A DNA stretch of 64,000 bases from Arcobacter sp. CECT 8983 (GTDB lineage Bacteria; Campylobacterota; Campylobacteria; Campylobacterales; Arcobacteraceae). Position 1 is the first letter of the stretch. The number at the start of each line of letters is the position of its first letter. The position numbers were made by a program, and so were the translations under genes. Shown here piece by piece: positions 1 through 64,000 of this stretch. Where the stretch lies: assembly GCF_004118855.1 (NCBI RefSeq), contig NZ_PDKF01000002.1:62001-126000 (forward strand), read 5' to 3'. Under the pieces are notes generated by a model. That model saw only the letters and a program-made list of their open reading frames with translations, was not told the DNA's origin and made no database searches.

Positions 1-285
1 CATGGAGTTATTCCTAACACAAACTCTGAAATCATAACCCAAGCACAAGCAAAAAGAATAAATGCACTTATGTTAACATGTGGACATTATGATGCCTCTG
101 GAGATTTTGCTTTTCACGTAGGACTTCCTGGTAAAAGTGGTGTTGGTGGAGGTATTGTTGCTGTTGTTCCTCAAAAAATGGCAATATGCGTTTATTGTCC
201 TAAATTAAATAAACATGGAAACTCACTAGTAGGAACAAAAGCACTAGAACTATTTACTACAAAAACAAACCTTTCTATTTTTTAA
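1..285 (+). CDS. glsA: Glutaminase, C-terminal part (5' end outside window)
   Basis: The reading frame is open from base 1 and ends with TAA at 283-285, giving about 94 residues. They contain the late glutaminase block [19 protein letters not shown] followed by [15 protein letters not shown], typical of the C-terminus of serine-dependent glutaminases (GlsA/YbaS family), which hydrolyse L-glutamine to glutamate and ammonia in the cytoplasm. The catalytic Ser-x-x-Lys lies upstream of the window and cannot be checked. The first internal ATG (70) is not the real start, because family-like sequence continues upstream of it to the window edge. Family assignment is confident; the gene is incomplete only because of the window border. 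Confidence 0.9.
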
Positions 286-289
286 ATAA

Positions 290-311
290 AATATGAATTT
301 TTTTTCATATT
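290..311 (+). terminator. Possible terminator hairpin after glutaminase gene
   Basis: An 8-bp perfect inverted repeat, AATATGAA (290-297) and TTCATATT (304-311), surrounds a six-T loop just after the glutaminase stop. The stem is entirely A/T-rich apart from one G-C pair and there is no clear T tract after it on the plus strand, so termination is only possible. Confidence 0.35.
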
Positions 312-357
312 AAATTCATAAACCTTTCATTAATTAACTGTAAATTTTCAGTATTAA

Positions 358-1455
358 ATGAAAGGATTATGTTTGTTATTACTTGCAATTAAAGCCATAA
401 AAGCAAATAGGCTAAAAACATCTCTTATTCTATTAAGTTTAGTTTTATCAATTTCTTCTATTTTTCTAATCACTTCTATTTCAAATGGAGTGATTTCTAT
501 GTACTCTTCTATGTTAAAAAGTGATGGAGACATAATTATTACTCAAAAAAATATCTCTGATACTTTTTTTTCAAATGTAGATATCAAACTAATTGAAAAA
601 ATAAAAACTTTAGATGAAGTTACAAAAGCTTCGGCTCTTATAGTAGGAGCTTCAATGCTTGAAGAACTTCCTATTGTTGCCATTTATGGCGTTACAAAAA
701 ATAGATTTAAAAACTACAAACTTACAAAAGGAACTTATCCTAAAAAAAATGAAGTTCTTTTAGGAAAATCTATTTATGAAAAGTTAGATGAAAAAAATGA
801 AATAAAACTAGCAAATAAAATATTTAAAGTTTCAGGTGTTTTTGAAAGTTCTATTGGCTTTGAAAATGGAGGTGCTGTTTTAAATATAGATGATGCCAGT
901 AAAATCTTCAATAAAAGTGCTTCTATGATTATGGTTAACTGCAAAATTGATACAGATATTGAAAAACTTGCACAAAAAATAGAACTGTTTGATAAAAACA
1001 TCCAAGCAAAATCAACTAGCAGTTTTATTGATAATTACAACCAATTTAAAATAATCAAAACCTCATCAAATGTTATTTCTTTTATCTCTTTTTGTATGGG
1101 ACTTTTAACTATTGCATCAATTTTAAGTATCACTATAAATCAAAGGAAAAGTGAGTTTGGTATAAAAAGAGCTATTGGTATTTCAATGAAAAAAATCATT
1201 TTTCAAATAGTTAATGAAGCTATTATTCTAGGAGTTTTAGGTTTCTTTATGGCTTTAATACTTTCAAATCTTGCACTATTTCTTATAAAAAACAACTCAT
1301 TTTTACAAGGATATGTTAATGGTGAGATTTCATTAGATATTACTATTTTTATCTTCTTTACAACTCTTACAATCTCTATTTTAGGTTCTATTTTTCCTGC
1401 TTTAAATGCTTCAAAAACAGACCCAATTGTTTTAATCCAAGGAGATAAAATATGA
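358..1455 (+). CDS. FtsX/MacB-type ABC transporter permease
   Basis: A protein of up to 365 residues with one N-terminal membrane helix (about residues 20-42), a soluble extracytoplasmic domain of about 190 residues, then three C-terminal membrane helices. This is the FtsX/MacB/LolC permease layout. Family knowledge links such permeases to mechanotransmission or lipoprotein, peptide or drug extrusion rather than classic import. The ATPase gene follows with a 4-base overlap (ATGA). The start is uncertain: ATG at 358 has no good ribosome-binding site, whereas an in-frame TTG at 373 has AAAGGA at 361-366 six bases upstream, which would shorten the protein by five residues. Substrate unknown. The genes downstream (heme-copper-like protein, YceI protein) suggest a link to an envelope respiratory or maturation process, which is inference. 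Confidence 0.85.
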   Translation: MKGLCLLLLAIKAIKANRLKTSLILLSLVLSISSIFLITSISNGVISMYSSMLKSDGDIIITQKNISDTFFSNVDIKLIEKIKTLDEVTKASALIVGASMLEELPIVAIYGVTKNRFKNYKLTKGTYPKKNEVLLGKSIYEKLDEKNEIKLANKIFKVSGVFESSIGFENGGAVLNIDDASKIFNKSASMIMVNCKIDTDIEKLAQKIELFDKNIQAKSTSSFIDNYNQFKIIKTSSNVISFISFCMGLLTIASILSITINQRKSEFGIKRAIGISMKKIIFQIVNEAIILGVLGFFMALILSNLALFLIKNNSFLQGYVNGEISLDITIFIFFTTLTISILGSIFPALNASKTDPIVLIQGDKI

Positions 1456-2072
1456 TTACTCTAAAAAATGTATGCAAAAAGTATGATAGAGATTTTGCAT
1501 TGAAAAATGTAAATCTAAATATACAAAAAGGCTCTTTTGTAGCTATTACAGGAGAAAGTGGTAGTGGTAAAACCACTTTACTTTCTATTTTATCAACTCT
1601 TCTTAAACCAAACTCTGGAGAGATTGTTTTTGAAGATACAAAATATAAAGAGATTAAAAATATTGATAAATTTAGACAAGAGAATATTGGTTTTGTTTTT
1701 CAATTTCACTATTTAATAAACTATCTAAATGTAAAAGAGAATATTCTTCTTGCAAAGGAAAAAGCTAGTGATAAAGAGATAGATGAGCTTCTTACTATCT
1801 TAGAAATCCAAAAACTAAAAAACTATTATCCAAATGAGATTTCAGGAGGTCAAAGGCAAAGAGTTGCTATTGCAAGGGCTTTAATAAACCGTCCTAAAGT
1901 GATTTTTGCCGATGAACCAACTGGAAACTTAGACTCAAAAAACTCTTTAAATGTTTTTAATCTTTTTAAAACACTTGCAAATAATGGTGTAACCGTAGTT
2001 GTAGCAACTCACGATAAAGAGTTAGCAAAACTTGCAGATCTTACACTGGAGGTAAAAGATGGACAACTTTAA
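1452..2072 (+). CDS. LolD/MacB-type ABC transporter ATP-binding protein
   Basis: A 206-residue nucleotide-binding subunit. Walker A GESGSGKTTLL lies near residues 35-45, the Q loop in FVFQFHYLI, the ABC signature ISGGQRQRVAIARAL, Walker B VIFADEP and the switch histidine in VVATHDKE. Length and motifs match the LolD/MacB/FtsE-like class that pairs with FtsX-type permeases, so it should power the permease encoded immediately upstream (4-base overlap). The gene downstream overlaps by 14 bases, so translation of the group is probably coupled. The sequence gives no direct clue to the exported substrate. Confidence 0.92.
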   Translation: MITLKNVCKKYDRDFALKNVNLNIQKGSFVAITGESGSGKTTLLSILSTLLKPNSGEIVFEDTKYKEIKNIDKFRQENIGFVFQFHYLINYLNVKENILLAKEKASDKEIDELLTILEIQKLKNYYPNEISGGQRQRVAIARALINRPKVIFADEPTGNLDSKNSLNVFNLFKTLANNGVTVVVATHDKELAKLADLTLEVKDGQL

Positions 2073-3621
2073 TATTTTTATTGAAAAACAGTTTAGAATC
2101 TCTTTACTATTTTTCTTTCTTGGACTATTTTTTGGTATTTTATACTCTATAAATTTACTTGGTGTTTTTATTGATTCAACAACATTAAATCCAGTAAATA
2201 TAAGAAGCTTACATATTTCACTTATGCTTTATGGTTTTATTCCACTTATGCTTTCATACTTGCCTTTTTTACTTATAAATAAAGAAGTGGGCTCTTGTAA
2301 AGATGGGCTTTTTTATTTAAATCTATATACTATCTTTTGGTATATCTTTTTAATCTTTATGATTTCTTCACTACTTTTTGGGAACACAAGAGGTCTAGCT
2401 TTTTATGATTTTCCATATGAATTAAACTTTATTCTAAGTCTTGCTGGAGTTTTTTATATCATTGCTTTATATAAATTCATCAAGCAGTACGGAGTAAAAC
2501 CTTTATGGGTTAAAGTTTCTTTATACATAGTAATGACTGCTCCTTTTGCACTTTTAGTTCTTATGAATCCTACAATTGGTCAAGTTGAAAAAACAGTTAC
2601 TGGACCACATGGAGACAATACACTTGGAATGAGCTTTGCTTTAATTCCTATTTATTTTTTAATCATCAAACTTCTAAGTAAAAATGAGTTTAAAGCTAGA
2701 TGGAATATTCTTTGGATAACTCCACTGTTTTTTTATATTATCTCAGTTTTTTATAGAAGTTTTATAGGGGAGTTAACTTATAACCAAGAGTGGTTTTTTC
2801 AATATCTTACTTTACTTTATGTACCACTTTTATATAGATGGTATCAAGATGCAAAAATTGAAAGGTTTGCAAAACTAGCACTTCTTATTTCTATTGCTTC
2901 TTTTCTTTTTGTAGATATTGAAGGAAATATTCTATTTATTCCAGAAATTAGATGGTTATTTCATAGAAATGATTTAATTGTAGCCCATGCCCATGTTGCT
3001 ATGGGAATTTCTATTTTCTTTATGGTTATCTCTATGTTTGTTTCTCATATCAAAGAGCTTCAAACACTAAAATTTTATAGTTTTTATCTTTTTGGTCTTA
3101 TAGGAATTTTCACTGTTTTATCACTAAGTGGCTTTGTTCAAGCAGGAGTTTTAAAAGCCTCTATTCATAATTTTTGGATTGCAAGAACTATCTTTGGAAG
3201 TTTCGCTTTCCTTTCAGTTTTAGCCTTTGTAAATAGGAAATTCAAACTTACAAACTTACAAAAGTATAACCTTTTTGGCTTTTTAAGTGATGGTTTAGGA
3301 GGAGTGTTTTTAATCCTTCTTGCTAGTTTTATCTATCCAAGTCTAAATTTTAGTTTTGAAGGAAAATATGAATATATCGTTTTTGTTTTTGTAAGTATGA
3401 CTGGACTTATTCACTTCTTAGCTTTAAAGTATAAAGAGTATGAATCAATTCTTACAAAACTAACTGTTTTTATTCGTGTTTTTATTAGTTCCCTATTTTT
3501 CTCACTTTATACAGCAGGAACATTAGAAATTGTTGCACTATTTATATCAGCCTTTGATATTTCTATGGTGGTTTTTTATTTACTTTATTTTTATAAAAAG
3601 GAGCAGTTATGCAAAAATTAG
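2059..3621 (+). CDS. Heme-copper oxidase subunit I-like membrane protein
   Basis: A 520-residue protein with about 12 membrane helices. Three regions resemble cbb3/NO-reductase-type catalytic subunits: helix II RSLHISLMLYGF with His52, a helix VI-like TGPHGDNTLGMSF with His184, and the helix X-like HRNDLIVAHAHVAMG with His302, His310 and His312. In cbb3 enzymes those positions bind the low-spin heme, one CuB ligand and the high-spin heme region. The adjacent His-His pair expected in helix VII (two further CuB ligands) is not seen: residues 216-262 contain no histidine. The protein therefore may bind hemes but lack a normal binuclear centre, or belong to a divergent NO-reductase-like branch. 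No cytochrome c subunit gene lies beside it. It overlaps the ABC ATPase gene before it and the membrane-protein gene after it. Confidence 0.75.
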   Translation: MDNFNIFIEKQFRISLLFFFLGLFFGILYSINLLGVFIDSTTLNPVNIRSLHISLMLYGFIPLMLSYLPFLLINKEVGSCKDGLFYLNLYTIFWYIFLIFMISSLLFGNTRGLAFYDFPYELNFILSLAGVFYIIALYKFIKQYGVKPLWVKVSLYIVMTAPFALLVLMNPTIGQVEKTVTGPHGDNTLGMSFALIPIYFLIIKLLSKNEFKARWNILWITPLFFYIISVFYRSFIGELTYNQEWFFQYLTLLYVPLLYRWYQDAKIERFAKLALLISIASFLFVDIEGNILFIPEIRWLFHRNDLIVAHAHVAMGISIFFMVISMFVSHIKELQTLKFYSFYLFGLIGIFTVLSLSGFVQAGVLKASIHNFWIARTIFGSFAFLSVLAFVNRKFKLTNLQKYNLFGFLSDGLGGVFLILLASFIYPSLNFSFEGKYEYIVFVFVSMTGLIHFLALKYKEYESILTKLTVFIRVFISSLFFSLYTAGTLEIVALFISAFDISMVVFYLLYFYKKEQLCKN

Positions 3622-4583
3622 CCCTAGTATTTTTTATTGCTTTTGAGTTATGTTATTACTTACTTATAGCACAAACAGGTATTGTTGAACATTTAGCTTC
3701 AAATATCTTTGTAATAGCACCACTTCCTATTGGAGGTGTTATTGGTTCAATATTAAGTTTTTATATTAAAACATCAAATAAAAATAAGATATTTTCATTT
3801 TTACTTATTCAATTAATAGTTAGCTTTTTTTATCCAAATTTAAACGCCATACTTCTATTTATCCTTGGAATAAGTGTTGGAGCATTAGCACCATTATTAA
3901 TAAATGAACTAAAAAAAGCTTCAAATATACAATTAGGTTTTGCCCTTGCAATTTCATATGCTTTGGGAACTTTTCTTTTCACATATGATGCTTCAAAAAG
4001 AGGTTCAATTGCAATTATTTTTACTCTAATTGCCCTACTTTCATCACTTTTTTTAAATCTAAAAGAGAATAAGGATTTAACTTCTAATAACTATTCATAC
4101 TCACTATTTGTGATGGTTTTATGGATTTTCCTTGATTCAACTTTGTTTGAAACACTTTCTAGAGATTTAAGTACTTCTATTTGGAGAGATGGTTTTACTT
4201 TAGAGATAATTGTTTTTCATCTAATAGGAGTTGTAAGCGCTTTTTATATAAAAATAGAAAAAACTCAAAAAGAGCTTTTAATTTTAACTCTTTTTGCTCT
4301 TTCTTATCTTCTTTATTTTTTACATGAAGCATTTATTTTATCACTTATTTACCCTTTTGTAATCTCTTTTTACAATGTAGTGATACTTCAAACTATCGTA
4401 AAAAAAGATTTAAAAACACTAGGTATTTATATGGTATTTATAGGTTGGGCTGCATCTGGTGCTGGATTATTTGTAGCTTTAGAAAACTTAACGTATTTTG
4501 TTCCAGTTATATTCTTAGTATGTATAATCAAAATCTTAGCAACACAACAATCACAAAAAAAGGAGTTACCATGGCTAAATTAA
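3609..4583 (+). CDS. Polytopic membrane protein, MFS-like, unknown function
   Basis: A 324-residue, very hydrophobic protein with roughly ten predicted membrane helices and no recognised catalytic motif. The helix pattern (glycine-rich helices PLPIGGVIGSILSF and LLFILGISVGALAPLL) loosely recalls major-facilitator or NnrS-like proteins, but I cannot assign a family. The start ATG overlaps the end of the preceding heme-copper-like gene by 13 bases and is preceded by AAAAAGGAG, a good ribosome-binding site. The next gene (YceI) starts inside its last codons. The tight coupling argues that it works with the heme-copper-like protein and the YceI protein, but its role is unknown. Confidence 0.65.
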   Translation: MQKLALVFFIAFELCYYLLIAQTGIVEHLASNIFVIAPLPIGGVIGSILSFYIKTSNKNKIFSFLLIQLIVSFFYPNLNAILLFILGISVGALAPLLINELKKASNIQLGFALAISYALGTFLFTYDASKRGSIAIIFTLIALLSSLFLNLKENKDLTSNNYSYSLFVMVLWIFLDSTLFETLSRDLSTSIWRDGFTLEIIVFHLIGVVSAFYIKIEKTQKELLILTLFALSYLLYFLHEAFILSLIYPFVISFYNVVILQTIVKKDLKTLGIYMVFIGWAASGAGLFVALENLTYFVPVIFLVCIIKILATQQSQKKELPWLN

Positions 4584-5104
4584 TATTTATTTTACTATTT
4601 AGTGGGCTTTTATGCGTAGTAAATGCGCAAGATTTGAAATTCGTAGATGGAAAAATAAAAGCCCATACTGAGGTTTTTGGAGATAGTAGTATTAATCCAT
4701 ATACTAAAGATATTTATTCACATTTATCCATTGATAATAGTATTGATTCCCTAAAAGGAACTATCTCTTTAAGTACTTTTTCACTTCATAGTGACAATGA
4801 AAAAAGAGATTTACATATGTATGAAACTTTACACTCTAAAGAGTTTCCTCATATCTCTTTTAGAATTGCTTCTATAAAGAAAATTGATGATGTTTTTCTA
4901 ATAAAAGGATTTCTTTTCTTAAATGGTTTGGAAAAAGAAGTTAGTTCAATAGCAAAAATAGAAGATAAAAATGAGCATTTAGTTTTAGACGGAAACTTCT
5001 CTATTAAATTAACATCATTTAATCTTAAACCACCAACAATGTTTTTTCTAACGGTTAGAGATCAAATAGATATCTCTTATCATCTAGATTATATAAAAGG
5101 ATAG
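4571..5104 (+). CDS. YceI-family periplasmic protein
   Basis: A 177-residue protein with an N-terminal signal peptide (MAKLIFILLFSGLLCVVNAQ) and a YceI-like lipocalin fold signature: repeated beta-strand segments and the block YETLHSKEFPHISFRI, typical of YceI proteins that hold isoprenoid or quinone-like lipids in a hydrophobic pocket. The start at 4571 was chosen because AAAAGGAG lies just before it and a signal peptide follows at once; the longer open frame from 4445 only reads antisense-like residues inside the previous gene. It overlaps the membrane-protein gene by 13 bases. YceI proteins next to heme-copper or cytochrome b genes suggest quinone or isoprenoid handling; that is inference. 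Confidence 0.82.
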   Translation: MAKLIFILLFSGLLCVVNAQDLKFVDGKIKAHTEVFGDSSINPYTKDIYSHLSIDNSIDSLKGTISLSTFSLHSDNEKRDLHMYETLHSKEFPHISFRIASIKKIDDVFLIKGFLFLNGLEKEVSSIAKIEDKNEHLVLDGNFSIKLTSFNLKPPTMFFLTVRDQIDISYHLDYIKG

Positions 5105-5108
5105 ATTT

Positions 5109-5558
5109 ATGAAAAAAATTATTCTACTTCTTTCTTTGGTACTTTGTGCTTTTTCACAAGAACTACTTGTAAATGAAAAAATTTCTAACTTCTCTTTGCC
5201 TAATCAGTTTGATGAGAAAAAGACAATTGATGAAAATGTGCAAACAATCATTGTCTCTTTTGAAAAAGGAACAGGAAAAGAGGTAAATGAATTTTTAGAG
5301 CAAAAAAATCCAGATTTTTTAAAAGAACACCATGCTGTTTTTATAGCAAATATTTCAGGAATGCCTATGTTTATAACAAAAATGTTCGCTTTGCCTAAGA
5401 TGAAAAACTATAAACATGAAATTCTTTTAATCTATGATGAAAAAGATGATAGATTTAAAGCAAAAGATGGAATGTCAACTTTATATGAACTTGAAAATGG
5501 AGTTATAAAAAGTATAAAGTTTATTTCAAAAGATGATTTAGAAAAAGTTTTTCTATGA
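5109..5558 (+). CDS. Exported small protein with thioredoxin-like fold, unknown
   Basis: A 149-residue protein with a clear signal peptide (MKKIILLLSLVLCAFSQE). The mature part reads KISNFSLPNQFDEKKTI, then TIIVSFEKGTGKEV, then FALPKMKNYKHEILLIYDEKD, an order that recalls the strand-helix pattern of thioredoxin/peroxiredoxin-like domains, but there is no cysteine in the mature protein, so redox catalysis of the usual kind is excluded. I do not recognise a named family. It is only 4 bases after the YceI gene and overlaps the following phosphoesterase start (ATGA), so it belongs to the same operon and probably acts in the periplasm. Confidence 0.65.
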   Translation: MKKIILLLSLVLCAFSQELLVNEKISNFSLPNQFDEKKTIDENVQTIIVSFEKGTGKEVNEFLEQKNPDFLKEHHAVFIANISGMPMFITKMFALPKMKNYKHEILLIYDEKDDRFKAKDGMSTLYELENGVIKSIKFISKDDLEKVFL

Positions 5559-6268
5559 AACCAACAAAGTTAGAAATAAAAAATCTTAAAGTAAAAGCTA
5601 AGAATTTGCAGGGTTTGCAAATTCTTCACTTAAGTGACTTACATATAAACAAAAAAACAAAAATAGAAGATATTAAAAAATTAGTAAGCTTTTGCAATGA
5701 CATAGAATATGACTTTTTAGCTCTTACAGGAGATATTATTGATTGTAAAGCAGACAAAATAATACCTCAGCTTGAAGCTTTAAATCTTTTGAAAAAGGTA
5801 TTTTATATAAGTGGTAACCATGATATATTTTATGGACTAAAGAGATTAAAAACTCTTTTAACAAACTTTACTTTTCTAGATAATAAAACCATTTTTATAA
5901 AATACCAAAACAAAGAGATTGCCCTTGCTGGAATAAGTGATAGATTCTCAAAATTTTTTAAAATACAAAGAGAAGAAAAAAAAGTCTTTGAATTTTTAAA
6001 AAACAATGAAGACTCAATCTTACTTGCCCATCAACCAAAAGATTACTCTTTAGCAGTAAATTCAAATACGAAACTTTTCTTATGTGGACATACCCATGGA
6101 GGTCAAGTTTTTCCCTTTCACTATTTTGTAAGGCTTTTCCAACCTTTTTTAGCAGGAATTTTTTATAAAAAAAACACTTGTGTTTATGTAAACAAAGGTT
6201 TAGGAACTTGGGGTATTGATTTTAGATATAAAGCAGATAGTGAAATAACTCTTTTAAAGTTATGTTAA
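5555..6268 (+). CDS. Calcineurin-like metallophosphoesterase (YkuE/YaeI type)
   Basis: A 237-residue protein with all metallophosphoesterase motifs: HLSDLHI (residues 25-31), TGDIID, GNHD, LAHQPKD and CGHTHGGQVFP. These supply the di-metal ligands of the family. Such enzymes (YkuE, YaeI, UDP-diacylglucosamine hydrolase relatives) cleave phosphodiester bonds, often in cell-envelope lipids. No obvious signal peptide is present. It is the last gene of the operon that starts at 358, overlapping the previous gene by 4 bases. Family is certain; substrate is not shown by the sequence. Confidence 0.88.
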   Translation: MKPTKLEIKNLKVKAKNLQGLQILHLSDLHINKKTKIEDIKKLVSFCNDIEYDFLALTGDIIDCKADKIIPQLEALNLLKKVFYISGNHDIFYGLKRLKTLLTNFTFLDNKTIFIKYQNKEIALAGISDRFSKFFKIQREEKKVFEFLKNNEDSILLAHQPKDYSLAVNSNTKLFLCGHTHGGQVFPFHYFVRLFQPFLAGIFYKKNTCVYVNKGLGTWGIDFRYKADSEITLLKLC

Positions 6269-6343
6269 TAGAAATATGAACAAAAATTCATAAAGTGTTA
6301 AATCTTTATTAACTCATAATTTCTTATTCATTAATGCTTATTC

Positions 6344-6349
6344 TATAAA
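6344..6349 (+). promoter_or_regulatory. Probable -10 element for eptA-dgkA
   Basis: TATAAA inside TTCTATAAAATTT lies 34 bases before the eptA ATG, with a T-rich stretch upstream as usual for sigma-70 promoters of Campylobacterota, where the -35 box is weak. A ribosome-binding site, AAAGGAA, precedes the ATG. Confidence 0.5.
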
Positions 6350-6377
6350 ATTTTTTTTAATTTAACAAAGGAACTCA

Positions 6378-7988
6378 ATGAAAAAAATCTCGCAATACAA
6401 GCTTATAATTTATATATCTTTACTATTTACAGTTTTCTACAATTTCTCATTTTTTAGGAATTTTTCTTTAGCATATAGTTTTACTGGCATTAACATACTT
6501 TATACAATAAGTATATTTTTCACTCTGTTTTTATTTATAAGTTTTGTATTATCTTTACTTAGTTCAAGATATTATATAAAACCCTTTTTGATTATTCTAA
6601 TAATGGTTTCATCTTTTACCGCTTATTTTATGGATACATATAATGTAGTTATTGATAAAGAAATGATAAGAAATACTTTAGAGACAAATCTAAATGAAAG
6701 TCTTGATTTATTTAGTTCTCAATTAGTTTTATATGTGGTATTTTTAGGAATAATTCCAAGTTTTTTAGTTTATAAAACAAATATTGATTATGGTTCATTT
6801 AAGAAAGAGAGTTTTAGAAAAATAAAAACTCTAATATTAATTTTACTTCTTATTGTTATTACACTTTTTAGTACAAGTAAATTTTACACCTCTTTTTTTA
6901 GAGAACATAAAACACTTAAATATTATGCAAATCCTACATACTGGATGTTTGCCATAGTAAATTATACAAAGAAGACATATTTTACAGGTAAAATTATTGT
7001 TAAAAAAACAGGAGATGATGCACTTATTGATGAAACACCAGAACATAAAAAAGAATTAATTGTAATGGTAGTAGGGGAAGCAACTAGAGCAGATAGATTC
7101 TCTTTAAATGGATACAAAAGAGATACAAACCCACTTTTAGAAAAACAAGAAGTTTATAACTTCTCTAATATGTCATCATGTGGAACCTCTACTGCATACT
7201 CTGTCCCTTGTATGTTTTCTAAATTTACAAGAGATAACTATAGTCATAGTAAAGCCGTATCAAATGAAAATTTACTTGATGTTTTAAAACATACAAAAGA
7301 TGTAAATATTTTATGGAGAGATAATAACTCAGATTCAAAAGGTGTTGCAGTAAGAGTAAAATATGAGGATTATAAATCTAAAGATTTAAATACTATTTGT
7401 GAAAATGGTGAATGTAGGGATGAAGGAATGCTAGTAGGTTTAGATAAAATTATCAAAGATAGTAAAAGTGAAGATATTTTTATTATATTACATCAAATGG
7501 GAAATCATGGACCAGCATACTATAAAAGATATCCTAAAAGATTTGAAAAATTCAAACCTGTTTGTAAAACAAATCAGTTAGAAAAATGTACAAAAGAAGA
7601 GATTACAAATGCTTATGATAATGCCATTTTACATACAGATTATTTTTTATCTAAAGTAATAGATTTTCTAAAACCTTATTCAAATAAATATGATACAGCT
7701 ATGTTTTATATGAGTGATCATGGAGAAAGTCTTGGAGAAAATGGAATATATTTACATGGTATGCCTTATTTTATGGCTCCAACAGAACAAACACATGTTG
7801 CCTCACTTATGTGGTTTGGTAATAGTATGAAAAAACAATTGGATTTAAATAAATTAAATAAAATCAAAAATAATAGTTTTTCACAAGATAATCTATTTCA
7901 TACAATTCTTGGATTATTTGAAGTACAAACAGATGTTTACAATAAAAACCTTGATATATTATCAACTATTAGAAAAGAGCAAAAATGA
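6378..7988 (+). CDS. eptA: Lipid A phosphoethanolamine transferase (EptA/MCR family)
   Basis: A 536-residue inner-membrane enzyme with five N-terminal membrane helices (residues about 8-170) and a periplasmic sulfatase-fold domain. Active-site blocks are visible: VVGEATRADRFSLNGY (Glu234), SSCGTSTAYSVPCMF with the acceptor threonine Thr270, HQMGNHGPAYYKRYP and MSDHGESLGENGIYLHG carrying the metal-binding Asp/His. The enzyme moves phosphoethanolamine from phosphatidylethanolamine to lipid A (in Campylobacter also to FlgG), lowering surface charge and polymyxin binding. Paired cysteines in the periplasmic domain fit the family's disulfides. Diacylglycerol, the by-product, is handled by the kinase encoded next with a 4-base overlap, which strongly supports the assignment. 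Confidence 0.93.
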   Translation: MKKISQYKLIIYISLLFTVFYNFSFFRNFSLAYSFTGINILYTISIFFTLFLFISFVLSLLSSRYYIKPFLIILIMVSSFTAYFMDTYNVVIDKEMIRNTLETNLNESLDLFSSQLVLYVVFLGIIPSFLVYKTNIDYGSFKKESFRKIKTLILILLLIVITLFSTSKFYTSFFREHKTLKYYANPTYWMFAIVNYTKKTYFTGKIIVKKTGDDALIDETPEHKKELIVMVVGEATRADRFSLNGYKRDTNPLLEKQEVYNFSNMSSCGTSTAYSVPCMFSKFTRDNYSHSKAVSNENLLDVLKHTKDVNILWRDNNSDSKGVAVRVKYEDYKSKDLNTICENGECRDEGMLVGLDKIIKDSKSEDIFIILHQMGNHGPAYYKRYPKRFEKFKPVCKTNQLEKCTKEEITNAYDNAILHTDYFLSKVIDFLKPYSNKYDTAMFYMSDHGESLGENGIYLHGMPYFMAPTEQTHVASLMWFGNSMKKQLDLNKLNKIKNNSFSQDNLFHTILGLFEVQTDVYNKNLDILSTIRKEQK

Positions 7989-8338
7989 GAAATCAACCAA
8001 AATACAATTTTATTAAAAATACTTCATATGCAGTTAATGGATTAAAAGATTTAATAAAAAGTGAAAGTTCATTTAAAATTGAACTTCTCTTTTCTATTAT
8101 TCTCTTACCTATTATAATTTTTATTGATCAAACACTTACAAATAAACTACTTTTATTTATAACTTTTAGTGGCGTTTTATTAGCAGAAATAATAAATAGT
8201 GCAATTGAAAGAACAGTTGATTTAGTTACATTAGAATTTCATCATATGGCAAAAAGAGCAAAAGATGTTGGAAGTGCTATTGTTTTTATAAGCATCACTA
8301 TTTGTACAATCACTTGGTTAATCATTTTATTAAATTAA
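7985..8338 (+). CDS. dgkA: Diacylglycerol kinase
   Basis: A 117-residue, three-helix membrane protein with the DgkA signature AEIINSAIERTVDLVTLEFHHMAKRAKDVGSAIV, containing the catalytic glutamate and the ExxNxAIE core. It phosphorylates diacylglycerol to phosphatidic acid at the inner membrane. Its start codon overlaps the eptA stop (ATGA), so it recycles the diacylglycerol released by phosphoethanolamine transfer. Length is normal for the family. Confidence 0.93.
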   Translation: MRNQPKYNFIKNTSYAVNGLKDLIKSESSFKIELLFSIILLPIIIFIDQTLTNKLLLFITFSGVLLAEIINSAIERTVDLVTLEFHHMAKRAKDVGSAIVFISITICTITWLIILLN

Positions 8339-8343
8339 GATGA

Positions 8344-9312
8344 TTATTTTCCAAATTTAACTAAAAGAATTAACCCAAATATTGTCAAAAGTATTCCAAA
8401 AAGACTAGTTATACTTGGAGCTAAGGCTGATAAGAAAATCATTTCTGCAATCAAGGCAAAAAACACTTCCCCTGATTGAGAGGCATCTACAATCACAAGT
8501 TTTGATGAACTATTGGCAATACTTCTTGCATATAAAAATAAAGAAGTTGCAATTACCCCTGATAATAAAGAAACCATTGCTACACTTATAAACTGACCAC
8601 TTGAAGGAAGAGTAGGATTTGTTATAAAAAAAAGAACCACCCAAAAAGGAAAAGAACCTAAAGTTAATAAAAACACTTTTGCAAAGGCATTATTTAAGAT
8701 GGTATTTGAAGAGTTATTCTCTTTTCTTCTTTTTTTCTCTTCCCAAATTAATTGATTTCCTAAAGGATAAGAAAAAGCTGCAATAACAACAGGTATAAAA
8801 CCTAAAAGCAGTAAATCAAGGCTATCAATATTAAAATGCCCTAAATTAACAATTGTTACACCAATAAAAACTATTATAGTGAAAACCCAAGTTAGTTTTG
8901 ATACTTTTTTCCCAAAAAAAGAAAGAATTATCAATGAGGCTATGATTGTCAATTGCCAAGTTGTAGCAACTACCCAACCAGGAGAAAAATCAGATGCATA
9001 ACAAATCATTGAATAAAAAAATCCAAAGCCTATAGTTCCACTTATAGTATAAAACCAAAAACTATTTACATAATCTTTTAAAATCTTTTTTAAATAGGCA
9101 AAGTCTTTAAAAAATACAAAGCCCATTGCTAAAAATAAAACTGTATAAAAAAATCTAAGGCTTGCAGTCCAATACCAATGACCACCTTCTAAAGATATTG
9201 CTCTATTGATAACAAAAGTTGCACTAAAAAATAGCGCTGCTAGTAAACCAATAAGTAGAAGATAAAAAGAGCTTTGTTCATATTTTTGTATTATTTGTAT
9301 AAATCTATTCAA
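8344..9312 (-). CDS. DMT-superfamily multidrug efflux transporter (EmrE-like, ten helices)
   Basis: A 322-residue protein with ten membrane helices in two repeats. The start RAISLEGGHWYWTASLRFFYTVLFL and the long first loop match the 'putative multidrug resistance efflux transporter' branch of the drug/metabolite transporter superfamily rather than classic EamA proteins. It is convergent with dgkA (5 bases between stops) and divergent from the two-component operon. Substrate is unknown. Confidence 0.8.
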   Translation of the reverse strand: MNRFIQIIQKYEQSSFYLLLIGLLAALFFSATFVINRAISLEGGHWYWTASLRFFYTVLFLAMGFVFFKDFAYLKKILKDYVNSFWFYTISGTIGFGFFYSMICYASDFSPGWVVATTWQLTIIASLIILSFFGKKVSKLTWVFTIIVFIGVTIVNLGHFNIDSLDLLLLGFIPVVIAAFSYPLGNQLIWEEKKRRKENNSSNTILNNAFAKVFLLTLGSFPFWVVLFFITNPTLPSSGQFISVAMVSLLSGVIATSLFLYARSIANSSSKLVIVDASQSGEVFFALIAEMIFLSALAPSITSLFGILLTIFGLILLVKFGK

Positions 9313-9395
9313 GTGAAATCCTATTTAAAGATTATATCTCTTTCTTTTTATCCTAAAATAAAATAATCGTTCATTTTATATTCATATTTTTGTAC

Positions 9396-9401
9396 TATAA
9401 T
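9396..9401 (+). promoter_or_regulatory. -10 box six bases before the response-regulator ATG
   Basis: A perfect TATAAT lies at 9396-9401 and the ATG begins at 9408, leaving six bases between. A transcript starting at the usual distance would begin on or next to the start codon, so the mRNA may be leaderless. No Shine-Dalgarno sequence is present. Confidence 0.55.
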
Positions 9402-9407
9402 TTAATT

Positions 9408-10076
9408 ATGAAAATTTTAATTATAGAAGATGATGAAAAAATTATTAACTTTTTGAAAAAAGGTCTTGAAGAAGAATCTTATAGTGTTGATTACTCTTTG
9501 AATGGAGATGAGGGTATTTACTTAGCTAGTGTGAATACTTATGATTTAATACTTCTTGATATCATGCTTCCTATAAAAGATGGTATTGAAGTATGTAAAA
9601 CATTAAGAAACAATTCTATTTACACGCCTATTATAATGCTTACAGCAAAAGACTCTATAGAAGACAAAATAAAAGGTTTAGATATTGGAGCAAATGATTA
9701 TTTAGCTAAACCTTTTTCATTTAGTGAATTACTTGCTAGAATAAGAGTACAACTAAGGGCTACTAATCAAAATCAAACTACTCTAAAATTAGCTGATTTA
9801 GAATTAGATTTACTAACTAAAACAGCAAAAAGAGGTGAAGATATGATAAACCTTACAGCAAAAGAGTTCGCACTTTTAGAGTATCTAATAAAAAACCAAA
9901 ACAAAGTTTTATCAGAAAGTGTTATTAGTTCTTCACTAAGTAATATGGATGATATGAACATGAGTAATATTGTAAATGTATATATCTATAGATTAAGAAA
10001 TAAAATTGATAAACCATATGAAAAGAAACTTATCAAAACAATACGAGGCTTAGGGTTTAAAATAAGTGATGACTAA
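9408..10076 (+). CDS. OmpR-family response regulator
   Basis: A 222-residue two-domain regulator. The receiver domain starts MKILIIEDDEKII, with phospho-acceptor Asp in LILLDIMLP (about residue 51), Thr in MLTAKD and Lys in YLAKPFSF. The C-terminal winged helix-turn-helix has INLTAKEFALLEYLIKNQNKVLS and ends KTIRGLGFKI, typical of OmpR/PhoB DNA-binding domains. The ATG at 9408 is preferred because the protein then begins exactly at the first receiver strand; the TTG at 9390 would place the codons across the -10 box. The sensor kinase gene overlaps its end by 8 bases. The genes downstream (HD-GYP and cytochrome b561) suggest an envelope or redox signal, as inference. Confidence 0.93.
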   Translation: MKILIIEDDEKIINFLKKGLEEESYSVDYSLNGDEGIYLASVNTYDLILLDIMLPIKDGIEVCKTLRNNSIYTPIIMLTAKDSIEDKIKGLDIGANDYLAKPFSFSELLARIRVQLRATNQNQTTLKLADLELDLLTKTAKRGEDMINLTAKEFALLEYLIKNQNKVLSESVISSSLSNMDDMNMSNIVNVYIYRLRNKIDKPYEKKLIKTIRGLGFKISDD

Positions 10077-11439
10077 TCTATCTATTAAAAGAAAACTTCT
10101 TATTTATAATATCTTTATTCAAGTATTAATCTTAATGCTTTTTTCATTTTCTATTTATAAAACCTTAGAAGTGTCATCAAAGGATAAGTTAGAAGCTACA
10201 TTAAAAGTAATTTTACTTGATATTACAGATGATATTATAGAGCATAAAAAAGTGATTAATACAAGAGAATTTGATGAAGAAAAAGAGTATAAATTTGAAC
10301 CTTTATATATAAGACTTTTAAAAGAAGAAGATAAGTACAAAGAGATTAAAAATAACAACTTTCCAAGTGATATAATAGTTAATAATAAATACTTAAAAAC
10401 GCTTATTTTAAATCAAATCAAATTTGAGTATAAAAAGCACTATATAATTAGTAGATTAAAAATCCAAATGGATAAAAACTATTATGTTCTTGAAGTTGCC
10501 ACAAACTTTTCTGCTATAAACTCTACACTAGAAAACCTAGTTTATATTTTGATGTTTATAGTTCCTATTATTCTAATTTTATCTATTATTGGTGGTTACT
10601 TCTTAATTTATAAATCTTTTTTACCTATAGAAAAACTACTTCAAAATTTAAAAAGTATTAATGCAAGTGATTTATCAAAAAGGTTAGAATCAAAAAATAA
10701 AAATGATGAAATAGATTTATTGTCTCAAGAAATAAATAACCTTTTGCAAAGACTTGAAATCTCTTTTGAAAAGATTTCACAGTTTAGTTCTGATGCTTCC
10801 CATGAATTAAAAACTCCCCTTACAATTATTAGGGGAGAAATAGAAATAGCTTTAAGAAAAGATAGAGAATCAAGTGAATATAAAAAAACCTTATCAAACT
10901 GTTTAGATGAGCTTATTACCATACAACAAACTATTGATGATTTACTATTTTTAGCTAAAAATGAACATGAAGTTTTAGAAAAAAAAGAGGAAGTTATATA
11001 CTTAGATGAAGTTTCCCTTGAAGCTTACAAAGAGATGCAAGCTTTTGCAAAACTAAAAAATATCAACCTTGAATGTCAAATAAAAGAGCCTCTACAAATA
11101 AAAGGTCACCATAAACTTTTAAAAATAGCCATAAAAAATATTTTAAAAAATGCCATTACTTTTAGCCACAAAAACTCAACGGTGATTATTTCAAACTATC
11201 AAGATGAAGATAATCAAGTTATTTGTATAGAAGATAAAGGCATTGGTATCTCAAAAAAAGACCAAGAAAAAATCTTCGATAAGTTTTATAGAACAGATAA
11301 AAGTAGAAATAAAGAGTCTGGTGGTACAGGACTTGGAATGTCAATTGTTGAAAAAATTATAAAGATTCATAAAGCACAGATAAAACTTCAAAGTGAAGAG
11401 AATCTTGGAACAAAAGTATATTTTATATTTAGAGGTTAA
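10069..11439 (+). CDS. Sensor histidine kinase
   Basis: A 456-457-residue membrane kinase. Two membrane helices (about residues 12-32 and 157-180) flank a roughly 120-residue periplasmic sensor; then come a HAMP segment, the HisKA box SSDASHELKTPLTIIRGEIEIAL with His near residue 245, and a HATPase domain with NILKNAITFS (N box), DKGIGIS (G1), FYRTDKSR (F box) and GGTGLGMSIV (G2). Starts at GTG 10066 or ATG 10069 differ by one residue. It overlaps the regulator gene by 8 bases, so it is the cognate kinase. The periplasmic domain has no motif that tells the signal. Confidence 0.93.
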   Translation: MTNLSIKRKLLIYNIFIQVLILMLFSFSIYKTLEVSSKDKLEATLKVILLDITDDIIEHKKVINTREFDEEKEYKFEPLYIRLLKEEDKYKEIKNNNFPSDIIVNNKYLKTLILNQIKFEYKKHYIISRLKIQMDKNYYVLEVATNFSAINSTLENLVYILMFIVPIILILSIIGGYFLIYKSFLPIEKLLQNLKSINASDLSKRLESKNKNDEIDLLSQEINNLLQRLEISFEKISQFSSDASHELKTPLTIIRGEIEIALRKDRESSEYKKTLSNCLDELITIQQTIDDLLFLAKNEHEVLEKKEEVIYLDEVSLEAYKEMQAFAKLKNINLECQIKEPLQIKGHHKLLKIAIKNILKNAITFSHKNSTVIISNYQDEDNQVICIEDKGIGISKKDQEKIFDKFYRTDKSRNKESGGTGLGMSIVEKIIKIHKAQIKLQSEENLGTKVYFIFRG

Positions 11440-11442
11440 GAA

Positions 11443-13023
11443 ATGAATATAAAAAAAGTTGTAAAAATAAGTTTTATATTGATTGTTTTATCTATAATCA
11501 CTATATTTTCAATAAATAGTATAATTCTTGTAAAATTAAATGAAAACCAAAGTTCAAAAAAACAAATTTCAAATCTTGTTCTTACACAAGAAAATATGAA
11601 TCTTCTTGTAGAGGATATTATTAATTCAAACAGCATTGAACAACTAAATGAAATCAAAAAAGAGTTTCATACAAATGAGATTGCCTTTGAAAAAATTCTT
11701 TCTGAAATTTTTATAGAAGATAAAGACGATACATTAGATTTTTTTATCCAAGATATTCATAAACATCCTATTATCTCAAAACATTTACAACTGCTTTCTA
11801 AATCAGAAAAGAAAATTGAAGAGAAGTTTGACATGATTTTTAATCTACAAAAAAGAAAAATAGAGTTAAATAAACTTTTTAAAATAAATTATCCAAATGA
11901 AAGTAAAATTAGAAAAAATATAGAAAAAGAAATTTTAAAAACTAAAAATGTTCAGTTTATTCAACAATTTTCAGACATAAAATATTATAGTAAAGAAGTT
12001 CTTTTTCAACACAAAAATAGTAAATACTTACATATTTGGTTAGAAAAAGCAAAGCTACTAAAACAAAACTATAATAATGAAAAGTTTGAAGAGTATATAA
12101 AAGTTTTTAATAAAGTTGCAAACTATATTCTAAAGCTGGAAGAAGTAAAAAGAAAAGAGATTGAAACACAATCAAAAATCGATAATATCATTAAGAGTAA
12201 TAAGAAATTAAATACAACTATAGAAAATGAGATTGAAACTCTTTCATCAAATTTTATTAAATCTGCTTATTCTTTAATTATTTCATTACTTGTTTTTACT
12301 ATTATTTTTATAATCTACTTAGCTTTTAAAGTAAATAAAAATGTTTCTCTTAGTTTTGATGAAATTGAAGAAAAAGTAGAAAATGGATTAAAAACTATTA
12401 AAAAGTTAAATAATGAAATAGAGAATACTCAAAAAGAAGTTGTCTTTACTATGGGCGCTATTGGAGAAAGTAGAAGTAAAGAAACAGGAAACCATGTAAA
12501 AAGAGTAGCTGAATATTCTAAACTATTAGCTTTATATTATGGTCTTTCAAAAGAAGAAGCTGAACTTTTAAAACAAGCAAGTCCCATGCATGATATAGGA
12601 AAGGTTGCTATTCCTGACTCTATTTTAAACAAACCTGGAAGATTTGATGATAAAGAAAGAGAAATTATGAATACCCATGCACAACTTGGTTATGAAATGT
12701 TAAAACACTCAAATAGACCTCTTTTAAAAGCTGCTGCTATTGTGTCTTTAGAACATCATGAAAAATGGGATGGAACTGGTTATCCAAAAGGATTAAAAGG
12801 TGAAGAGATTCATATTTATGGAAGAATCACTGCAATTGCTGATGTCTTTGATGCCTTAGGAAGTGATAGATGTTATAAAAAAGCTTGGGAAGATGAAAAG
12901 ATATTCAAACTTTTTAAAGAAGAAAAAGCAAAACATTTTGACCCTAAATTAGTTGATATCTTTTTTGAAAAGCTAAATGAATTTTTAGAGATTAGAAATA
13001 AATTTAAAGATACGGAAGAATAA
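11443..13023 (+). CDS. Membrane-anchored HD-GYP cyclic di-GMP phosphodiesterase
   Basis: A 526-residue protein: N-terminal helix (residues 7-29), a long helical, lysine/glutamate-rich extracytoplasmic region, a second helix (about 278-298), a coiled-coil linker and a C-terminal HD-GYP domain. Catalytic motifs are intact: HDIGK near residue 383, a histidine in NTHAQLGYEML, HHEKWDGTGYP carrying the GYP signature, and ITAIADVFDALGSDR. HD-GYP enzymes hydrolyse cyclic di-GMP. It lies 3 bases after the histidine kinase gene and 1 base before the cytochrome b561 gene, making a four-gene operon. An intact active site suggests a functional hydrolase controlled by a periplasmic signal. Confidence 0.9.
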   Translation: MNIKKVVKISFILIVLSIITIFSINSIILVKLNENQSSKKQISNLVLTQENMNLLVEDIINSNSIEQLNEIKKEFHTNEIAFEKILSEIFIEDKDDTLDFFIQDIHKHPIISKHLQLLSKSEKKIEEKFDMIFNLQKRKIELNKLFKINYPNESKIRKNIEKEILKTKNVQFIQQFSDIKYYSKEVLFQHKNSKYLHIWLEKAKLLKQNYNNEKFEEYIKVFNKVANYILKLEEVKRKEIETQSKIDNIIKSNKKLNTTIENEIETLSSNFIKSAYSLIISLLVFTIIFIIYLAFKVNKNVSLSFDEIEEKVENGLKTIKKLNNEIENTQKEVVFTMGAIGESRSKETGNHVKRVAEYSKLLALYYGLSKEEAELLKQASPMHDIGKVAIPDSILNKPGRFDDKEREIMNTHAQLGYEMLKHSNRPLLKAAAIVSLEHHEKWDGTGYPKGLKGEEIHIYGRITAIADVFDALGSDRCYKKAWEDEKIFKLFKEEKAKHFDPKLVDIFFEKLNEFLEIRNKFKDTEE

Positions 13024-13024
13024 A

Positions 13025-13687
13025 ATGAAATCATATATTTGGACACTCCCTACTAGAGTTTTTCACTGGCTATTTGCCTCTTTTATGTTAATTGTTTTTT
13101 TAACTGATGATGATAAACTTTTAAAATACCATGCTATTGTAGGTTATTCAATTTTAGTTCTTATATTTTTTAGACTTTTTTGGGGATACTTTGGACCAAA
13201 ATACTCTAAATTTAAAGACTTCAATGCAAACAAAAAAAGTATCAAAGAGTTTATGAAAAATCTATTTAGCAAAAATCAAAACTACATAGGACATAACCCT
13301 TTAGCTTCACTTGTTATGCTTGGAATGTTTATTTTCTCATTACTAGCTATCTTTACAGGTATCGTTACTTATGGAGTTGAAGAACATAAAGGTATTTTGT
13401 CTTTTTTAAATAGCTCATTTTTCAAAAGCTTTGATGATATCCACGAATTTTTTGCAAATTTTATTATCTTTTTAGTTGTACTTCATTTAGCTGGCATTTT
13501 TATTGATAAAGTTTTACATGCAAAACATGAAACACTAAACTCAATTTTCACAGGATATAAAAAATTTGATACAAAAGAAGATATAAAATTAAATATTTTT
13601 CAAAAACTACTAGCCTTCTTGTTTTCTATAGCTTTAATTATATTTACTTTTTATAATCTCTTTTTTAATAGTATATTTATAAATTGA
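13025..13687 (+). CDS. Cytochrome b561-type di-heme membrane protein
   Basis: A 220-residue protein with four core membrane helices plus a C-terminal hydrophobic segment. Histidines expected for two b hemes are seen in TRVFHWLFA (His14), YHAIVGYS, DDIHEFFAN and LVVLHLAGI, matching bacterial cytochrome b561 / thiosulfate reductase b-type subunits that move electrons from quinol to periplasmic partners. The start codon is 1 base after the HD-GYP stop. No separate cytochrome c partner is encoded beside it. Operon membership with a two-component system suggests that its expression follows an envelope or redox signal. Confidence 0.85.
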   Translation: MKSYIWTLPTRVFHWLFASFMLIVFLTDDDKLLKYHAIVGYSILVLIFFRLFWGYFGPKYSKFKDFNANKKSIKEFMKNLFSKNQNYIGHNPLASLVMLGMFIFSLLAIFTGIVTYGVEEHKGILSFLNSSFFKSFDDIHEFFANFIIFLVVLHLAGIFIDKVLHAKHETLNSIFTGYKKFDTKEDIKLNIFQKLLAFLFSIALIIFTFYNLFFNSIFIN

Positions 13688-13690
13688 AAA

Positions 13691-13708
13691 GGTAAATTAT
13701 TTTTTACC
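13691..13708 (+). terminator. Weak terminator-like hairpin after the cytochrome b561 gene
   Basis: GGTAAA (13691-13696) and TTTACC (13703-13708) pair with a T-rich six-base loop, followed by ATTTTAATTT. The adjacent A-run and T-run can lengthen the stem. It closes the four-gene operon and may protect the following leader from read-through. Confidence 0.45.
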
Positions 13709-13750
13709 ATTTTAATTTAAACTAAAGTTACATTTGCTAATATTACATTT

Positions 13751-13800
13751 CAGGTTTGTGGTACAAACTGACATCTTGACCTTATCTTTCAAGTGCTGTC
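13751..13800 (+). promoter_or_regulatory. Two consecutive hairpins in the leader of fdhT
   Basis: The 190-base region between 13688 and the fdhT ATG holds two neighbouring inverted repeats. The first is GTTTGT (13754-13759) with ACAAAC (13763-13768), extended by CA/TG pairs. The second is GACA (13770-13773) plus CTTGA (13775-13779) pairing with TCAAG (13789-13793) plus TGTC (13797-13800) across a nine-base loop. They lie about 80-130 bases before the start codon. The structure is seen; a regulatory function is inference, and no known riboswitch class is recognised. Confidence 0.4.
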
Positions 13801-13877
13801 TTACTTTTTTATGGTTATTAATAAACTATTTTAAAACCATACTTTTCAAAACTATTTTATCATTGTTAGGAGAATGC

Positions 13878-15074
13878 ATGAACTTTTGGCAAAATTTCAA
13901 AAGAGATTTTTTAGTTAAATTTTGGGCTCCAATTCCTGCTGTTATTGCACTAGGAATTTTATCGGCTTATTATTTTGGACTTACAGGAACTTACTGGGCT
14001 GTTACAGGTGAGTTTACTAGATGGGGTGGACATGTTTTAGAAGCCTTTGGTGTAGATTTATCTACTTGGGGATATTACAAAATTATGAATATGGATGGTA
14101 ATATTTTTACAAGAGTAGATGGTGTGATGATTATTGGTATGTTTGCAGGTTGTATTGCAGCAGCATTTTGGGGAAATAATGTAAAACTTAGAATGCCAGC
14201 AAGTAATATTAGAATTTTTCAAGCATTAATTGGTGGTATTATTGCAGGATTTGGTGCAAGACTTGGTATGGGTTGTAACCTTGCAAGTTTCTTTACTGGT
14301 ATTCCTCAATTTACATTTCATGCTTGGATGTTTACTATTGCTATGATTTTAGGGGTTTATTTAGGAGCAAAGTTCTCTTTATTACCTTTTTTCCAATCTA
14401 AAATCAAGCTTCAAAAAGTATCTTGCACTAAACCTCTAAAAAAAGATGAGTCTAAAGTAAAAAGTCTATTTACTCTTGGTTCTTTTGCTTTTATTGCAAT
14501 TATTATTTGGGCTTTATATTTAATTTTTGCACAAGGAAGTACAAAACTTGGTATGGCTATGTTATTTGGTAGTGCATTTGGTCTTGCAATTGCAAAAGCT
14601 CAAATTTGTTTTACATCTGCATTTAGAGATATCTTTACAACAGGAAGAAGTGAATTAGCAAAAGCAATTGTTATTGGTATGGCTGTTTCAACTATTGGTG
14701 TATTTTCTTATATTATGATTGGTCAACCTCCAAAAATTATGTGGGCTGGACCAAATGCTATAATTGGTGGTATTTTATTTGGTTTTGGTATTGTATTAGC
14801 AGGTGGTTGTGAATGTGGTTGGATGTATAGAGCAGTTGAAGGTCAAGTTCATTTCTGGGTTGTTGGTATTGGAAATGTAATTGGTGCAACTTTACTTGCA
14901 TTTGTTTGGGATGATTTATCTTTAAGCTTAGCTACAAGCTGGCCAAAAATTAATCTACTTGAAGTATTTGGAAATTATGGTGGTCTATTCTTAAATTATG
15001 GATTACTAATTTTACTTTTTGCACTAATTTTAGTATTAGAAAAAAGATATTTAAATAAATCAAAAAATAGATAA
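13878..15074 (+). CDS. fdhT: YeeE/YedE-family transporter, FdhT-like
   Basis: A 398-residue polytopic protein with about ten membrane helices and the YeeE/YedE signatures GARLGMGCNLASFFTGIP and LAGGCECGWMYRAVEGQVHFW, each with a conserved cysteine that faces the pore in thiosulfate transporters of this family. With the small TusA-like gene 9 bases downstream it forms the pair known in Campylobacter jejuni as fdhT-fdhU, required for selenium-dependent formate dehydrogenase. The ATG at 13878 is preferred: TAGGAG precedes it closely and the protein starts MNFWQNFKRDF; the longer frame from 13734 runs through a structured leader with unrelated residues. Substrate (selenium or sulfur species) is inferred from the family. 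Confidence 0.82.
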   Translation: MNFWQNFKRDFLVKFWAPIPAVIALGILSAYYFGLTGTYWAVTGEFTRWGGHVLEAFGVDLSTWGYYKIMNMDGNIFTRVDGVMIIGMFAGCIAAAFWGNNVKLRMPASNIRIFQALIGGIIAGFGARLGMGCNLASFFTGIPQFTFHAWMFTIAMILGVYLGAKFSLLPFFQSKIKLQKVSCTKPLKKDESKVKSLFTLGSFAFIAIIIWALYLIFAQGSTKLGMAMLFGSAFGLAIAKAQICFTSAFRDIFTTGRSELAKAIVIGMAVSTIGVFSYIMIGQPPKIMWAGPNAIIGGILFGFGIVLAGGCECGWMYRAVEGQVHFWVVGIGNVIGATLLAFVWDDLSLSLATSWPKINLLEVFGNYGGLFLNYGLLILLFALILVLEKRYLNKSKNR

Positions 15075-15083
15075 GGATTTAAA

Positions 15084-15323
15084 ATGAATGTTGAAGAAAT
15101 TATTCCTGATTATAGACTAGATATGCAAGGAGAACCTTGCCCATATCCAGCAGTAAATGCTTTAGAAACAATGAAAGAGTTAAAAGAAGGAGAAATCCTC
15201 GAGATAATCAGTGATTGTCCTCAAAGTATTAATAATATCCCTGCTGATGCAAAGAATCATGGATACAAAGTATTAAATGTAGATAGTAGTGGTCCTACTA
15301 TTCGATACATAATTCAAAAATAA
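15084..15323 (+). CDS. yedF: TusA/YedF-like sulfurtransferase, FdhU-like
   Basis: A 79-residue protein with the TusA-family core DMQGEPCPYPAVNALETMKELKEGEILEIISDCPQS. The CPxP motif cysteine (about residue 18) is the sulfur- or selenium-carrying residue. The gene follows the YedE-like transporter by 9 bases with an AAGGA ribosome-binding site. The pair corresponds to YedE-YedF / FdhT-FdhU; the protein probably accepts imported sulfur or selenium and passes it to selenophosphate or formate dehydrogenase maturation. That role comes from family knowledge, not from this sequence. Confidence 0.87.
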   Translation: MNVEEIIPDYRLDMQGEPCPYPAVNALETMKELKEGEILEIISDCPQSINNIPADAKNHGYKVLNVDSSGPTIRYIIQK

Positions 15324-15368
15324 ATAATCAAGTTATTGATTTAAACTATTTTAAAAGAGCACATTGAG

Positions 15369-15374
15369 TATAAT
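15369..15374 (+). promoter_or_regulatory. -10 element before the UPF0126 gene
   Basis: A perfect TATAAT at 15369-15374 lies 21 bases before the ATG at 15396, with AAGAAGAAG as a purine-rich ribosome-binding region between. Confidence 0.55.
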
Positions 15375-15395
15375 ACCTCTTAAAAAAGAAGAAGT

Positions 15396-16001
15396 ATGAC
15401 TCCTTTAGAAATTGCTGACATAATTGGTATTATCTCATTTGCTCTAAGTGGCTTTTTAATTGCTGTTCACTATAAACTTGATATTTTAGGTGTATTTATA
15501 TCTGCATTTCTAACTGCCCTTGGTGGAGGAATGATAAGAGATGTAATAGCAAATAAAACACCTTATGTTTTAAGTGATAACCTCCCTATTATTTTAGTTA
15601 GTTCGACTTTATTCTTATCATTTATTTTTAAACTTCATAAAACAACTGATCTTGAAGGGAAGACTTGGTTTATTATCTCAGATGCTATTGGTTTAGTATC
15701 TTTTGCTATTACAGGAGCACTAATTGGAATAAGAGCTGATTTTAACTTCTTAGGTGTTTTAATGCTTGCATTTTTAACAGCAGTTGGAGGTGGTACGATT
15801 AGAGATATTTTAATAAATAAGGTTCCATCTATTTTAGTTTCCGAATTTTATGGAACTGTTGCAATTATAGTTGGTCTAATAACTTATTTCTTACACTTAG
15901 GTGGTATTTCATCAATTGTTACTTTAACAATTACTTTTATTTTTGGAGTAACATTAAGACTTTTAGCATATTACAAGAAATGGAGTTTACCTAAACTATA
16001 A
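15396..16001 (+). CDS. UPF0126 / TRIC-like channel-family membrane protein (YicG type)
   Basis: A 201-residue protein made of two tandem repeats of about 85 residues. Each repeat carries the family motif: DIIGIISFALSGFLIA ... LTALGGGMIRDVI and DAIGLVSFAITGALIG ... LTAVGGGTIRDIL. This is the UPF0126 fold, related to trimeric intracellular cation channels; the E. coli member YicG has been linked to glycine transport. About seven membrane helices are predicted. It is convergent with the diguanylate cyclase gene (6-base overlap). Transported species cannot be told from the sequence. Confidence 0.85.
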   Translation: MTPLEIADIIGIISFALSGFLIAVHYKLDILGVFISAFLTALGGGMIRDVIANKTPYVLSDNLPIILVSSTLFLSFIFKLHKTTDLEGKTWFIISDAIGLVSFAITGALIGIRADFNFLGVLMLAFLTAVGGGTIRDILINKVPSILVSEFYGTVAIIVGLITYFLHLGGISSIVTLTITFIFGVTLRLLAYYKKWSLPKL

Positions 16002-16913
16002 AGAGTTTACAACCTCATTTCTACCATGTTTTTTTGCAATATATAATAAATCATCTGCTCTTTTAAGTGTTGTTTCTACAGATTCATTAGTTTCTTTATT
16101 TAAAGTTGCAACACCAAAACTTGCAGTAACATCAATTTGATTTTCATCTACATTTATAACTGTATCTTCAATCTTTAATCTCATCTTTTCTGCTATTGTT
16201 GTTGCTTCTTCTAATTTAGCATTTATAAGTAAGATAATGAACTCTTCTCCACCAAATCTTGCTACTATATCACTTTTTCGAATACTATTTTTAAATATAC
16301 TTGCAACTTTAATTAGAACTTCATCACCTACATTATGTCCATAAGTGTCATTAATCTTTTTAAATCTATCAATATCAACTGCAATAATACTTATATCTTG
16401 TTCATTTCTTTTAGCTAATTCTAATGCTTTTTCAGAGTATTCATTAAAATATCTTCTATTATAAACTTTTGTCAGATAATCTTTATTTGTTAAATCAATT
16501 AACTCTTTATTTGCAAGTTCAAGTTTTAAATTAATTTCCCGTAAAGCTGTCTTGTCATAAATATATAAACAAACTATCTTCTTTTCTAAATCATAAGGAA
16601 CAATAGTTACATCTTGTTGCATAAACTCATAATGAGAATTAATTGAATTGATTCTTATTTTTATTAAATATTTATGTGGATCAACATTAAAATATGAAGG
16701 ACTTTTTGTTACAAGAGCTGCTTTTACTTTTCTTTTTAGCTTTTTTTCATCAATATATGAAAACTCATAACAAATATTTTTATTTTCAACATCAGTATTT
16801 AAAATATTTGTTCTTATTTCTAACCATCTATTCCAAGCTAATATATTTAGGTTTTCATCTAAAATTATAATTCCATTATCTATTGTATTAAACACAGTAT
16901 CATTAAATTTCAT
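15996..16913 (-). CDS. PAS-GGDEF diguanylate cyclase
   Basis: A 305-residue soluble protein. An N-terminal PAS-like segment (IIILDENLNILAWNRWLEIRT) is followed by a short helix and a GGDEF domain starting DLTNKDYLTKVYNRRYFNEY. The active-site loop is GGEEF, and RKSD sits five residues before it, so both the catalytic site and the product-inhibition I-site are intact. It should make cyclic di-GMP from GTP. It is the last gene of a CheY-CheC-cyclase operon, one base after the CheC-like gene, which suggests that the receiver controls cyclase output or that both feed motility. Confidence 0.9.
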   Translation of the reverse strand: MKFNDTVFNTIDNGIIILDENLNILAWNRWLEIRTNILNTDVENKNICYEFSYIDEKKLKRKVKAALVTKSPSYFNVDPHKYLIKIRINSINSHYEFMQQDVTIVPYDLEKKIVCLYIYDKTALREINLKLELANKELIDLTNKDYLTKVYNRRYFNEYSEKALELAKRNEQDISIIAVDIDRFKKINDTYGHNVGDEVLIKVASIFKNSIRKSDIVARFGGEEFIILLINAKLEEATTIAEKMRLKIEDTVINVDENQIDVTASFGVATLNKETNESVETTLKRADDLLYIAKKHGRNEVVNSL

Positions 16914-16914
16914 A

Positions 16915-17535
16915 TTAAAACTCTTCTAATATTTTATTTAAAGCTTCTTTTAGAAAAATAGTAGCTTCATCTTTTGAAAGAATTAATAACTCCCCACTAA
17001 TATTTTGTTCTTTAAAAATTATATCTGTTGAGATAATGATAATATGATCATATTCATTTATATAATTCCTATAAAATGATTCAGAGTTTTTTACTATTTC
17101 TATTTGAGGTGGAGAAAAAGAGATGCTAGTTTCTATAAGACCTGCTAGTTTACTTAAAGTAGTAGAGGTGATAATATTTGAAATTTCTAAAATCACATCT
17201 TTTAATTCATCATCATCTTTAATTTCTTCTTCATCTAAGTCAAACTCTAAAGCTAAGTTTTCAGTTGATTTTCTATCAATAACAAACATAGTCTCACCAC
17301 AAAAAGTACCACTAATAAGTTGATTTGTAATGAAGTACTCTTTTTGAATATTTAGTTTACCTTTTAGATAATCTTTAAACTCTTTAGTTGTAACTGTTTT
17401 AATATTTGGGATAGATAAAGTTGCTTCTTTATTAATAATATCAGCAATAGCAGCAGTTGCTGAACCGTATGAAATATTCATTAATTCTTGTAAACAATCT
17501 TTTTCTTCTTCGTTAAATTGTGTATAATCAGGCAT
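16915..17535 (-). CDS. CheC-family CheY-P phosphatase
   Basis: A 206-residue protein with two copies of the CheC active-site helix: DCLQELMNISYGSATAAIADII near residues 13-34 and DVILEISNIITSTTLSKL around residue 100. Both contain the E-x-x-N pair that holds water for dephosphorylation of CheY-P. Two intact sites are typical of CheC rather than CheX. Its start overlaps the end of the CheY-like receiver gene by 8 bases, pointing to that receiver as its substrate. Confidence 0.82.
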   Translation of the reverse strand: MPDYTQFNEEEKDCLQELMNISYGSATAAIADIINKEATLSIPNIKTVTTKEFKDYLKGKLNIQKEYFITNQLISGTFCGETMFVIDRKSTENLALEFDLDEEEIKDDDELKDVILEISNIITSTTLSKLAGLIETSISFSPPQIEIVKNSESFYRNYINEYDHIIIISTDIIFKEQNISGELLILSKDEATIFLKEALNKILEEF

Positions 17536-17899
17536 TTATTAATCCTAGTTTTTTTAACATTGATTCTAAATTATTTTGGTTGATTGGTTTTTTTATAAAA
17601 CCTTTTGCTCCATTATTTTTAGACTTTTCCATTGAAGCTTCTTGGATATCTGCACTTACTATAATTATATTAGCACTAGCATCCTGCTCAATGATTTTTT
17701 GTGTAGCTTCAAATCCATCCATAACTGGCATAGTTAAATCCATCAAGCATAAATTTGGTTGATGTTCTTTATAAAGCTCTAAAGCTTCTTGTCCATTTCC
17801 TGCTTGAATTACTTCATCTTCTTCATTAATTAAATCTCTTAAAGACTTTATTGTCATTTTTCTCGCCATCTTTGAATCATCTACAACCAAATATTTCAT
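17528..17899 (-). CDS. Single-domain CheY-like response regulator
   Basis: A 123-residue stand-alone receiver: MKYLVVDDSKMARK, phospho-acceptor Asp in LCLMDLTMPVMDGFEA (about residue 55), Ser in IIIVSADIQ and Lys in KGFIKKPIN. No output domain is present. It is the first gene of a three-gene operon with a CheC-like phosphatase and a diguanylate cyclase. It is therefore either a secondary CheY for motility or an input for the cyclase. Confidence 0.9.
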   Translation of the reverse strand: MKYLVVDDSKMARKMTIKSLRDLINEEDEVIQAGNGQEALELYKEHQPNLCLMDLTMPVMDGFEATQKIIEQDASANIIIVSADIQEASMEKSKNNGAKGFIKKPINQNNLESMLKKLGLINA

Positions 17900-17951
17900 A
17901 TTTTCTCCAAAAAATAAAAAGATATATTACTTTACAATTATTATATTCATA

Positions 17952-18527
17952 TTACTTTATAATAGTTTTAAGTGAGTTAATAATTGTAATAGTTTCTAAT
18001 TTTTTTATCTCATTTTCTAAACTTTCTACTGTTTCATTCTCATCTAAAATATATTCACTTTGTAAAATATACTTACCTTCATCATAATTTTCATTTACAA
18101 AATGCACAGTACACCCAGATTTCTTTTCCCCTGCTTGAATAACCGCCTTATGTACATTTGTTCCATACATTCCTTTACCGCCAAATTTTGGTAAAAGTGC
18201 AGGATGAGAGTTTATAATTCTATTTTCAAATGTTTTTACTAAATTTTCTTCAATTTTCTTCATATAACCAGATAAAAATATATAATCAACTTTAAACTCT
18301 AGCATCATATCTGTTATTATTTTATCTAAATTCTCATCAGGATACTTTTTACTATTTATTATAAAATTTGGTATATTTTTTCTTTGAGCTTTTTGTAAAA
18401 CTTGTGCATTTGAATTGTTTGATATTACAAGAACTACTTGTGCATTTAATTCATTGTTTTCACAAGCATTTTGAATGGTATCAAAACCACTACCATTATG
18501 AGAGGATAAAATTCCTATTCTTTTCAT
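17952..18527 (-). CDS. purN: Phosphoribosylglycinamide formyltransferase
   Basis: A 191-residue enzyme of de novo purine synthesis that transfers a formyl group from 10-formyl-tetrahydrofolate to GAR. Family blocks are visible: LSSHNGSGFDTIQNA near the start, YIFLSGYMKKI, the active-site segment INSHPALLPKFGGKGMYGTNVHKAV with the catalytic Asn and His, and GCTVHFVNENYDEGKYIL with the catalytic Asp. Length is normal. It is monocistronic-looking, between the CheY operon and a DMT exporter gene on the same strand. Confidence 0.92.
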   Translation of the reverse strand: MKRIGILSSHNGSGFDTIQNACENNELNAQVVLVISNNSNAQVLQKAQRKNIPNFIINSKKYPDENLDKIITDMMLEFKVDYIFLSGYMKKIEENLVKTFENRIINSHPALLPKFGGKGMYGTNVHKAVIQAGEKKSGCTVHFVNENYDEGKYILQSEYILDENETVESLENEIKKLETITIINSLKTIIK

Positions 18528-18560
18528 TAAATTTCCTAAAATTTTCTATACTGATTATAA

Positions 18561-19439
18561 CTAAGCTTTTCTTTTATTAATTAAAAACACTCCAAGAAAA
18601 ATTAATCCTGTTGCAAACAAATCTACTAATTTTAATTCTTCTCCTACAATAAAAAAACTAATTATTAAAGCTACTATTGGGGGAATATAAGTAATTGATG
18701 ATGCTACTAATGCTCCAAATTTTTCAATTGAAAAATAATACATTATAAAAGCAATTCCTGTTCCAAAAATTCCCAAACCAAAAACCATTCCCATTGATGT
18801 ATGTATATCTTGCCATACATTATTTATGCCATTAAAATCAACTAAAAAAATCATAATTATTAATGCAAAACTTAATTGATAAGTTGTTAATGCCGTTGAA
18901 TTTATTTTCAACGGCATCAAAAATTTTTTTGCATAAATAAATGAAGCCCCAACACTTAAAGATCCAAGTATAATTGAGACAATACCTTCAAGGTTTAAAT
19001 TTACTAAATCTTCATTAAAAATACCACTTATTAAAATTACTCCTAAAAAGCCTAAAAGCAGACCTATAAAAGCATTTTTTGTTATTTTCTCTTCTTTTAA
19101 AAAAAGTGCTGCTAATAAAAAAGAAAAAATAGGGATTGAAGCACTTAAAGCTCCAGCAACACCTGAAAGAAGTAAATATGATCCTTTTACAAAACCATAA
19201 TAATAAACTACCGCTGCTAATAACGACATCACAAAAAAATGAATAGAATATTTTAAGTGCTTTAATTTTAAAGCTTTTTTATAAATTGCAAAAGCAAGTA
19301 CTGGTATTAGACCAAACAAAATTCTATAAAAAGTTACTTGCATTGGATCAAGATAAGCTGCTGCCATTTTCATATAAATAAAGTTACTTCCCCAGATTGT
19401 ACCTAGGAATAAAATAAAAAAAACAGAATATTTTTTCAT
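18561..19439 (-). CDS. EamA-family (DMT superfamily) transporter
   Basis: A 292-residue protein with ten membrane helices in two EamA repeats (GTIWGSNFIYMKMAAAYLDPMQVTFYRIL in the first; a second repeat from about residue 150). EamA proteins are usually exporters of amino acids, nucleotides or drugs. It begins 3 bases after the ruvC stop on the same strand, so it is probably co-transcribed with ruvC. Substrate unknown. Confidence 0.85.
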   Translation of the reverse strand: MKKYSVFFILFLGTIWGSNFIYMKMAAAYLDPMQVTFYRILFGLIPVLAFAIYKKALKLKHLKYSIHFFVMSLLAAVVYYYGFVKGSYLLLSGVAGALSASIPIFSFLLAALFLKEEKITKNAFIGLLLGFLGVILISGIFNEDLVNLNLEGIVSIILGSLSVGASFIYAKKFLMPLKINSTALTTYQLSFALIIMIFLVDFNGINNVWQDIHTSMGMVFGLGIFGTGIAFIMYYFSIEKFGALVASSITYIPPIVALIISFFIVGEELKLVDLFATGLIFLGVFLINKRKA

Positions 19440-19442
19440 GTT

Positions 19443-19919
19443 TTACTTTAATCTTTGAGAATGAGTTAAAGCAATTGCAATTGCATCTGTAATATCAAGT
19501 GGTTTAATCTCTTTTTTTATTCCAAGTAATCTTTTTACCATAAAAGCAACTTGTTCTTTTTGTGCTTTTCCATTACCTGTAACTGCTTGTTTTACTTGTA
19601 GGGGTGTATATTCTGCAAAGTGTCCAAACTCTTGTAAAACCTTTAAAGAGATTGCTCCTCTAAATTGAGCTAGTTTAATAACTGTTTTTGGATTAAAAGC
19701 ATAAAACATATCTTCGATTGCAACTTCATTTAAATCGTACTTTCTAAAAATCATTTCAAGACCTTCACACATCTCTACAATCTGCTCTTGAAGTATTTTT
19801 GTTTTGATTTTTATAAGTCCTGCTTCAATAAGTTTTATATCTCTTCCTTTTTTTTCAATAATTGCATATCCACAATTTCTTGTTCCCGGATCTATTCCTA
19901 ATATTTTCAAGTTTTTCAC
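19443..19919 (-). CDS. ruvC: Holliday junction resolvase RuvC
   Basis: A 158-residue endonuclease that cleaves Holliday junctions with RuvAB. Acidic catalytic residues are placed as in the family: Asp in [15 protein letters not shown] (about residue 9), Glu in [14 protein letters not shown], and the pair ending [15 protein letters not shown]. Length is normal. The gene is divergent from dnaA, and its first codons already contain a DnaA-box-like TTTTTCACA. Confidence 0.95.
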
Positions 19920-20043
19920 ATTTCCTATAGTTTTAAGTATTCACATGGCAAATTGCCTTTATATTGGTACATTATATATAAATATTCACTTAAAAGAAAG
20001 GAATCTTTCACTTATTATTCAATTTTTTTTCACCTGTGAAAAA
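19912..20043. other. oriC1: DnaA-box cluster upstream of dnaA
   Basis: Six TTCAC-core boxes lie within 132 bases between ruvC and dnaA: TTTTTCACA (19912-19920), TATTCACAT (19938-19946), TATTCACTT (19983-19991), CTTTCACTT (20005-20013), TTTTCACCT (20027-20035) and, on the minus strand, TGTGAAAAA (20035-20043). The last two form the near palindrome TTTTCAC-CT-GTGAAAA. An A/T-only stretch at about 19970-19985 and 20043-20060 could unwind. Campylobacterota origins use such TTCAC-type boxes, and bipartite origins around dnaA are documented for Helicobacter pylori and relatives. Confidence 0.8.
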
Positions 20044-20062
20044 CTTTTAATCTAATTTTAGT

Positions 20063-20068
20063 TATAAT
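20063..20068 (+). promoter_or_regulatory. -10 element of the dnaA promoter
   Basis: TATAAT lies 32 bases before the dnaA ATG and directly downstream of the DnaA-box cluster, so dnaA transcription is likely autoregulated. Only a weak ribosome-binding sequence (AAAGAG) precedes the ATG. Confidence 0.6.
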
Positions 20069-20100
20069 CTAAACAATTTATATATAAAGAGCGTTTTTTA

Positions 20101-21408
20101 ATGACAAGCAAAGAGTTTTTATCGATAATTGAACAAGAAGCTAATCCTACAGATTTTAAAAAGTATTTAAAACAGCTTTCTTATAAAAAAATTTCTTCAG
20201 ATGACAATATTGCCGTATTTGAAGTATCAAATAAATATATTGCTTCATGGATTAAAAGCAAATACAGTTCAATTATTCAACACTGTTTTGAAAAATATGA
20301 TGGAACAAAACCAGATATTGAAATAAAAATTGCAGGTGAAAAAAAGAGTAAAAAAGAGATAATCTCTGAAAAAGCTAAAAATGAAACTGCAGAAAGTACT
20401 ATCTTAAACCCATCATACACATTCGATTCTTTCGTAGTTGGAAGCTCAAACCAAATGGCATATAATGCTTCTTTAGCTGTTTCTGAAAAACCTGGAATTC
20501 AATATAATCCACTATTTATCTATGGTGGTACAGGACTTGGAAAAACTCACCTTTTACAAGCAATTGGTAATGATGCAATTGAAAAAGGTAAAACAGTAAT
20601 TTACGTAACAATTGAACAGTTTATGAATGATTTTACATTCTCTATTAAAAATAAAAACATGGAACATTTTAGAGGTAAATATCGAAAATGCGATGTTTTA
20701 CTAATAGATGATATTCAATTTTTATCTGGAAAAGAGCAAACTCAAGAAGAGTTTTTCCACACATTTAATGAACTTCATAATGCTAAAAAACAGATTGTTA
20801 TGACTTCTGATAGACTACCTTCACAAATTGCAGGTTTAGTTGACAGATTAAAATCAAGATTCGAATGGGGATTAACAGCAGATATCCAAATTCCAGGGCT
20901 TGAAACAAAAATTGCAATTATAGAAAAGAAAAGTGAACTTAATGGAATTGCCTTAAGTAGAGAAATTATTAACTATATTGCAACAAACCTTGATAACTCA
21001 ATTAGGGAAATCGAAGGAGTTCTTATTAGAATCAATGCAAGTGCTTCTTTACTTAATCAAGAGATTAATTTAGAACTTGCACAAAATCTATTAAAAGAGC
21101 AAATACAAGAAAAAAAGGATAATATCAAATTACCAGATATTATTTCACTTGTTGCAAATGAATTAAATATCAAACCAAGTGATATTAAATCTAAAAAAAG
21201 AACAGCAACTGTTGCAAATGCAAGAAGAGTTGTAATCTACCTAGCAAGGGAGCTTACACACAATTCTATGCCAGATATTGCTAAATTTTTAGGAATGAAA
21301 GATCACAGTTCAATTTCAAAAAATATTCAAAAAACAAATGAGTTAATTGAAACAGATGAAAACTTTAAATTAATTATTCAAAATTTAAAAAATAAAATCA
21401 TAAATTAA
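20101..21408 (+). CDS. dnaA: Chromosomal replication initiator protein DnaA
   Basis: A 435-residue initiator with the usual four domains: an N-terminal oligomerisation domain, a linker (about 85-105), the AAA+ domain with Walker A GGTGLGKTHLL, Walker B VLLIDDIQFLSGK and sensor/arginine-finger segments (VDRLKSRFEWGL), and the C-terminal DNA-binding domain with ARELTHNSMPDIAKFLGMKDHSSISKNIQK. It binds the TTCAC-type boxes on both sides of its own gene and opens the origin. Followed after 166 bases by dnaN. Confidence 0.98.
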   Translation: MTSKEFLSIIEQEANPTDFKKYLKQLSYKKISSDDNIAVFEVSNKYIASWIKSKYSSIIQHCFEKYDGTKPDIEIKIAGEKKSKKEIISEKAKNETAESTILNPSYTFDSFVVGSSNQMAYNASLAVSEKPGIQYNPLFIYGGTGLGKTHLLQAIGNDAIEKGKTVIYVTIEQFMNDFTFSIKNKNMEHFRGKYRKCDVLLIDDIQFLSGKEQTQEEFFHTFNELHNAKKQIVMTSDRLPSQIAGLVDRLKSRFEWGLTADIQIPGLETKIAIIEKKSELNGIALSREIINYIATNLDNSIREIEGVLIRINASASLLNQEINLELAQNLLKEQIQEKKDNIKLPDIISLVANELNIKPSDIKSKKRTATVANARRVVIYLARELTHNSMPDIAKFLGMKDHSSISKNIQKTNELIETDENFKLIIQNLKNKIIN

Positions 21409-21436
21409 GGAGTAGTAAAAAAAGTTTTAGAGCTAA

Positions 21437-21528
21437 GTGTGAAAAGATGTGAATTATTATCAAAATGTATTCACTCTATGAAAGTGCCATTTTCTAGAGT
21501 CAGCATTAATGTTTTCATCTTTTCACAC
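21437..21528. other. oriC2: DnaA boxes and 13-bp inverted repeat between dnaA and dnaN
   Basis: A perfect 13-bp inverted repeat, GTGTGAAAAGATG (21437-21449) and CATCTTTTCACAC (21516-21528), carries a TTTTCACAC box in each arm. Two more TTCAC boxes lie between: the minus-strand form GATGTGAAT (21446-21454) and TATTCACTC (21468-21476). Outer arms GTAGTA (21412-21417) and TACTAC (21533-21538) extend the dyad. The symmetric layout on the far side of dnaA from oriC1 fits the second half of a bipartite Campylobacterota origin. Confidence 0.75.
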
Positions 21529-21574
21529 TGTCTACTACTTCCACTACTTAATATAAATAAATAGGAGCTAATAA

Positions 21575-22645
21575 ATGAAGTTCATAATTACGAAAAGTGT
21601 ATTTGAGAATGTAATCTCATCAATGCAACCATTTTTAGAAAAAAAAGATGCAAGTTCAATTACTTCACATATCTATTTAGAAGTAAATGATACTAAATTA
21701 ATATTAAAAGCTACAGACTATGAAATAGGATTAGAGTCTCAAATTGATTCAATAAGTGAATCAATATATGGTAAAGCTACAGTTAATGGATCTAATTTAT
21801 TAGGTATTATTAAAAGATTAAAAGATGCAGATATAATAATTGAAACTGCTGATAATAATCTAATTATAAAACAAAATAAATCAACATTTAAACTTCCTAT
21901 GTATGATGCTGATGAATATCCAAATCTAATATTAAATGATAATTTAAAAGATTTAAATATTTCTACAATCAATTTTATTAACTCTATTAGAAAAATTACT
22001 CCATCAATAGACAATAATAATCCTAAATTTGAATTAAATGGAGCATTAATAGATATTAAAAATTCTAGAATTAATTTTGTATCTACTGATACTAGAAGAT
22101 TAGCTATTTCTTATTTAGAAAATATTTCAAATGGTGAAGGTCAGATAATTATTCCTAAAAAAGCAATTATTGAGATTCAAAAACTATTTTTAGATGATGC
22201 AAAAATTTCATATGATGAAAATAACTTAGTAGTAACAACATCTAATATGAAATTCTTTACTAAACTTATTAATGGAAAATTCCCAGACTATGAAAGAATT
22301 ATTCCACAGAGTTTAAAACACAATTTATCTATTCCTAAAAATGTTTTAGTAGAATCAATCAAATTAGTTACATCATTATTTTCAAATATTAAAGTTACAT
22401 TTAAACCAAACTCTATTGTATTTGAATCTTTAGATGAAGATACAGAATCAAAAACTCAAATCGATATTGAATTAAATATTGAGCAAGAATTCTATCTTGC
22501 AGTAAATGCAAAATATTTACTTGACTACTTAAGTCAAACAAATAATGAAAATGTAAAAATTGGATTTAATGAATCAAATTTACCATTTTATTTAGAAGAT
22601 GAAAAATTCTATACAATTGTAATGCCAATCGTTTTAGAAAAATAA
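21575..22645 (+). CDS. dnaN: DNA polymerase III beta clamp
   Basis: A 356-residue sliding clamp with the three-fold repeat of about 120 residues. Clamp landmarks include VNGSNLLGIIKRLKDADI in domain 1, FVSTDTRRLAISYLE in domain 2 and a C-terminus ending YTIVMPIVLEK, matching the conserved MPM/VRL-type end. It follows dnaA and precedes gyrB by 20 bases. An AATAGGAG ribosome-binding site lies ten bases before the ATG. Confidence 0.97.
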   Translation: MKFIITKSVFENVISSMQPFLEKKDASSITSHIYLEVNDTKLILKATDYEIGLESQIDSISESIYGKATVNGSNLLGIIKRLKDADIIIETADNNLIIKQNKSTFKLPMYDADEYPNLILNDNLKDLNISTINFINSIRKITPSIDNNNPKFELNGALIDIKNSRINFVSTDTRRLAISYLENISNGEGQIIIPKKAIIEIQKLFLDDAKISYDENNLVVTTSNMKFFTKLINGKFPDYERIIPQSLKHNLSIPKNVLVESIKLVTSLFSNIKVTFKPNSIVFESLDEDTESKTQIDIELNIEQEFYLAVNAKYLLDYLSQTNNENVKIGFNESNLPFYLEDEKFYTIVMPIVLEK

Positions 22646-22650
22646 TTTAA

Positions 22651-24986
<2,336 letters not shown>

Positions 24987-24987
<1 letters not shown>

Positions 24988-25010
24988 AAAGAGGGTTTTC
25001 ACCCTCTTTT
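24987..25010 (+). terminator. Rho-independent terminator of gyrB
   Basis: A perfect 9-bp stem AAAAGAGGG (24987-24995) / CCCTCTTTT (25002-25010) with a TTTTCA loop begins at the last base of the gyrB stop codon and runs into ATTTCCCC. The 3' stem arm supplies the T tract. Confidence 0.85.
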
Positions 25011-25045
25011 ATTTCCCCTATTTATATTTTGTATTTGGAGTTTTA

Positions 25046-25579
25046 ATGAGAAAAAAGAGCTTTTTATCATACGAAGCTAAACTTATCATTGCTATTGTAG
25101 CTATTTTGTTACTTGTATTTTTACCTATTCCTTTTTATGATAATTTTATTGAAATAAAAAGTAGTTTAGTTTTATATTATAAAGAAAATTTAGCTCAATA
25201 TCCTATTTGGCTTCAAATATTACCTTTTGTTTTACCTGTTATTTTAATTATTGCTATAAAACTTATTAGAAAAAACAGATCAAAATATGTGGAAGATAAT
25301 TTCTATAATATTAAATGGACTTGGGTTTGGCATAAAAATAATATAGCAAACTTACAATGCTTTTGTCCTACTTGTGGTGAAAGTTTATATTATGATGATA
25401 CTACTTCTAAATTCACTTTACAAGTTAGTAAAATAGATTTTATTTGTGATAAGTGCCAGAAAGTTATGGGTTCAATTGCAAATGAAAACAATAAACTAAG
25501 CTCTTCGCAACTTGTAAAAAAAGAGATACAAAGATTAATATATAGAAAATTATCAGAAGATAAAAATCTTACAAAATGA
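25046..25579 (+). CDS. Membrane protein with C-terminal zinc ribbon, unknown
   Basis: A 177-residue protein with two membrane helices (about residues 13-31 and 53-72) followed by a cytoplasmic-looking domain with CFCPTCGESLYYDD and, 30 residues later, FICDKCQKVMG. The two CxxC pairs would form a zinc ribbon. A lysine-rich tail follows. It starts 58 bases after gyrB, behind the terminator. I do not recognise a named family; a role in nucleic-acid binding or protein assembly at the membrane is possible but not shown. Confidence 0.7.
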   Translation: MRKKSFLSYEAKLIIAIVAILLLVFLPIPFYDNFIEIKSSLVLYYKENLAQYPIWLQILPFVLPVILIIAIKLIRKNRSKYVEDNFYNIKWTWVWHKNNIANLQCFCPTCGESLYYDDTTSKFTLQVSKIDFICDKCQKVMGSIANENNKLSSSQLVKKEIQRLIYRKLSEDKNLTK

Positions 25580-25641
25580 AATAAAATCAATACTTAATAA
25601 AAAAAAACTCTATACTTATATAAATTTAAAAAAGGCATTAA

Positions 25642-26052
25642 ATGAAAATTTGTGGTATAGAGTTAAAAGCTAATAATATTATTCTATCAGTTATTGAAAA
25701 TAAACAGTTCCAAGATATAAAAACAAAAAAATTAACCCTTGAAGATGATGAAAAACAAGAAAATATAAGAAAATTTTGTAATGAATTTTTATTATTCTTG
25801 GAAGAAGAAAATATAGAAAAAATTGTTATCAAAAAAAGAGCAAAGAAAGGTAATTTTGCAGGTGGTGCAGTTACTTTTAAACTAGAAGGTTTAATTCAAT
25901 TAAATCCCCTTTGTGAAGTTGAATTAATATCAGCTCAAGCAATCTCTTCTTTTGAAAAGAAAAATGAAATAGAATATCCAAGTTCATTAAAAAAATATCA
26001 AGAACAAGCATATTTATGTGCTTGTACTTATTTAAATAATCTATTTCAATAA
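25642..26052 (+). CDS. DUF3010-like protein
   Basis: A 136-residue soluble protein beginning MKICGIELKANNIILSVIEN, with IEKIVIKKRAKKGNFAGGAVTFKLEGLIQL in the middle and EQAYLCACTYL at the end. The pattern (beta-strand start with an invariant Gly, a KRxxKGxFAGG segment) matches what I recall of the DUF3010 family, small proteins with an RNase H-like fold in many proteobacteria; biochemical function is not known to me. It stands alone on the plus strand with a TATACT-like -10 about 30 bases upstream. Confidence 0.65.
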   Translation: MKICGIELKANNIILSVIENKQFQDIKTKKLTLEDDEKQENIRKFCNEFLLFLEEENIEKIVIKKRAKKGNFAGGAVTFKLEGLIQLNPLCEVELISAQAISSFEKKNEIEYPSSLKKYQEQAYLCACTYLNNLFQ

Positions 26053-26099
26053 TTATATATATTATGATAGTATATTAATATCAAGTTTAAAGGCTTAGT

Positions 26100-27308
26100 A
26101 TGGAAATATCAAATTATACATTTAATAATAATTTTCATAATAATCAATCAAATAAGAAAGAAGCTAACTCTGATATTTTAGATACTTCTTTTGAAAATGT
26201 TTTAGATGTTAATGAAGAATATGAAATGCCAGAAGAGTATAAAAAAGAATTAGATGAAAAAATGTCTAATAAAAAACTTTTAGATGGAGTAACTTATAAT
26301 CCTTACACAGATAAATATACTTTAATTTTAGATGATTATGGGGTAGAAAAAAGAGATTTAGAACGTTATCATATAAGCATAAATGATAATGTAACAAAAA
26401 TAGTAAGTGATAAACCAATTACTAAAGAGTATTTAGAAGAAAGATATCAAAAGATACAACATTTTTTTGATACTGAATATTATGACCTTAGAGATAAAGT
26501 AAATAAAGACAATAAAATCTTAGAAGAAATAGGAATAAATACTCCATCTTGGATTTCTCAAAGGGATAGTTGGGGAATAGTAAAGATTGATGGTGAATAT
26601 TTAGAAATTGATGCAGATGAATTTAAAAAACATTATCAAATTTTTATAAACAAGCAAGCCTATGAAAATATACAAGAAGAACATGATTTAGGCACATATC
26701 ATAAAGAATTAAATGGTAAAGAAGTTTCTTTTGAAAATGCAAAAGAGTTTGAATATTATGTAAATAATGATAACTGGAAAGGTGATCATATTAATTCTAT
26801 GTATAGAAAAATATCATTAGCCGTGAATTTAGGTTTAATAGAAGAAGGAGATCAAAATCTCTTTTATAAGATGTACCAAACTGAAAAAGCATCTTATATA
26901 TTTAAAGATATAGAAAATGAAATTTTTTCTCAAAGTATATTAAATAGTATTGGCTCAGATAATAGCACAGTATATGAAGTAATTTTTTATGAATATATTT
27001 TTGGTACAGAACCTGAATTTTTTCAAAATAAGTTAAATGAGTTTGTAAAAGAGTTAGAGAATAATCCTGAAAAATATCCAAGTTCTAATAGTGAATTTAA
27101 ATTTGATGGAAATATTAATTTTGATAAAAATTCAAGTGAAGAGTACAAAAAATTTATAACTAATACATTAATTGATTTTATTCAAAAACAAAAAGAAGAT
27201 TTTATAGATAAATACAATTATACCGATGAATCAGATGAAATACATTTTCTAATAGTAGCTTTTGATAAATTAATTGATAATATTAAAAATGAAAAAGAGA
27301 ATATTTAA
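26100..27308 (+). CDS. Hypothetical protein, 402 residues
   Basis: An acidic, highly charged, soluble protein with no signal peptide, no membrane helix and only short hydrophobic runs. The N-terminus is Asn-rich and probably disordered (FNNNFHNNQSNKKE); the middle holds GVTYNPYTDKYTLILDDYGVEKRDLERY and a coiled-coil-like stretch near residues 115-150. The C-terminal half is predicted mostly helical. I do not recognise a family. It is monocistronic, 48 bases after the DUF3010-like gene and closed by a terminator, near the origin. Base composition looks like its neighbours. Confidence 0.6.
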   Translation: MEISNYTFNNNFHNNQSNKKEANSDILDTSFENVLDVNEEYEMPEEYKKELDEKMSNKKLLDGVTYNPYTDKYTLILDDYGVEKRDLERYHISINDNVTKIVSDKPITKEYLEERYQKIQHFFDTEYYDLRDKVNKDNKILEEIGINTPSWISQRDSWGIVKIDGEYLEIDADEFKKHYQIFINKQAYENIQEEHDLGTYHKELNGKEVSFENAKEFEYYVNNDNWKGDHINSMYRKISLAVNLGLIEEGDQNLFYKMYQTEKASYIFKDIENEIFSQSILNSIGSDNSTVYEVIFYEYIFGTEPEFFQNKLNEFVKELENNPEKYPSSNSEFKFDGNINFDKNSSEEYKKFITNTLIDFIQKQKEDFIDKYNYTDESDEIHFLIVAFDKLIDNIKNEKENI

Positions 27309-27316
27309 ATCAAGAG

Positions 27317-27350
27317 AAAGGCTAGCATAGTTATTAAAATACTAGCCTTT
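27317..27350. terminator. Bidirectional terminator
   Basis: AAAGGCTAG (27317-27325) and CTAGCCTTT (27342-27350) form a perfect 9-bp stem with a 16-base A/T loop, in the 61 bases between convergent genes. The A-run on the left and T-run on the right suit termination from both sides. Confidence 0.75.
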
Positions 27351-27369
27351 AATTAAAGATTTTTATAAT

Positions 27370-28221
27370 TTAATCTTTAAATAGTTGTACTATAGAACAA
27401 AAATCCTCTTCACCTTTTCCATCTTTTTTCATTTTTCCAAATAACTCTTTTGGAATAGCTGCTGAATATAAAGGTTGATTCATACTATAAGCTAAATCCT
27501 GTAAGGTATGTAAGTCTTTATAAATTGCATTATTTGAAAAGTGAGGAGAAAAGTCTTCTTCTAATAGTTTTTGAGTTTTTGCTTTTAAAACAAGTGATTG
27601 TCCACCACCTACTCCTAAGATTTCTAATAACTTATCCCTTGATATATCACAAGCGTCTCCTAAAGCAGTACATTCTGCAATTGTGGTCATAAATGACCCT
27701 AGGCATAGATTATTGATTAGTTTCATCTTAGAGGCCTTCCCTGGCTCTTTTAAATAGAATATTTCTTTACCAATTTTCTCTAATAATGCTTTGCATGATT
27801 CAAAAGTTTCTTTCTCACCAGATGTAACTATTGTAACTTGACCTTGTAAAGCAGGAGCTACACTACCAAAAATAGGAGATTCTAAATATTCTCCACCTTT
27901 TTCATCAATAACTTTATGGAAATTTAGTACTTGCTCAAAATGGTTTGTTGTCAAATCAATTATAGTCTTACCTTCTAAATCAGCTTCTAAAAGTCCCTCT
28001 TCCATATTAAAAATATTTTCTACTGCAGCTGATTCAAAAAGACACAAAATAACAATATCGCATTTTTGAATTAAATCTTTTGGTGATTTTGCTATTTTAT
28101 ATCCTAAATCTTCAACTTTTGCTCGAGTTCTATTATAAACAATAAGCTCTTCCTTCATGTCTGTTAGTCTTTTAGCAACAGCAGTTCCAAGATTTCCTAA
28201 TCCTATAAATCCTATAGCCAT
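27370..28221 (-). CDS. NAD(P)-dependent oxidoreductase, 3-hydroxyisobutyrate dehydrogenase family
   Basis: A 283-residue beta-hydroxyacid dehydrogenase. The N-terminal Rossmann motif is GFIGLGNLGTAVAKRL, followed by IIDLTTNH, the substrate-binding block ESPIFGSVAPALQGQVTIVTSG, and KMKLINNLCLG with the catalytic lysine. The family includes 3-hydroxyisobutyrate, tartronate semialdehyde and succinic-semialdehyde/glyoxylate reductases. Its substrate is not evident, and the surroundings (LysE exporter, AraC regulator) do not tell. The gene is at the end of a minus-strand group that includes them. Confidence 0.83.
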   Translation of the reverse strand: MAIGFIGLGNLGTAVAKRLTDMKEELIVYNRTRAKVEDLGYKIAKSPKDLIQKCDIVILCLFESAAVENIFNMEEGLLEADLEGKTIIDLTTNHFEQVLNFHKVIDEKGGEYLESPIFGSVAPALQGQVTIVTSGEKETFESCKALLEKIGKEIFYLKEPGKASKMKLINNLCLGSFMTTIAECTALGDACDISRDKLLEILGVGGGQSLVLKAKTQKLLEEDFSPHFSNNAIYKDLHTLQDLAYSMNQPLYSAAIPKELFGKMKKDGKGEEDFCSIVQLFKD

Positions 28222-28256
28222 GAAAACTCCTTTTTTAATGATTATAATAAAAAAAA

Positions 28257-28886
28257 TTAAAAACTATCTATAATTATAAAGCTAGCTATAAATAAAAGAA
28301 TTAAACCACAAATTTTTTCTATAAGGTTTGAATATTTTTCAAGAAATAGTTTACTTTTTTTACTTGTTACTAAATAGACTATAAAAATATCCCAAAGTAA
28401 TACAGCTAAAAACATCCAAAGTGCATAAAAACTTTGTACAAATAAGGGAGTATCAGTATTTATAGAAATAGAAAACATTGTAAAATAAAAAATAGAATTT
28501 TTGGGATTTAAAATCGCAGAAAGGAATCCCATGGAAAAGTATTTGATTATATTTTTTTGTTTTTTACTTTTCTTTTCTTCTTTTTCAAAAAGCTCTCTCT
28601 TTTTTGTTTTTAAAAGCATAAAGGCAATATATATTAAGTATAAAGAACCTAGTAATTTTATAAGTAAAAATATATTTTCATTCTCTTTAATTAATGAAAT
28701 ACCTAAAAGTGCAAGTAATATATAAACTAAGTTTGCAAAAGCTATTCCAACTGAAGTTAAGATTCCAGATAGTTTTCCATATTTTGATGAATTTGATAGA
28801 ATAATAAAAAAATCAACCCCAGGGCTTAAAAGTGCAACAAAATGTGCAAGAGCCAAAGTTATGAAACCACTTATATATGCTTCCAT
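28257..28886 (-). CDS. LysE/RhtB-family amino acid exporter
   Basis: A 209-residue protein with six membrane helices. Family features: an N-terminal LALAHFVALLSPGVDFFIILSNSSKYGKLSGILTSVGIAFA block with the conserved PGPD-like turn (here SPGVDF), and GFLSAILNPKNSIFYFTMF. LysE/RhtB proteins export basic or neutral amino acids. Its gene follows the AraC-family regulator gene on the same strand, so regulation by that protein is likely. Confidence 0.87.
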   Translation of the reverse strand: MEAYISGFITLALAHFVALLSPGVDFFIILSNSSKYGKLSGILTSVGIAFANLVYILLALLGISLIKENENIFLLIKLLGSLYLIYIAFMLLKTKKRELFEKEEKKSKKQKNIIKYFSMGFLSAILNPKNSIFYFTMFSISINTDTPLFVQSFYALWMFLAVLLWDIFIVYLVTSKKSKLFLEKYSNLIEKICGLILLFIASFIIIDSF

Positions 28887-28946
28887 TTATCTCCTTTTTT
28901 TACAATTATAAAAAAAAGTAAAAAATGTGTCTTGTATAAAATTGAG

Positions 28947-29759
28947 TTAGATAAAGTTTTTTCTATATTGATTTGGAGTTGTAGCAACTATATTTAAGAA
29001 GTTTCTATGAAAATGACTTTGATCTGCAAAACCACATTCTAAAGCTGTATCTACTAAAGTCTCGCCTTTTTTTAAAAGTTCTTTGGAGTGATTAATTTTA
29101 ATATTTATAAGATACTTATGGGGAGTCATATTTATATTTTGTTTAAATAGTCTAATTATGTAAAAAGGGTTTAGATTAAATTTTGTAGCTAACTCTTCTA
29201 AGGAGATATTTTCTTTAAAATGCTTTTTTAAATATTTACATATTTTTTCAAAGTTTTTATCTTCTAATTTTTCTTTTGTGTGAGGAATACTATTTTCAAA
29301 TAATTTTGTAAAAAACTCTATTAATTCATTCTCTTTTTCTTGAACTGTAGCCTTTGAGAAAATAAACTCACAAAGAGTTTTGAATTCTTCATAAAAAGTA
29401 TGGCTATTAATTAAAGCATTAGGATAGTTTTGAAAAGAATTTATTTTGTTAGAAATAGTTTTTTGTATTTCATAACACCAATTTTTATCTAAATAAAGCA
29501 TGTAAAATTCGTGATTATCCTTTGATATAGCATTACAAGAGTGAATTTCTTCTGGATTTATTATTGCAATTAGATTTTCTTTAAAATTGTATTCTTTATT
29601 TCTATTTTTATAGATACTTTCACCTTTTATGTTTATACCCATAGAAAAACTATCATGAATATGCTCTTTATAGTGGTTACCTGTATTTGAATGTCTTAAC
29701 TCTAAAAAAGGAAGTTTATTATCTATAAAAATATTTGTAAATTTGTCTTTTTTTTCTAT
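28947..29759 (-). CDS. AraC-family regulator, apparently without a canonical start codon
   Basis: The C-terminal half is a standard AraC DNA-binding domain: NISLEELATKFNLNPFYIIRLFKQNINMTPHKYLINIKINHSKELL and a second helix-turn-helix in VDTALECGFADQSHFHRNF. The N-terminal cupin domain continues in the same open frame upstream of the first ATG (29642): residues LELRHSNTGNHYKEHIHDSFSMGI match the metal or ligand motif of AraC cupins. Between that ATG and the in-frame stop there is no ATG, GTG or TTG. An ATA at 29757-29759 lies seven bases after AAAAGG and would give 270 residues, a normal length. Either ATA is used, or the start was lost by mutation or base error. From 29642 the protein would be 231 residues with a broken cupin. 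Confidence 0.75.
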   Translation of the reverse strand: MEKKDKFTNIFIDNKLPFLELRHSNTGNHYKEHIHDSFSMGINIKGESIYKNRNKEYNFKENLIAIINPEEIHSCNAISKDNHEFYMLYLDKNWCYEIQKTISNKINSFQNYPNALINSHTFYEEFKTLCEFIFSKATVQEKENELIEFFTKLFENSIPHTKEKLEDKNFEKICKYLKKHFKENISLEELATKFNLNPFYIIRLFKQNINMTPHKYLINIKINHSKELLKKGETLVDTALECGFADQSHFHRNFLNIVATTPNQYRKNFI

Positions 29760-29920
29760 CTTTTTGCCTTTTATTTAGTTGCTTATTTATATCTAAAAAA
29801 TATTTAGAAAGAAATAGTCTGTTTTATATAATATTAATTTTTATTTTTTATTTTCTTTTAAAATTACCTTATTATAATTTTTATTATTACTATACAATAT
29901 TTTAATGAATTCCTAAAAAT

Positions 29921-29981
29921 TTAAAAAACTTTAAAAAAGTGACATAACTTAAAAAAACTTTAAAAATAAGAGTACTATAAT
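29921..29981 (+). promoter_or_regulatory. Promoter with duplicated A/T element before the HEAT-like gene
   Basis: TATAAT at 29976-29981 is the likely -10. Upstream lie two near-identical copies of TTAAAAAACTTTAAAAA (29921-29937 and 29949-29966, the second with one extra A), 28 bases apart start to start. They could be UP-element-like tracts or a protein-binding direct repeat. The rest of the 250-base gap to the AraC gene is plain A/T-rich sequence in which I see nothing else. Confidence 0.4.
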
Positions 29982-30008
29982 TATTTATATTTTTTAAAAG
30001 GATTAGAA

Positions 30009-30338
30009 ATGGGAGCACTTCAAAAACCAGTTGAAGAACAAATTGAGCTAGCAGTTAACTCTAATGATTTTAATATTTTATGGGAATTGCATAAATCTCC
30101 ATACATGAATGTAAGAAGAGCAGTTGCTAGAAATAGTCACATTGACTCTAAAATTGCAGATAATTTAATAGCTGATCCTGTTTTAAATGTAAGTTATATG
30201 GCAAAAATGAGTTTAAAAGCAAGTACTGATAGAGAGTTTAAAACTACACTTACAAATTGTGTCACTTGCCAGAAATCTGAACTTGTAATTGATTGTTTAG
30301 AGTGTGAGCATAAACAAAGTAAAATGTTAAACTACTGA
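30009..30338 (+). CDS. Small HEAT-like repeat protein with CxxC pairs, unknown
   Basis: A 109-residue protein. The first 75 residues form alpha-helical repeats (LWELHKSPYMNVRRAVARNSHIDSKIADNLIADPVLNVSYMAKMSL) like HEAT or leucine-rich-variant repeats. The C-terminal 30 residues hold CVTCQKSELVIDCLEC, two CxxC pairs that could bind zinc or an iron-sulfur cluster. A good ribosome-binding site (AAAAGGA) precedes the ATG. It is convergent with an EamA gene (12-base overlap). No functional name can be supported. Confidence 0.65.
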   Translation: MGALQKPVEEQIELAVNSNDFNILWELHKSPYMNVRRAVARNSHIDSKIADNLIADPVLNVSYMAKMSLKASTDREFKTTLTNCVTCQKSELVIDCLECEHKQSKMLNY

Positions 30339-31190
30339 TTTTTTTATTGTTAGATAAATTCCTAAAAGTATTAAAACAGTTGAAATTAGAAGTGTTGCAG
30401 TAATAGGTTCATTTAATAAAATTATACTTAAGAATATAGCCACAATAGGAACTATTAATTGTATTACACCTGCAGTTATTATTGAGATATTATTTAAAAC
30501 TTTATACCAAATAACATAGCCTATTGCAGAGGTAATTGCTCCAGATAAAAAACTTAAAATAAGACCATCTATACTTATGTTTATATTAATTGGAAAAGTT
30601 ATTAAATATATTAGTAAAAAAGGAATGGTTTTTAAGAAGTTTTCATTTGTATCTTTTAAAGCATTTTCTGATTTTTTACCTAAAATTGTATAAACTCCCC
30701 AACTTATTCCAGATAGTGTAATTAATATAAAACCTTCTATTGAAATGGTAAAGCCATCTCTTGGGTAGAATAAATATGCAAGTCCTAAAAGAGCAGTAAG
30801 TATTCCTAAGGCTTGTTTTAAATAGATTTTTTCTTTATTTATTATTGCATAAAAAGTTATTGTCAATTGAACAAAAGCAAAAAGAATTAACGTTCCAAGC
30901 CCTGCATCAAGTTTTATATATGCATAGGAAAAAGTAATAGCATATAAAAAAAGAAAAAAAGCACTTCCCCAGTTTTTATTTATACTTAGGCTTATGCTTC
31001 TTTCTTTTAATGAAACAATAAAAAAAAGTGTAAGTGAAGCAAAAACAAGTCTTAAAAAAGTAAAAGAATAAGCATCTGCATAATGATTTACAATGGCAAG
31101 TTTACATAAAATAGAGTTTGAGGCTAAAAAAACTAAGGCAATGATATTTAATAAAATTAAACTAGAATTTTTGCTTAAATCTTTATACAT
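30327..31190 (-). CDS. EamA-family (DMT superfamily) transporter
   Basis: A 287-residue, ten-helix protein with two EamA repeats (ALVFLASNSILCKLAIVNHYADAYSFTFLRLVFASLTLFF; second repeat around GISWGVYTILGKKSENALK). It starts 2 bases after the YpdA-like flavoprotein stop on the same strand, so the two are probably co-transcribed. Probable exporter; substrate unknown. Confidence 0.85.
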   Translation of the reverse strand: MYKDLSKNSSLILLNIIALVFLASNSILCKLAIVNHYADAYSFTFLRLVFASLTLFFIVSLKERSISLSINKNWGSAFFLFLYAITFSYAYIKLDAGLGTLILFAFVQLTITFYAIINKEKIYLKQALGILTALLGLAYLFYPRDGFTISIEGFILITLSGISWGVYTILGKKSENALKDTNENFLKTIPFLLIYLITFPININISIDGLILSFLSGAITSAIGYVIWYKVLNNISIITAGVIQLIVPIVAIFLSIILLNEPITATLLISTVLILLGIYLTIKKSVV

Positions 31191-31192
31191 GA

Positions 31193-32212
31193 CTAATACT
31201 TAAATGTTGGGTTATTCTTAAAAAATAGTTCAGTTGTATTATTTTCTTCACCTCTTTTTTTAAGTAAAGATTTTGTTATTCTAAAACCATGATTTAGTGC
31301 AGTTGCAATAGAACCACCAGTATTAAAAGCTACATCTCCTGCAACATACATACAAGAAACATTTGTTTCATTGTATTCATCATAAATAGGTTTACCTTCT
31401 TCATCCATTTCAATACCTGCTTTTTTCAAAAAATCAACAGGGGCAGTTCCTCCAATAGCATAAATCACTCTATCATAAATAGTGTGGTAACCATCATTGA
31501 AGTTTACTTTTACTCTACCATCATCATTCTCTATTGATTCAATATCAGTATTTAGTCTAAGTCTTAATTTCTCTTGACCATCATATTTAAATAAGGTCTC
31601 TTCATTCTCTGGATTTAACCTTGTAAACTTTTCTTTTCTATAAACTAAAGTTACTGTATTTTCTTCTTCTGATAAACTACAAGCATACTCTACAGCAGAG
31701 TTTCCACCACCAACTACAAGTATTTTTTCATTTTTACTGCATTTATCTAGATTGAAATTAATATACTCTTTTAGAGAAAAGGGAATTTTATATTCAGGTT
31801 TATTTGGTTTTCCCATTTTACCAATAGTTACTACAACACATTTTGCTATAAAAACTTTTGTTGAAGTTTGTATAGTAAAGGTGTTAGTTGTTTCATCTTT
31901 TGTTATGTCTTCTACTTCTGTATTAAATGCAGTATCAATTTTATCTTCATCTAGTAGTTGATTAAAAAAGTCCAAGGTTGTTTCTTTTGTGCCATCCATA
32001 AAAGGAATGCTTCCTTCTATTTCAACAACTTGACCTTTCCAATTTCTATCAACTCTTTTATTTTTTTTGTAAAATCTTCTTATGGTACTTGAATGATTAT
32101 CTGCTTTATCCAAAAGTAAAATATTTTCTATGCCATGAACTACAGCTTCTACCGCTGTACCTATTCCACCTGGACCACCACCTACAATAGCTACTTCATA
32201 TATTTTTCCCAT
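31193..32212 (-). CDS. YpdA-like FAD/NAD(P)-dependent reductase
   Basis: A 339-residue flavoprotein with an FAD-binding Rossmann motif VAIVGGGPGGIGTAVEA at the start, an NAD(P)-binding motif ILVVGGGNSAVEYA (around residue 165) and the C-terminal FAD motif YVAGDVAFNTGGSIATALNHGFR. It resembles thioredoxin reductase but lacks the redox CxxC pair between the two domains, as in YpdA-type (bacillithiol disulfide) reductases. Bacillithiol is not expected in Campylobacterota, so the true substrate is open. It is divergent from queF. Confidence 0.8.
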   Translation of the reverse strand: MGKIYEVAIVGGGPGGIGTAVEAVVHGIENILLLDKADNHSSTIRRFYKKNKRVDRNWKGQVVEIEGSIPFMDGTKETTLDFFNQLLDEDKIDTAFNTEVEDITKDETTNTFTIQTSTKVFIAKCVVVTIGKMGKPNKPEYKIPFSLKEYINFNLDKCSKNEKILVVGGGNSAVEYACSLSEEENTVTLVYRKEKFTRLNPENEETLFKYDGQEKLRLRLNTDIESIENDDGRVKVNFNDGYHTIYDRVIYAIGGTAPVDFLKKAGIEMDEEGKPIYDEYNETNVSCMYVAGDVAFNTGGSIATALNHGFRITKSLLKKRGEENNTTELFFKNNPTFKY

Positions 32213-32321
32213 AAGTAAACCTTTGATGTGAAATAAATAATATATATATTAACATAACTTATACTATTAATACATAGTTTTGATATCTTTTATATAAAAA
32301 AATTTGTAAGTATAGTTTGGA

Positions 32322-32327
32322 TAAAAT
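32322..32327 (+). promoter_or_regulatory. -10 element of the queF promoter
   Basis: TAAAAT within GGATAAAATATC lies 35 bases before the queF ATG in the 150-base divergent region. A ribosome-binding AAAAGG precedes the ATG. No preQ1 riboswitch fold is recognisable in this leader. Confidence 0.5.
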
Positions 32328-32362
32328 ATCTTTTAACATAAAAAAATCAAAAGGTATATTTA

Positions 32363-32740
32363 ATGAAATATGGTGAAAAAGAGATTGTAGAATTTGATAT
32401 CAACAAAGAAGAGCATTATTGGCCAAATAAAAATAAAAAAAATTACATTATTGATATTGAGCTTCCAGAGTTTATGGCAAAATGTCCAAGAAGTGGATAT
32501 CCTGATTTTGCAACAATCAAACTTCAATACACACCAAATGAAAAAGTAATTGAGTTAAAAGCATTAAAACTTTATATTAACTCTTTTATGTTTAGAGAAG
32601 TGTCTCATGAAAACTCTGCAAATGAGATTTTTGATACACTATATGAAAAGTTACAACCAAGATGGATGAAAGTAATTGCAGATTTTAAACCAAGAGGTAA
32701 TGTTCACACTGTTATTGAAATTGATAGTGACAAAATGTAA
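32363..32740 (+). CDS. queF: NADPH-dependent 7-cyano-7-deazaguanine (preQ0) reductase
   Basis: A 125-residue unimodular QueF. The active-site block AKCPRSGYPDFATIKLQY contains the nucleophilic cysteine and the catalytic aspartate, followed by the NADPH-binding motif ELKALKLYINSFMFREVSHE with conserved Glu. It reduces preQ0 to preQ1 in queuosine tRNA modification. The DNA-binding protein gene downstream starts 11 bases after its stop. Confidence 0.96.
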   Translation: MKYGEKEIVEFDINKEEHYWPNKNKKNYIIDIELPEFMAKCPRSGYPDFATIKLQYTPNEKVIELKALKLYINSFMFREVSHENSANEIFDTLYEKLQPRWMKVIADFKPRGNVHTVIEIDSDKM

Positions 32741-32751
32741 GGATAAATTCT

Positions 32752-33369
32752 TTGGAGAGATTAGTTACAACAGCACAAGCTGCACAAATACTTGGACTAT
32801 CCCTTCAAGGAGTTCATTATAGAATTAAGAAAAATCAACTTAAATCTATAAAAAAGTCTGGTAAAACATATGTATATATTAATGAGTATATTCAAGACCA
32901 GGCTTCTAAAGAAGAACCACATGTAGAATTGAAAGAAGAAACTTTCAATGGCTATAAAGAAGTAATAAAAGTAAAAGATGAGCAAATTGATCTTTTAAAG
33001 AAGTCAATTAAATGGATGAAAAAACAATACTCATCTGAAATATATAGATTAGAAAAAAATCAAAAAAGAATTATTACTGTATTTAACAGAGAAATAGAGC
33101 TTTTACAAAGTGCTTTCAATGAAATGCGTTCTATTTATAAACAACCACAAATTCAAACAGTTCAAGCAAAAGAAGATATAGAAGAAGAGAAAGAAAAATT
33201 TATTTCTTTGCAAGAGTTTACTCTATATTTAAAAAAACATAATAAAGATCAAAAAGATATAAAACTAATTATCTTAAAAGCTATCCAAGAAAAAGATTCA
33301 AGATTTATCTATAATAGAAAAGAGAAAAAATTGTTAATTTTAAATGAAGATTTCTCAGATTTAATTTAA
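32752..33369 (+). CDS. HTH protein with coiled coil (MerR/excisionase-like)
   Basis: A 205-residue protein. The N-terminal 45 residues, LVTTAQAAQILGLSLQGVHYRIKKNQLKSIKKSGKTYVYI, form a MerR/excisionase-type winged helix. Residues about 60-130 are a charged coiled coil (EVIKVKDEQIDLLKKSIKWMKKQYSSEIYRLEKNQKRI), and a small C-terminal domain follows. The start is a TTG at 32752, supported by AAGGA eight bases upstream and by family-like sequence beginning at once. It follows queF in one operon. Likely a DNA-binding regulator or structural protein; its target is unknown. Confidence 0.75.
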   Translation: MERLVTTAQAAQILGLSLQGVHYRIKKNQLKSIKKSGKTYVYINEYIQDQASKEEPHVELKEETFNGYKEVIKVKDEQIDLLKKSIKWMKKQYSSEIYRLEKNQKRIITVFNREIELLQSAFNEMRSIYKQPQIQTVQAKEDIEEEKEKFISLQEFTLYLKKHNKDQKDIKLIILKAIQEKDSRFIYNRKEKKLLILNEDFSDLI

Positions 33370-33438
33370 AAAAGTCATACTTTCACAAAATATAGAAAAA
33401 TGTAATAAAAAATTTAATATTCCCTTTACAATTAAGTA

Positions 33439-33444
33439 TATAAT
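33439..33444 (+). promoter_or_regulatory. -10 element of the chemoreceptor gene
   Basis: A perfect TATAAT within AGTATATAATTAAT lies 36 bases before the ATG, followed by AAAGGGGA as a strong ribosome-binding site. Confidence 0.55.
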
Positions 33445-33480
33445 TAATTACAATAGATGAAAGAGTAATAAAGGGGATTT

Positions 33481-35508
33481 ATGACTATTAAAAATAAAAT
33501 CATTGGAGCTTTTTCAGTACTTATAGTTATTTCACTGATTAGTAGCTTTCTTATATCTTATAATATAAAAGATATAAAACAAAATGTTTATCAGTTAAGT
33601 AATAAAGACTTTGCAGGAGTTACATTTTTACTTGAAGCAGATAGGGATTCTTATCAATCAAATTTATCACTTTTAAAAATGATGAACACAAGCGATAAAA
33701 AGGAAATAGAAAAGCTCATTAAAGATGGAGTCTTAAATAACCTTTCGCAAGTAAAACAAAGATTTGAAAAGTTTAAGAAACTACTTTTTAATGATATGAC
33801 AAATGAAAAGTCAAAATTTGAAGAGTTTGATACTTATTTTTCTGAAACATCTTCAAAGACAAATAAAGTTATATCATTAGTAAATGAAGATAAACAAGAA
33901 GAAGCAAAAGCTTTATACTTTAATAGTTATTTAGTTTCATATGAAAATATGAGAGATACTATGGATTATTTTACTGAAGCAACATATAAAGTAGTAAAAG
34001 TAAATCAAGATGATACTACTGATATCATAGAATCATCAATTAGTTTATTTATTTTTATTGCTATTTTAACTATTGTTGTAACTATCTTCTTTACATATAT
34101 TCTTGGTAATAATATTAATCGTTCTATTAGTAACTTTCAAAATGGACTTTTAGATTTTTTCAATTATTTAAATGGAGAAACACAAGATGTTCAACAATTA
34201 GATGAAGCTTCAAAAGATGAAATAGCAAAAATGGCTAAAGTTGTTAATGAAAATATTAGCAAAACTAAGAGGCTAATTGACCAAGATGAAAAGCTTATTC
34301 ATGAAGTTAAAGAAAAAGTAGAAAAGGTAAAAGAAGGAAATATCAAACAAATAATTACAAGTTCAACTGAAAATAAAAGTTTAGAAGAATTAAAAGTAAT
34401 TTTTAATGAGATGCTTGAAATTATTGCTGAAAATGTTTGTGATGATTTAAATAAAATAGAAAAAGCTTTAGATAGCTATAGTAAACTTAACTTTACACAT
34501 AAAATAGAAAACACAAAGGGAAGAACAGCTATTGGTATTAATTCTTTATGTGAAACTATTACAAAAATATTAGTAGCCAATAAAACAAATGGTTTAACAC
34601 TGCAAGATAGTGCAAATCATCTTTTACAAAATGTAGATGTGCTAAATAACTCTTCAAATGAAGCAGCAGCTTCACTAGAAGAAACAGCAGCAGCACTAGA
34701 AGAGATAACATCTACAATTGCAGCAAATAGCAAAAGTATTGATCAAATGAGTTTATATGCAAATAAAGTTACAGATGCAGCTAAAAATGGTGAAAAATTA
34801 GCATCGCAAACAACAGAAGCTATGGATGACTTAAATGAGAAAGTAACAGCTATTAATGATGCAATATCTGTTATTGATCAAATTGCATTCCAAACAAATA
34901 TTTTATCACTTAATGCTGCTGTTGAAGCAGCAACGGCAGGTGAAGCAGGAAAAGGATTTGCAGTAGTTGCAGGAGAAGTAAGAAACCTAGCTAGTAGAAG
35001 TGCAGAAGCAGCAAAAGAGATAAAATCTTTAGTAGAAAACGCTACACAAAAGTCAGGTGATGGAAAACAAATTGCAGGGAATATGATTGAAGGATATACT
35101 CAATTAAATGAAAATATTCAAAATACTCTTGGATTAATTAAAAATGTTGCAGAATCTTCAAAAGAGCAAAAAACAGGTATTGAACAAATTTCAATTGCTG
35201 TTAATCAATTAGACCAACAAACACAACAAAATGCTTCTGTATCAAGTATAGTTAAAGATATTGCAAATCAAACTAAAAGTATTGCAGATTCAATTGTAGA
35301 AGAAACAAATAAAAAAGAGTTTGATGGGAAAGAACAAGCAAAAGCAAAAAAATTAAGTCAAACTGATTTTAAAACAGAAGAAAAACCAAAACCAAATAAA
35401 CAACTTCCAAGCACAGAAGAAGTAAAAACGACACCTACAAAAAATGATAATAGTAAAGTTATTCAAGCTAATAATAGTAATGATAATGATGAATGGGAAA
35501 GTTTTTAG
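33481..35508 (+). CDS. Methyl-accepting chemotaxis protein
   Basis: A 675-residue transmembrane chemoreceptor. A first helix (about residues 7-27), a 160-residue helical periplasmic domain of the four-helix-bundle kind, a second helix (about 190-212), a HAMP-like linker and a second helical region precede the signalling domain with the hairpin tip [41 protein letters not shown]. Adaptation segments are rich in Gln, Glu and Ala. The flexible tail ends DEWESF, close to the xWxxF pentapeptide that tethers CheR in enterobacterial receptors. Ligand not predictable. It is monocistronic. Confidence 0.93.
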
Positions 35509-35510
35509 AT

Positions 35511-35544
35511 AAAAAAGAAGTACTGTGAAATAAATCATAGTACT
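35511..35544 (-). terminator. ffs: Rho-independent terminator of the SRP RNA gene
   Basis: On the minus strand, AGTACT (35544-35539) and AGTACT (35524-35519) pair, with inner TGA/TCA pairs, and are followed by TCTTTTTT (35518-35511), a proper T tract. The hairpin directly follows the 3' end of the SRP RNA. Confidence 0.8.
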
Positions 35545-35644
35545 CTTCTCCAGGTACCCAAACACACCAAAGAAAGAGGTGCCTTGCTATGTTCCCATCC
35601 TGGGGCATTGTCTCTTAAAATGATTGTAAGGGGCTAAAGAAGAG
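35543..35644 (-). ncRNA. ffs: Signal recognition particle RNA (4.5S type)
   Basis: Read on the minus strand, the RNA has CCAGG-AUG-GGAA-CAU-AGCA-AGG: the GGAA tetraloop on a 3-bp stem, flanked by the CAGG and AGCA strands of the conserved Ffh-binding symmetric loop. Further 3' comes GUGUG-UUUGGGU-ACCUGG, matching the 3' strand of E. coli 4.5S RNA. The two ends, CUCUUCUUUAG (35644-35634) and CUGGAGAAGAG (35553-35543), close an 11-bp helix (two G-U pairs), giving about 102 nucleotides, a usual size for small bacterial SRP RNA. A terminator follows at once. A possible -10, TACTTT (35655-35650), lies five bases upstream. It guides SRP-dependent membrane targeting with Ffh and FtsY. Confidence 0.88.
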
Positions 35645-35798
35645 CATCAAAAGTACCTAAATACTCTTTGTGCTCTGCTTTTAAGACTGCAATTATATCT
35701 TTACAAAACTTAAAACTTGTGTAAATATTTAAGTTACTAAGAAACTTTCTAGGAGTATAATTCCGCTTTTAATAATTATATGAAAGAGAATTACAGAA

Positions 35799-36701
35799 TT
35801 GACAAAGAATTTTAGTTTAGTTGGATTAGTATCTATTATTTTTGCTATGTTTATATGGGGAAGTTCCTTTATTGCATTAAAAGCAGCAATGGTAGATTTA
35901 GGTGAATATACAGTTATTTTTATAAGAATGGCTGCTGCTTCATTGTGTTTTATATTTTTTATAAAAAGATTTTTTACCTATGATTTTACGAAACGAGATA
36001 TTCAATTAATTTTATTACTTGGATTTTTTGAACCTTGTTTATATTTTATATTTGAAGCAAAAGCTTTATTATATACTTCTGCTTCACAAGCAGGAATGAT
36101 TACTTCAGTTATGCCTTTAATAACAGCTATAGCAGCTGGATATTTTTTAAAAGAGCTTATCTCAAGACAACTTCTATTTGGTTCAGTTATTGCCATGATT
36201 GGTGTAGTTTCGCTAAGTGTGCAAGCAGTAACAACATATTCTGCTCCAAATCCAATGCTTGGAAATTTTTTAGAGTTTTGTGCAATGATTTGTGCTACAG
36301 GTTATACGTTGGTGGCAAGATATTTAGGTGAAAAATTTTCTGCTCTTTTTATCACGGCTGTTCAAGCATTTATTGGCTTTATATTTTTTATACCATTTTT
36401 TATTTTTGAAATAAGTACAAAAGAGATGACTTTCTCTTTAGAAGCTGTCTCTTGGTCAATTTATTTAGGTATAGTGGTTACCTTATTAGGATATGGTCTA
36501 TTTAATTTTGCATTAACCAAAATAGAAGCATCAAGGGCTGCAATGTTTGTAAACCTAATTCCTATATTTACACTTATTTTAGCCTTTATAATTTTGGGAG
36601 AAAAATTATCAATTGCAGAATTAGTAGCAAGTGCCACAATTTTATTTGGAGTTATTATTTCTCAAATTACTGTTAAAAGATTTAAGAGAAGAAAAATTTG
36701 A
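35799..36701 (+). CDS. EamA-family (DMT superfamily) transporter
   Basis: A 300-residue, ten-helix protein with two EamA repeats; the first begins IFAMFIWGSSFIALKAAMVDLGEYTVIFIRMAAASLCF and the second covers about residues 150-290. The start is TTG at 35799; the ATG at 35780 is out of frame. A purine-rich AAAGAGAA lies about ten bases upstream. It overlaps the following YqaA-like gene by 4 bases. Probable metabolite or drug exporter. Confidence 0.85.
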   Translation: MTKNFSLVGLVSIIFAMFIWGSSFIALKAAMVDLGEYTVIFIRMAAASLCFIFFIKRFFTYDFTKRDIQLILLLGFFEPCLYFIFEAKALLYTSASQAGMITSVMPLITAIAAGYFLKELISRQLLFGSVIAMIGVVSLSVQAVTTYSAPNPMLGNFLEFCAMICATGYTLVARYLGEKFSALFITAVQAFIGFIFFIPFFIFEISTKEMTFSLEAVSWSIYLGIVVTLLGYGLFNFALTKIEASRAAMFVNLIPIFTLILAFIILGEKLSIAELVASATILFGVIISQITVKRFKRRKI

Positions 36702-37120
36702 TATATCTAACACTATTTTTATCAGCCTTTATTTCTGCAACTTTGTTTCCTTTAGGAAGTGAAGCATTGCTAGTTTATAACATAAATGAAGGTTATAATT
36801 TAGTGTATCTTTTAGCTTTTGCTACTGTAGGAAATGTACTTGGTTCTTTATTTAACTATTTTTTAGGACTAAAAGGGGAAGAGTATTTAGAGAAAAAAGC
36901 ATATTTAAAAAAAGAAAAAATAAAGAAGTATAAAGAGTTTTTTGATAAATATGCAGCTTACTCCTTACTTTTTTCTTGGGCTCCTATTATTGGAGATCCT
37001 TTGACTTTAATAGCTGGTGTTTTCAAGTATAATTTAAAAAAGTTTCTTTTTTTAGTTTTTATTGCAAAGTTTTTTAGATATCTATTTTTAGCAATTGCAA
37101 CTTTATATTTTGTTAATTAG
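36698..37120 (+). CDS. YqaA/DedA-like (VTT domain) membrane protein
   Basis: A 140-residue membrane protein with the SNARE-associated/VTT pattern: SATLFPLGSEALLVYNINEGYNLVYLLAFATVGNVLGSLFNYFLGLKG, then an amphipathic charged segment and FSWAPIIGDPLTLIAGVFKYNLKKFL. This short form matches YqaA-family proteins. It starts with TTG overlapping the stop of the EamA gene (TTGA), so it is translationally coupled. DedA/VTT proteins are linked to lipid flipping and membrane homeostasis; the role here is unknown. Confidence 0.8.
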   Translation: MIYLTLFLSAFISATLFPLGSEALLVYNINEGYNLVYLLAFATVGNVLGSLFNYFLGLKGEEYLEKKAYLKKEKIKKYKEFFDKYAAYSLLFSWAPIIGDPLTLIAGVFKYNLKKFLFLVFIAKFFRYLFLAIATLYFVN

Positions 37121-37706
37121 TTTTTTCAATAGTTAAAAAAAAGTTTTTTAAAAAGCTTTTAATCTCGTCTAAAGAGGTCTTTTCTTTTTGATTTATACGG
37201 AAAGTATGGAAAAAGCCTATAGATACATTTACTAAGCCTTTAGTTAGGTTCCTAGCTTCTTCTATAAATAGTTTGTCTTTAATACCCTCTTCTATAAGAA
37301 AGTTTATAGTTTCAAGGTGTTCTTTATATATTTTTTCTAAAAAGTTTTTAAAGGTTTTATCTTTTTCATAATGACTAAGTCCTGCAAATATATTTAATAT
37401 TATTCTATACTCTTCAAACTCTTTTTTGTAAATTGTAGTGAAGAAACATTCAATCTTAGTTTTTATACTCTTTTTTCGTTTTATTTCTTTTAGAGTTTTT
37501 TCTTTCCATTGCTCATAAAGACCTTCTGTTAGTTGTAAGATAATATCTTCTTTATTTTTGAAGTATTCATATAAAGTCCCTTTAGCAATATTTGATTGTT
37601 TTGCTAAAGAGGTTACAGTAAGGTCTTGATAGTTTGTTTTTAAAAAAGTATCAAGACACGATAGTGCCATGCACCATCGTTTTTGTTGTCTTTCTTTTTC
37701 TGTCAC
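37113..37706 (-). CDS. TetR-family transcriptional regulator
   Basis: A 197-residue regulator. The N-terminal helix-turn-helix reads LTVTSLAKQSNIAKGTLYEYFKNKEDIILQL, the TetR signature; the C-terminal domain is helical and diverse. It begins 3 bases after the RND pump stop, so it is the last gene of the efflux operon and probably senses pump substrates or controls the same operon, as CmeR does in Campylobacter. Its tail overlaps the convergent YqaA-like gene by 8 bases. Confidence 0.9.
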   Translation of the reverse strand: MTEKERQQKRWCMALSCLDTFLKTNYQDLTVTSLAKQSNIAKGTLYEYFKNKEDIILQLTEGLYEQWKEKTLKEIKRKKSIKTKIECFFTTIYKKEFEEYRIILNIFAGLSHYEKDKTFKNFLEKIYKEHLETINFLIEEGIKDKLFIEEARNLTKGLVNVSIGFFHTFRINQKEKTSLDEIKSFLKNFFLTIEKTN

Positions 37707-37709
37707 TTA

Positions 37710-40700
37710 CTATTCTCTATGTTTTTTAGATAATTTTGAAATAAGAATAAAGAATAGAGGAATAAATATAATAGCAATAAATGTAGCACTAAGCATTCCT
37801 CCAATAACTCCTGTACCAATTGAGTGTTTACTAGCTGCACCTGCTCCACTACTAATAGCAAGTGGTAAAACACCTACTGTAAATGCTAAAGAAGTCATAA
37901 TAATTGGTCTTAACCTTACTTTTGCAGCTTCTAAAGCAGCATCTACTAGTTTTAAACCTTCTTTTTGTTTTTGAATAGCAAACTCTACAATTAAGATGGC
38001 ATTTTTAGCTGCAAGACCTGCAAGAACTAGAAGTCCAATTTGGAAGTAGATATTGTTATCTAAAGCTCTTAAGTTTGTTGCTAAAATTGCTCCAAATACT
38101 GCAAATGGTACAGCTAGAACAACTGAAATAGGAAGTAACCATCTTTCATATAAAGCACATAAAATTAAGAATAAGAAAATAATACCAAATATAAACGCCA
38201 TAGCAGAACTTCCACCTACTTGTTTCTCTTGATAAGCAGAACCAGTCCAACTAATAGTATATCCTTCTGGAAGTACTTCTTTAGCTACTTCTTCAATTGC
38301 ATTTAATGCATCCCCTGAACTATATCCATCTGCTGGTTGCCCAGAAACTTTTGCTGCTTGGAAAAGGTTAAATCTTTCAACAATATCAGCTCCAACTACT
38401 TTTTTATAAGAGATAAATGAGTTTATAGGAAGTAGTTCTCCACTTTTTGATCTAACAAAGATTTCTTTAAAGTCATCAATATTATTTCTATATTCTGAAT
38501 CAGCTTGTAAATTTACTCTATAGGTTCTTCCATATAAAGAGAAGTCATTTACATAAAAACTTCCATATGTTGAAGTAATAGTGTTATAAATATCGTTAAG
38601 TTTTACACCTTTTGCTTTTGCTTTTGCTACATCTACATCAATTTTGTATTGAGGAATTGTTGCAGATAAAGATGTTCTAACTCCTGTTAATGCAGGTTTT
38701 GTTTTTGCTTTTTCAAGAATTTGATTAACTACCTTTCCTAAATCTTCAATAGAACCACCTGTTCTATCTTGAACATACATATCAAAACCACCAGTAATAC
38801 TCATACCCATAATTGGTGGAGGAACAACAGCGAATGAGAAACCTTCACTTGTACCCATAAGTTGTTTAGAAAACTTGTTTAAAAGTGCTTGTGCACCTTG
38901 TTCTTCATTTGGTCTTTTACTCCAATCTTTAAGTTTAATAATTGTTGCAACTGTATGTGTTCTTTGAGCAGATGTAGTAAAGTCATATCCTGCAAGAGTA
39001 ATGATATTTGCAACATTTTCATCTTTTGAAACAATAGCGTTTGTTTCTTCTGATAGTTCTATAGTTTTAGATAAAGAGTAACCAGGAGGATTAAATCCAA
39101 ATACGAAAATTGTACCTTGGTCTTCTTGTGGTATAAGTCCTGTTTTCATTGATTTAAACATATCATATGAAACAAAAATAAGTCCACCATAAAGTAAAAT
39201 AGAAATTAGTGAAAATCTAATAGTTTTTTTAACTAAAAATGAATAACCTTTTGTTGCATTTTCAAACATATTATTAAACCATCTAAAAAAGCCTTTTGGT
39301 TCTTTTGTTCTATTTTTTAGTATTTTTGTACATAGTGTTGGTGTTAATGTTAAGGCAACAAAACCAGAAATTATTACGGAAATAACAATTGTAATAGCAA
39401 ACTGCCTATACATTTCCCCTGATAATCCACCCATAAAGGCAACAGGAATAAAGATAGCACAAAGAACTAAGATAATAGCAATTAAGGCTCCTGTAACTTC
39501 TTTCATAGCAATAAAAGCAGCCTCTTTTGGAGTTTTACCTTCTTCCATGTGACGTTCTACATTTTCAATTACAATAATTGCATCATCAACAACAATACCA
39601 ATAGCAAGTACAAGTCCAAATAGTGTTAATAGGTTAATACTAAAACCTAAAATATACATACCTGCAAAAGCACCAACAATTGAGATAGGTACAGCAATAA
39701 ATGGAATAACTGTAGCTCTCCAGTTTTGTAAGAATAGATACATAATTAAAATAACTAAGATTAAAGCTTCAACAAAAGTTTTTACAACTTCTTTAATAGA
39801 TGCAGAAATAAAATCAGTACTATCATATGGAATACTATAAGTCATGTCTTCAGGAAAATCTTCTTGAGCTTTTACTAAAGCAGCTTTAATAGCATCTGCT
39901 GTTTCTAAGGCATTTGCCCCACTTTGTAAGAAAATACCAATAGGAATTGAAGCTGCATTATTTAGTCTTGTTTTAACATTATAATCAGCTGCTCCAAGTT
40001 CAACAGTTGCAACATCTTTTAGTTTTAAACTACTTCCATCTTCATTAGCTCTAATAATAATTTCACCAAACTGTCCAGGATTTTCAAATCTTTTTGGAGT
40101 TTGTATAGTATATGTATACATTTGTTTATTTTCAATTGGTTCAGCTGCAATTTTACCTGCTGCATATTGATTATTTTGTTCTTGTATGGCAGAAATCACA
40201 TCTGTTGTAGCAAGTGAATATTTAGATAATTTTGTAGGATCCATCCAGATTCTAATAGAATAATCTTTTGCACCAAAGATTGTTGCATCACCTACTCCGT
40301 TAATCCTTTTTAGTGATTCAACCATATTTAAAAGTGCATAGTTTGATAAATATACAGAGTCATAAGTATCATTTGGAGATTGAAGCATAATAAACATAAG
40401 AATACTTGGACTTCTTTCACCTACAACAACACCTTGTCTTTGAACTTGTTCTGGCATTTTTGCTAAAGCTGCTTGAACTCTATTATTTACATCAATCTTT
40501 GCAGAATCAGGATCTGTTCCAACTTCAAAGAATACATTAATTCTTAATCTACCACTATCTTCAGCAACAGAGTTCATATAAAGCATGTTTTTTGCACCAT
40601 TGATTTTTTCTTCTAATGGTGCGGCAACTGTTTTAGCAATAGTGTCCGCACTAGCTCCTGGATAAGAAGTGTTTACAATAATTTGAGGAGGTAAAACTCT

Positions 40701-40811
40701 TGGGTATTGTTCAATTGGTAAATTGAACATAGAAATTAATCCTGTAATAAAGATTATAATAGATAAAACCCCTGCAAATACTGGTTTTTTTATAAAAAAT
40801 GAAGAAATCAT
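37710..40811 (-). CDS. RND multidrug efflux pump, inner-membrane subunit (AcrB/CmeB type)
   Basis: A 1033-residue HAE1-family pump with twelve membrane helices and two large periplasmic loops. Family blocks include the N-terminus FFIKKPVFAGVLSIIIFITGLISMFNLPIEQYPRVLPPQI, the helix 4 proton-relay motif GIVVDDAIIVIENVERHMEEG with two Asp, and GLAAKNAILIVEFA in the second half. It exports drugs, bile-like compounds or dyes with proton antiport, with the adaptor and channel encoded just upstream on the same strand (2 bases and an overlap). Substrate range is unknown. Confidence 0.95.
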   Translation of the reverse strand: MISSFFIKKPVFAGVLSIIIFITGLISMFNLPIEQYPRVLPPQIIVNTSYPGASADTIAKTVAAPLEEKINGAKNMLYMNSVAEDSGRLRINVFFEVGTDPDSAKIDVNNRVQAALAKMPEQVQRQGVVVGERSPSILMFIMLQSPNDTYDSVYLSNYALLNMVESLKRINGVGDATIFGAKDYSIRIWMDPTKLSKYSLATTDVISAIQEQNNQYAAGKIAAEPIENKQMYTYTIQTPKRFENPGQFGEIIIRANEDGSSLKLKDVATVELGAADYNVKTRLNNAASIPIGIFLQSGANALETADAIKAALVKAQEDFPEDMTYSIPYDSTDFISASIKEVVKTFVEALILVILIMYLFLQNWRATVIPFIAVPISIVGAFAGMYILGFSINLLTLFGLVLAIGIVVDDAIIVIENVERHMEEGKTPKEAAFIAMKEVTGALIAIILVLCAIFIPVAFMGGLSGEMYRQFAITIVISVIISGFVALTLTPTLCTKILKNRTKEPKGFFRWFNNMFENATKGYSFLVKKTIRFSLISILLYGGLIFVSYDMFKSMKTGLIPQEDQGTIFVFGFNPPGYSLSKTIELSEETNAIVSKDENVANIITLAGYDFTTSAQRTHTVATIIKLKDWSKRPNEEQGAQALLNKFSKQLMGTSEGFSFAVVPPPIMGMSITGGFDMYVQDRTGGSIEDLGKVVNQILEKAKTKPALTGVRTSLSATIPQYKIDVDVAKAKAKGVKLNDIYNTITSTYGSFYVNDFSLYGRTYRVNLQADSEYRNNIDDFKEIFVRSKSGELLPINSFISYKKVVGADIVERFNLFQAAKVSGQPADGYSSGDALNAIEEVAKEVLPEGYTISWTGSAYQEKQVGGSSAMAFIFGIIFLFLILCALYERWLLPISVVLAVPFAVFGAILATNLRALDNNIYFQIGLLVLAGLAAKNAILIVEFAIQKQKEGLKLVDAALEAAKVRLRPIIMTSLAFTVGVLPLAISSGAGAASKHSIGTGVIGGMLSATFIAIIFIPLFFILISKLSKKHRE

Positions 40812-40813
40812 AA

Positions 40814-41899
40814 TTACTTCTCTTTATTTATAATTTGGACTTTTGTATCAGGTCTTAATTTTGCAAGATTACTAATTACAACTTTTTCATTTACTTTTAG
40901 ACCCTCTTTTATAACCTTTCCTTTTTCTAGTAAGCTTCCAGTTTTAACAGGTCTTACCTTTGCAATATTGTTTTCATCAACTACATAAACCATACTTGTT
41001 TTTGCAGTTTTTAATACAGCATTTTCAGGAACAATAAAAACTTCACCTAAAGAAAGTCCTTGAATTTCTACTTTTGTAAAGTTCCCTACAATAAGTTCAT
41101 TATTTGGGTTTTTAAATTTTGCTCTTAAAAGTAGAGTATCCGTATTTGAATCTATAGTAGGAGCAATGAAATCTATTTCACCATTTTCATAAACTTTTCC
41201 ATTAGCAAGAAGATTAACTTTGACTTCTTTATTCTTTATTTGAGTTAAGAAGCTATCAATATCATCTTTTGGTAAAGAAAACTCAGCATGAATAGGGTTT
41301 GTATTTGTAATAGTTATTAAGTGTGAATTAGAAGCACTTGAACCTACAATATCACCAACACTATGTTTTTTTAATCCAACTATACCATCAATTGGAGCCT
41401 TAACATCAGTATAGTTAAAATTAATTTGAGCTTCTTTTAATGCAGCTTTAGAGCTTTCATATTGGAAAGTATAGTCATCAAAAGTTTGATTACTAATAGA
41501 TTTTGATTTAAATAAAGCCTTTGCTCTTTCATAATCTTTTTTTGCTTTTGTAAAGTTTGCTTTTTTCATATTTAGATTTGCTAAATAGATATCAGGCTCA
41601 ATTTTATAAAGCATTGTTCCTTTTTTTACAAAATCACCTTCATCAAAATATTTTTTCTCTAATGCACCTGAAACCCTTGCCATTACATCAACTTGGTCAT
41701 AGGCTTTTAAAATAGTTGGGTAAGTTTTTTTAGTAGTATTATTCTCTTTATTTACGTTAAAAACTTTTACAGGTAAGCTTGGTTTGCTAGATGAAGTTTG
41801 TTGTTTCTTTTCTTCTGCTTTTTCTTGAAAGCATCCTGTAAAACCTACAACAGCTATTGTTGTAAGCAATAATATTTTTTTACTTGTTGTTCTTATCAT
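40814..41899 (-). CDS. RND efflux periplasmic adaptor (membrane fusion protein)
   Basis: A 361-residue adaptor with a lipoprotein-like N-terminus (IAVVGFTGCFQEK, lipobox cysteine near residue 23). The lipoyl halves surround a coiled-coil hairpin (MKKANFTKAKKDYERAKALFKSKSISNQTFDDYTFQYESSKAALKEAQINFNYTDVKAPIDGIVG), followed by the beta-barrel and membrane-proximal domains. It bridges pump and outer-membrane channel. It overlaps the channel gene by 4 bases and precedes the pump gene by 2 bases. Confidence 0.93.
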   Translation of the reverse strand: MIRTTSKKILLLTTIAVVGFTGCFQEKAEEKKQQTSSSKPSLPVKVFNVNKENNTTKKTYPTILKAYDQVDVMARVSGALEKKYFDEGDFVKKGTMLYKIEPDIYLANLNMKKANFTKAKKDYERAKALFKSKSISNQTFDDYTFQYESSKAALKEAQINFNYTDVKAPIDGIVGLKKHSVGDIVGSSASNSHLITITNTNPIHAEFSLPKDDIDSFLTQIKNKEVKVNLLANGKVYENGEIDFIAPTIDSNTDTLLLRAKFKNPNNELIVGNFTKVEIQGLSLGEVFIVPENAVLKTAKTSMVYVVDENNIAKVRPVKTGSLLEKGKVIKEGLKVNEKVVISNLAKLRPDTKVQIINKEK

Positions 41900-43119
41900 C
41901 TAATATAATCCTTTAAATTTTTTCCACTGTGGTAGATAATATTTGCTTTTTTAATTTCTAAATCATATTTTGCATATTCTAATAAACTCATTGCATCATA
42001 CTTTTCACTTAACGATTCAAGGAATGCGACATTTTCTATTAATCCATTTTCATATTTTGATTTAATTACTTCATAAGCACTAGTAGCAGCTTTTAAACTT
42101 GCATTTGCAGATTTAACTTTTAGTTTTGCAATATTATATGCTCTTTGTGCTAGTTGTAAATCTGTATCTGCTTTATTTTTTTCATATTCATATCTTGATT
42201 TTAGACTTAGATATTTTTTATATTGTGATTCATATTTATTTTTTGTTTCTCCAAAAGAGAAAAGATTCCATTTCATATTTACAGAAAATATATTTTGGTC
42301 TTCAATCGAACTATAAGCAGAATTATCATAATTGTAGTCATACTCTGTATATGTATTATCTAAAGTAATAGTAGGTAAGTAACCACTTTTTTGAACTTTT
42401 GCATTATCAAGTTGAGCTTTTACATCATATTCTAAAGCTTTTATATCTGCTCTTTCTGATTCACCTGTTACTTGATAGTCTTGTATATTTGAACCTTCAG
42501 TAATAGATACTTTTTTTCCAGTTATATACTCTAGGTTAAATAAAATAGTTTGTAAATCAAGTTCTATAGAGTGAAGGTTTACATTTTCACTTTCTACCCT
42601 TGAAATTATTTTTTCTACTTCATCTTTAGTTGTACTTCCCACATCTAGAAATCTAGTTAATCTTTTCTCTTGAGCTTTTAGTTGATCTATTTGTTTTAAT
42701 TTTGCTTCTTTTTGTGCTAATAATGCAAGATAGTTAAAATAGTAAGATGCAACATCTAAAGCAATTTGATTTTTTGATGAATTTAAAGTCTCTTGAGAAC
42801 TTTTGATACTCTTTTTATATTTGTTAAAAGTATTTGATCGTTTGTTTCCATCGTATAAAATAAAGTTTACACTTGCTGCTGTTCTTATTCCATTGTCTGG
42901 AACACTTGTTGTCTCTTCATTGGTTTTTGAATAAGAAGCACTTACATCTAACTTTGGATAGTAAGAACTCTTTACACTTTCATACTCTTTTTTTATTGAG
43001 TCAGTATCGTACTTATAAGAATCGATAAGTTGATTTTTCAATGATAAATCAACTAACTCCTCTAGGTTTTGGCCTAATAAAATAAGAGGTAAAAACATTG
43101 CTAATATAGATTTTTTCAA
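41896..43119 (-). CDS. TolC-family outer-membrane efflux protein
   Basis: A 407-residue protein with a signal peptide (MKKSILAMFLPLILLGQ) and the duplicated outer-membrane-efflux repeat: DVSASYSKTNEET ... VNFILYDGNKRSNTFNKYKKSIKSSQETL and LDNTYTEYDYNYD ... VNMKWNLFSFGETKNKYESQYKKYLSLKSRYEYEK. TolC-like trimers form the outer-membrane duct. It is the first gene of the efflux operon. A promoter region with an 18-bp palindrome separates it from the MarR gene. Confidence 0.92.
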   Translation of the reverse strand: MKKSILAMFLPLILLGQNLEELVDLSLKNQLIDSYKYDTDSIKKEYESVKSSYYPKLDVSASYSKTNEETTSVPDNGIRTAASVNFILYDGNKRSNTFNKYKKSIKSSQETLNSSKNQIALDVASYYFNYLALLAQKEAKLKQIDQLKAQEKRLTRFLDVGSTTKDEVEKIISRVESENVNLHSIELDLQTILFNLEYITGKKVSITEGSNIQDYQVTGESERADIKALEYDVKAQLDNAKVQKSGYLPTITLDNTYTEYDYNYDNSAYSSIEDQNIFSVNMKWNLFSFGETKNKYESQYKKYLSLKSRYEYEKNKADTDLQLAQRAYNIAKLKVKSANASLKAATSAYEVIKSKYENGLIENVAFLESLSEKYDAMSLLEYAKYDLEIKKANIIYHSGKNLKDYIR

Positions 43120-43168
43120 ATAGCCTCCTTTTATATTTATATAAAAGTAACATAAGCTAACTTAAATA

Positions 43169-43186
43169 TATCTTTCTAGAAAGATA
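43169..43186. promoter_or_regulatory. 18-bp perfect palindrome, probable MarR operator
   Basis: TATCTTTCTAGAAAGATA is a perfect palindrome in the middle of the 102-base region between the divergent efflux operon and marR-like gene. Its size fits MarR-family operators, and its position lets one protein control both promoters. The binding protein is inferred from proximity. Confidence 0.7.
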
Positions 43187-43209
43187 AATAGTTTTAATTA
43201 ATTTTGTGT

Positions 43210-43215
43210 TAAAAT
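43210..43215 (+). promoter_or_regulatory. Extended -10 six bases before the marR-like ATG
   Basis: TGTTAAAAT forms an extended -10 (TGn plus TAAAAT at 43210-43215) with only six bases before the ATG at 43222 and no Shine-Dalgarno sequence. This suggests a leaderless or nearly leaderless transcript. Confidence 0.5.
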
Positions 43216-43221
43216 TTAAAT

Positions 43222-43698
43222 ATGGAAAAAAGATACATAGAAAAATTTTTTGATAATATGAAGCAAAAAGAGGAATATGATATATTTAATATCTCATTGC
43301 CTATTACCTTAATTTATAAACATAATTACAATAAAAATGAACAACTTTTTAAACAAAAGTATAATTTGATTCATTCCGATGTAGATGTTTTAGCAGCTTT
43401 ATATTTCAACGGCAAACAGTTGTCCCCTACAGAACTTTATTCTGCAATAATATTTTCTTCAGGTGGAATGACGAAAGTTCTAAAAAAATTAAAAGCTTTA
43501 GGATATATTTCTAGGCAAGAAAATCCAAATGATAAAAGAAGTCAATTAGTTAAGCTAGAGAAAAAAGGTGAAGAAGTCTTACTTGAGTGTTTAGATGATC
43601 TTATTGAGCAAAAAAACGAGACATATAAATCACTAACAAAAGAAGAGATGAACAGTTTAAAGAAAATCTTGAAGAAGATTTCAATAAACTTATCTTAA
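43222..43698 (+). CDS. MarR-family transcriptional regulator
   Basis: A 158-residue winged-helix regulator. The DNA-binding part reads LSPTELYSAIIFSSGGMTKVLKKLKALGYISRQENPNDKRSQLVKLEKKGEEVL, the MarR recognition helix and wing with DxR. Flanking helices form the dimer domain. Divergent from the efflux operon across an 18-bp palindrome, so it probably represses the pump and itself. Its stop overlaps the end of ureG by 9 bases. Confidence 0.9.
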   Translation: MEKRYIEKFFDNMKQKEEYDIFNISLPITLIYKHNYNKNEQLFKQKYNLIHSDVDVLAALYFNGKQLSPTELYSAIIFSSGGMTKVLKKLKALGYISRQENPNDKRSQLVKLEKKGEEVLLECLDDLIEQKNETYKSLTKEEMNSLKKILKKISINLS

Positions 43699-44277
43699 TG
43701 CTTCAATCCAATTAATAAGCCTTTCTATACTTTTAGGTTCTTTTTTAGAGATAAAAACAGATGGTTTATTTTTTCTGTTTTTTTCCACATCATTTTTAAA
43801 CTCAGCTAGATCTACATTAACATATTCACAAAGATCAATTTTATTTGTAACAAGTAGATCACAAAACAGTAAACCAGCACCTTTTTTTCTTGGAATATCT
43901 GCTCCTTGGGCAACATCAATTACATAAAGATAATAATCAATTAATTCATATGAAAAAGTTGCGCTTAGATTATCTCCCCCACTTTCAATAAATATAAATT
44001 CTGGATTATATTTCTCTTCTAACTCTTCAATTGCTTTTTGATTCATAGAAATATCATCTCTAATTGCTGTATGTGGACATCCACCAGTTTCTACACCAAT
44101 TATTTGATTGTCATCTAAATCAAGTTTACTTTTTAAATAGTTTGCATCTTCTGTTGTATAAATATCATTAGTAACAATTCCTAATGAGTATTTATCTTTT
44201 AAAAGATTTGTTAAAGTCTCAATAATAGAAGTTTTTCCACTTCCTACTGGTCCTGCAATACCAATTTTAATTGCCAT
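43690..44277 (-). CDS. ureG: Urease accessory GTPase UreG
   Basis: A 195-residue SIMIBI GTPase that delivers nickel to apo-urease. P-loop GPVGSGKTSIIETL (residues 8-21), VTNDIYTTEDA, the nickel-binding Cys-Pro-His in GVETGGCPHTAIRDD, and GTPase motifs FIESGGDN and VTNKIDL are all present. Last gene of the urease operon, 11 bases after ureF. It ends convergent with the marR-like gene; no ureD/ureH follows, unlike the order in Helicobacter pylori. Confidence 0.97.
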   Translation of the reverse strand: MAIKIGIAGPVGSGKTSIIETLTNLLKDKYSLGIVTNDIYTTEDANYLKSKLDLDDNQIIGVETGGCPHTAIRDDISMNQKAIEELEEKYNPEFIFIESGGDNLSATFSYELIDYYLYVIDVAQGADIPRKKGAGLLFCDLLVTNKIDLCEYVNVDLAEFKNDVEKNRKNKPSVFISKKEPKSIERLINWIEALR

Positions 44278-44288
44278 TTGTTTTCCTT

Positions 44289-44978
44289 TTATGTAACGAA
44301 CATTTTTGGTTCTAAATTTAAGTGAGAGAAAATAACCTCTTCAAATAAAGGGTTAAAGTTACTCATATTTTTAGAACTATTTTTTATTTTTTCTTCTATT
44401 CTTTCATCAAAACTAAAAAGTAATTGTTGTATTTCACTAGGTTTTATTCTTGAAATTTTTAAACTTGTACTTGCAATATTTATTAAATTCTTTTTACACC
44501 ATAAAAGAAGAAAAGTATCTGCATCAAGACCTAACTCATAGGCATAAGAGCTTAAAATAAATAGTTCATTTCCGTAAGCTTCTTTATTTTTTACTTTTTC
44601 AAAATAGTTTTTTACAATTTTGTTTTTTATATCAAAATCTATATGCTTTAGGTAGTTTTCACCCAAATCTTTTGAAGCTTTTGCCCATTGGTAGCTTAGC
44701 ATTGAAGCAAATTTTTTATCCTCTTTTAGAATATGATTTAGTTTTTCTTTCTTTAATAGAGCAAATACTTTTTTTACTACAGTAAACTCCATCTTTTGGT
44801 ATTGGTCTTCAATTATATTTTCAAGGAAGTTTTTTAGGCTTTCTTTGTCATTTACAAAACCTAAAACAATATGTGGTTCTAGCCCAAATGAATGAACAAA
44901 AGCCCCAGATGGAAAAGCTCCATCAAGGAGTTGTAAAAATCTACTTAGTGCTTTAGTGGGTGTGATGTGCATTTCCAT
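44289..44978 (-). CDS. ureF: Urease accessory protein UreF
   Basis: A 229-residue all-helical UreF. Family landmarks are RFLQLLDGAFPSGAFVHSFGLEP near the N-terminus and SYAYELGLDADTFLLLWCKKNLINIASTSLKISRI in the middle. UreF joins UreG and UreD in the urease activation complex. Its start lies inside the end of ureE (26-base overlap): ATG at 44978, with a second ATG two codons later that could also be used. Confidence 0.93.
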   Translation of the reverse strand: MEMHITPTKALSRFLQLLDGAFPSGAFVHSFGLEPHIVLGFVNDKESLKNFLENIIEDQYQKMEFTVVKKVFALLKKEKLNHILKEDKKFASMLSYQWAKASKDLGENYLKHIDFDIKNKIVKNYFEKVKNKEAYGNELFILSSYAYELGLDADTFLLLWCKKNLINIASTSLKISRIKPSEIQQLLFSFDERIEEKIKNSSKNMSNFNPLFEEVIFSHLNLEPKMFVT

Positions 44979-45387
44979 TTGGTTTAAATAAAACTTTACC
45001 TTTTTTTACTGTTACACTACTATTTTCTTTGCAAGAATTAATTATATCAGTAGTTGAAATATCTTCTAAAATAGTAATTTTATAATCTTCTATACAAATA
45101 GGTTGGTGTCTATTGCCTATTTCATATGCAATTCTAGCAAAGGTAATATGGTCATTAAATGTTAAAGTGTAAATATTATCCTCTGATTTAGAAACTTTGA
45201 TTTTATATCCATCTTCACAAACTAAAATATCATCTTCATGAAGGTGAGTGTATTTTGCTTTTACTATAAACTCTTTACCCTCTTGAGTAATAGCACTTAA
45301 ATTAGGTTTTTGCATATCAAACCAATCTAAAAGTACACTATCATCTGCTTGGATATCTTTTTTTATTTCAATTGCTTTTTTTATCAT
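44953..45387 (-). CDS. ureE: Urease accessory metallochaperone UreE
   Basis: A 144-residue nickel chaperone with the N-terminal peptide-binding domain and C-terminal metal-binding domain (ARIAYEIGNRHQPICIEDYKITILED with the conserved dimer-interface histidine in NRHQP). The tail ends GNAHHTH, a short histidine cluster for nickel. It lies 8 bases after ureC and overlaps ureF by 26 bases. Confidence 0.93.
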   Translation of the reverse strand: MIKKAIEIKKDIQADDSVLLDWFDMQKPNLSAITQEGKEFIVKAKYTHLHEDDILVCEDGYKIKVSKSEDNIYTLTFNDHITFARIAYEIGNRHQPICIEDYKITILEDISTTDIINSCKENSSVTVKKGKVLFKPNGNAHHTH

Positions 45388-45395
45388 TTGTAGTC

Positions 45396-47102
45396 CTAAA
45401 ATAGAAAATATTTTTTAGCCATTGGTAACTCTTCTTGGAAAGATGATTTTATAATCTCACCATTAACTTTTACATCATAAGTTTCAGGGTCAACTTCAAT
45501 ATCCCCAATAAAGTCATTTAACTTCATATCTTTTTTACCTATATTTCTAGTGTTTTTAACTGCAAGCATAGATTTATTTGTATTCATCTTTTCTACTAAA
45601 CCATTGTCTAATGATAGTTTAGAAACAAATAGTGCACTTGTATTAGCTGCTGCTTTACCCAACTTGCCAAACATTGGTCTATACATATTTGGTTCAGGGG
45701 TTGGAATAGAGGCATTTGAATCTCCCATCATAGCTAAAGCTATAAATCCACCTTTTATGATAAGTTCTGGTTTTACTCCAAAAAATGCCGGAGTCCAAAG
45801 AACTAAATCTGCCATTTTACCAACTTCTACACTTCCTACATATTCATCAATACCACAAGCAATAGCTGGGTTTATAGTATATTTAGCAACAAATCTTTTG
45901 ATTCTTTCATTATCACTTAGATTATCATCACCTTCAAGTGCACCTCTTTGTTTTTTCATAGAGTCTGCTACTTGCCAAGTTCTTGTTATAACCTCACCAA
46001 CTCTTCCCATAGCTTGAGAATCACTACTTGTAATTGATATTGCTCCAATATCATGTAAAACATCTTCTGCTGCAATAGTTTTACCTCTAATTCTAGATTC
46101 TGCAAAACTTACATCTTCTGGAATTTTAGCACTTAAATGGTGACAAACCATAAGCATATCAAGGTGTTCTTCTATTGTATTTTTAGTATAAGGTAATGTT
46201 GGGTTTGTACTTGATGGTAAGATATTAGCAAGTCCAGCAACTTTCATAATATCAGGTGCATGACCACCTCCAGCTCCTTCAGAGTGGAAAGTATGGATAG
46301 TTCTTCCATCAAATGCATTTACAGTGTTATCTACAAAACCTGATTCATTTAAAGTATCTGTGTGAATTGCAACTTGAACATCAAAATCATCTGCAACTTT
46401 TAAACAAGTATCAATAGCATTTGGAGTTGTTCCCCAATCCTCATGAAGTTTTAGTCCCATAGCTCCAGCTTCAATTTGCACTTTTAAAGCTTCATAATTT
46501 GAACTATTTCCTTTACCCATAAAACCAAAATTTAATGGCAAGTCATCAACTGCTTCAATCATTTTATGGATATTGAATTCCCCTGGAGTACAAGTTGTAG
46601 CATTTGTTCCTGTGTTTGGACCAGTTCCCCCACCAATCATAGTTGTAACACCACTAGCTAGTGCTTCATCTATTTGACCAGGACTTATAAAGTGAATGTG
46701 TGAATCAATTCCACCAGCAGTGATGATTTTACCCTCTGCTGATAAAATCTCAGTATTTGCACCTATTTCTAAACCCTCAGTTATATTATCACAGTTGTAT
46801 GGATTTCCAGATTTTCCAATAGCAGAAATCTTTCCATCTTTTATACCAATATCCCCTTTTACAATACCAGTATAATCAATAATCACAGCATTTGTGATGA
46901 TTAAATCAGCAGTATCAACAGCAAGGGGAGATTGGCTCATTCCATCTCTAATAGTTTTACCACCACCAAATTTTGATTCTTCACCATAAGTTGTATAATC
47001 TTTTTCAATCTTTGCTACTAAAGAGGTATCAGCTAATCTAAATCTATCACCAGTAGTTGGTCCATACATTGAGGCATATTTTGCTTTAGAAATTTTATAC
47101 AT
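45396..47102 (-). CDS. ureC: Urease alpha (catalytic) subunit
   Basis: A 568-residue di-nickel amidohydrolase that splits urea into ammonia and carbamate. Active-site residues are all present: His135 and His137 ([10 protein letters not shown]), carbamylated Lys218 (GLKLHEDWG), His247 (AIHTDT), His273 ([14 protein letters not shown]), and the catalytic flap MVCHHLS with His321-His322, followed by the arginine- and aspartate-bearing [12 protein letters not shown]. In Helicobacter this subunit is called UreB. It is 18 bases after the fused gamma-beta gene. Intact and of normal length. Confidence 0.98.
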
Positions 47103-47120
47103 GGTAATTCCTTTCAGTCA

Positions 47121-47804
47121 TCATACTCTACTCCCTATAAAATCTGCTAAGTTTTTCATAGCTTTTTCTTTAGTCTCTTTTTCATCTAAGTAACCATTTA
47201 CAAGCCCATTAAATCCTGCAATATATCTTTTCCCTTTATATGGAACTACTTCAATCTCTTTTTTAGAACCTGGCTCAAATCTAACAGAAGTTCCACTTGG
47301 AATATTTAATCTTTGCCCATAAGCTTTTTCTCTCTCAAATTCTAAAAAGGCATTTGTTTCAAAAAAGTGATAGTGTGAACCAACTTGAATAGGTCTATCT
47401 CCTACATTTTCAACTTCTATTGTAGTTACAGGTGCATTTTCATTTAGTTCAATCTCACCCTCATCTACGAAGTATTCCCCTGGAGTTACATCTGTTTTTG
47501 TTTCAGGAATTGGATTATGTACAGTTACTAGTTTTGTTCCATCGTCAAAAGTAGCTTCTGTTTGAACCATATGTATCATAGATGCAACACCTGGCATAAC
47601 ATCATCAGCTTTTAAAACTTTAGTTGCATCAACCATAAGTTGGGCAACACTTTTACCATCTCTAGCTCCTTCAAGTATAAAAGAACTGATAATTGCAGAA
47701 GCTTCAGGAAAGTTAAGTTTTAGTCCTCTCTCTTTTCTTTCCCAAGCTAGCTTAGAAGCTGTATAAATTATCAATTTTTCTTGTTCACGGTTTGTCAAAA
47801 ACAT
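47121..47804 (-). CDS. ureA: Urease fused gamma-beta subunit
   Basis: A 227-residue fusion. Residues 1-100 are the gamma subunit ([35 protein letters not shown] ... [32 protein letters not shown]); residues about 105-227 are beta ([19 protein letters not shown] ... [43 protein letters not shown]). The same fusion is found in Helicobacter UreA and in Arcobacter, whereas most bacteria have separate ureA and ureB. First urease gene; AAAAAGGAG precedes its ATG. Confidence 0.97.
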
Positions 47805-47830
47805 CAGCTATCTCCTTTTTATCTTAAAAA

Positions 47831-47836
47831 ATTCTA
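47831..47836 (-). promoter_or_regulatory. Possible -10 element for the urease operon
   Basis: On the minus strand TAGAAT (47836-47831) in TTGATAGAATTTT lies 27 bases before the ureA ATG, inside the 85-base gap after the malate synthase gene. The urease genes could therefore be transcribed both from here and by read-through from the permease operon. Confidence 0.4.
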
Positions 47837-47889
47837 TCAAAAATTAGAAGATTAATATTTCTTCAACTGTATAATTTATATTCAGAGTA

Positions 47890-50049
47890 TTAATTGTTTT
47901 TATACTCTAATCTGTATTTATGTAAAAGTGGTTCGGTATAACCTGCTGGTTGTTCTTTCCCTTTGAAAATTAAATCTCTTGCTGCTTTAAAGGCATATCC
48001 ATCATAATTTGGTGCCATATTTATGTAACTTGCATCTTTTTCATTTTGTTTATCAACAACTTTTGCCATCTGTTTTAGTGATTCTAAAACCTCTTCTTTT
48101 GTACAAACTCCATGTTCTATCCAGTTTGCAAGATGTTGAGAGGAGATTCTAAGTGTTGCTCTATCTTCCATAAGTGCTACATTATTTATATCAGGAACCT
48201 TAGAACATCCAATTCCTGCATCAATCCATCTAACAACATATCCTAAAATACTTTGGCAGTTATTATCTATTTCATTTTTAATAATCTCTTTTGATAAGTC
48301 TTCTTTAAGTAAAGGTATTGTTAAAAGCTCATCTAAACTTGCTCTTCTTTTTCCTTTTAACTCATTTTGAATATTTAGTACATTAACTTTATGATAATGC
48401 ATTGAGTGTAAAGTTGCAGCAGTAGGAGATGGTACCCAAGCAGTGTTTGCACCTGATTTTGTGTGAGAGATTTTTTCAAGCATCATTTTTGCCATCTCAT
48501 CTGGCATAGCCCACATCCCTTTTCCAATTTGAGCTTTACCTTGCAATCCACACTCTAAACCAATATCAACATTCCAAGTCTCATAAGCTTTTATCCAAGT
48601 TTCACTTTTCATTTTTGTTTTTGGTGTCATGGCTCCTGCTAACATAGAAGTATGAATCTCATCACCTGTTCTATCAAGAAAACCTGTATTGATAAATACA
48701 ACTCTTTTAGAAGCTTGTCTAATACACTCTTTTAGATTAACTGTAGTTCGTCTTTCTTCATCCATAATTCCTATTTTAATTGTATTTTCTGGAAGATTTA
48801 AAGCTTTTTCTACACTTTCAAATAGTTTAACTGCAAAGGCAACTTCTTGGGGTCCATGCATTTTTGGTTTAACTATATAAATAGATTTTGTTCTAGAGTT
48901 TTTCTTTTCATTTTTGTCTGTTAAATCAGGAATTGCAGCTAAAGTTGTAATCATACAATCCATAATTCCTTCAAAAACTTCATTTCCATCTTTGTCTAAA
49001 ATTGCTGGATTTGTCATAAGGTGACCAACATTCCTAATAAACAAAAGACTTCTTCCATGTAAAGTTAACTCTTTATTTTCTAAAGTTTTATATGTTTTAT
49101 CAGAGTTTAATTTTCTAGTAAGAGTTTTACCACCCTTTTCAAAGCTTTCTTCTAAATCACCTTTCATAAGTCCAAACCAGTTTCTATAAACTTCCACTTT
49201 ATCTTTGGCATCTACTGCTGCAATAGAATCTTCACAATCCATAATAGTAGAAACTGCTGCTTCTACAACTATGTCTTTTATCCCTGTAACATCAAGTTTT
49301 CCTATAAAGCTTTCTTTATCAAACTCAACTATTACATGAAGATTGTTGTTTTTAAATACTAACGCTTTTGGATTCTCTTTTTCACCTTCATAGGCTATTA
49401 GTTTTGAATCATCTTCTAAAGTAGTTGTAGTGTTTGAAAGTTTTACTTCTAATTTTTCATTTACAATTTTGTAAGATATTGCATCTTTATGGCTTCCATC
49501 TTTTAAAGGTGCTACTGTATCTAAATGCTCTTTTGCATAAGTAACAACTGCTTTACCTCTTTTTTCATTGTACTCCTTTGTAATAACTAGTTCGCCATTA
49601 GTTGAGATAACATCAGTTCCATAAAGAGCATCATATAAACTTCCCCATCTAGCATTTGCTGCATTTAGGGCAAATCTTGCATTTTTAACAGGAACCACAA
49701 GTTGTGGCCCTGCTTGAAGTTTTATCTCTTCATCTACATTTTGTGTTTCAACTTTAAAATCCTCTTTCTCTTCAACTAAATAATCAATCTCTTTTAAAAA
49801 TTTTTTATACTCTTCAAAACTATTCTCATTATATTTATTGTTCATATGCCAAGAATCAATAAGTGTTTGAAGTAAATCTCTTTTTTTTAGTAAAGATTTA
49901 TTTTCAGGTGTTAATTCATCAATAATTGATTCAAAACTTTCCCAGAAATCCTCTTTTGAGATTAAAGTTGTTGGTAAAATCTCTTTATTGATTAAGTCAT
50001 AAAGAGATTTATCTACTGTTAAATTACCTTCTAAAACTCTATTTTCCAT
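47890..50049 (-). CDS. glcB: Malate synthase G
   Basis: A 719-residue monomeric malate synthase (glyoxylate + acetyl-CoA + water to malate + CoA). The length and blocks fit the G isoform: LQAGPQLVVPVKNARFALNAANARWGSLYDALYGTD, GLMKGDLEESFEKGGKTLTRKLN, the TIM-barrel core KIGIMDEERRTTVNLKECI and the active-site loop ALMEDRATLRISSQHLANWIEHG carrying the catalytic Asp. No isocitrate lyase gene is in the window; here the glyoxylate would come from ureidoglycolate. It lies 12 bases after the NCS1 permease gene. Confidence 0.96.
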   Translation of the reverse strand: MENRVLEGNLTVDKSLYDLINKEILPTTLISKEDFWESFESIIDELTPENKSLLKKRDLLQTLIDSWHMNNKYNENSFEEYKKFLKEIDYLVEEKEDFKVETQNVDEEIKLQAGPQLVVPVKNARFALNAANARWGSLYDALYGTDVISTNGELVITKEYNEKRGKAVVTYAKEHLDTVAPLKDGSHKDAISYKIVNEKLEVKLSNTTTTLEDDSKLIAYEGEKENPKALVFKNNNLHVIVEFDKESFIGKLDVTGIKDIVVEAAVSTIMDCEDSIAAVDAKDKVEVYRNWFGLMKGDLEESFEKGGKTLTRKLNSDKTYKTLENKELTLHGRSLLFIRNVGHLMTNPAILDKDGNEVFEGIMDCMITTLAAIPDLTDKNEKKNSRTKSIYIVKPKMHGPQEVAFAVKLFESVEKALNLPENTIKIGIMDEERRTTVNLKECIRQASKRVVFINTGFLDRTGDEIHTSMLAGAMTPKTKMKSETWIKAYETWNVDIGLECGLQGKAQIGKGMWAMPDEMAKMMLEKISHTKSGANTAWVPSPTAATLHSMHYHKVNVLNIQNELKGKRRASLDELLTIPLLKEDLSKEIIKNEIDNNCQSILGYVVRWIDAGIGCSKVPDINNVALMEDRATLRISSQHLANWIEHGVCTKEEVLESLKQMAKVVDKQNEKDASYINMAPNYDGYAFKAARDLIFKGKEQPAGYTEPLLHKYRLEYKNN

Positions 50050-50061
50050 TTTTTCCCTTTT

Positions 50062-51486
50062 TTAATTTAACGCAAATTCTTTTTCTTGAAAACTTTTAGA
50101 TAGTCCTAAATGAATTAGTCCACCTAAAATTGCTCCAATAATCCAACCATAACCATTTAATGAACTTAATGTTTCAATCCATACTGTACCAACTGAAAAG
50201 ATTGCCCCAATAGCAAAGGCTACAATTGTGTTTTTATTCCATCCTTTGTCATAATAATATTCACTATTTTCACTCTCATCATACAAAGAATCAATATCTA
50301 GGCTCTGCTTTTTTACAAAATAGTAATCAACTACTAAAATCCCATATAAAGGGGCAAGTGTTGCACCAAGAGTATTTACTATTGGACTAATTCCTACTTG
50401 ACTTATAAAACTTACCCAAAAACCACCAATAATAAGTGCAAATAAAGAAGTAATTACGCCAGATTTTTTAAATGAAAGCTTTGTTGGAGCTAAGTTTGAG
50501 ATACCATTTACTGCTGGAATAAAGTTAGCAACAAGATTTATCCCAACAGTTGCAGTAAAGAATGTAATTGCTGCAATTAAACTTAAGACTGTACTATCTG
50601 CTTTTTCAACTATATCCATTGGGTTTGTTAATTTTTCTCCAAATACAACAACTGAACCAGCTGTAATTAAAAGTGCTAAAGCTGAAAAAAATACCATATT
50701 AAAAGGTAGCCCTACAAGGTTTCCTACTACCATAGATTTTTTATCTTTTGCATATCTTGAAAAATCACTAAAGTTAATCATAACAGCTGCAAAATAAGCA
50801 ATCATAGTTCCTAAAATTGCAAAAAATCCATTTACTTCACTACTTAAAGTTGAACCTTCATGTGAGAAAATATTATTTGCAACATTAAATAAATCTCCCC
50901 CAGATTTATTCCATAAAACAATCAATAATCCAATCATAATCACATAAACAAAAGGAGCTGCGAAGTTTAAAAACTTTGATACCCAAGACATACCTTTTGA
51001 GAATATCACCATTTGAAGTATCCAAACTATAAAAAATGATAACCAACCAATGGCATCAATTCCTAAAAATTTAGTTTCAGGATGAATCCCTGTTAAAGCA
51101 GTGATTAAAAGATGAAGTGCAGTTGAAGCAAAATATGTTTGAACCCCAAACCAAAAAACTGCAACTATAGCTCTTATAATAGCTGATAACTTTGCTCCAT
51201 TTATACCCATGCTTGATCTTGCTAACACTGGATATGGAATTCCATAATCAACTCCAGCCTTTCCTGAAATATTTACTAAAAAAGTAACCACTAATCCTGC
51301 AACAATAAGTGCAAAAAATGCAGTCCAACCAGTTACTCCATAACTTATAAAAAGTGAGGCAACTAAGGTATATCCAAATAGACTTTGTATATCGTTTGCC
51401 CAAATATTAGACACTTCAAACCATTTCCAATTTCTTTCACTCTTTTTCGTAGGCGATAAAGAGTCATTATTTACATCTTCTATCAT
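50062..51486 (-). CDS. NCS1-family permease, allantoin/hydantoin type (PucI/Mhp1-like)
   Basis: A 474-residue, twelve-helix permease. The N-terminal NW(K)WFEVSNIWANDIQSLFGYTLVASL and the helix 3 block AVFWFGVQTYFAS hold the Trp and Gln that stack on and hydrogen-bond the hydantoin ring in Mhp1. INFSDFSRYAKD and the helix 8 region FTATVGINLVANFIPA are typical of NCS1 symporters of allantoin, hydantoin, uracil or cytosine. Context (allantoinase, allantoicase, racemase) makes allantoin the likeliest substrate; sodium or proton coupling cannot be told. First gene before glcB and urease. Confidence 0.87.
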   Translation of the reverse strand: MIEDVNNDSLSPTKKSERNWKWFEVSNIWANDIQSLFGYTLVASLFISYGVTGWTAFFALIVAGLVVTFLVNISGKAGVDYGIPYPVLARSSMGINGAKLSAIIRAIVAVFWFGVQTYFASTALHLLITALTGIHPETKFLGIDAIGWLSFFIVWILQMVIFSKGMSWVSKFLNFAAPFVYVIMIGLLIVLWNKSGGDLFNVANNIFSHEGSTLSSEVNGFFAILGTMIAYFAAVMINFSDFSRYAKDKKSMVVGNLVGLPFNMVFFSALALLITAGSVVVFGEKLTNPMDIVEKADSTVLSLIAAITFFTATVGINLVANFIPAVNGISNLAPTKLSFKKSGVITSLFALIIGGFWVSFISQVGISPIVNTLGATLAPLYGILVVDYYFVKKQSLDIDSLYDESENSEYYYDKGWNKNTIVAFAIGAIFSVGTVWIETLSSLNGYGWIIGAILGGLIHLGLSKSFQEKEFALN

Positions 51487-51514
51487 AAGTTTTCCCTATT
51501 TTTTTAATTTTATT

Positions 51515-51558
51515 TTCTACTACAAAAAATAGGTAAAAGCCTATAATAGGTAGTAGAA
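51515..51558 (-). promoter_or_regulatory. Extended hairpin in the leader of the NCS1 permease gene
   Basis: On the minus strand TTCTACTAC (51558-51550) pairs with GTAGTAGAA (51523-51515). Inside, ATAGG (51544-51540 region) pairs with CCTAT (51533-51529) over a six-base loop, followed by six T residues. The structure sits 29-72 bases before the permease ATG. It may be an RNA attenuator-like element or a dyad for a regulator. Seen: the pairing. Inferred: any function. Confidence 0.45.
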
Positions 51559-51624
51559 CTACTGTTTTTCTTTCATAATTCTTCTTTTTAATATATATTT
51601 ATTTATAATCACGCTGGCGAAAGC

Positions 51625-51664
51625 GACTTTTTTATGGATATATTAAAATTGAAATAAAAAAGTC
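51625..51664. repeat. 11-bp perfect inverted repeat between allA and the permease gene
   Basis: GACTTTTTTAT (51625-51635) and ATAAAAAAGTC (51654-51664) are perfect inverted arms with an 18-base spacer; allowing one G-U pair the RNA stem is 14 bp. The adjoining CGCT-TTCGCC-AGCG (minus strand, 51625-51612) is a second small hairpin sharing bases with it, so the two folds exclude each other. It could end the allantoinase operon or be part of the permease leader. No T tract follows, so simple termination is doubtful. Confidence 0.4.
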
Positions 51665-51698
51665 ACTTATGGTGGTATAGTTTTAATATCTTTCATTA

Positions 51699-52217
51699 CT
51701 ACTCTTTTATTAAAAAAATCTCTTTTTCTTCAATTTCATACTCAATACAATCAACAACTTTACTTTGCTCTTGATTCATATTTGTTCTATCGATTACGAT
51801 AAATTGTTCTTCATTTTTTAAACAAATTAGTGGAAAATGCCAAACCCCTCTATTGTAATGAACCCCTTGATTTCCGTTTGTTACAAAAGCCTGTATTGTT
51901 GAAAAGTCAGGTTTCTCATCACCTAAAGCAACAACACATAAAAATGGCTCAGTACTTCTTGGCATAAAAGTTTGAGAAAAAAATGGGTGTTTTTCTAACA
52001 TATTGATATGTAAAGGAAACTCTCTATTTTTACCTATATAAATATGTAATGTTGAACTTCCCCCTTTTTCATTTGCATCCATAGTACAAAGTTCATAAAA
52101 CTTTTGTGCATATCCATTGTTTATGATTTTTGAATCTCTGTTTTCAAGTTCTATAACTTCTCCAAACTTTTTAAAAGCTTTTTTTGTAAGAGGTTTTGGC
52201 TTAAGTTCCACTCTCAT
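51699..52217 (-). CDS. allA: Ureidoglycolate lyase
   Basis: A 172-residue AllA cupin enzyme that splits ureidoglycolate into glyoxylate and urea. Signature blocks are ALTKKAFKKFGEVIEL-like PLTKKAFKKFGEVIEL near the start, HINMLEKHPFFSQTFMPRS and GVHYNRGVWHFPL, which carry the metal-pocket residues. Length is normal. It is 1 base after the allantoicase stop, third gene of the puuE-alc-allA operon. Confidence 0.94.
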   Translation of the reverse strand: MRVELKPKPLTKKAFKKFGEVIELENRDSKIINNGYAQKFYELCTMDANEKGGSSTLHIYIGKNREFPLHINMLEKHPFFSQTFMPRSTEPFLCVVALGDEKPDFSTIQAFVTNGNQGVHYNRGVWHFPLICLKNEEQFIVIDRTNMNQEQSKVVDCIEYEIEEKEIFLIKE

Positions 52218-52218
52218 A

Positions 52219-53217
52219 TTAAGCCTTTACTTCTTCTTTTTTAACAAATTTTCCAAATAGTTTAAGTCTTGAAACTCCACCATCTGGGAAAATATTTATT
52301 CTAATATGTGTGATTGGTTTTTGGTGGTTTAAAAAGCTTTTATCAAAATAGTGTTTGTTATGCATTTCTAGTTTTTGTGGTGCAACTAACTCTTCCCAAA
52401 ACATACTTTGTGTTACAACTGAACTATCTGTTGTATCTTCTAAATATGCTGCACTAATAGAAAATTTATCTGCAAAGTTTCCTTTGAAGAAGTTTGTATC
52501 AATTATGATATTATCGATAATAGCAGGCTTAGCTAACTCAATGATTCCCCAATCAAAACCTGGTTCTCTTCTTCTTCTAGTTTCCCAACCATCACCCATG
52601 TTAACTGCTTCATTATCTTTTAAGATATTTCTTAAAGGACCAAAAAATTCATTATTTGTATAAACTGCCCTTGCTCCATTTCTCATTGAAGCTACATTGA
52701 TATTTTCTTGTTCATAAAGTTTTTCATCAAAACAAATCTCACCAAATGCTTTAAATCTTGCAATTCCCCCATCAGGATAAATATCAACTCTTAGGTGAGT
52801 TACTTCAGTTTTTGCTAGTGAATCAAAATCGTGTTTTGTATGACCTTCTAAATCACTTTGACCTAAAAGTTCAATCCACTCTACACTGTCTATATCTTCT
52901 AAAAATACTTTATCATCTTTATCTTTTACACAACAACCTTTTATTGAAACTGCTAAAGGATAGTTTCCTCTAAAATGTGAAGTATCAACTAAAAATGAAT
53001 TGATTTTTGAAAGATTTCCTAGTTTAATAATACAATGGTCATTTCCTCCATCTCTTCTTCTTCTAGTTTCCCAACCATCCATCCAGTGACCGTTGTCATC
53101 AAACTCATCTTTAAATACTGCTTCAGTTTGGGCTAGCATTCTATTTGCACTTGCAAAAAACTCATCTGTTGTGTAGATTACTTTTGTTCCTAATTCACAG
53201 CTTGCAACATTTATCAT
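52219..53217 (-). CDS. alc: Allantoicase
   Basis: A 332-residue enzyme hydrolysing allantoate to ureidoglycolate and urea. It shows the characteristic internal duplication: NVASCELGTKVIYTTDEFFASANRML ... DGWETRRRRDGGNDHCIIKLG in the first half, and NVASMRNGARAVYTNNEFFGPLRNIL ... DGWETRRRREPGFDWGIIELA in the second, each ending with a HxRxxxxPDGGxxR/KxFG motif. Both halves are complete. It overlaps the puuE gene by 4 bases and is followed at once by allA. Confidence 0.95.
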   Translation of the reverse strand: MINVASCELGTKVIYTTDEFFASANRMLAQTEAVFKDEFDDNGHWMDGWETRRRRDGGNDHCIIKLGNLSKINSFLVDTSHFRGNYPLAVSIKGCCVKDKDDKVFLEDIDSVEWIELLGQSDLEGHTKHDFDSLAKTEVTHLRVDIYPDGGIARFKAFGEICFDEKLYEQENINVASMRNGARAVYTNNEFFGPLRNILKDNEAVNMGDGWETRRRREPGFDWGIIELAKPAIIDNIIIDTNFFKGNFADKFSISAAYLEDTTDSSVVTQSMFWEELVAPQKLEMHNKHYFDKSFLNHQKPITHIRINIFPDGGVSRLKLFGKFVKKEEVKA

Positions 53218-54146
53218 TTTGTTCCTTTATTACTAAAATTATTTATCCAATGGTTTGCTATCTCACCTCTTGTTGCAAACCATACATCATCAAAACCTTT
53301 TACATACTCTAAGAATCTTCTCATAGCCATAATTCTTCCTGGTTTTCCTAAGATTCTACAATGCATACCAATATTCATCATTTTAGGAGCTTTAGCACCT
53401 TCTAAATAAAGAGCATCAAAACTGTCTTTTAAATAGTTATAAAATTGATCACTGTATGAAAATCCTCCAAAAACAAATCGCATGTCATTGTTATCCATAG
53501 TATATGGGATTACAAGATGTTCTTTTGTAGTGATTTCTGGTGCAAAATATGGTAAATCATCATTGTATGAATCACTATCATAAAGAAAACCACCCTCTTC
53601 AACTACAAGTTTTCTTGTATTCTCACTATCTCTTCCTGTGTACCAACCAAGAGGTCTTGTTCCAATCATCTTCTCTAATATTTCAATACTTTTATAAAGA
53701 TGATCTCTTTCAATAGATTCTTCAATTGTTTGGTAGTTAATCCATCTATAACCATGTGAACATATGTCGTAATTGTTAAGTGCTAAGTATTCAGCAAGTT
53801 TAGGATTTCTTTGCAATGCCATTGCAACAGCAAAGATAGTTACAGGGATATCAAAATCTTTGAAAAGTTCTAAGATTCTCCAAACCCCAACTCTTGAACC
53901 ATATTCATATAGGGATTCCATAGATTTGTGTCTTTGATTATAAAAAGCTTGGGGATTATTCATCTCTGAAAGGAAAACTTCACTAGCTTCATCCCCATGT
54001 AGGATGCAGTTTTCAGCTCCCTCTTCGTAGTTTAATACAAATTGAAGTGCAATTTTAGCCCCATTGGGCCATTTTGGATTTATTGGTTCATTTGAGTAAC
54101 CAATTAGATCTCTTGGGTAATTGTTATTAATCATTTTATCTCTCAT
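53214..54146 (-). CDS. puuE: Allantoinase, PuuE (polysaccharide deacetylase) type
   Basis: A 306-310-residue metal-independent allantoinase that opens allantoin to allantoate. Family blocks include YPRDLIGYSNEPINPKWPNGAKIALQFVLNYEEGAE, GSRVGVWRILELFKDFDIPVTIFAVAMALQRNP, DICSHGYRWINYQ and GWYTGRDSENTRKLVVEEGGFLYDSDSYNDDLPYF. It is not related to AllB-type metallo-allantoinases. ATG at 54146 gives 310 residues; the ATG at 54134 has GAGA upstream and may be the real start. First gene of the puuE-alc-allA operon, behind a promoter with two GntR-type palindromes. Confidence 0.93.
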   Translation of the reverse strand: MRDKMINNNYPRDLIGYSNEPINPKWPNGAKIALQFVLNYEEGAENCILHGDEASEVFLSEMNNPQAFYNQRHKSMESLYEYGSRVGVWRILELFKDFDIPVTIFAVAMALQRNPKLAEYLALNNYDICSHGYRWINYQTIEESIERDHLYKSIEILEKMIGTRPLGWYTGRDSENTRKLVVEEGGFLYDSDSYNDDLPYFAPEITTKEHLVIPYTMDNNDMRFVFGGFSYSDQFYNYLKDSFDALYLEGAKAPKMMNIGMHCRILGKPGRIMAMRRFLEYVKGFDDVWFATRGEIANHWINNFSNKGTK

Positions 54147-54186
54147 AAAAAAGTAAAAACTACTTTTAAAATTTATTTATGAGATT

Positions 54187-54220
54187 ATTCTATCAGATTG
54201 TCTACAATGATTGTCTACAA
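54187..54220 (-). promoter_or_regulatory. puuE operon promoter with two tandem GntR-type operators
   Basis: TTGTCTACAA occurs twice, at 54198-54207 and 54211-54220, exactly 13 bp apart. On the minus strand the likely -10, TAGAAT (54192-54187), lies just downstream in TCTGATAGAAT, so the operators cover the -35 region. TTGT-N2-ACAA fits FadR-type GntR sites, and a GntR gene lies 77 bases away. Confidence 0.75.
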
Positions 54221-54296
54221 TTTTTGTTTATTTTTTATACATTCGTTTAAAGTTAGGTAAGTAAGGTAAGATAAATTAAGTGATACAAATAATTAG

Positions 54297-54980
54297 TTAG
54301 CAAAAAAGAAATTTATTCTTTTTATTAATTGTATCTAAATCAAAATCTAAAACATCAAAACAATGGTCTAAATGTTCTAACATAACATTTTTTGCATTAG
54401 TAATATTATTACTTTTAATTGTCTCAATTAAAACTCTATGTTCGTCATATGAAGAGAACTCTGTATTTTCATCTTCATAAATCAATGCAGCAAGGATACT
54501 TAAAGGGATTAAAGGTTTAAGTGCATTAATTAAAAACTCGTTTTGACTTAATGCAGCTAAATTTAAATGGAAATCACAAGATGATTTAACATATTCCCCA
54601 TTTCTGTGAGATAGCTTTAGATACTCTTCTGTATCAATATTTTCTAAAAGTGCTGATAGGTCTAAATTTTCTTTTAAATGTCTTTTTGTAACAATTTCAA
54701 CAATACCTGATTCAATTATTTTTCTTGTTTCAAAAATATCTTTTGCATTTTCTTCACTAATCCAAACTACATTAAAGCCTTGATTTCTTTTATAACTTAA
54801 AATACCCATAGTTTGTAGTTTACTAAAGGCTTTTCTTACAACATCTCTACTTGTGTTTAACTCTTTTGCTAAAACACTTTCTGATAATTTAGTACCTGGT
54901 TGAAGATTTTTTGTAAAAATTGCATCAAATATAAAATTAACAATATTATCTTCTAAAGTAAATAAATCTTTTTTATTCAT
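54297..54980 (-). CDS. GntR-family (FadR subfamily, FCD domain) regulator of the ureide genes
   Basis: A 227-residue regulator. The N-terminal winged helix reads LQPGTKLSESVLAKELNTSRDVVRKAFSKLQTMGILSYKRNQGFNVV. The C-terminal FCD domain has the metal-site residues Asp/His in CDFHLNLA, DEHRVLIE and EHLDHCFD. FCD regulators bind carboxylate ligands through a metal; a ureide or glyoxylate-like effector is plausible here. It lies within the island, upstream of puuE on the same strand, and is the best candidate for binding the TTGT-N2-ACAA palindromes. Confidence 0.88.
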   Translation of the reverse strand: MNKKDLFTLEDNIVNFIFDAIFTKNLQPGTKLSESVLAKELNTSRDVVRKAFSKLQTMGILSYKRNQGFNVVWISEENAKDIFETRKIIESGIVEIVTKRHLKENLDLSALLENIDTEEYLKLSHRNGEYVKSSCDFHLNLAALSQNEFLINALKPLIPLSILAALIYEDENTEFSSYDEHRVLIETIKSNNITNAKNVMLEHLDHCFDVLDFDLDTINKKNKFLFC

Positions 54981-55046
54981 TAAAAGTTTCTCCCACTTTT
55001 TTCCCTTTTGTGCTAGTTTATTATATTATAATTTACATTCTAGTTT

Positions 55047-55056
55047 CTGTAAACAA
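55047..55056 (-). promoter_or_regulatory. Possible autoregulatory operator before the GntR gene
   Basis: CTGTAAACAA matches TTGT-N2-ACAA except at the first base. A TATAAT on the minus strand (55030-55025) lies at the right distance to be the -10 of the GntR gene, so the site would cover the -35 region. Only one copy is seen, unlike the tandem sites elsewhere. Confidence 0.45.
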
Positions 55057-55109
55057 GCTAATAATATAATAGTTCAAACAGTAACTATAAATTAACACTA
55101 AAATTTTTA

Positions 55110-55808
55110 TCACTTTTCAATTGGATAAGCATAGGCATTTATTTTACTTGTCATTAGTTTTGCTCCAACCATTGATTCTGCCATTTTTATTGCACATAAT
55201 ACTCCATCTACTACTGGAATTTTACACTTTTTAGATAATTCAATAGTTAAATCAGCCATTCCTGCACAACCTAAAATAATAGCTTCACAATTATCTTCTT
55301 GAACTGCCTTTAAAATCTCTTGTTCAATTTTTTCTTTTGCGTTTGAACCTTCTTCTTCTAAAGATAAAACTGGAATATCAGCCGCTCTTACTTTTCTACA
55401 AAATTTATCCATGCCATATTTATGTGATAACTCTTCAATAATTGGAACTGATCTATTAAGAGTTGTAACCACAGAAAAGCTTGAAGATACAATAGAAGTC
55501 ATATGCATAGCTGCTTCACATATTCCAATAACTGGACCATCTACAAGCTCTCTAGCTGCTTCTAATCCTGGGTCATCAAAACAAGCAACTACGAAAGCAT
55601 CAGCTCCCCACTCTTTTGCTTTTTTTATCTCATCAAGTAATCCCATCAAACTTTTTACTTCATCATAGTGTCCCTCAATACTTTTAGGACTGTTTGTTGG
55701 GTTTGAAGCCCAAATCTCAGTGTCAGGGTTTTTGAATTTTAAAGAAACCTCTTCACATTTTTTTGTCATTGATTGGGTTGAGTTTGGATTTATAATTGCT
55801 AGTTTCAT
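55110..55808 (-). CDS. Allantoin/hydantoin racemase-like protein (Asp/Glu racemase superfamily)
   Basis: A 232-residue cofactor-independent racemase. It starts LAIINPNSTQSMTKKCEEV, typical of the hydantoin racemase family, and has two catalytic cysteines in VVACFDDPGLEAARELVDGPVIGICEA and AIILGCAGMADLT. Members interconvert enantiomers of allantoin or 5-substituted hydantoins. It is the last gene of the liv-type ABC operon (start overlaps the ATPase stop by one base) and lies next to the allantoinase operon, so allantoin racemase is the most likely role. Confidence 0.85.
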   Translation of the reverse strand: MKLAIINPNSTQSMTKKCEEVSLKFKNPDTEIWASNPTNSPKSIEGHYDEVKSLMGLLDEIKKAKEWGADAFVVACFDDPGLEAARELVDGPVIGICEAAMHMTSIVSSSFSVVTTLNRSVPIIEELSHKYGMDKFCRKVRAADIPVLSLEEEGSNAKEKIEQEILKAVQEDNCEAIILGCAGMADLTIELSKKCKIPVVDGVLCAIKMAESMVGAKLMTSKINAYAYPIEK

Positions 55809-56527
55809 TAGTGAGTTCCCCCTAAATATAATTCAATAATTCTTTCATCGTGCATTAAATCTTTTGATTGTCCACTTAATAAAACCTCTCCTAGTTGCAT
55901 TGCGTAAGCTCTATTTGAAACTTTAAGTGCCATTCTTGAGTTTTGTTCAACTAAGATAACTGATACTTTGTCTTCTTTGTTAATTTGTACAATTGACCTT
56001 GCAATATCTTGTACAAGTTTTGGAGCAATACCAAGACTAGGTTCATCCATAAGTAGTATTTTTGGTCTTGACATAAGTGCTCTACCTATTACCATCATTT
56101 GTTGTTCCCCACCACTCATTGTGCTTGCTTGTTGTTTATATCTCTCTTTTAGTCTTGGGAACTTTTCTAAAACTTTTTCTAAGTCTTCTTTTATTCCATC
56201 TTTGTCTTTTCTTGTAAATGCACCCATTAGAAGGTTGTCTTTTACACTCATATATGGGAAAACTCTTCTTCCCTCAGGAGTCATTGCAATTCCCTTTTCA
56301 ACTATTTTAGATGGGCTCATTCCATTTAGTTTTTCGCCATTAAATAAAATTTCTCCAGAGTTTGGTTTTTTTAACCCTGTGATTGCTTTTAATATTGAAG
56401 ATTTTCCTGCACCATTTGCACCAATTAAAGTGATTGTTTCACCCTCTTCTAGACTTAAGCTAACTTTTTTTACTGCTCTTACTTGGTCGTAATTTATCTC
56501 TAAATCTTTACACTCTAATAATGCCAT
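55808..56527 (-). CDS. ABC transporter ATP-binding protein, LivF type
   Basis: A 239-residue ATPase with Walker A LIGANGAGKSSILKAI, signature TMSGGEQQMMVIGRALM, Walker B ILLMDEPSLGIAP and the LivF-type ending. It pairs with the LivG-type ATPase encoded just upstream (1 base apart) to power the branched-chain-type permeases. Operon order is binding protein, LivH, LivM, LivG, LivF, racemase. Substrate is inferred as a ureide or related compound from context. Confidence 0.92.
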   Translation of the reverse strand: MALLECKDLEINYDQVRAVKKVSLSLEEGETITLIGANGAGKSSILKAITGLKKPNSGEILFNGEKLNGMSPSKIVEKGIAMTPEGRRVFPYMSVKDNLLMGAFTRKDKDGIKEDLEKVLEKFPRLKERYKQQASTMSGGEQQMMVIGRALMSRPKILLMDEPSLGIAPKLVQDIARSIVQINKEDKVSVILVEQNSRMALKVSNRAYAMQLGEVLLSGQSKDLMHDERIIELYLGGTH

Positions 56528-56528
56528 T

Positions 56529-57311
56529 TTATATCCCTAACTCTTCATCTTCTACACCTAAGTAAGCTTCGATTACTTTAGGATTTTTTTGGATTTGCTC
56601 AGGTTTCCCTTCTGCTATTTTTTCTCCAAAACTTATAACTACAATTCTGTCAGATATCTCCATAACTGCTGGCATATCATGCTCTACCAATAAAACAGTT
56701 ATTCCTGAGTTTTTAATCTGTTTTACCATCTGCATACATCTTTTTGTCTCATCATCATTCATACCAGCAAAAGGCTCATCAAGAAGTAATATTTTTGGTT
56801 TACAAGCAAGGGCATTTGCTATACCTAAACCTCTTAATAAACCATGGGGAAGATTTGAAGCAAGTTCATTTTTTACATCATCAAGTCCTAAGAAACTAAT
56901 AATCTCATCGGCAGATTTACCAAATCTTTCATTATCAGCTTTTGCTAATTTTGTATTAAAGAAAAAACCTAAAAGATTTGACTTTGCTTGTAATTGATGG
57001 GCAATAATAATATTATCCCTAACACTCATATTTTTAAATACAGTTGTTTCTTGAAAAGTTCTAACAACTCCTTTTCTTGCTACAATGTGTGGTTTTAAAC
57101 CAGATATTTTTTCTCTATTAAAAATAACTTCCCCAGAACTTGGTTTTAAAAATGAAGAGATTAGTTTAAATGTCGTAGATTTACCAGCTCCATTTGGACC
57201 AATCACAGATAAAATCTCCCCTTCATAAACTTCAAATGTCACATCATTTACTGCATATAAAGAGCCAAATTTTTTAGATAGGTTATTTATTTCTAAAATT
57301 CTTTTTCTCAT
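56529..57311 (-). CDS. ABC transporter ATP-binding protein, LivG type
   Basis: A 260-residue ATPase with Walker A VIGPNGAGKSTTFKLIS, the LivG-type insert after the Q loop (VRTFQETTVFKNMSVRDNIIIAHQL), a degenerate signature NLPHGLLRGLGIANALA in place of LSGGQ, Walker B ILLLDEPFAGMN and switch LLVEHDMPAVM. LivG proteins commonly have a Y/PHG-type variant signature. Overlaps the LivM-type gene by 4 bases. Confidence 0.92.
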   Translation of the reverse strand: MRKRILEINNLSKKFGSLYAVNDVTFEVYEGEILSVIGPNGAGKSTTFKLISSFLKPSSGEVIFNREKISGLKPHIVARKGVVRTFQETTVFKNMSVRDNIIIAHQLQAKSNLLGFFFNTKLAKADNERFGKSADEIISFLGLDDVKNELASNLPHGLLRGLGIANALACKPKILLLDEPFAGMNDDETKRCMQMVKQIKNSGITVLLVEHDMPAVMEISDRIVVISFGEKIAEGKPEQIQKNPKVIEAYLGVEDEELGI

Positions 57312-58273
57312 TTTTTAAACCTTAAACTCAAAATTCCATTTGGTAAAAATACCATTAAAATAATCATAATTCCTGAGTAAATTAATAGTTGATACTCTTT
57401 AAAAACAAATAATAAATCCCAAGAAAAATATAGTACAAAAGAACCTAATATTGGTCCAAATACATATGCTAAGCCACCAAGAAAAGTATAAAGCATATAG
57501 TTAATAGAATCTGCTACTTGGAAAGTAGTAGGATAAACTGACTGTGTTAGGTTTATAAAAATTGCTCCTCCCACACCACCAAAAAATGAAGCAATGGCAT
57601 AAGAGATAACTCTTAAGTATGAGATATTTACCCCAAATGATGATGCTAACTCTTCATTTTGTTGTAGTGATCTTAATAAAATCCCCATTCTTGATTTTGT
57701 TAATCTATACATTATTGCAAAAGTGATAATCATAGCAATAACTGCAAGATAATAAAAACCAATCTTACTGTTTTCCATAGTTGAAAAATCAGGAATAAGT
57801 GTTAGTCCAAAAATACTAAGTTCCCCTGGTAATGGAATATTTGTAATTCCTCTAGGACCATTTGTAATTGGAACTAATGCAATTGCTAATAGTTTTGCAA
57901 CTTCAGTTAAAGTCAGTGTAATCATTGAAAAATACACACCTTTTAATCTTAAAATTGGTATACCAATTAAGATACTAAAGAAAGCTGCTACAAATCCAGC
58001 TACAAAAATAGATATCCAAAAAGACAAACCTAGTTGTGTAACTAAAACAGCAGTTGTATATGCTCCAATTAAAGCATAAGCTCCTTGTCCTATGTTGATT
58101 CTTCCCATATAAAAAGTTAACCAAACTCCTGCACTAATCATAGAAAGAACAGCAACTGAGGTGATACCATAAAGGTAATCATTTCTTTGTGTTAAAACTA
58201 AAACACTAGGTATAACAATTAATAAAACTATTAATGCAATTATTACTTTTAATATAAAACTTTTATTTTCCAC
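57308..58273 (-). CDS. ABC transporter permease, LivM type
   Basis: A 321-residue permease with about eight or nine membrane helices. Landmarks are the GRINIGQGAYALIGAYTTAVLV segment and the cytoplasmic coupling loop SRMGILLRSLQQNEELASSFGVNISYLRVISYAIASFFGGVGGAIF, typical of the hydrophobic amino acid permease LivM. 3 bases after the LivH-type gene, which forms the other half of the membrane channel. Confidence 0.92.
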   Translation of the reverse strand: MENKSFILKVIIALIVLLIVIPSVLVLTQRNDYLYGITSVAVLSMISAGVWLTFYMGRINIGQGAYALIGAYTTAVLVTQLGLSFWISIFVAGFVAAFFSILIGIPILRLKGVYFSMITLTLTEVAKLLAIALVPITNGPRGITNIPLPGELSIFGLTLIPDFSTMENSKIGFYYLAVIAMIITFAIMYRLTKSRMGILLRSLQQNEELASSFGVNISYLRVISYAIASFFGGVGGAIFINLTQSVYPTTFQVADSINYMLYTFLGGLAYVFGPILGSFVLYFSWDLLFVFKEYQLLIYSGIMIILMVFLPNGILSLRFKK

Positions 58274-58276
58274 AAA

Positions 58277-59149
58277 TCACCCCCAAGGTTTACCCATAAG
58301 TCCTTGTGGACGAAGAGTAAGAAATATCATTAAACATACAAAGATGGTAAGGTAAGTTACATCTCCTGGAAGATAGTAAAGACCAAAAGCTTCTACAAGA
58401 CCCAAAATAAATCCACCTAAAATGGCACCAGAAATAACTCCCGCTCCACCAATCATAATCATTGTAAAAGCTTGAATAGAGATACCTCCACCAATACCAG
58501 AGTTAACCCCTGTAATAGTTACTAATAAACTTCCCGCAACACCAGCAAGCATTGCTCCAAGTGCAAACCCAAATAGACTGTATTTATCTAAATCTACACC
58601 CATTAGTTGAGCAGCTGTTTTATCTTGAGCTAAAGCTCTCATAGCCCGACCTGGTTTTGAATACTGCATAAATAGTATAAATGAAACAATTAAAACTATT
58701 GCAATTAGCCCAATAACAATTCTATTATAAGGGATGATTAAATCTATCCCATAATCTTCACCAAAAAATACCCCATCAACAAGTGCAGGAACACTTCTTT
58801 GTTTTTCTCCAAATACAATAAGTATTAAAGAGTCAAGAAAAAAAGCAGTACCTGCAGCAAGTAGCATTGAGCTTTCTTCTCTAACTGATCTTTTTAAGAC
58901 GGTATTAAAAAGATATTTTTCAAATATGGCACCTATTAGTGCTAGTGTTAATCCCGAAGCAATAATAGCTACAATAAAAGGAAGACCAAGTTTTCCATAA
59001 ACATAATAAGTTACAAATGCACCTAATACATACATTTGTCCATGAGCAAAATTTAATATACTCATTAGTGAGAATATTAGTGTTAAACCTAAAGCTATAA
59101 GGGCATATTGTGCACCTGTAATTAAACCATTGAGTAGTATTTGTTCCAT
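58277..59149 (-). CDS. ABC transporter permease, LivH type
   Basis: A 290-residue permease with eight membrane helices. Landmarks: NGLITGAQYALIALGLTLIFSLMSILNFAHGQMYVLGAF, and SKPGRAMRALAQDKTAAQLMGVDLDKYSLFGFALGAMLAGVAGSLL, the LivH coupling region. Separated from the binding-protein gene by 53 bases that contain two overlapping hairpins. Confidence 0.93.
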   Translation of the reverse strand: MEQILLNGLITGAQYALIALGLTLIFSLMSILNFAHGQMYVLGAFVTYYVYGKLGLPFIVAIIASGLTLALIGAIFEKYLFNTVLKRSVREESSMLLAAGTAFFLDSLILIVFGEKQRSVPALVDGVFFGEDYGIDLIIPYNRIVIGLIAIVLIVSFILFMQYSKPGRAMRALAQDKTAAQLMGVDLDKYSLFGFALGAMLAGVAGSLLVTITGVNSGIGGGISIQAFTMIMIGGAGVISGAILGGFILGLVEAFGLYYLPGDVTYLTIFVCLMIFLTLRPQGLMGKPWG

Positions 59150-59159
59150 AAAATGAATT

Positions 59160-59195
59160 CCCTATTTTTAAAATAGGGGTATCAAAAGACACCCC
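59160..59195 (-). terminator. Overlapping hairpins between binding-protein and permease genes
   Basis: On the minus strand GGGGTGTC (59195-59188) pairs with GATACCCC (59183-59176) over a TTTT loop, and CCCTATTT (59178-59171) pairs with AAATAGGG (59167-59160) over three bases. They share CCC and so exclude each other. The place, right after the binding-protein gene, is where partial terminators or mRNA-stabilising hairpins let cells make more binding protein than permease, as in mal and liv operons. Confidence 0.6.
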
Positions 59196-59202
59196 ATTTA
59201 AA

Positions 59203-60372
59203 TTAATCTGCTTGACCTGCAAATAGTGTTTCAAACTTTCCATTTTTGTAAATTTTTGGAGTTAAAGGAACTCCTAATTGTCTGTTTTGACCAAATGTAG
59301 TTTTTCCTACGAATTTAAGTTTTGCATTTTCATCTTTGAAGAAAAGGTTTGGTGCTGACCAACCTGAATCTACAGTTTTCAAAAATTCATCTGCATCATT
59401 GATAGCTTTTGGATTTGATTTCATTACAGCTAAAATATATTCTAAAGCAAATACTTTAGTGTTTGACTCATCATTGTACTCACCATATTTGTTTGTATAA
59501 TGCTCAACCCATTGTTCCATTTTTTCTGATTGAATAGAAGCATCAGCTCCACCTTGACAAATAAATCCATTTGCTGCATCACCAGCACCCTCTTTTAAAA
59601 TACTTGCATCAAGTGCAGTACCAGCAGCCATATAACCTTTAAATCCTAACTGTCTAGCAGTTTTGATAATAAGTGGTGCAGTTGCAGGCGATACCCCTGA
59701 TAGAACTAAAAGGTCAGGTTTTTTCTTAATAATTGGAGTAATTACTGAAAAGAAATCTCTTGTATCAGCTTTATATGTTGCTTTACTTTCTACAACTTTT
59801 AATCCTAAATCTTTAGCAATTTTGATCCCGTTGTCTCTTTGGTTAAGTGGGTCAGCTGCATTTGCTGCAATAAAAGCAACAGTTTTTACATCTTTATTAT
59901 CTTTTAACCATTTATAAACTGATGGTTCCCATTGGTATGAAGCAATCATTCCAAATACAGCATAGTTTGCTGGTTTTACATATAAACTTTTGTCAAATGC
60001 ATATGGGAAATAAACAATTTTGTTTCTTTCTGCAATTGGTTTTACTGCAATTGCTTGTGCATCATCATTTGGACCAACAACATATTTAATACCCTCTTGA
60101 GCCATTTTTTCCATACCTGCAACAGCAATTTTTGGATCGTATGCATCATCAAAAGGTACAATTTCTACTTTGTATTTTTTACCACCAATCTCAACTCCCC
60201 CTTGGTTGTTGTATATTTCTGCAGATGTTTCCATTGATCTTACATTTGAAGTCCCCCATGCAGCATTTGCTCCTGAAAGTGTACCTACAAAACCAATTTT
60301 TATACTTTCTTGAGCTAAAAGAGTAGAACTTAGCATCCCTACTGCTAAACCTATTTTCAGAAATCTTTTCAT
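59203..60372 (-). CDS. Branched-chain-type ABC transporter substrate-binding protein
   Basis: A 389-residue periplasmic protein with a signal peptide (MKRFLKIGLAVGMLSSTLLAQE) and a periplasmic-binding fold of the LivJ/UrtA class: SIKIGFVGTLSGANAAWGTSNVRSMETSAEIYNNQGGVEIGGKKYKVEIVPFDDAYDP and KYVVGPNDDAQAIAVKPIAERNKIVYFPYAF. The ligand is not fixed by the family. The operon ends in an allantoin-racemase-like gene and carries the GntR-type operators, so a ureide such as allantoin is a better guess than leucine. First gene of the operon. Confidence 0.9.
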   Translation of the reverse strand: MKRFLKIGLAVGMLSSTLLAQESIKIGFVGTLSGANAAWGTSNVRSMETSAEIYNNQGGVEIGGKKYKVEIVPFDDAYDPKIAVAGMEKMAQEGIKYVVGPNDDAQAIAVKPIAERNKIVYFPYAFDKSLYVKPANYAVFGMIASYQWEPSVYKWLKDNKDVKTVAFIAANAADPLNQRDNGIKIAKDLGLKVVESKATYKADTRDFFSVITPIIKKKPDLLVLSGVSPATAPLIIKTARQLGFKGYMAAGTALDASILKEGAGDAANGFICQGGADASIQSEKMEQWVEHYTNKYGEYNDESNTKVFALEYILAVMKSNPKAINDADEFLKTVDSGWSAPNLFFKDENAKLKFVGKTTFGQNRQLGVPLTPKIYKNGKFETLFAGQAD

Positions 60373-60426
60373 AATTTTATCTCCTTTTTTTGTTTAAAAA
60401 ATTTATCATTGATAAACTATGAAATC

Positions 60427-60473
60427 ATCTTATCAGACTGTCTACAATTATTGTAGACAATAATTGTCTACAA
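60427..60473 (-). promoter_or_regulatory. liv-type operon promoter with three tandem GntR-type operators
   Basis: CTGTCTACAA (60438-60447), TTGTAGACAA (60451-60460) and TTGTCTACAA (60464-60473) are spaced exactly 13 bp. The likely -10 on the minus strand, TAAGAT (60432-60427) in TCTGATAAGAT, matches the layout of the puuE promoter (TCTGATAGAAT), including the bases between -10 and first operator. The operators cover the -35 region. Confidence 0.75.
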
Positions 60474-60554
60474 AATAAACAATTAAAAAATATTATCTAA
60501 CATCTAATTCTGAATATTAAATATACAATTACTATGTTGACTATGTATCCATAA

Positions 60555-60596
60555 TAAAATATCATCTAAGAAAGTGTACACAATAATTGTATACAA
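60555..60596 (+). promoter_or_regulatory. Promoter and two GntR-type operators of the second ABC operon
   Basis: TAAAAT (60555-60560) is a plausible -10. Downstream, GTGTACACAA (60574-60583) and TTGTATACAA (60587-60596) match TTGT-N2-ACAA (one mismatch in the first) and are again 13 bp apart, ending just before the AAAGGAA ribosome-binding site. Here the operators would lie after the transcription start, fitting repression by blocking. Confidence 0.65.
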
Positions 60597-60614
60597 TAAT
60601 TAAAGGAAATAAAA

Positions 60615-61394
60615 ATGTTAAAAATAAAGATTACTAAAGTTGTAGCGTCTGTACTATTATTAGGAACAACACTTTTATGTGCTAATCAATTAGAAGATAT
60701 TAAATCTTCAGGTGTTGTAAAAATTGCAGTACCACAAGATTTTCCTCCATTTGGTTCGGCATCTAAAGATATGAGTGTTCAAGGTTATGATATTGATATG
60801 GCAAAATATATTGCGGATAAATTAAATGTAGATTTAAAACTTATTCCAGTTACAAGTGCAAATAGAATTCCTTATTTAAAAACAGGAAAGGCTGATTTAA
60901 TTATTTCAAGTTTAGGTAAAAATCCACAAAGAGAAAAAGTGATTGATTTTTCAAATGCTTATGCTCCTTTCTTCTTAGGTGTATTTGGTTCTAAAGATGT
61001 AAATGTAGCTTCAGCAAAAGATTTAAGTGGAAAAACAATTGGTGTAACAAGAGGTTCAGTTGAAGATTTAGAATTAAGTAAATTAGTTGGTTCTGATGTA
61101 ACAATTAAAAGGTTTGAAGATAATAATACAACAATTTCAGCATATGTATCAGGTCAAGTAAAGTTAATTGCAACTGGAAATTTAATTATCAGCGAAATAG
61201 CTAATAAGTATCCAGATGTTGCACCTGAAACAAAATTTTCAATCAAGAATTCTCCTTGTTATGTTGGATTAAAGAAAAAACAACCAGAATTAAAGAAATT
61301 TTTAAATGATTTAATTGGTGAATTAAAATCAAATGGCAAGTTAAATAAAACTTCACAAAAATGGTTAAAGATAGATTTACCAAAAGACTTATAA
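60615..61394 (+). CDS. Polar-amino-acid-type ABC transporter substrate-binding protein
   Basis: A 259-residue protein with a signal peptide (ITKVVASVLLLGTTLLCANQ) and the family-3 solute-binding fold: GVVKIAVPQDFPPFGSASKDMSVQGYDIDMAKYIADKLNVDLKLIPVTSANRIPYLKTGKADLIISSLGKNPQREKVIDFS, with the ligand-carboxylate-binding region SLGKNPQRE. Such proteins bind polar amino acids or related compounds. First gene of a four-gene operon controlled by the GntR-type palindromes, so its ligand may be a ureide or its amino-acid-like products. Ligand not proven. Confidence 0.9.
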   Translation: MLKIKITKVVASVLLLGTTLLCANQLEDIKSSGVVKIAVPQDFPPFGSASKDMSVQGYDIDMAKYIADKLNVDLKLIPVTSANRIPYLKTGKADLIISSLGKNPQREKVIDFSNAYAPFFLGVFGSKDVNVASAKDLSGKTIGVTRGSVEDLELSKLVGSDVTIKRFEDNNTTISAYVSGQVKLIATGNLIISEIANKYPDVAPETKFSIKNSPCYVGLKKKQPELKKFLNDLIGELKSNGKLNKTSQKWLKIDLPKDL

Positions 61395-61403
61395 GAATTT
61401 AAA

Positions 61404-62066
61404 ATGGATTATGAGTTTGATTTTGTAGGTATTTTACCATACTATAAAGATATCTTAAATGGTATTTTATTAACTATAGAAATCACTGCAGCGACAACTA
61501 TTTTAGGAGTAGCTGCAGGAGTTCTGGGAACTGCATGTAGAGTAGGTAGAAATAAATTTTTACAAAACCTTATTGGAGCTTTTGTAGAAGTTATTAGAAA
61601 TACACCTTTTATCGTGCAACTATTTTTTATCTTTTTTGGTTTACCTGCTTTAGGAGTAAAACTTACTGCATTAGAAGCAGGTATGATTGCAATGATAGTT
61701 AACCTTGGAGCATACTCTACTGAGATAATTAGAGCTGGAGTTGAATCAACTTCAAAAGGGCAATGGGAAGCTGGGAAAACTTTAGGGTTAAGATGGTCAC
61801 AAATCTTTTTCCATATTGTATTACCACAAGCTTTTAAAAAAGTTTCACCTGCACTGATTAGTCAATGTATTATTGTTATGTTAGGTTCTTCTGTATTATC
61901 ACAGATTTCAGTTGAAGAACTTACTTTTACTGCAAATTTTATTCAATCAAGAACTTTTTTGAGTTTTGAGTCTTATTTTATAATCACTATTGTCTATTTA
62001 GCTTTAGCAGTGATTTTAAGATTTATATTAACAAAAACTAGTAATAGATTATTTAATAAAGGTTAA
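61404..62066 (+). CDS. Polar-amino-acid ABC transporter permease 1 (HisM/GlnP type)
   Basis: A 220-residue permease with five membrane helices. Landmarks: YYKDILNGILLTIEITAATTILGVAAGVLGTACRVG, VEVIRNTPFIVQLFFIFFGLPALG and the coupling motif STEIIRAGVESTSKGQWEAGKTLGLRWSQIFFHIVLPQAFKKVSPAL. 9 bases after the binding-protein gene; the second permease follows after 2 bases. Confidence 0.93.
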   Translation: MDYEFDFVGILPYYKDILNGILLTIEITAATTILGVAAGVLGTACRVGRNKFLQNLIGAFVEVIRNTPFIVQLFFIFFGLPALGVKLTALEAGMIAMIVNLGAYSTEIIRAGVESTSKGQWEAGKTLGLRWSQIFFHIVLPQAFKKVSPALISQCIIVMLGSSVLSQISVEELTFTANFIQSRTFLSFESYFIITIVYLALAVILRFILTKTSNRLFNKG

Positions 62067-62068
62067 AA

Positions 62069-62719
62069 ATGGAACAGTTTACTACATTAGATATATTTCA
62101 AAACTTGTTATTAGCTGCAAGATGGACAGTATTGTTATCATTGATAGCTTTTATTGGTGGAGGAATAGTAGCTGGAATACTTTTAGTATTTAGAATGACT
62201 AATAATAAAGTATTGACAGCTTTAATAAATATTTATGTGGAGGTTTTCCAAGGAACACCTCTTCTAATGCAACTTTTTCTTGCTTTTTTTGGTTTATCTT
62301 TAATAGGGATAGATATAGGAGCATGGGCAGCAGCAAGTTTAGCTTTAACGCTATTTACTAGTGCTTTTCTTTGTGAAATATGGAGAGGTTGTCTTGATTC
62401 AGTTGACAAAGGACAATGGGAAGCTTGTAAAACAATGGGATTAAATTATTATCAAGCAATGTTTCATGTAATAATTCCCCAATCAGTTAGATTAGCAACA
62501 GCACCAACTGTAGGTTTTTCAGTCCAAGTTGTAAAAGGAACAGCATTAGCTTCAATTATTGGGTTCGTTGAACTAACAAAAGCTGGAACAATGTTAAACA
62601 ATGCAACATTTGAACCATTTAAAGTGTTTACAATGGTTGCTATTTTGTATTTTGTAATTTGTTTTCCACTTACAAAATATAGTAAATATTTAGAAAGGAA
62701 ATTAAATGTCGCTAGTTAG
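62069..62719 (+). CDS. Polar-amino-acid ABC transporter permease 2 (HisQ/GlnP type)
   Basis: A 216-residue permease paralogous to the one upstream. Landmarks: NLLLAARWTVLLSLIAFIGGGIVAGILLVFRM, VEVFQGTPLLMQLFLAFFGLSLIG and LCEIWRGCLDSVDKGQWEACKTMGLNYYQAMFHVIIPQSVRLATAP. Probably forms a heterodimeric channel with the first permease. Its end overlaps the ATPase gene by 14 bases. Confidence 0.93.
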   Translation: MEQFTTLDIFQNLLLAARWTVLLSLIAFIGGGIVAGILLVFRMTNNKVLTALINIYVEVFQGTPLLMQLFLAFFGLSLIGIDIGAWAAASLALTLFTSAFLCEIWRGCLDSVDKGQWEACKTMGLNYYQAMFHVIIPQSVRLATAPTVGFSVQVVKGTALASIIGFVELTKAGTMLNNATFEPFKVFTMVAILYFVICFPLTKYSKYLERKLNVAS

Positions 62720-63434
62720 TTTAGAAGGTGTGCATAAATATTATGGGGAAAAACATATTCTAAAAGGGATTGATTTAGAAGTTAAAGCAGGAGAGGTTCT
62801 TTCTATAATAGGAAGATCAGGCTCAGGAAAGAGTACACTTCTTAGATGTATCAATGGTTTAGAAGAACACCAAGAAGGAAATATTGTCGTTGGTAATCTA
62901 GAAGTTACAACTGATGATTTACAACTTCAAAAAATAAGTAAAGTGTGCGGTATGATATTTCAAAGTTTTAATTTATATCCACATAAAACAACTGGAGAAA
63001 ATGTAATGTTATCTCCTTTGTTAATTCTTGGTATGAATAAAAAAGAGGCAAAAGAATTAGCTATGAAATGCCTAAAAAAAGTTGGTATGGAGCAATTCTT
63101 TGACCAGTATCCAGAAAGTTTATCAGGTGGACAAAAACAAAGGGTTGCAATAGCAAGGTCTTTAGCTATGTCTCCAAAAGTATTATTATGTGACGAGATA
63201 ACATCAGCTCTTGATCCAGAATTAGTTGGTGAAGTTTTAAAGGTACTTGAAGAACTTGCAAGTGAAGGAATAACATTAATTTTAGTTACACATGAAATGA
63301 ACTTTGCAAGGGATATAGGAGATAGAGTTATCTTTATGCATGATGGCTTAATTTGGGAAACTGGGAAAAGTGAAGAGGTCTTTGCAAATCCACAAACAAA
63401 AGAGTTACAAGGTTTTCTTTCATCTGTACTATAA
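62706..63434 (+). CDS. Polar-amino-acid ABC transporter ATP-binding protein (GlnQ/HisP type)
   Basis: A 242-residue ATPase with Walker A IIGRSGSGKSTLLRCINGLEEHQEG, Q loop GMIFQSFNLYPHKT, signature ESLSGGQKQRVAIARSLAM, Walker B VLLCDEITSALDPELVGEVL and switch VTHEMNFARDIGDRVIFM. Matches GlnQ/HisP ATPases. Last gene of the operon, closed by a terminator. Confidence 0.95.
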   Translation: MSLVSLEGVHKYYGEKHILKGIDLEVKAGEVLSIIGRSGSGKSTLLRCINGLEEHQEGNIVVGNLEVTTDDLQLQKISKVCGMIFQSFNLYPHKTTGENVMLSPLLILGMNKKEAKELAMKCLKKVGMEQFFDQYPESLSGGQKQRVAIARSLAMSPKVLLCDEITSALDPELVGEVLKVLEELASEGITLILVTHEMNFARDIGDRVIFMHDGLIWETGKSEEVFANPQTKELQGFLSSVL

Positions 63435-63458
63435 AATAGTCAATTCTGACTGTTTTAT
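63431..63458. terminator. Terminator between convergent genes
   Basis: AAAATAGTCA (63433-63442) and TGACTGTTTT (63447-63456) pair over an ATTC loop with one G-U pair, extended by AT/AT. The stem starts within the ATPase stop region. A/T runs on both ends suit termination from both directions. Confidence 0.7.
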
Positions 63459-63477
63459 AGGGAAGTAAACCTAATTT

Positions 63478-64000
63478 TTACTTTGCTTTATTATGTAATC
63501 TTTGAAAACTTAAAAGAGTAATTAAAAGTAAAAGTAGAAAAATGCAGAAATATGTAACTCCATCATATTTATAATATTCCCATAAGATTGAGGGTAAAAA
63601 AGTTCCTAAACATCCACCTAGATAGAAAAAGGTTTGATGAACAATGGCTATTTTTTCTTTTTCATTTGGAATTAGTTCAAAAATATAACTAGGGCTTGCA
63701 GATTGTGCACTAAACATACCCATAGTAACAAAAGCAATTCCTATAATAACACTAGTAACTGAATTTGTTAATGTAAAAAGTATTCCTAAAATTAAAAGAA
63801 AAATTCCTACATATATAATCTTTAAGTGACCAAAAATACCTGAAATCCTTCCTGCTAAGGGGCTTACAAATATACCTAATATTAATACTAAAAATATATT
63901 TCCTACTTGATGGCTATTTAGATTAAAGGGTTCTTGAGCTAAATGATATGTTACAAAAGTAGAAATAGCCATAAAAGAAAAGAATACTACAGTTGGAACT
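63478..64000 (-). CDS. MFS transporter, C-terminal part (5' end outside window)
   Basis: The minus-strand frame is open from the window end to a stop at 63478, giving about 174 residues with six membrane helices, i.e. roughly the second half of a twelve-helix major facilitator. The segment AGRISGIFGHLKIIYVGIFLLILGILFTL carries an MFS-type loop after helix 8 and FELIPNEKEKIAIVHQTFFYLGGCLGTFLPSILWEY resembles helices 10-11 of YnfM-like drug exporters. The internal ATG at 63972 is probably not the start, because the frame continues upstream. Convergent with the ABC operon. Confidence 0.75.
   Translation of the reverse strand, partial: VPTVVFFSFMAISTFVTYHLAQEPFNLNSHQVGNIFLVLILGIFVSPLAGRISGIFGHLKIIYVGIFLLILGILFTLTNSVTSVIIGIAFVTMGMFSAQSASPSYIFELIPNEKEKIAIVHQTFFYLGGCLGTFLPSILWEYYKYDGVTYFCIFLLLLLITLLSFQRLHNKAK

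Follow-up and report, generated by a model that had tools for sequence, protein, structure and literature searches.

A predicted heme-copper oxidase-fold protein lacking the histidines of a normal CuB site in a conserved envelope gene cassette of Campylobacterota

The window analyzed here is a 64,000-nucleotide stretch of Arcobacter sp. CECT 8983 (contig NZ_PDKF01000002.1), and its gene at positions 2059–3621 encodes a 520-residue membrane protein with the predicted fold of the heme-copper oxidase (HCO) superfamily. The histidines expected to hold the hemes are retained in this protein and its relatives, while the sequence does not contain the full set of three histidines needed for a normal CuB site. 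The gene is under purifying selection and resides in a conserved cassette with genes for an ABC permease and ATPase, a protein with a predicted MFS fold, and a YceI-family lipocalin. We tentatively propose, with less than even confidence, that this HCO homologue without a non-heme metal site is a diheme electron-transfer protein that serves the lipid or quinone cargo of the YceI protein, by analogy with the LcoA and BcnA proteins described below. The features needed to follow the argument are as follows.

358–1455, + strand: ABC permease, MacB/LolE-like (MacB_PCD + FtsX), 365 aa, first gene of the cassette (PF12704, E 4.8e-17; PF02687, E 7.6e-16).
1452–2072, + strand: LolD/FtsE-type ABC ATPase, 206 aa (TIGR02211, E 2.1e-58, below the equivalog cut-off).
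2059–3621, + strand: predicted HCO-fold protein without a CuB/FeB site, 520 aa; residues 1–396 form the 12-helix HCO core and residues 397–520 four extra helices.
2212–2214, + strand: His52 in helix II, low-spin heme ligand position, aligned with the heme b His of CcoN, NorB and COX1 (80/80 listed loci; 37/37 sequences reaching the position).
2608–2616, + strand: His184-Gly185-Asp186 of GPHGDNTLGMS, invariant (38/38); Asp186 aligns with the metal-ligand His in helix VI of CcoN and, in 2/3 MAFFT modes, with that of NOR and COX1.
2749–2766, + strand: residues 231–236, the expected site of the helix VII His-His pair, with an invariant Arg233 there instead.
2962–2994, + strand: HRNDLIVAHAH with His302, His310 (high-spin heme position) and His312 (low-spin heme position), in 80/80 listed loci and 38/38 sequences; gapless against helix X of CcoN, NOR and COX1.
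3609–4583, + strand: small 12-helix protein of predicted MFS fold without a Pfam family, 324 aa (model pLDDT 91.3).
4571–5104, + strand: divergent YceI-family lipocalin, 177 aa (PF04264, E 2.1e-12); the ATG at 4571 was chosen as start by a ribosome-binding-like site.
5109–5558, + strand: small protein with a leader-like N-terminus, 149 aa, without a family; present in 54/80 listed loci within 4.5 kb.
5555–6268, + strand: calcineurin-like metallophosphoesterase, 237 aa, often adjoining the cassette in Arcobacteraceae.

The open reading frame at 2059–3621 is intact, begins inside the end of the LolD-type ATPase gene (2072), and overlaps at its 3' end the gene for the polytopic MFS-fold protein, which starts at 3609. 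The encoded protein contains histidines at positions 52, 184, 302, 310, 312, 330, 370, and 452. The Pfam COX1 model matches the protein with an E of 7.5e-4 and 18.9 bits, against a gathering cut-off of 34.8 bits, and an NCBIfam search returned zero matches. COX1 is matched by 18/18 aligned orthologues (E up to 10, best E 5.6e-12), suggesting that the resemblance is not due to chance. A phmmer search identified no relatives of solved structure, and a profile search for such relatives returned only two meaningless matches to Nta1p (E 1). The fold was approached by way of an AlphaFold2 model, which used 18 sequences as input, is cofactor-free, and has a mean pLDDT of 82 and a pTM of 0.79. A Foldseek search with this model recovered a cbb3 oxidase (E 1.2e-6) and an NO reductase (E 7.1e-4). 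Superposition using VIA-align gave a Z of 26.6 with cNOR 4xyd (375 residues, rmsd 3.9) and 25.5 with cbb3 9g6b (371 residues, rmsd 4.9), a gap little above the tie margin, and further Z values of 26.4 with NorB 3o0r and 25.4 with CcoN 3mk7. The structural match spans residues 1–396, which form twelve helices, and residues 397–520 form four more that are poorly conserved in a set of 38 sequences. As modeled, the 520-residue protein has the HCO superfamily fold of the 12-helix subunit I type, which bears out the original prediction of an HCO-like protein. The model is weak in the helix VI region, where residues 176–182 have a pLDDT <50. Helix I begins at residue 3, indicating that an N-terminal periplasmic domain is absent.

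The ligand positions were followed in two sets of relatives, comprising 80 loci that are among the matches listed, of 106 relatives found by a motif-based scan, and the 38 sequences mentioned above, which were obtained without motif selection (pattern-independent) and include one that is cut and does not reach His52. Nine HCOs (CcoN, NorB-type, qNOR, COX1) from the source and related genomes served as references for alignment. Helices II and X align gaplessly at their histidines to CcoN, NorB-type, qNOR, and COX1 proteins, and the predicted ligands of the low-spin heme (His52, His312) and high-spin heme (His310) are all invariant, consistent with the earlier claim that these heme-ligand-type histidines are kept. 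His302, present in 80/80 listed loci, aligns with a His that is common to all nine reference HCOs, and Arg49 in helix II is kept in 78/80.

According to the portion of PMC3413370 consulted, the HCO signature is a 'histidine sextet' that includes three His ligands for CuB. A helix VII His-His pair is found in every reference HCO, and its counterpart is absent from the HCO-like family. The prediction that residues 216–262 of the window protein contain no histidine was confirmed, and the absence extends across the family, as a His-His pair in helix VII was found in none of the 80 listed loci and none of the 38 pattern-independent sequences. MAFFT (three modes) places Phe231-Tyr232 at the position of the pair, and counting back from Glu244-Trp245 places Phe235-Ile236 there. 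Position 232 is a single His in 15/80 listed loci and 4/38 pattern-independent sequences, and His is not among the common residues at positions 231, 235, and 236 in the 80 listed loci. For helix VI, it had been suggested that one ligand histidine, His184, is kept; this residue is indeed invariant, but it lies two residues before Asp186, which takes the metal-ligand position in most alignments. Asp186, not His184, occupies this position by hhalign and in all three MAFFT modes when compared with CcoN, and G-INS-i and E-INS-i place it there against NOR and COX1 as well. The L-INS-i mode leaves helix VI of NOR and COX1 unaligned with the family, and the hhalign alignments of helix VI with NOR and mixed profiles are not clean. 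The hhalign reference sets contained 2, 6, and 9 sequences, and scores were uneven from subgroup to subgroup because of this small size. Judging from these alignments, every sequence seen lacks at least two of the three metal-ligand histidines and probably lacks all three. Neither the three-His CuB set of catalytic O2 reductases nor the three-His FeB set of NO reductases was found.

Comparison of the gene with seven close relatives gave dN/dS values of 0.059 to 0.164. These low values, together with the finding that helix VI is conserved more strongly than any other helix, indicate that the gene is under purifying selection and is not decaying. The side chains H184, D186, R233, Y241, E244, W245, H302, H310, H312, and H452 are invariant (38/38), as is H52 (37/37), and the pocket segment G182–S192 is unchanged in 18/18 sequences. 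In the 38-sequence set, invariant columns are most frequent in helix VI (12/22), followed by helix VIII (11/24) and helix X (8/23), suggesting that the place that formerly held the metal matters most and that the distal pocket has a job. The count of Lys and Arg side chains (7 outside vs 21 inside) fits an N-in topology (positive-inside). Invariant core positions number 67/211 in the periplasmic half vs 26/185 in the cytoplasmic half; this bias is partly expected, because the hemes lie near the periplasmic face in all HCOs.

The HCO-like gene is present in 32/100 related genomes and in 60/397 Campylobacterota genomes. One of these 60 copies (G431:C1:1208640-1210190) is broken by eight in-frame stops, indicating that the family can be lost, and in a few others one or two stops fall at the extreme ends of the frame that was matched. 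The motif-based scan covered bacteria and archaea with one genome per species and, being built on short motifs, favors close kin over distant relatives in other phyla. The listed titles are Campylobacterota-type (Malaciobacter, Arcobacter, Aliarcobacter, Halarcobacter, Poseidonibacter, Sulfurospirillum, Sulfurimonas, Sulfuricurvum, Sulfurovum, Nitratifractor, and others), and two say merely 'bacterium' and 'Proteobacteria bacterium'. Among the matches listed, the family shows strict conservation across many marine and sulfur-cycling bacteria and was found here only in Campylobacterota. Spread by plasmids was also considered and rejected, as a tblastn search of 72,556 plasmids at E 0.01 gave zero matches.

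In a maximum-likelihood tree with the nine reference HCOs, the family forms one clade (100/100) apart from NOR, CcoN, and COX1, and NOR forms its own clade (100/100). The family stem measures ~5 changes per site in this tree of long stems and few outgroups, and the deeper branching order is unsafe because of the long branches. The HCO-like family stands as its own branch within the superfamily. The source genome also has ordinary genes for NorB and for the cbb3 subunit CcoN, suggesting that the HCO-like protein adds to normal respiration and does not replace it. In the literature on CuB-less HCOs, covered with subscription journals mostly outside scope, no paper on the HCO-like family or its cassette was recognized. 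The extra CcoN of Sulfurimonas, which is genuine and clusters with Aquificales oxidases according to the part of PMC4584964 available, was considered as a possible member, and this grouping does not identify it with the HCO-like protein.

Among the cassette partners, the permease gave profile matches to MacB, LolF, and LolE chains, and the permease and ATPase together resemble the MacB and LolCDE exporters; unlike these systems, the cassette has a single permease and no MacA-like gene, and its scores fall below the equivalog cut-offs. The model of the polytopic protein superimposes on EfpA with a Z of 24.7 (301/324 residues, rmsd 3.3), whereas a search of 21 members against Pfam, with E values up to 1 admitted, gave no match to an MFS family; on the strength of the model, this partner has the MFS fold. 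The YceI profile matches the polyisoprenoid-binding structures 1y0g (E. coli YceI) and 1wub (TT1927b). The cassette YceI is far weaker against Pfam (E 3.0e-12) than the best YceI of the genome (5.7e-49), and three other YceI genes are located away from the cassette. For the 149-aa protein, Pfam offered nothing credible, and a PDB profile search gave one match (E 0.49).

Conservation of the cassette was assessed in the 54/80 listed loci that are well flanked (at least 3.5 kb on both sides). The permease, ATPase, MFS-fold, and YceI genes are all found on the same strand within 4.5 kb in 49/54 of these loci. Among the exceptions, YceI was not called in L062 and L075, the ATPase was missed in L080 and L090 (in the latter, the gene caller made the HCO gene too long), and in L104 the YceI and HCO genes are separated by four others. 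Overlapping junctions are the rule, with 51/52 for ATPase-HCO, 48/50 for HCO-MFS, and 42/52 for MFS-YceI. In the window, the overlaps of the HCO-like gene with the ATPase gene of the FtsX/LolD-type ABC pair and with the polytopic gene, predicted along with a YceI neighbor, are real. A few loci are ordered MFS-YceI-permease-ATPase-HCO, indicating that the module can be rearranged yet stays together. The original prediction also stated that the gene has no cytochrome c subunit partner, and indeed no CXXCH motif occurs in the seven proteins encoded between 358 and 6268. Beyond the genes listed above, no further gene cluster recurs with the cassette across the phylum (most neighbors are without annotation), and a promoter scan gave fewer matches than in shuffles.

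Several other genes in the window and in related loci were recorded. Directly downstream of the cassette region are genes for an EptA-type phosphoethanolamine transferase and a diacylglycerol kinase (6378–8338), and beyond one opposite-strand gene lie an OmpR-type response regulator and a histidine kinase (9390–11439), and a regulator-kinase pair likewise comes after the cassette in many loci of Arcobacteraceae. At 13025–13687 lies a gene for an ordinary prokaryotic cytochrome b561 (PF01292), followed by one for a Sulf_transp (PF04143) protein (13025–15074 for the two together); cytochrome b561 relatives occur in 6/80 listed cassette loci, one of them within 4.5 kb. A metallo-beta-lactamase-fold protein is found in 23/80 listed loci, mostly in Sulfuricurvum and Sulfurovum kin (L072:9977-10891 is PF12706). 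Sulfurospirillum arcachonense has a second LolD-like ATPase gene (L055:2966-3643) ~3 kb upstream of the cassette ATPase. A hemerythrin-domain protein (PF01814) is encoded ~7 kb upstream of another cassette (L021:4040-5189), beside a regulator that looks Crp/Fnr-like by eye. Inspection of the ORF list of the window by eye suggested putative urease genes followed by putative genes for allantoin/purine breakdown, malate synthase, and a urea/amide-type ABC importer (43690–60372).

The HCO-like protein shares with NorB (cNOR 4xyd, 3o0r) the 12-helix fold, the heme-ligand histidines of helices II and X, and the helix X pattern H-x7-H-x-H; unlike NorB, it is without the FeB histidines and a NorC/cytochrome c partner, carries four extra C-terminal helices, and falls on a separate branch. 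Similarly, it shares the fold with CcoN (9g6b, 3mk7), and the two can be aligned at the helix VI motif G-x-N-x-x-G and at the E-G turn that precedes helix X; in contrast to CcoN, its CuB histidines are replaced (Asp186; Phe/Tyr or Phe/Ile) and its neighbors are not ccoO or ccoP. An accessory role in NO reduction was also examined and rejected, as the presence of the cassette has no significant link to the norB family (19/32 cassette genomes vs 29/68 others, Fisher p 0.14) or to nosZ (14/32 vs 26/68, p 0.66) in these tests, which are rough because the 100 genomes are mutually related. The possibility first raised, that the protein is a divergent NO-reductase-like enzyme, thus finds no support: two or three of the metal histidines are missing, the family branches apart from NOR, and it does not track norB or nosZ. 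Consequently, the label of O2 or NO reductase should not be given to this protein. The usual reduction of O2 or NO in HCOs is two-metal chemistry, and with the second metal lost this chemistry is not expected, leaving a candidate b-type electron carrier. The other possibility raised, a heme- or quinone-related membrane protein that has lost oxygen chemistry, is plausible for an HCO relative without a normal metal site.

A precedent for such a carrier is offered by BcnA, a YceI lipocalin whose gene is, in the part of PMC9113575 consulted, linked and sometimes fused to that of LcoA, a diheme b-type membrane cytochrome (cytochrome b561). The same account describes BcnA as quenching lipid peroxyl radicals and suggests LcoA as the protein that returns the BcnA-bound quinone to its reduced state. 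In the literature searched, BcnA and LcoA are the sole described case in which a YceI lipocalin is paired with a membrane protein of b type. The likeness is that a YceI gene is found in linkage with one that encodes a multi-helix membrane protein of b-heme type, with the heme predicted in the present case; unlike LcoA, which has another fold, the protein studied here has the HCO fold and is accompanied by ABC and MFS-fold partners. Judged by the ligands it retains, the HCO-like protein would hold two b-type hemes, one between His52 and His312 and the other on His310, where the sixth position would be either open or newly filled. By analogy with LcoA, it would pass electrons from the quinone pool across the membrane to the periplasmic face, with a presumed direction and quinol donor, and may there reduce a lipid or quinone cargo of the YceI lipocalin, both the cargo and the contact with YceI being guessed from the LcoA/BcnA precedent. 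Loading or movement of this cargo could fall to the ABC pair of MacB/Lol type together with the MFS-fold protein. Against the analogy are the divergence of the cassette YceI and the fact that neighborhood does not prove contact. Moreover, since the window contains an ordinary cytochrome b561 and the genome three other YceI genes, the LcoA/BcnA role may be filled elsewhere.

Other functions for the conserved pocket have to be weighed against electron transfer. The protein might be a catalyst with a rebuilt site, in which heme b3 and a pocket of His184, Asp186, Arg233, Tyr241, and Glu244 reduce NO, peroxide, or another small oxidant, or bind a metal by other ligands. The invariance of the G182–S192 segment and of these side chains and Trp245 favors this view, as does the putative NO dismutase, a qNOR variant in which one metal-ligand His is replaced by Asn (PMC3413370, as far as the source was available). 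That enzyme is likewise an HCO-superfamily protein with an altered ligand set, but it loses one His only and stays within the qNORs, whereas both histidines of the helix VII pair are gone from the HCO-like family. Furthermore, the Glu244-Trp245 pair is not new, as an acid followed by an aromatic residue is also found near this position in CcoN, NOR, and COX1, and the lack of co-occurrence with norB or nosZ also weighs against a rebuilt catalyst, which we consider unlikely. The near-universal overlap of the ATPase and HCO genes and the lack of an electron-donor cytochrome c subunit would also suit a heme-based gas or redox sensor, in which O2, NO, or CO binds the open heme and the signal passes to gate the FtsX-type permease. 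This reading leaves the MFS-fold and YceI partners unexplained, no sensory or output domain was found, and the four C-terminal helices are poorly conserved, making a sensor quite unlikely.

Retention of the heme-ligand positions with loss of the metal site, next to a permease of the broad MacB type, could alternatively reflect a heme-handling protein that keeps or displays heme b within the membrane so that the ABC pair can export or deliver it, with HrtBA as a possible comparison. YceI structures are described with isoprenoid lipids and not heme in the portion of PMC9113575 seen, and the lack of any additional gene cluster recurring with the cassette across the phylum gives no help to heme handling, which appears very unlikely. 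Since the model is cofactor-free and the presence of heme is predicted, it is also conceivable that the fold is a heme-free lipid or carrier scaffold in which the histidines serve otherwise. The three heme-ligand histidines in 80/80 listed loci, together with Arg49 and His302, argue against a purely structural role, and we regard it as highly improbable.

The electron-transfer reading, if true, would mean that the HCO fold is able to act simply as an electron carrier, which is otherwise the part of cytochrome b561 and proteins like it. HCOs are commonly defined by the six-histidine signature, and this large, strictly conserved family appears to keep the heme half of it and drop the metal half. 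The same reading would caution against labeling genes of this kind as NO reductases or terminal oxidases. In addition, the cassette places three envelope proteins without an assigned role in one shared setting. It is possible, though doubtful, that a metal-stripped reductase fold has been re-used as a trans-membrane electron conduit for a periplasmic lipid carrier, and that a whole branch of the superfamily, known to date from Campylobacterota, may carry out envelope lipid or quinone redox reactions together with ABC and MFS-fold partners.
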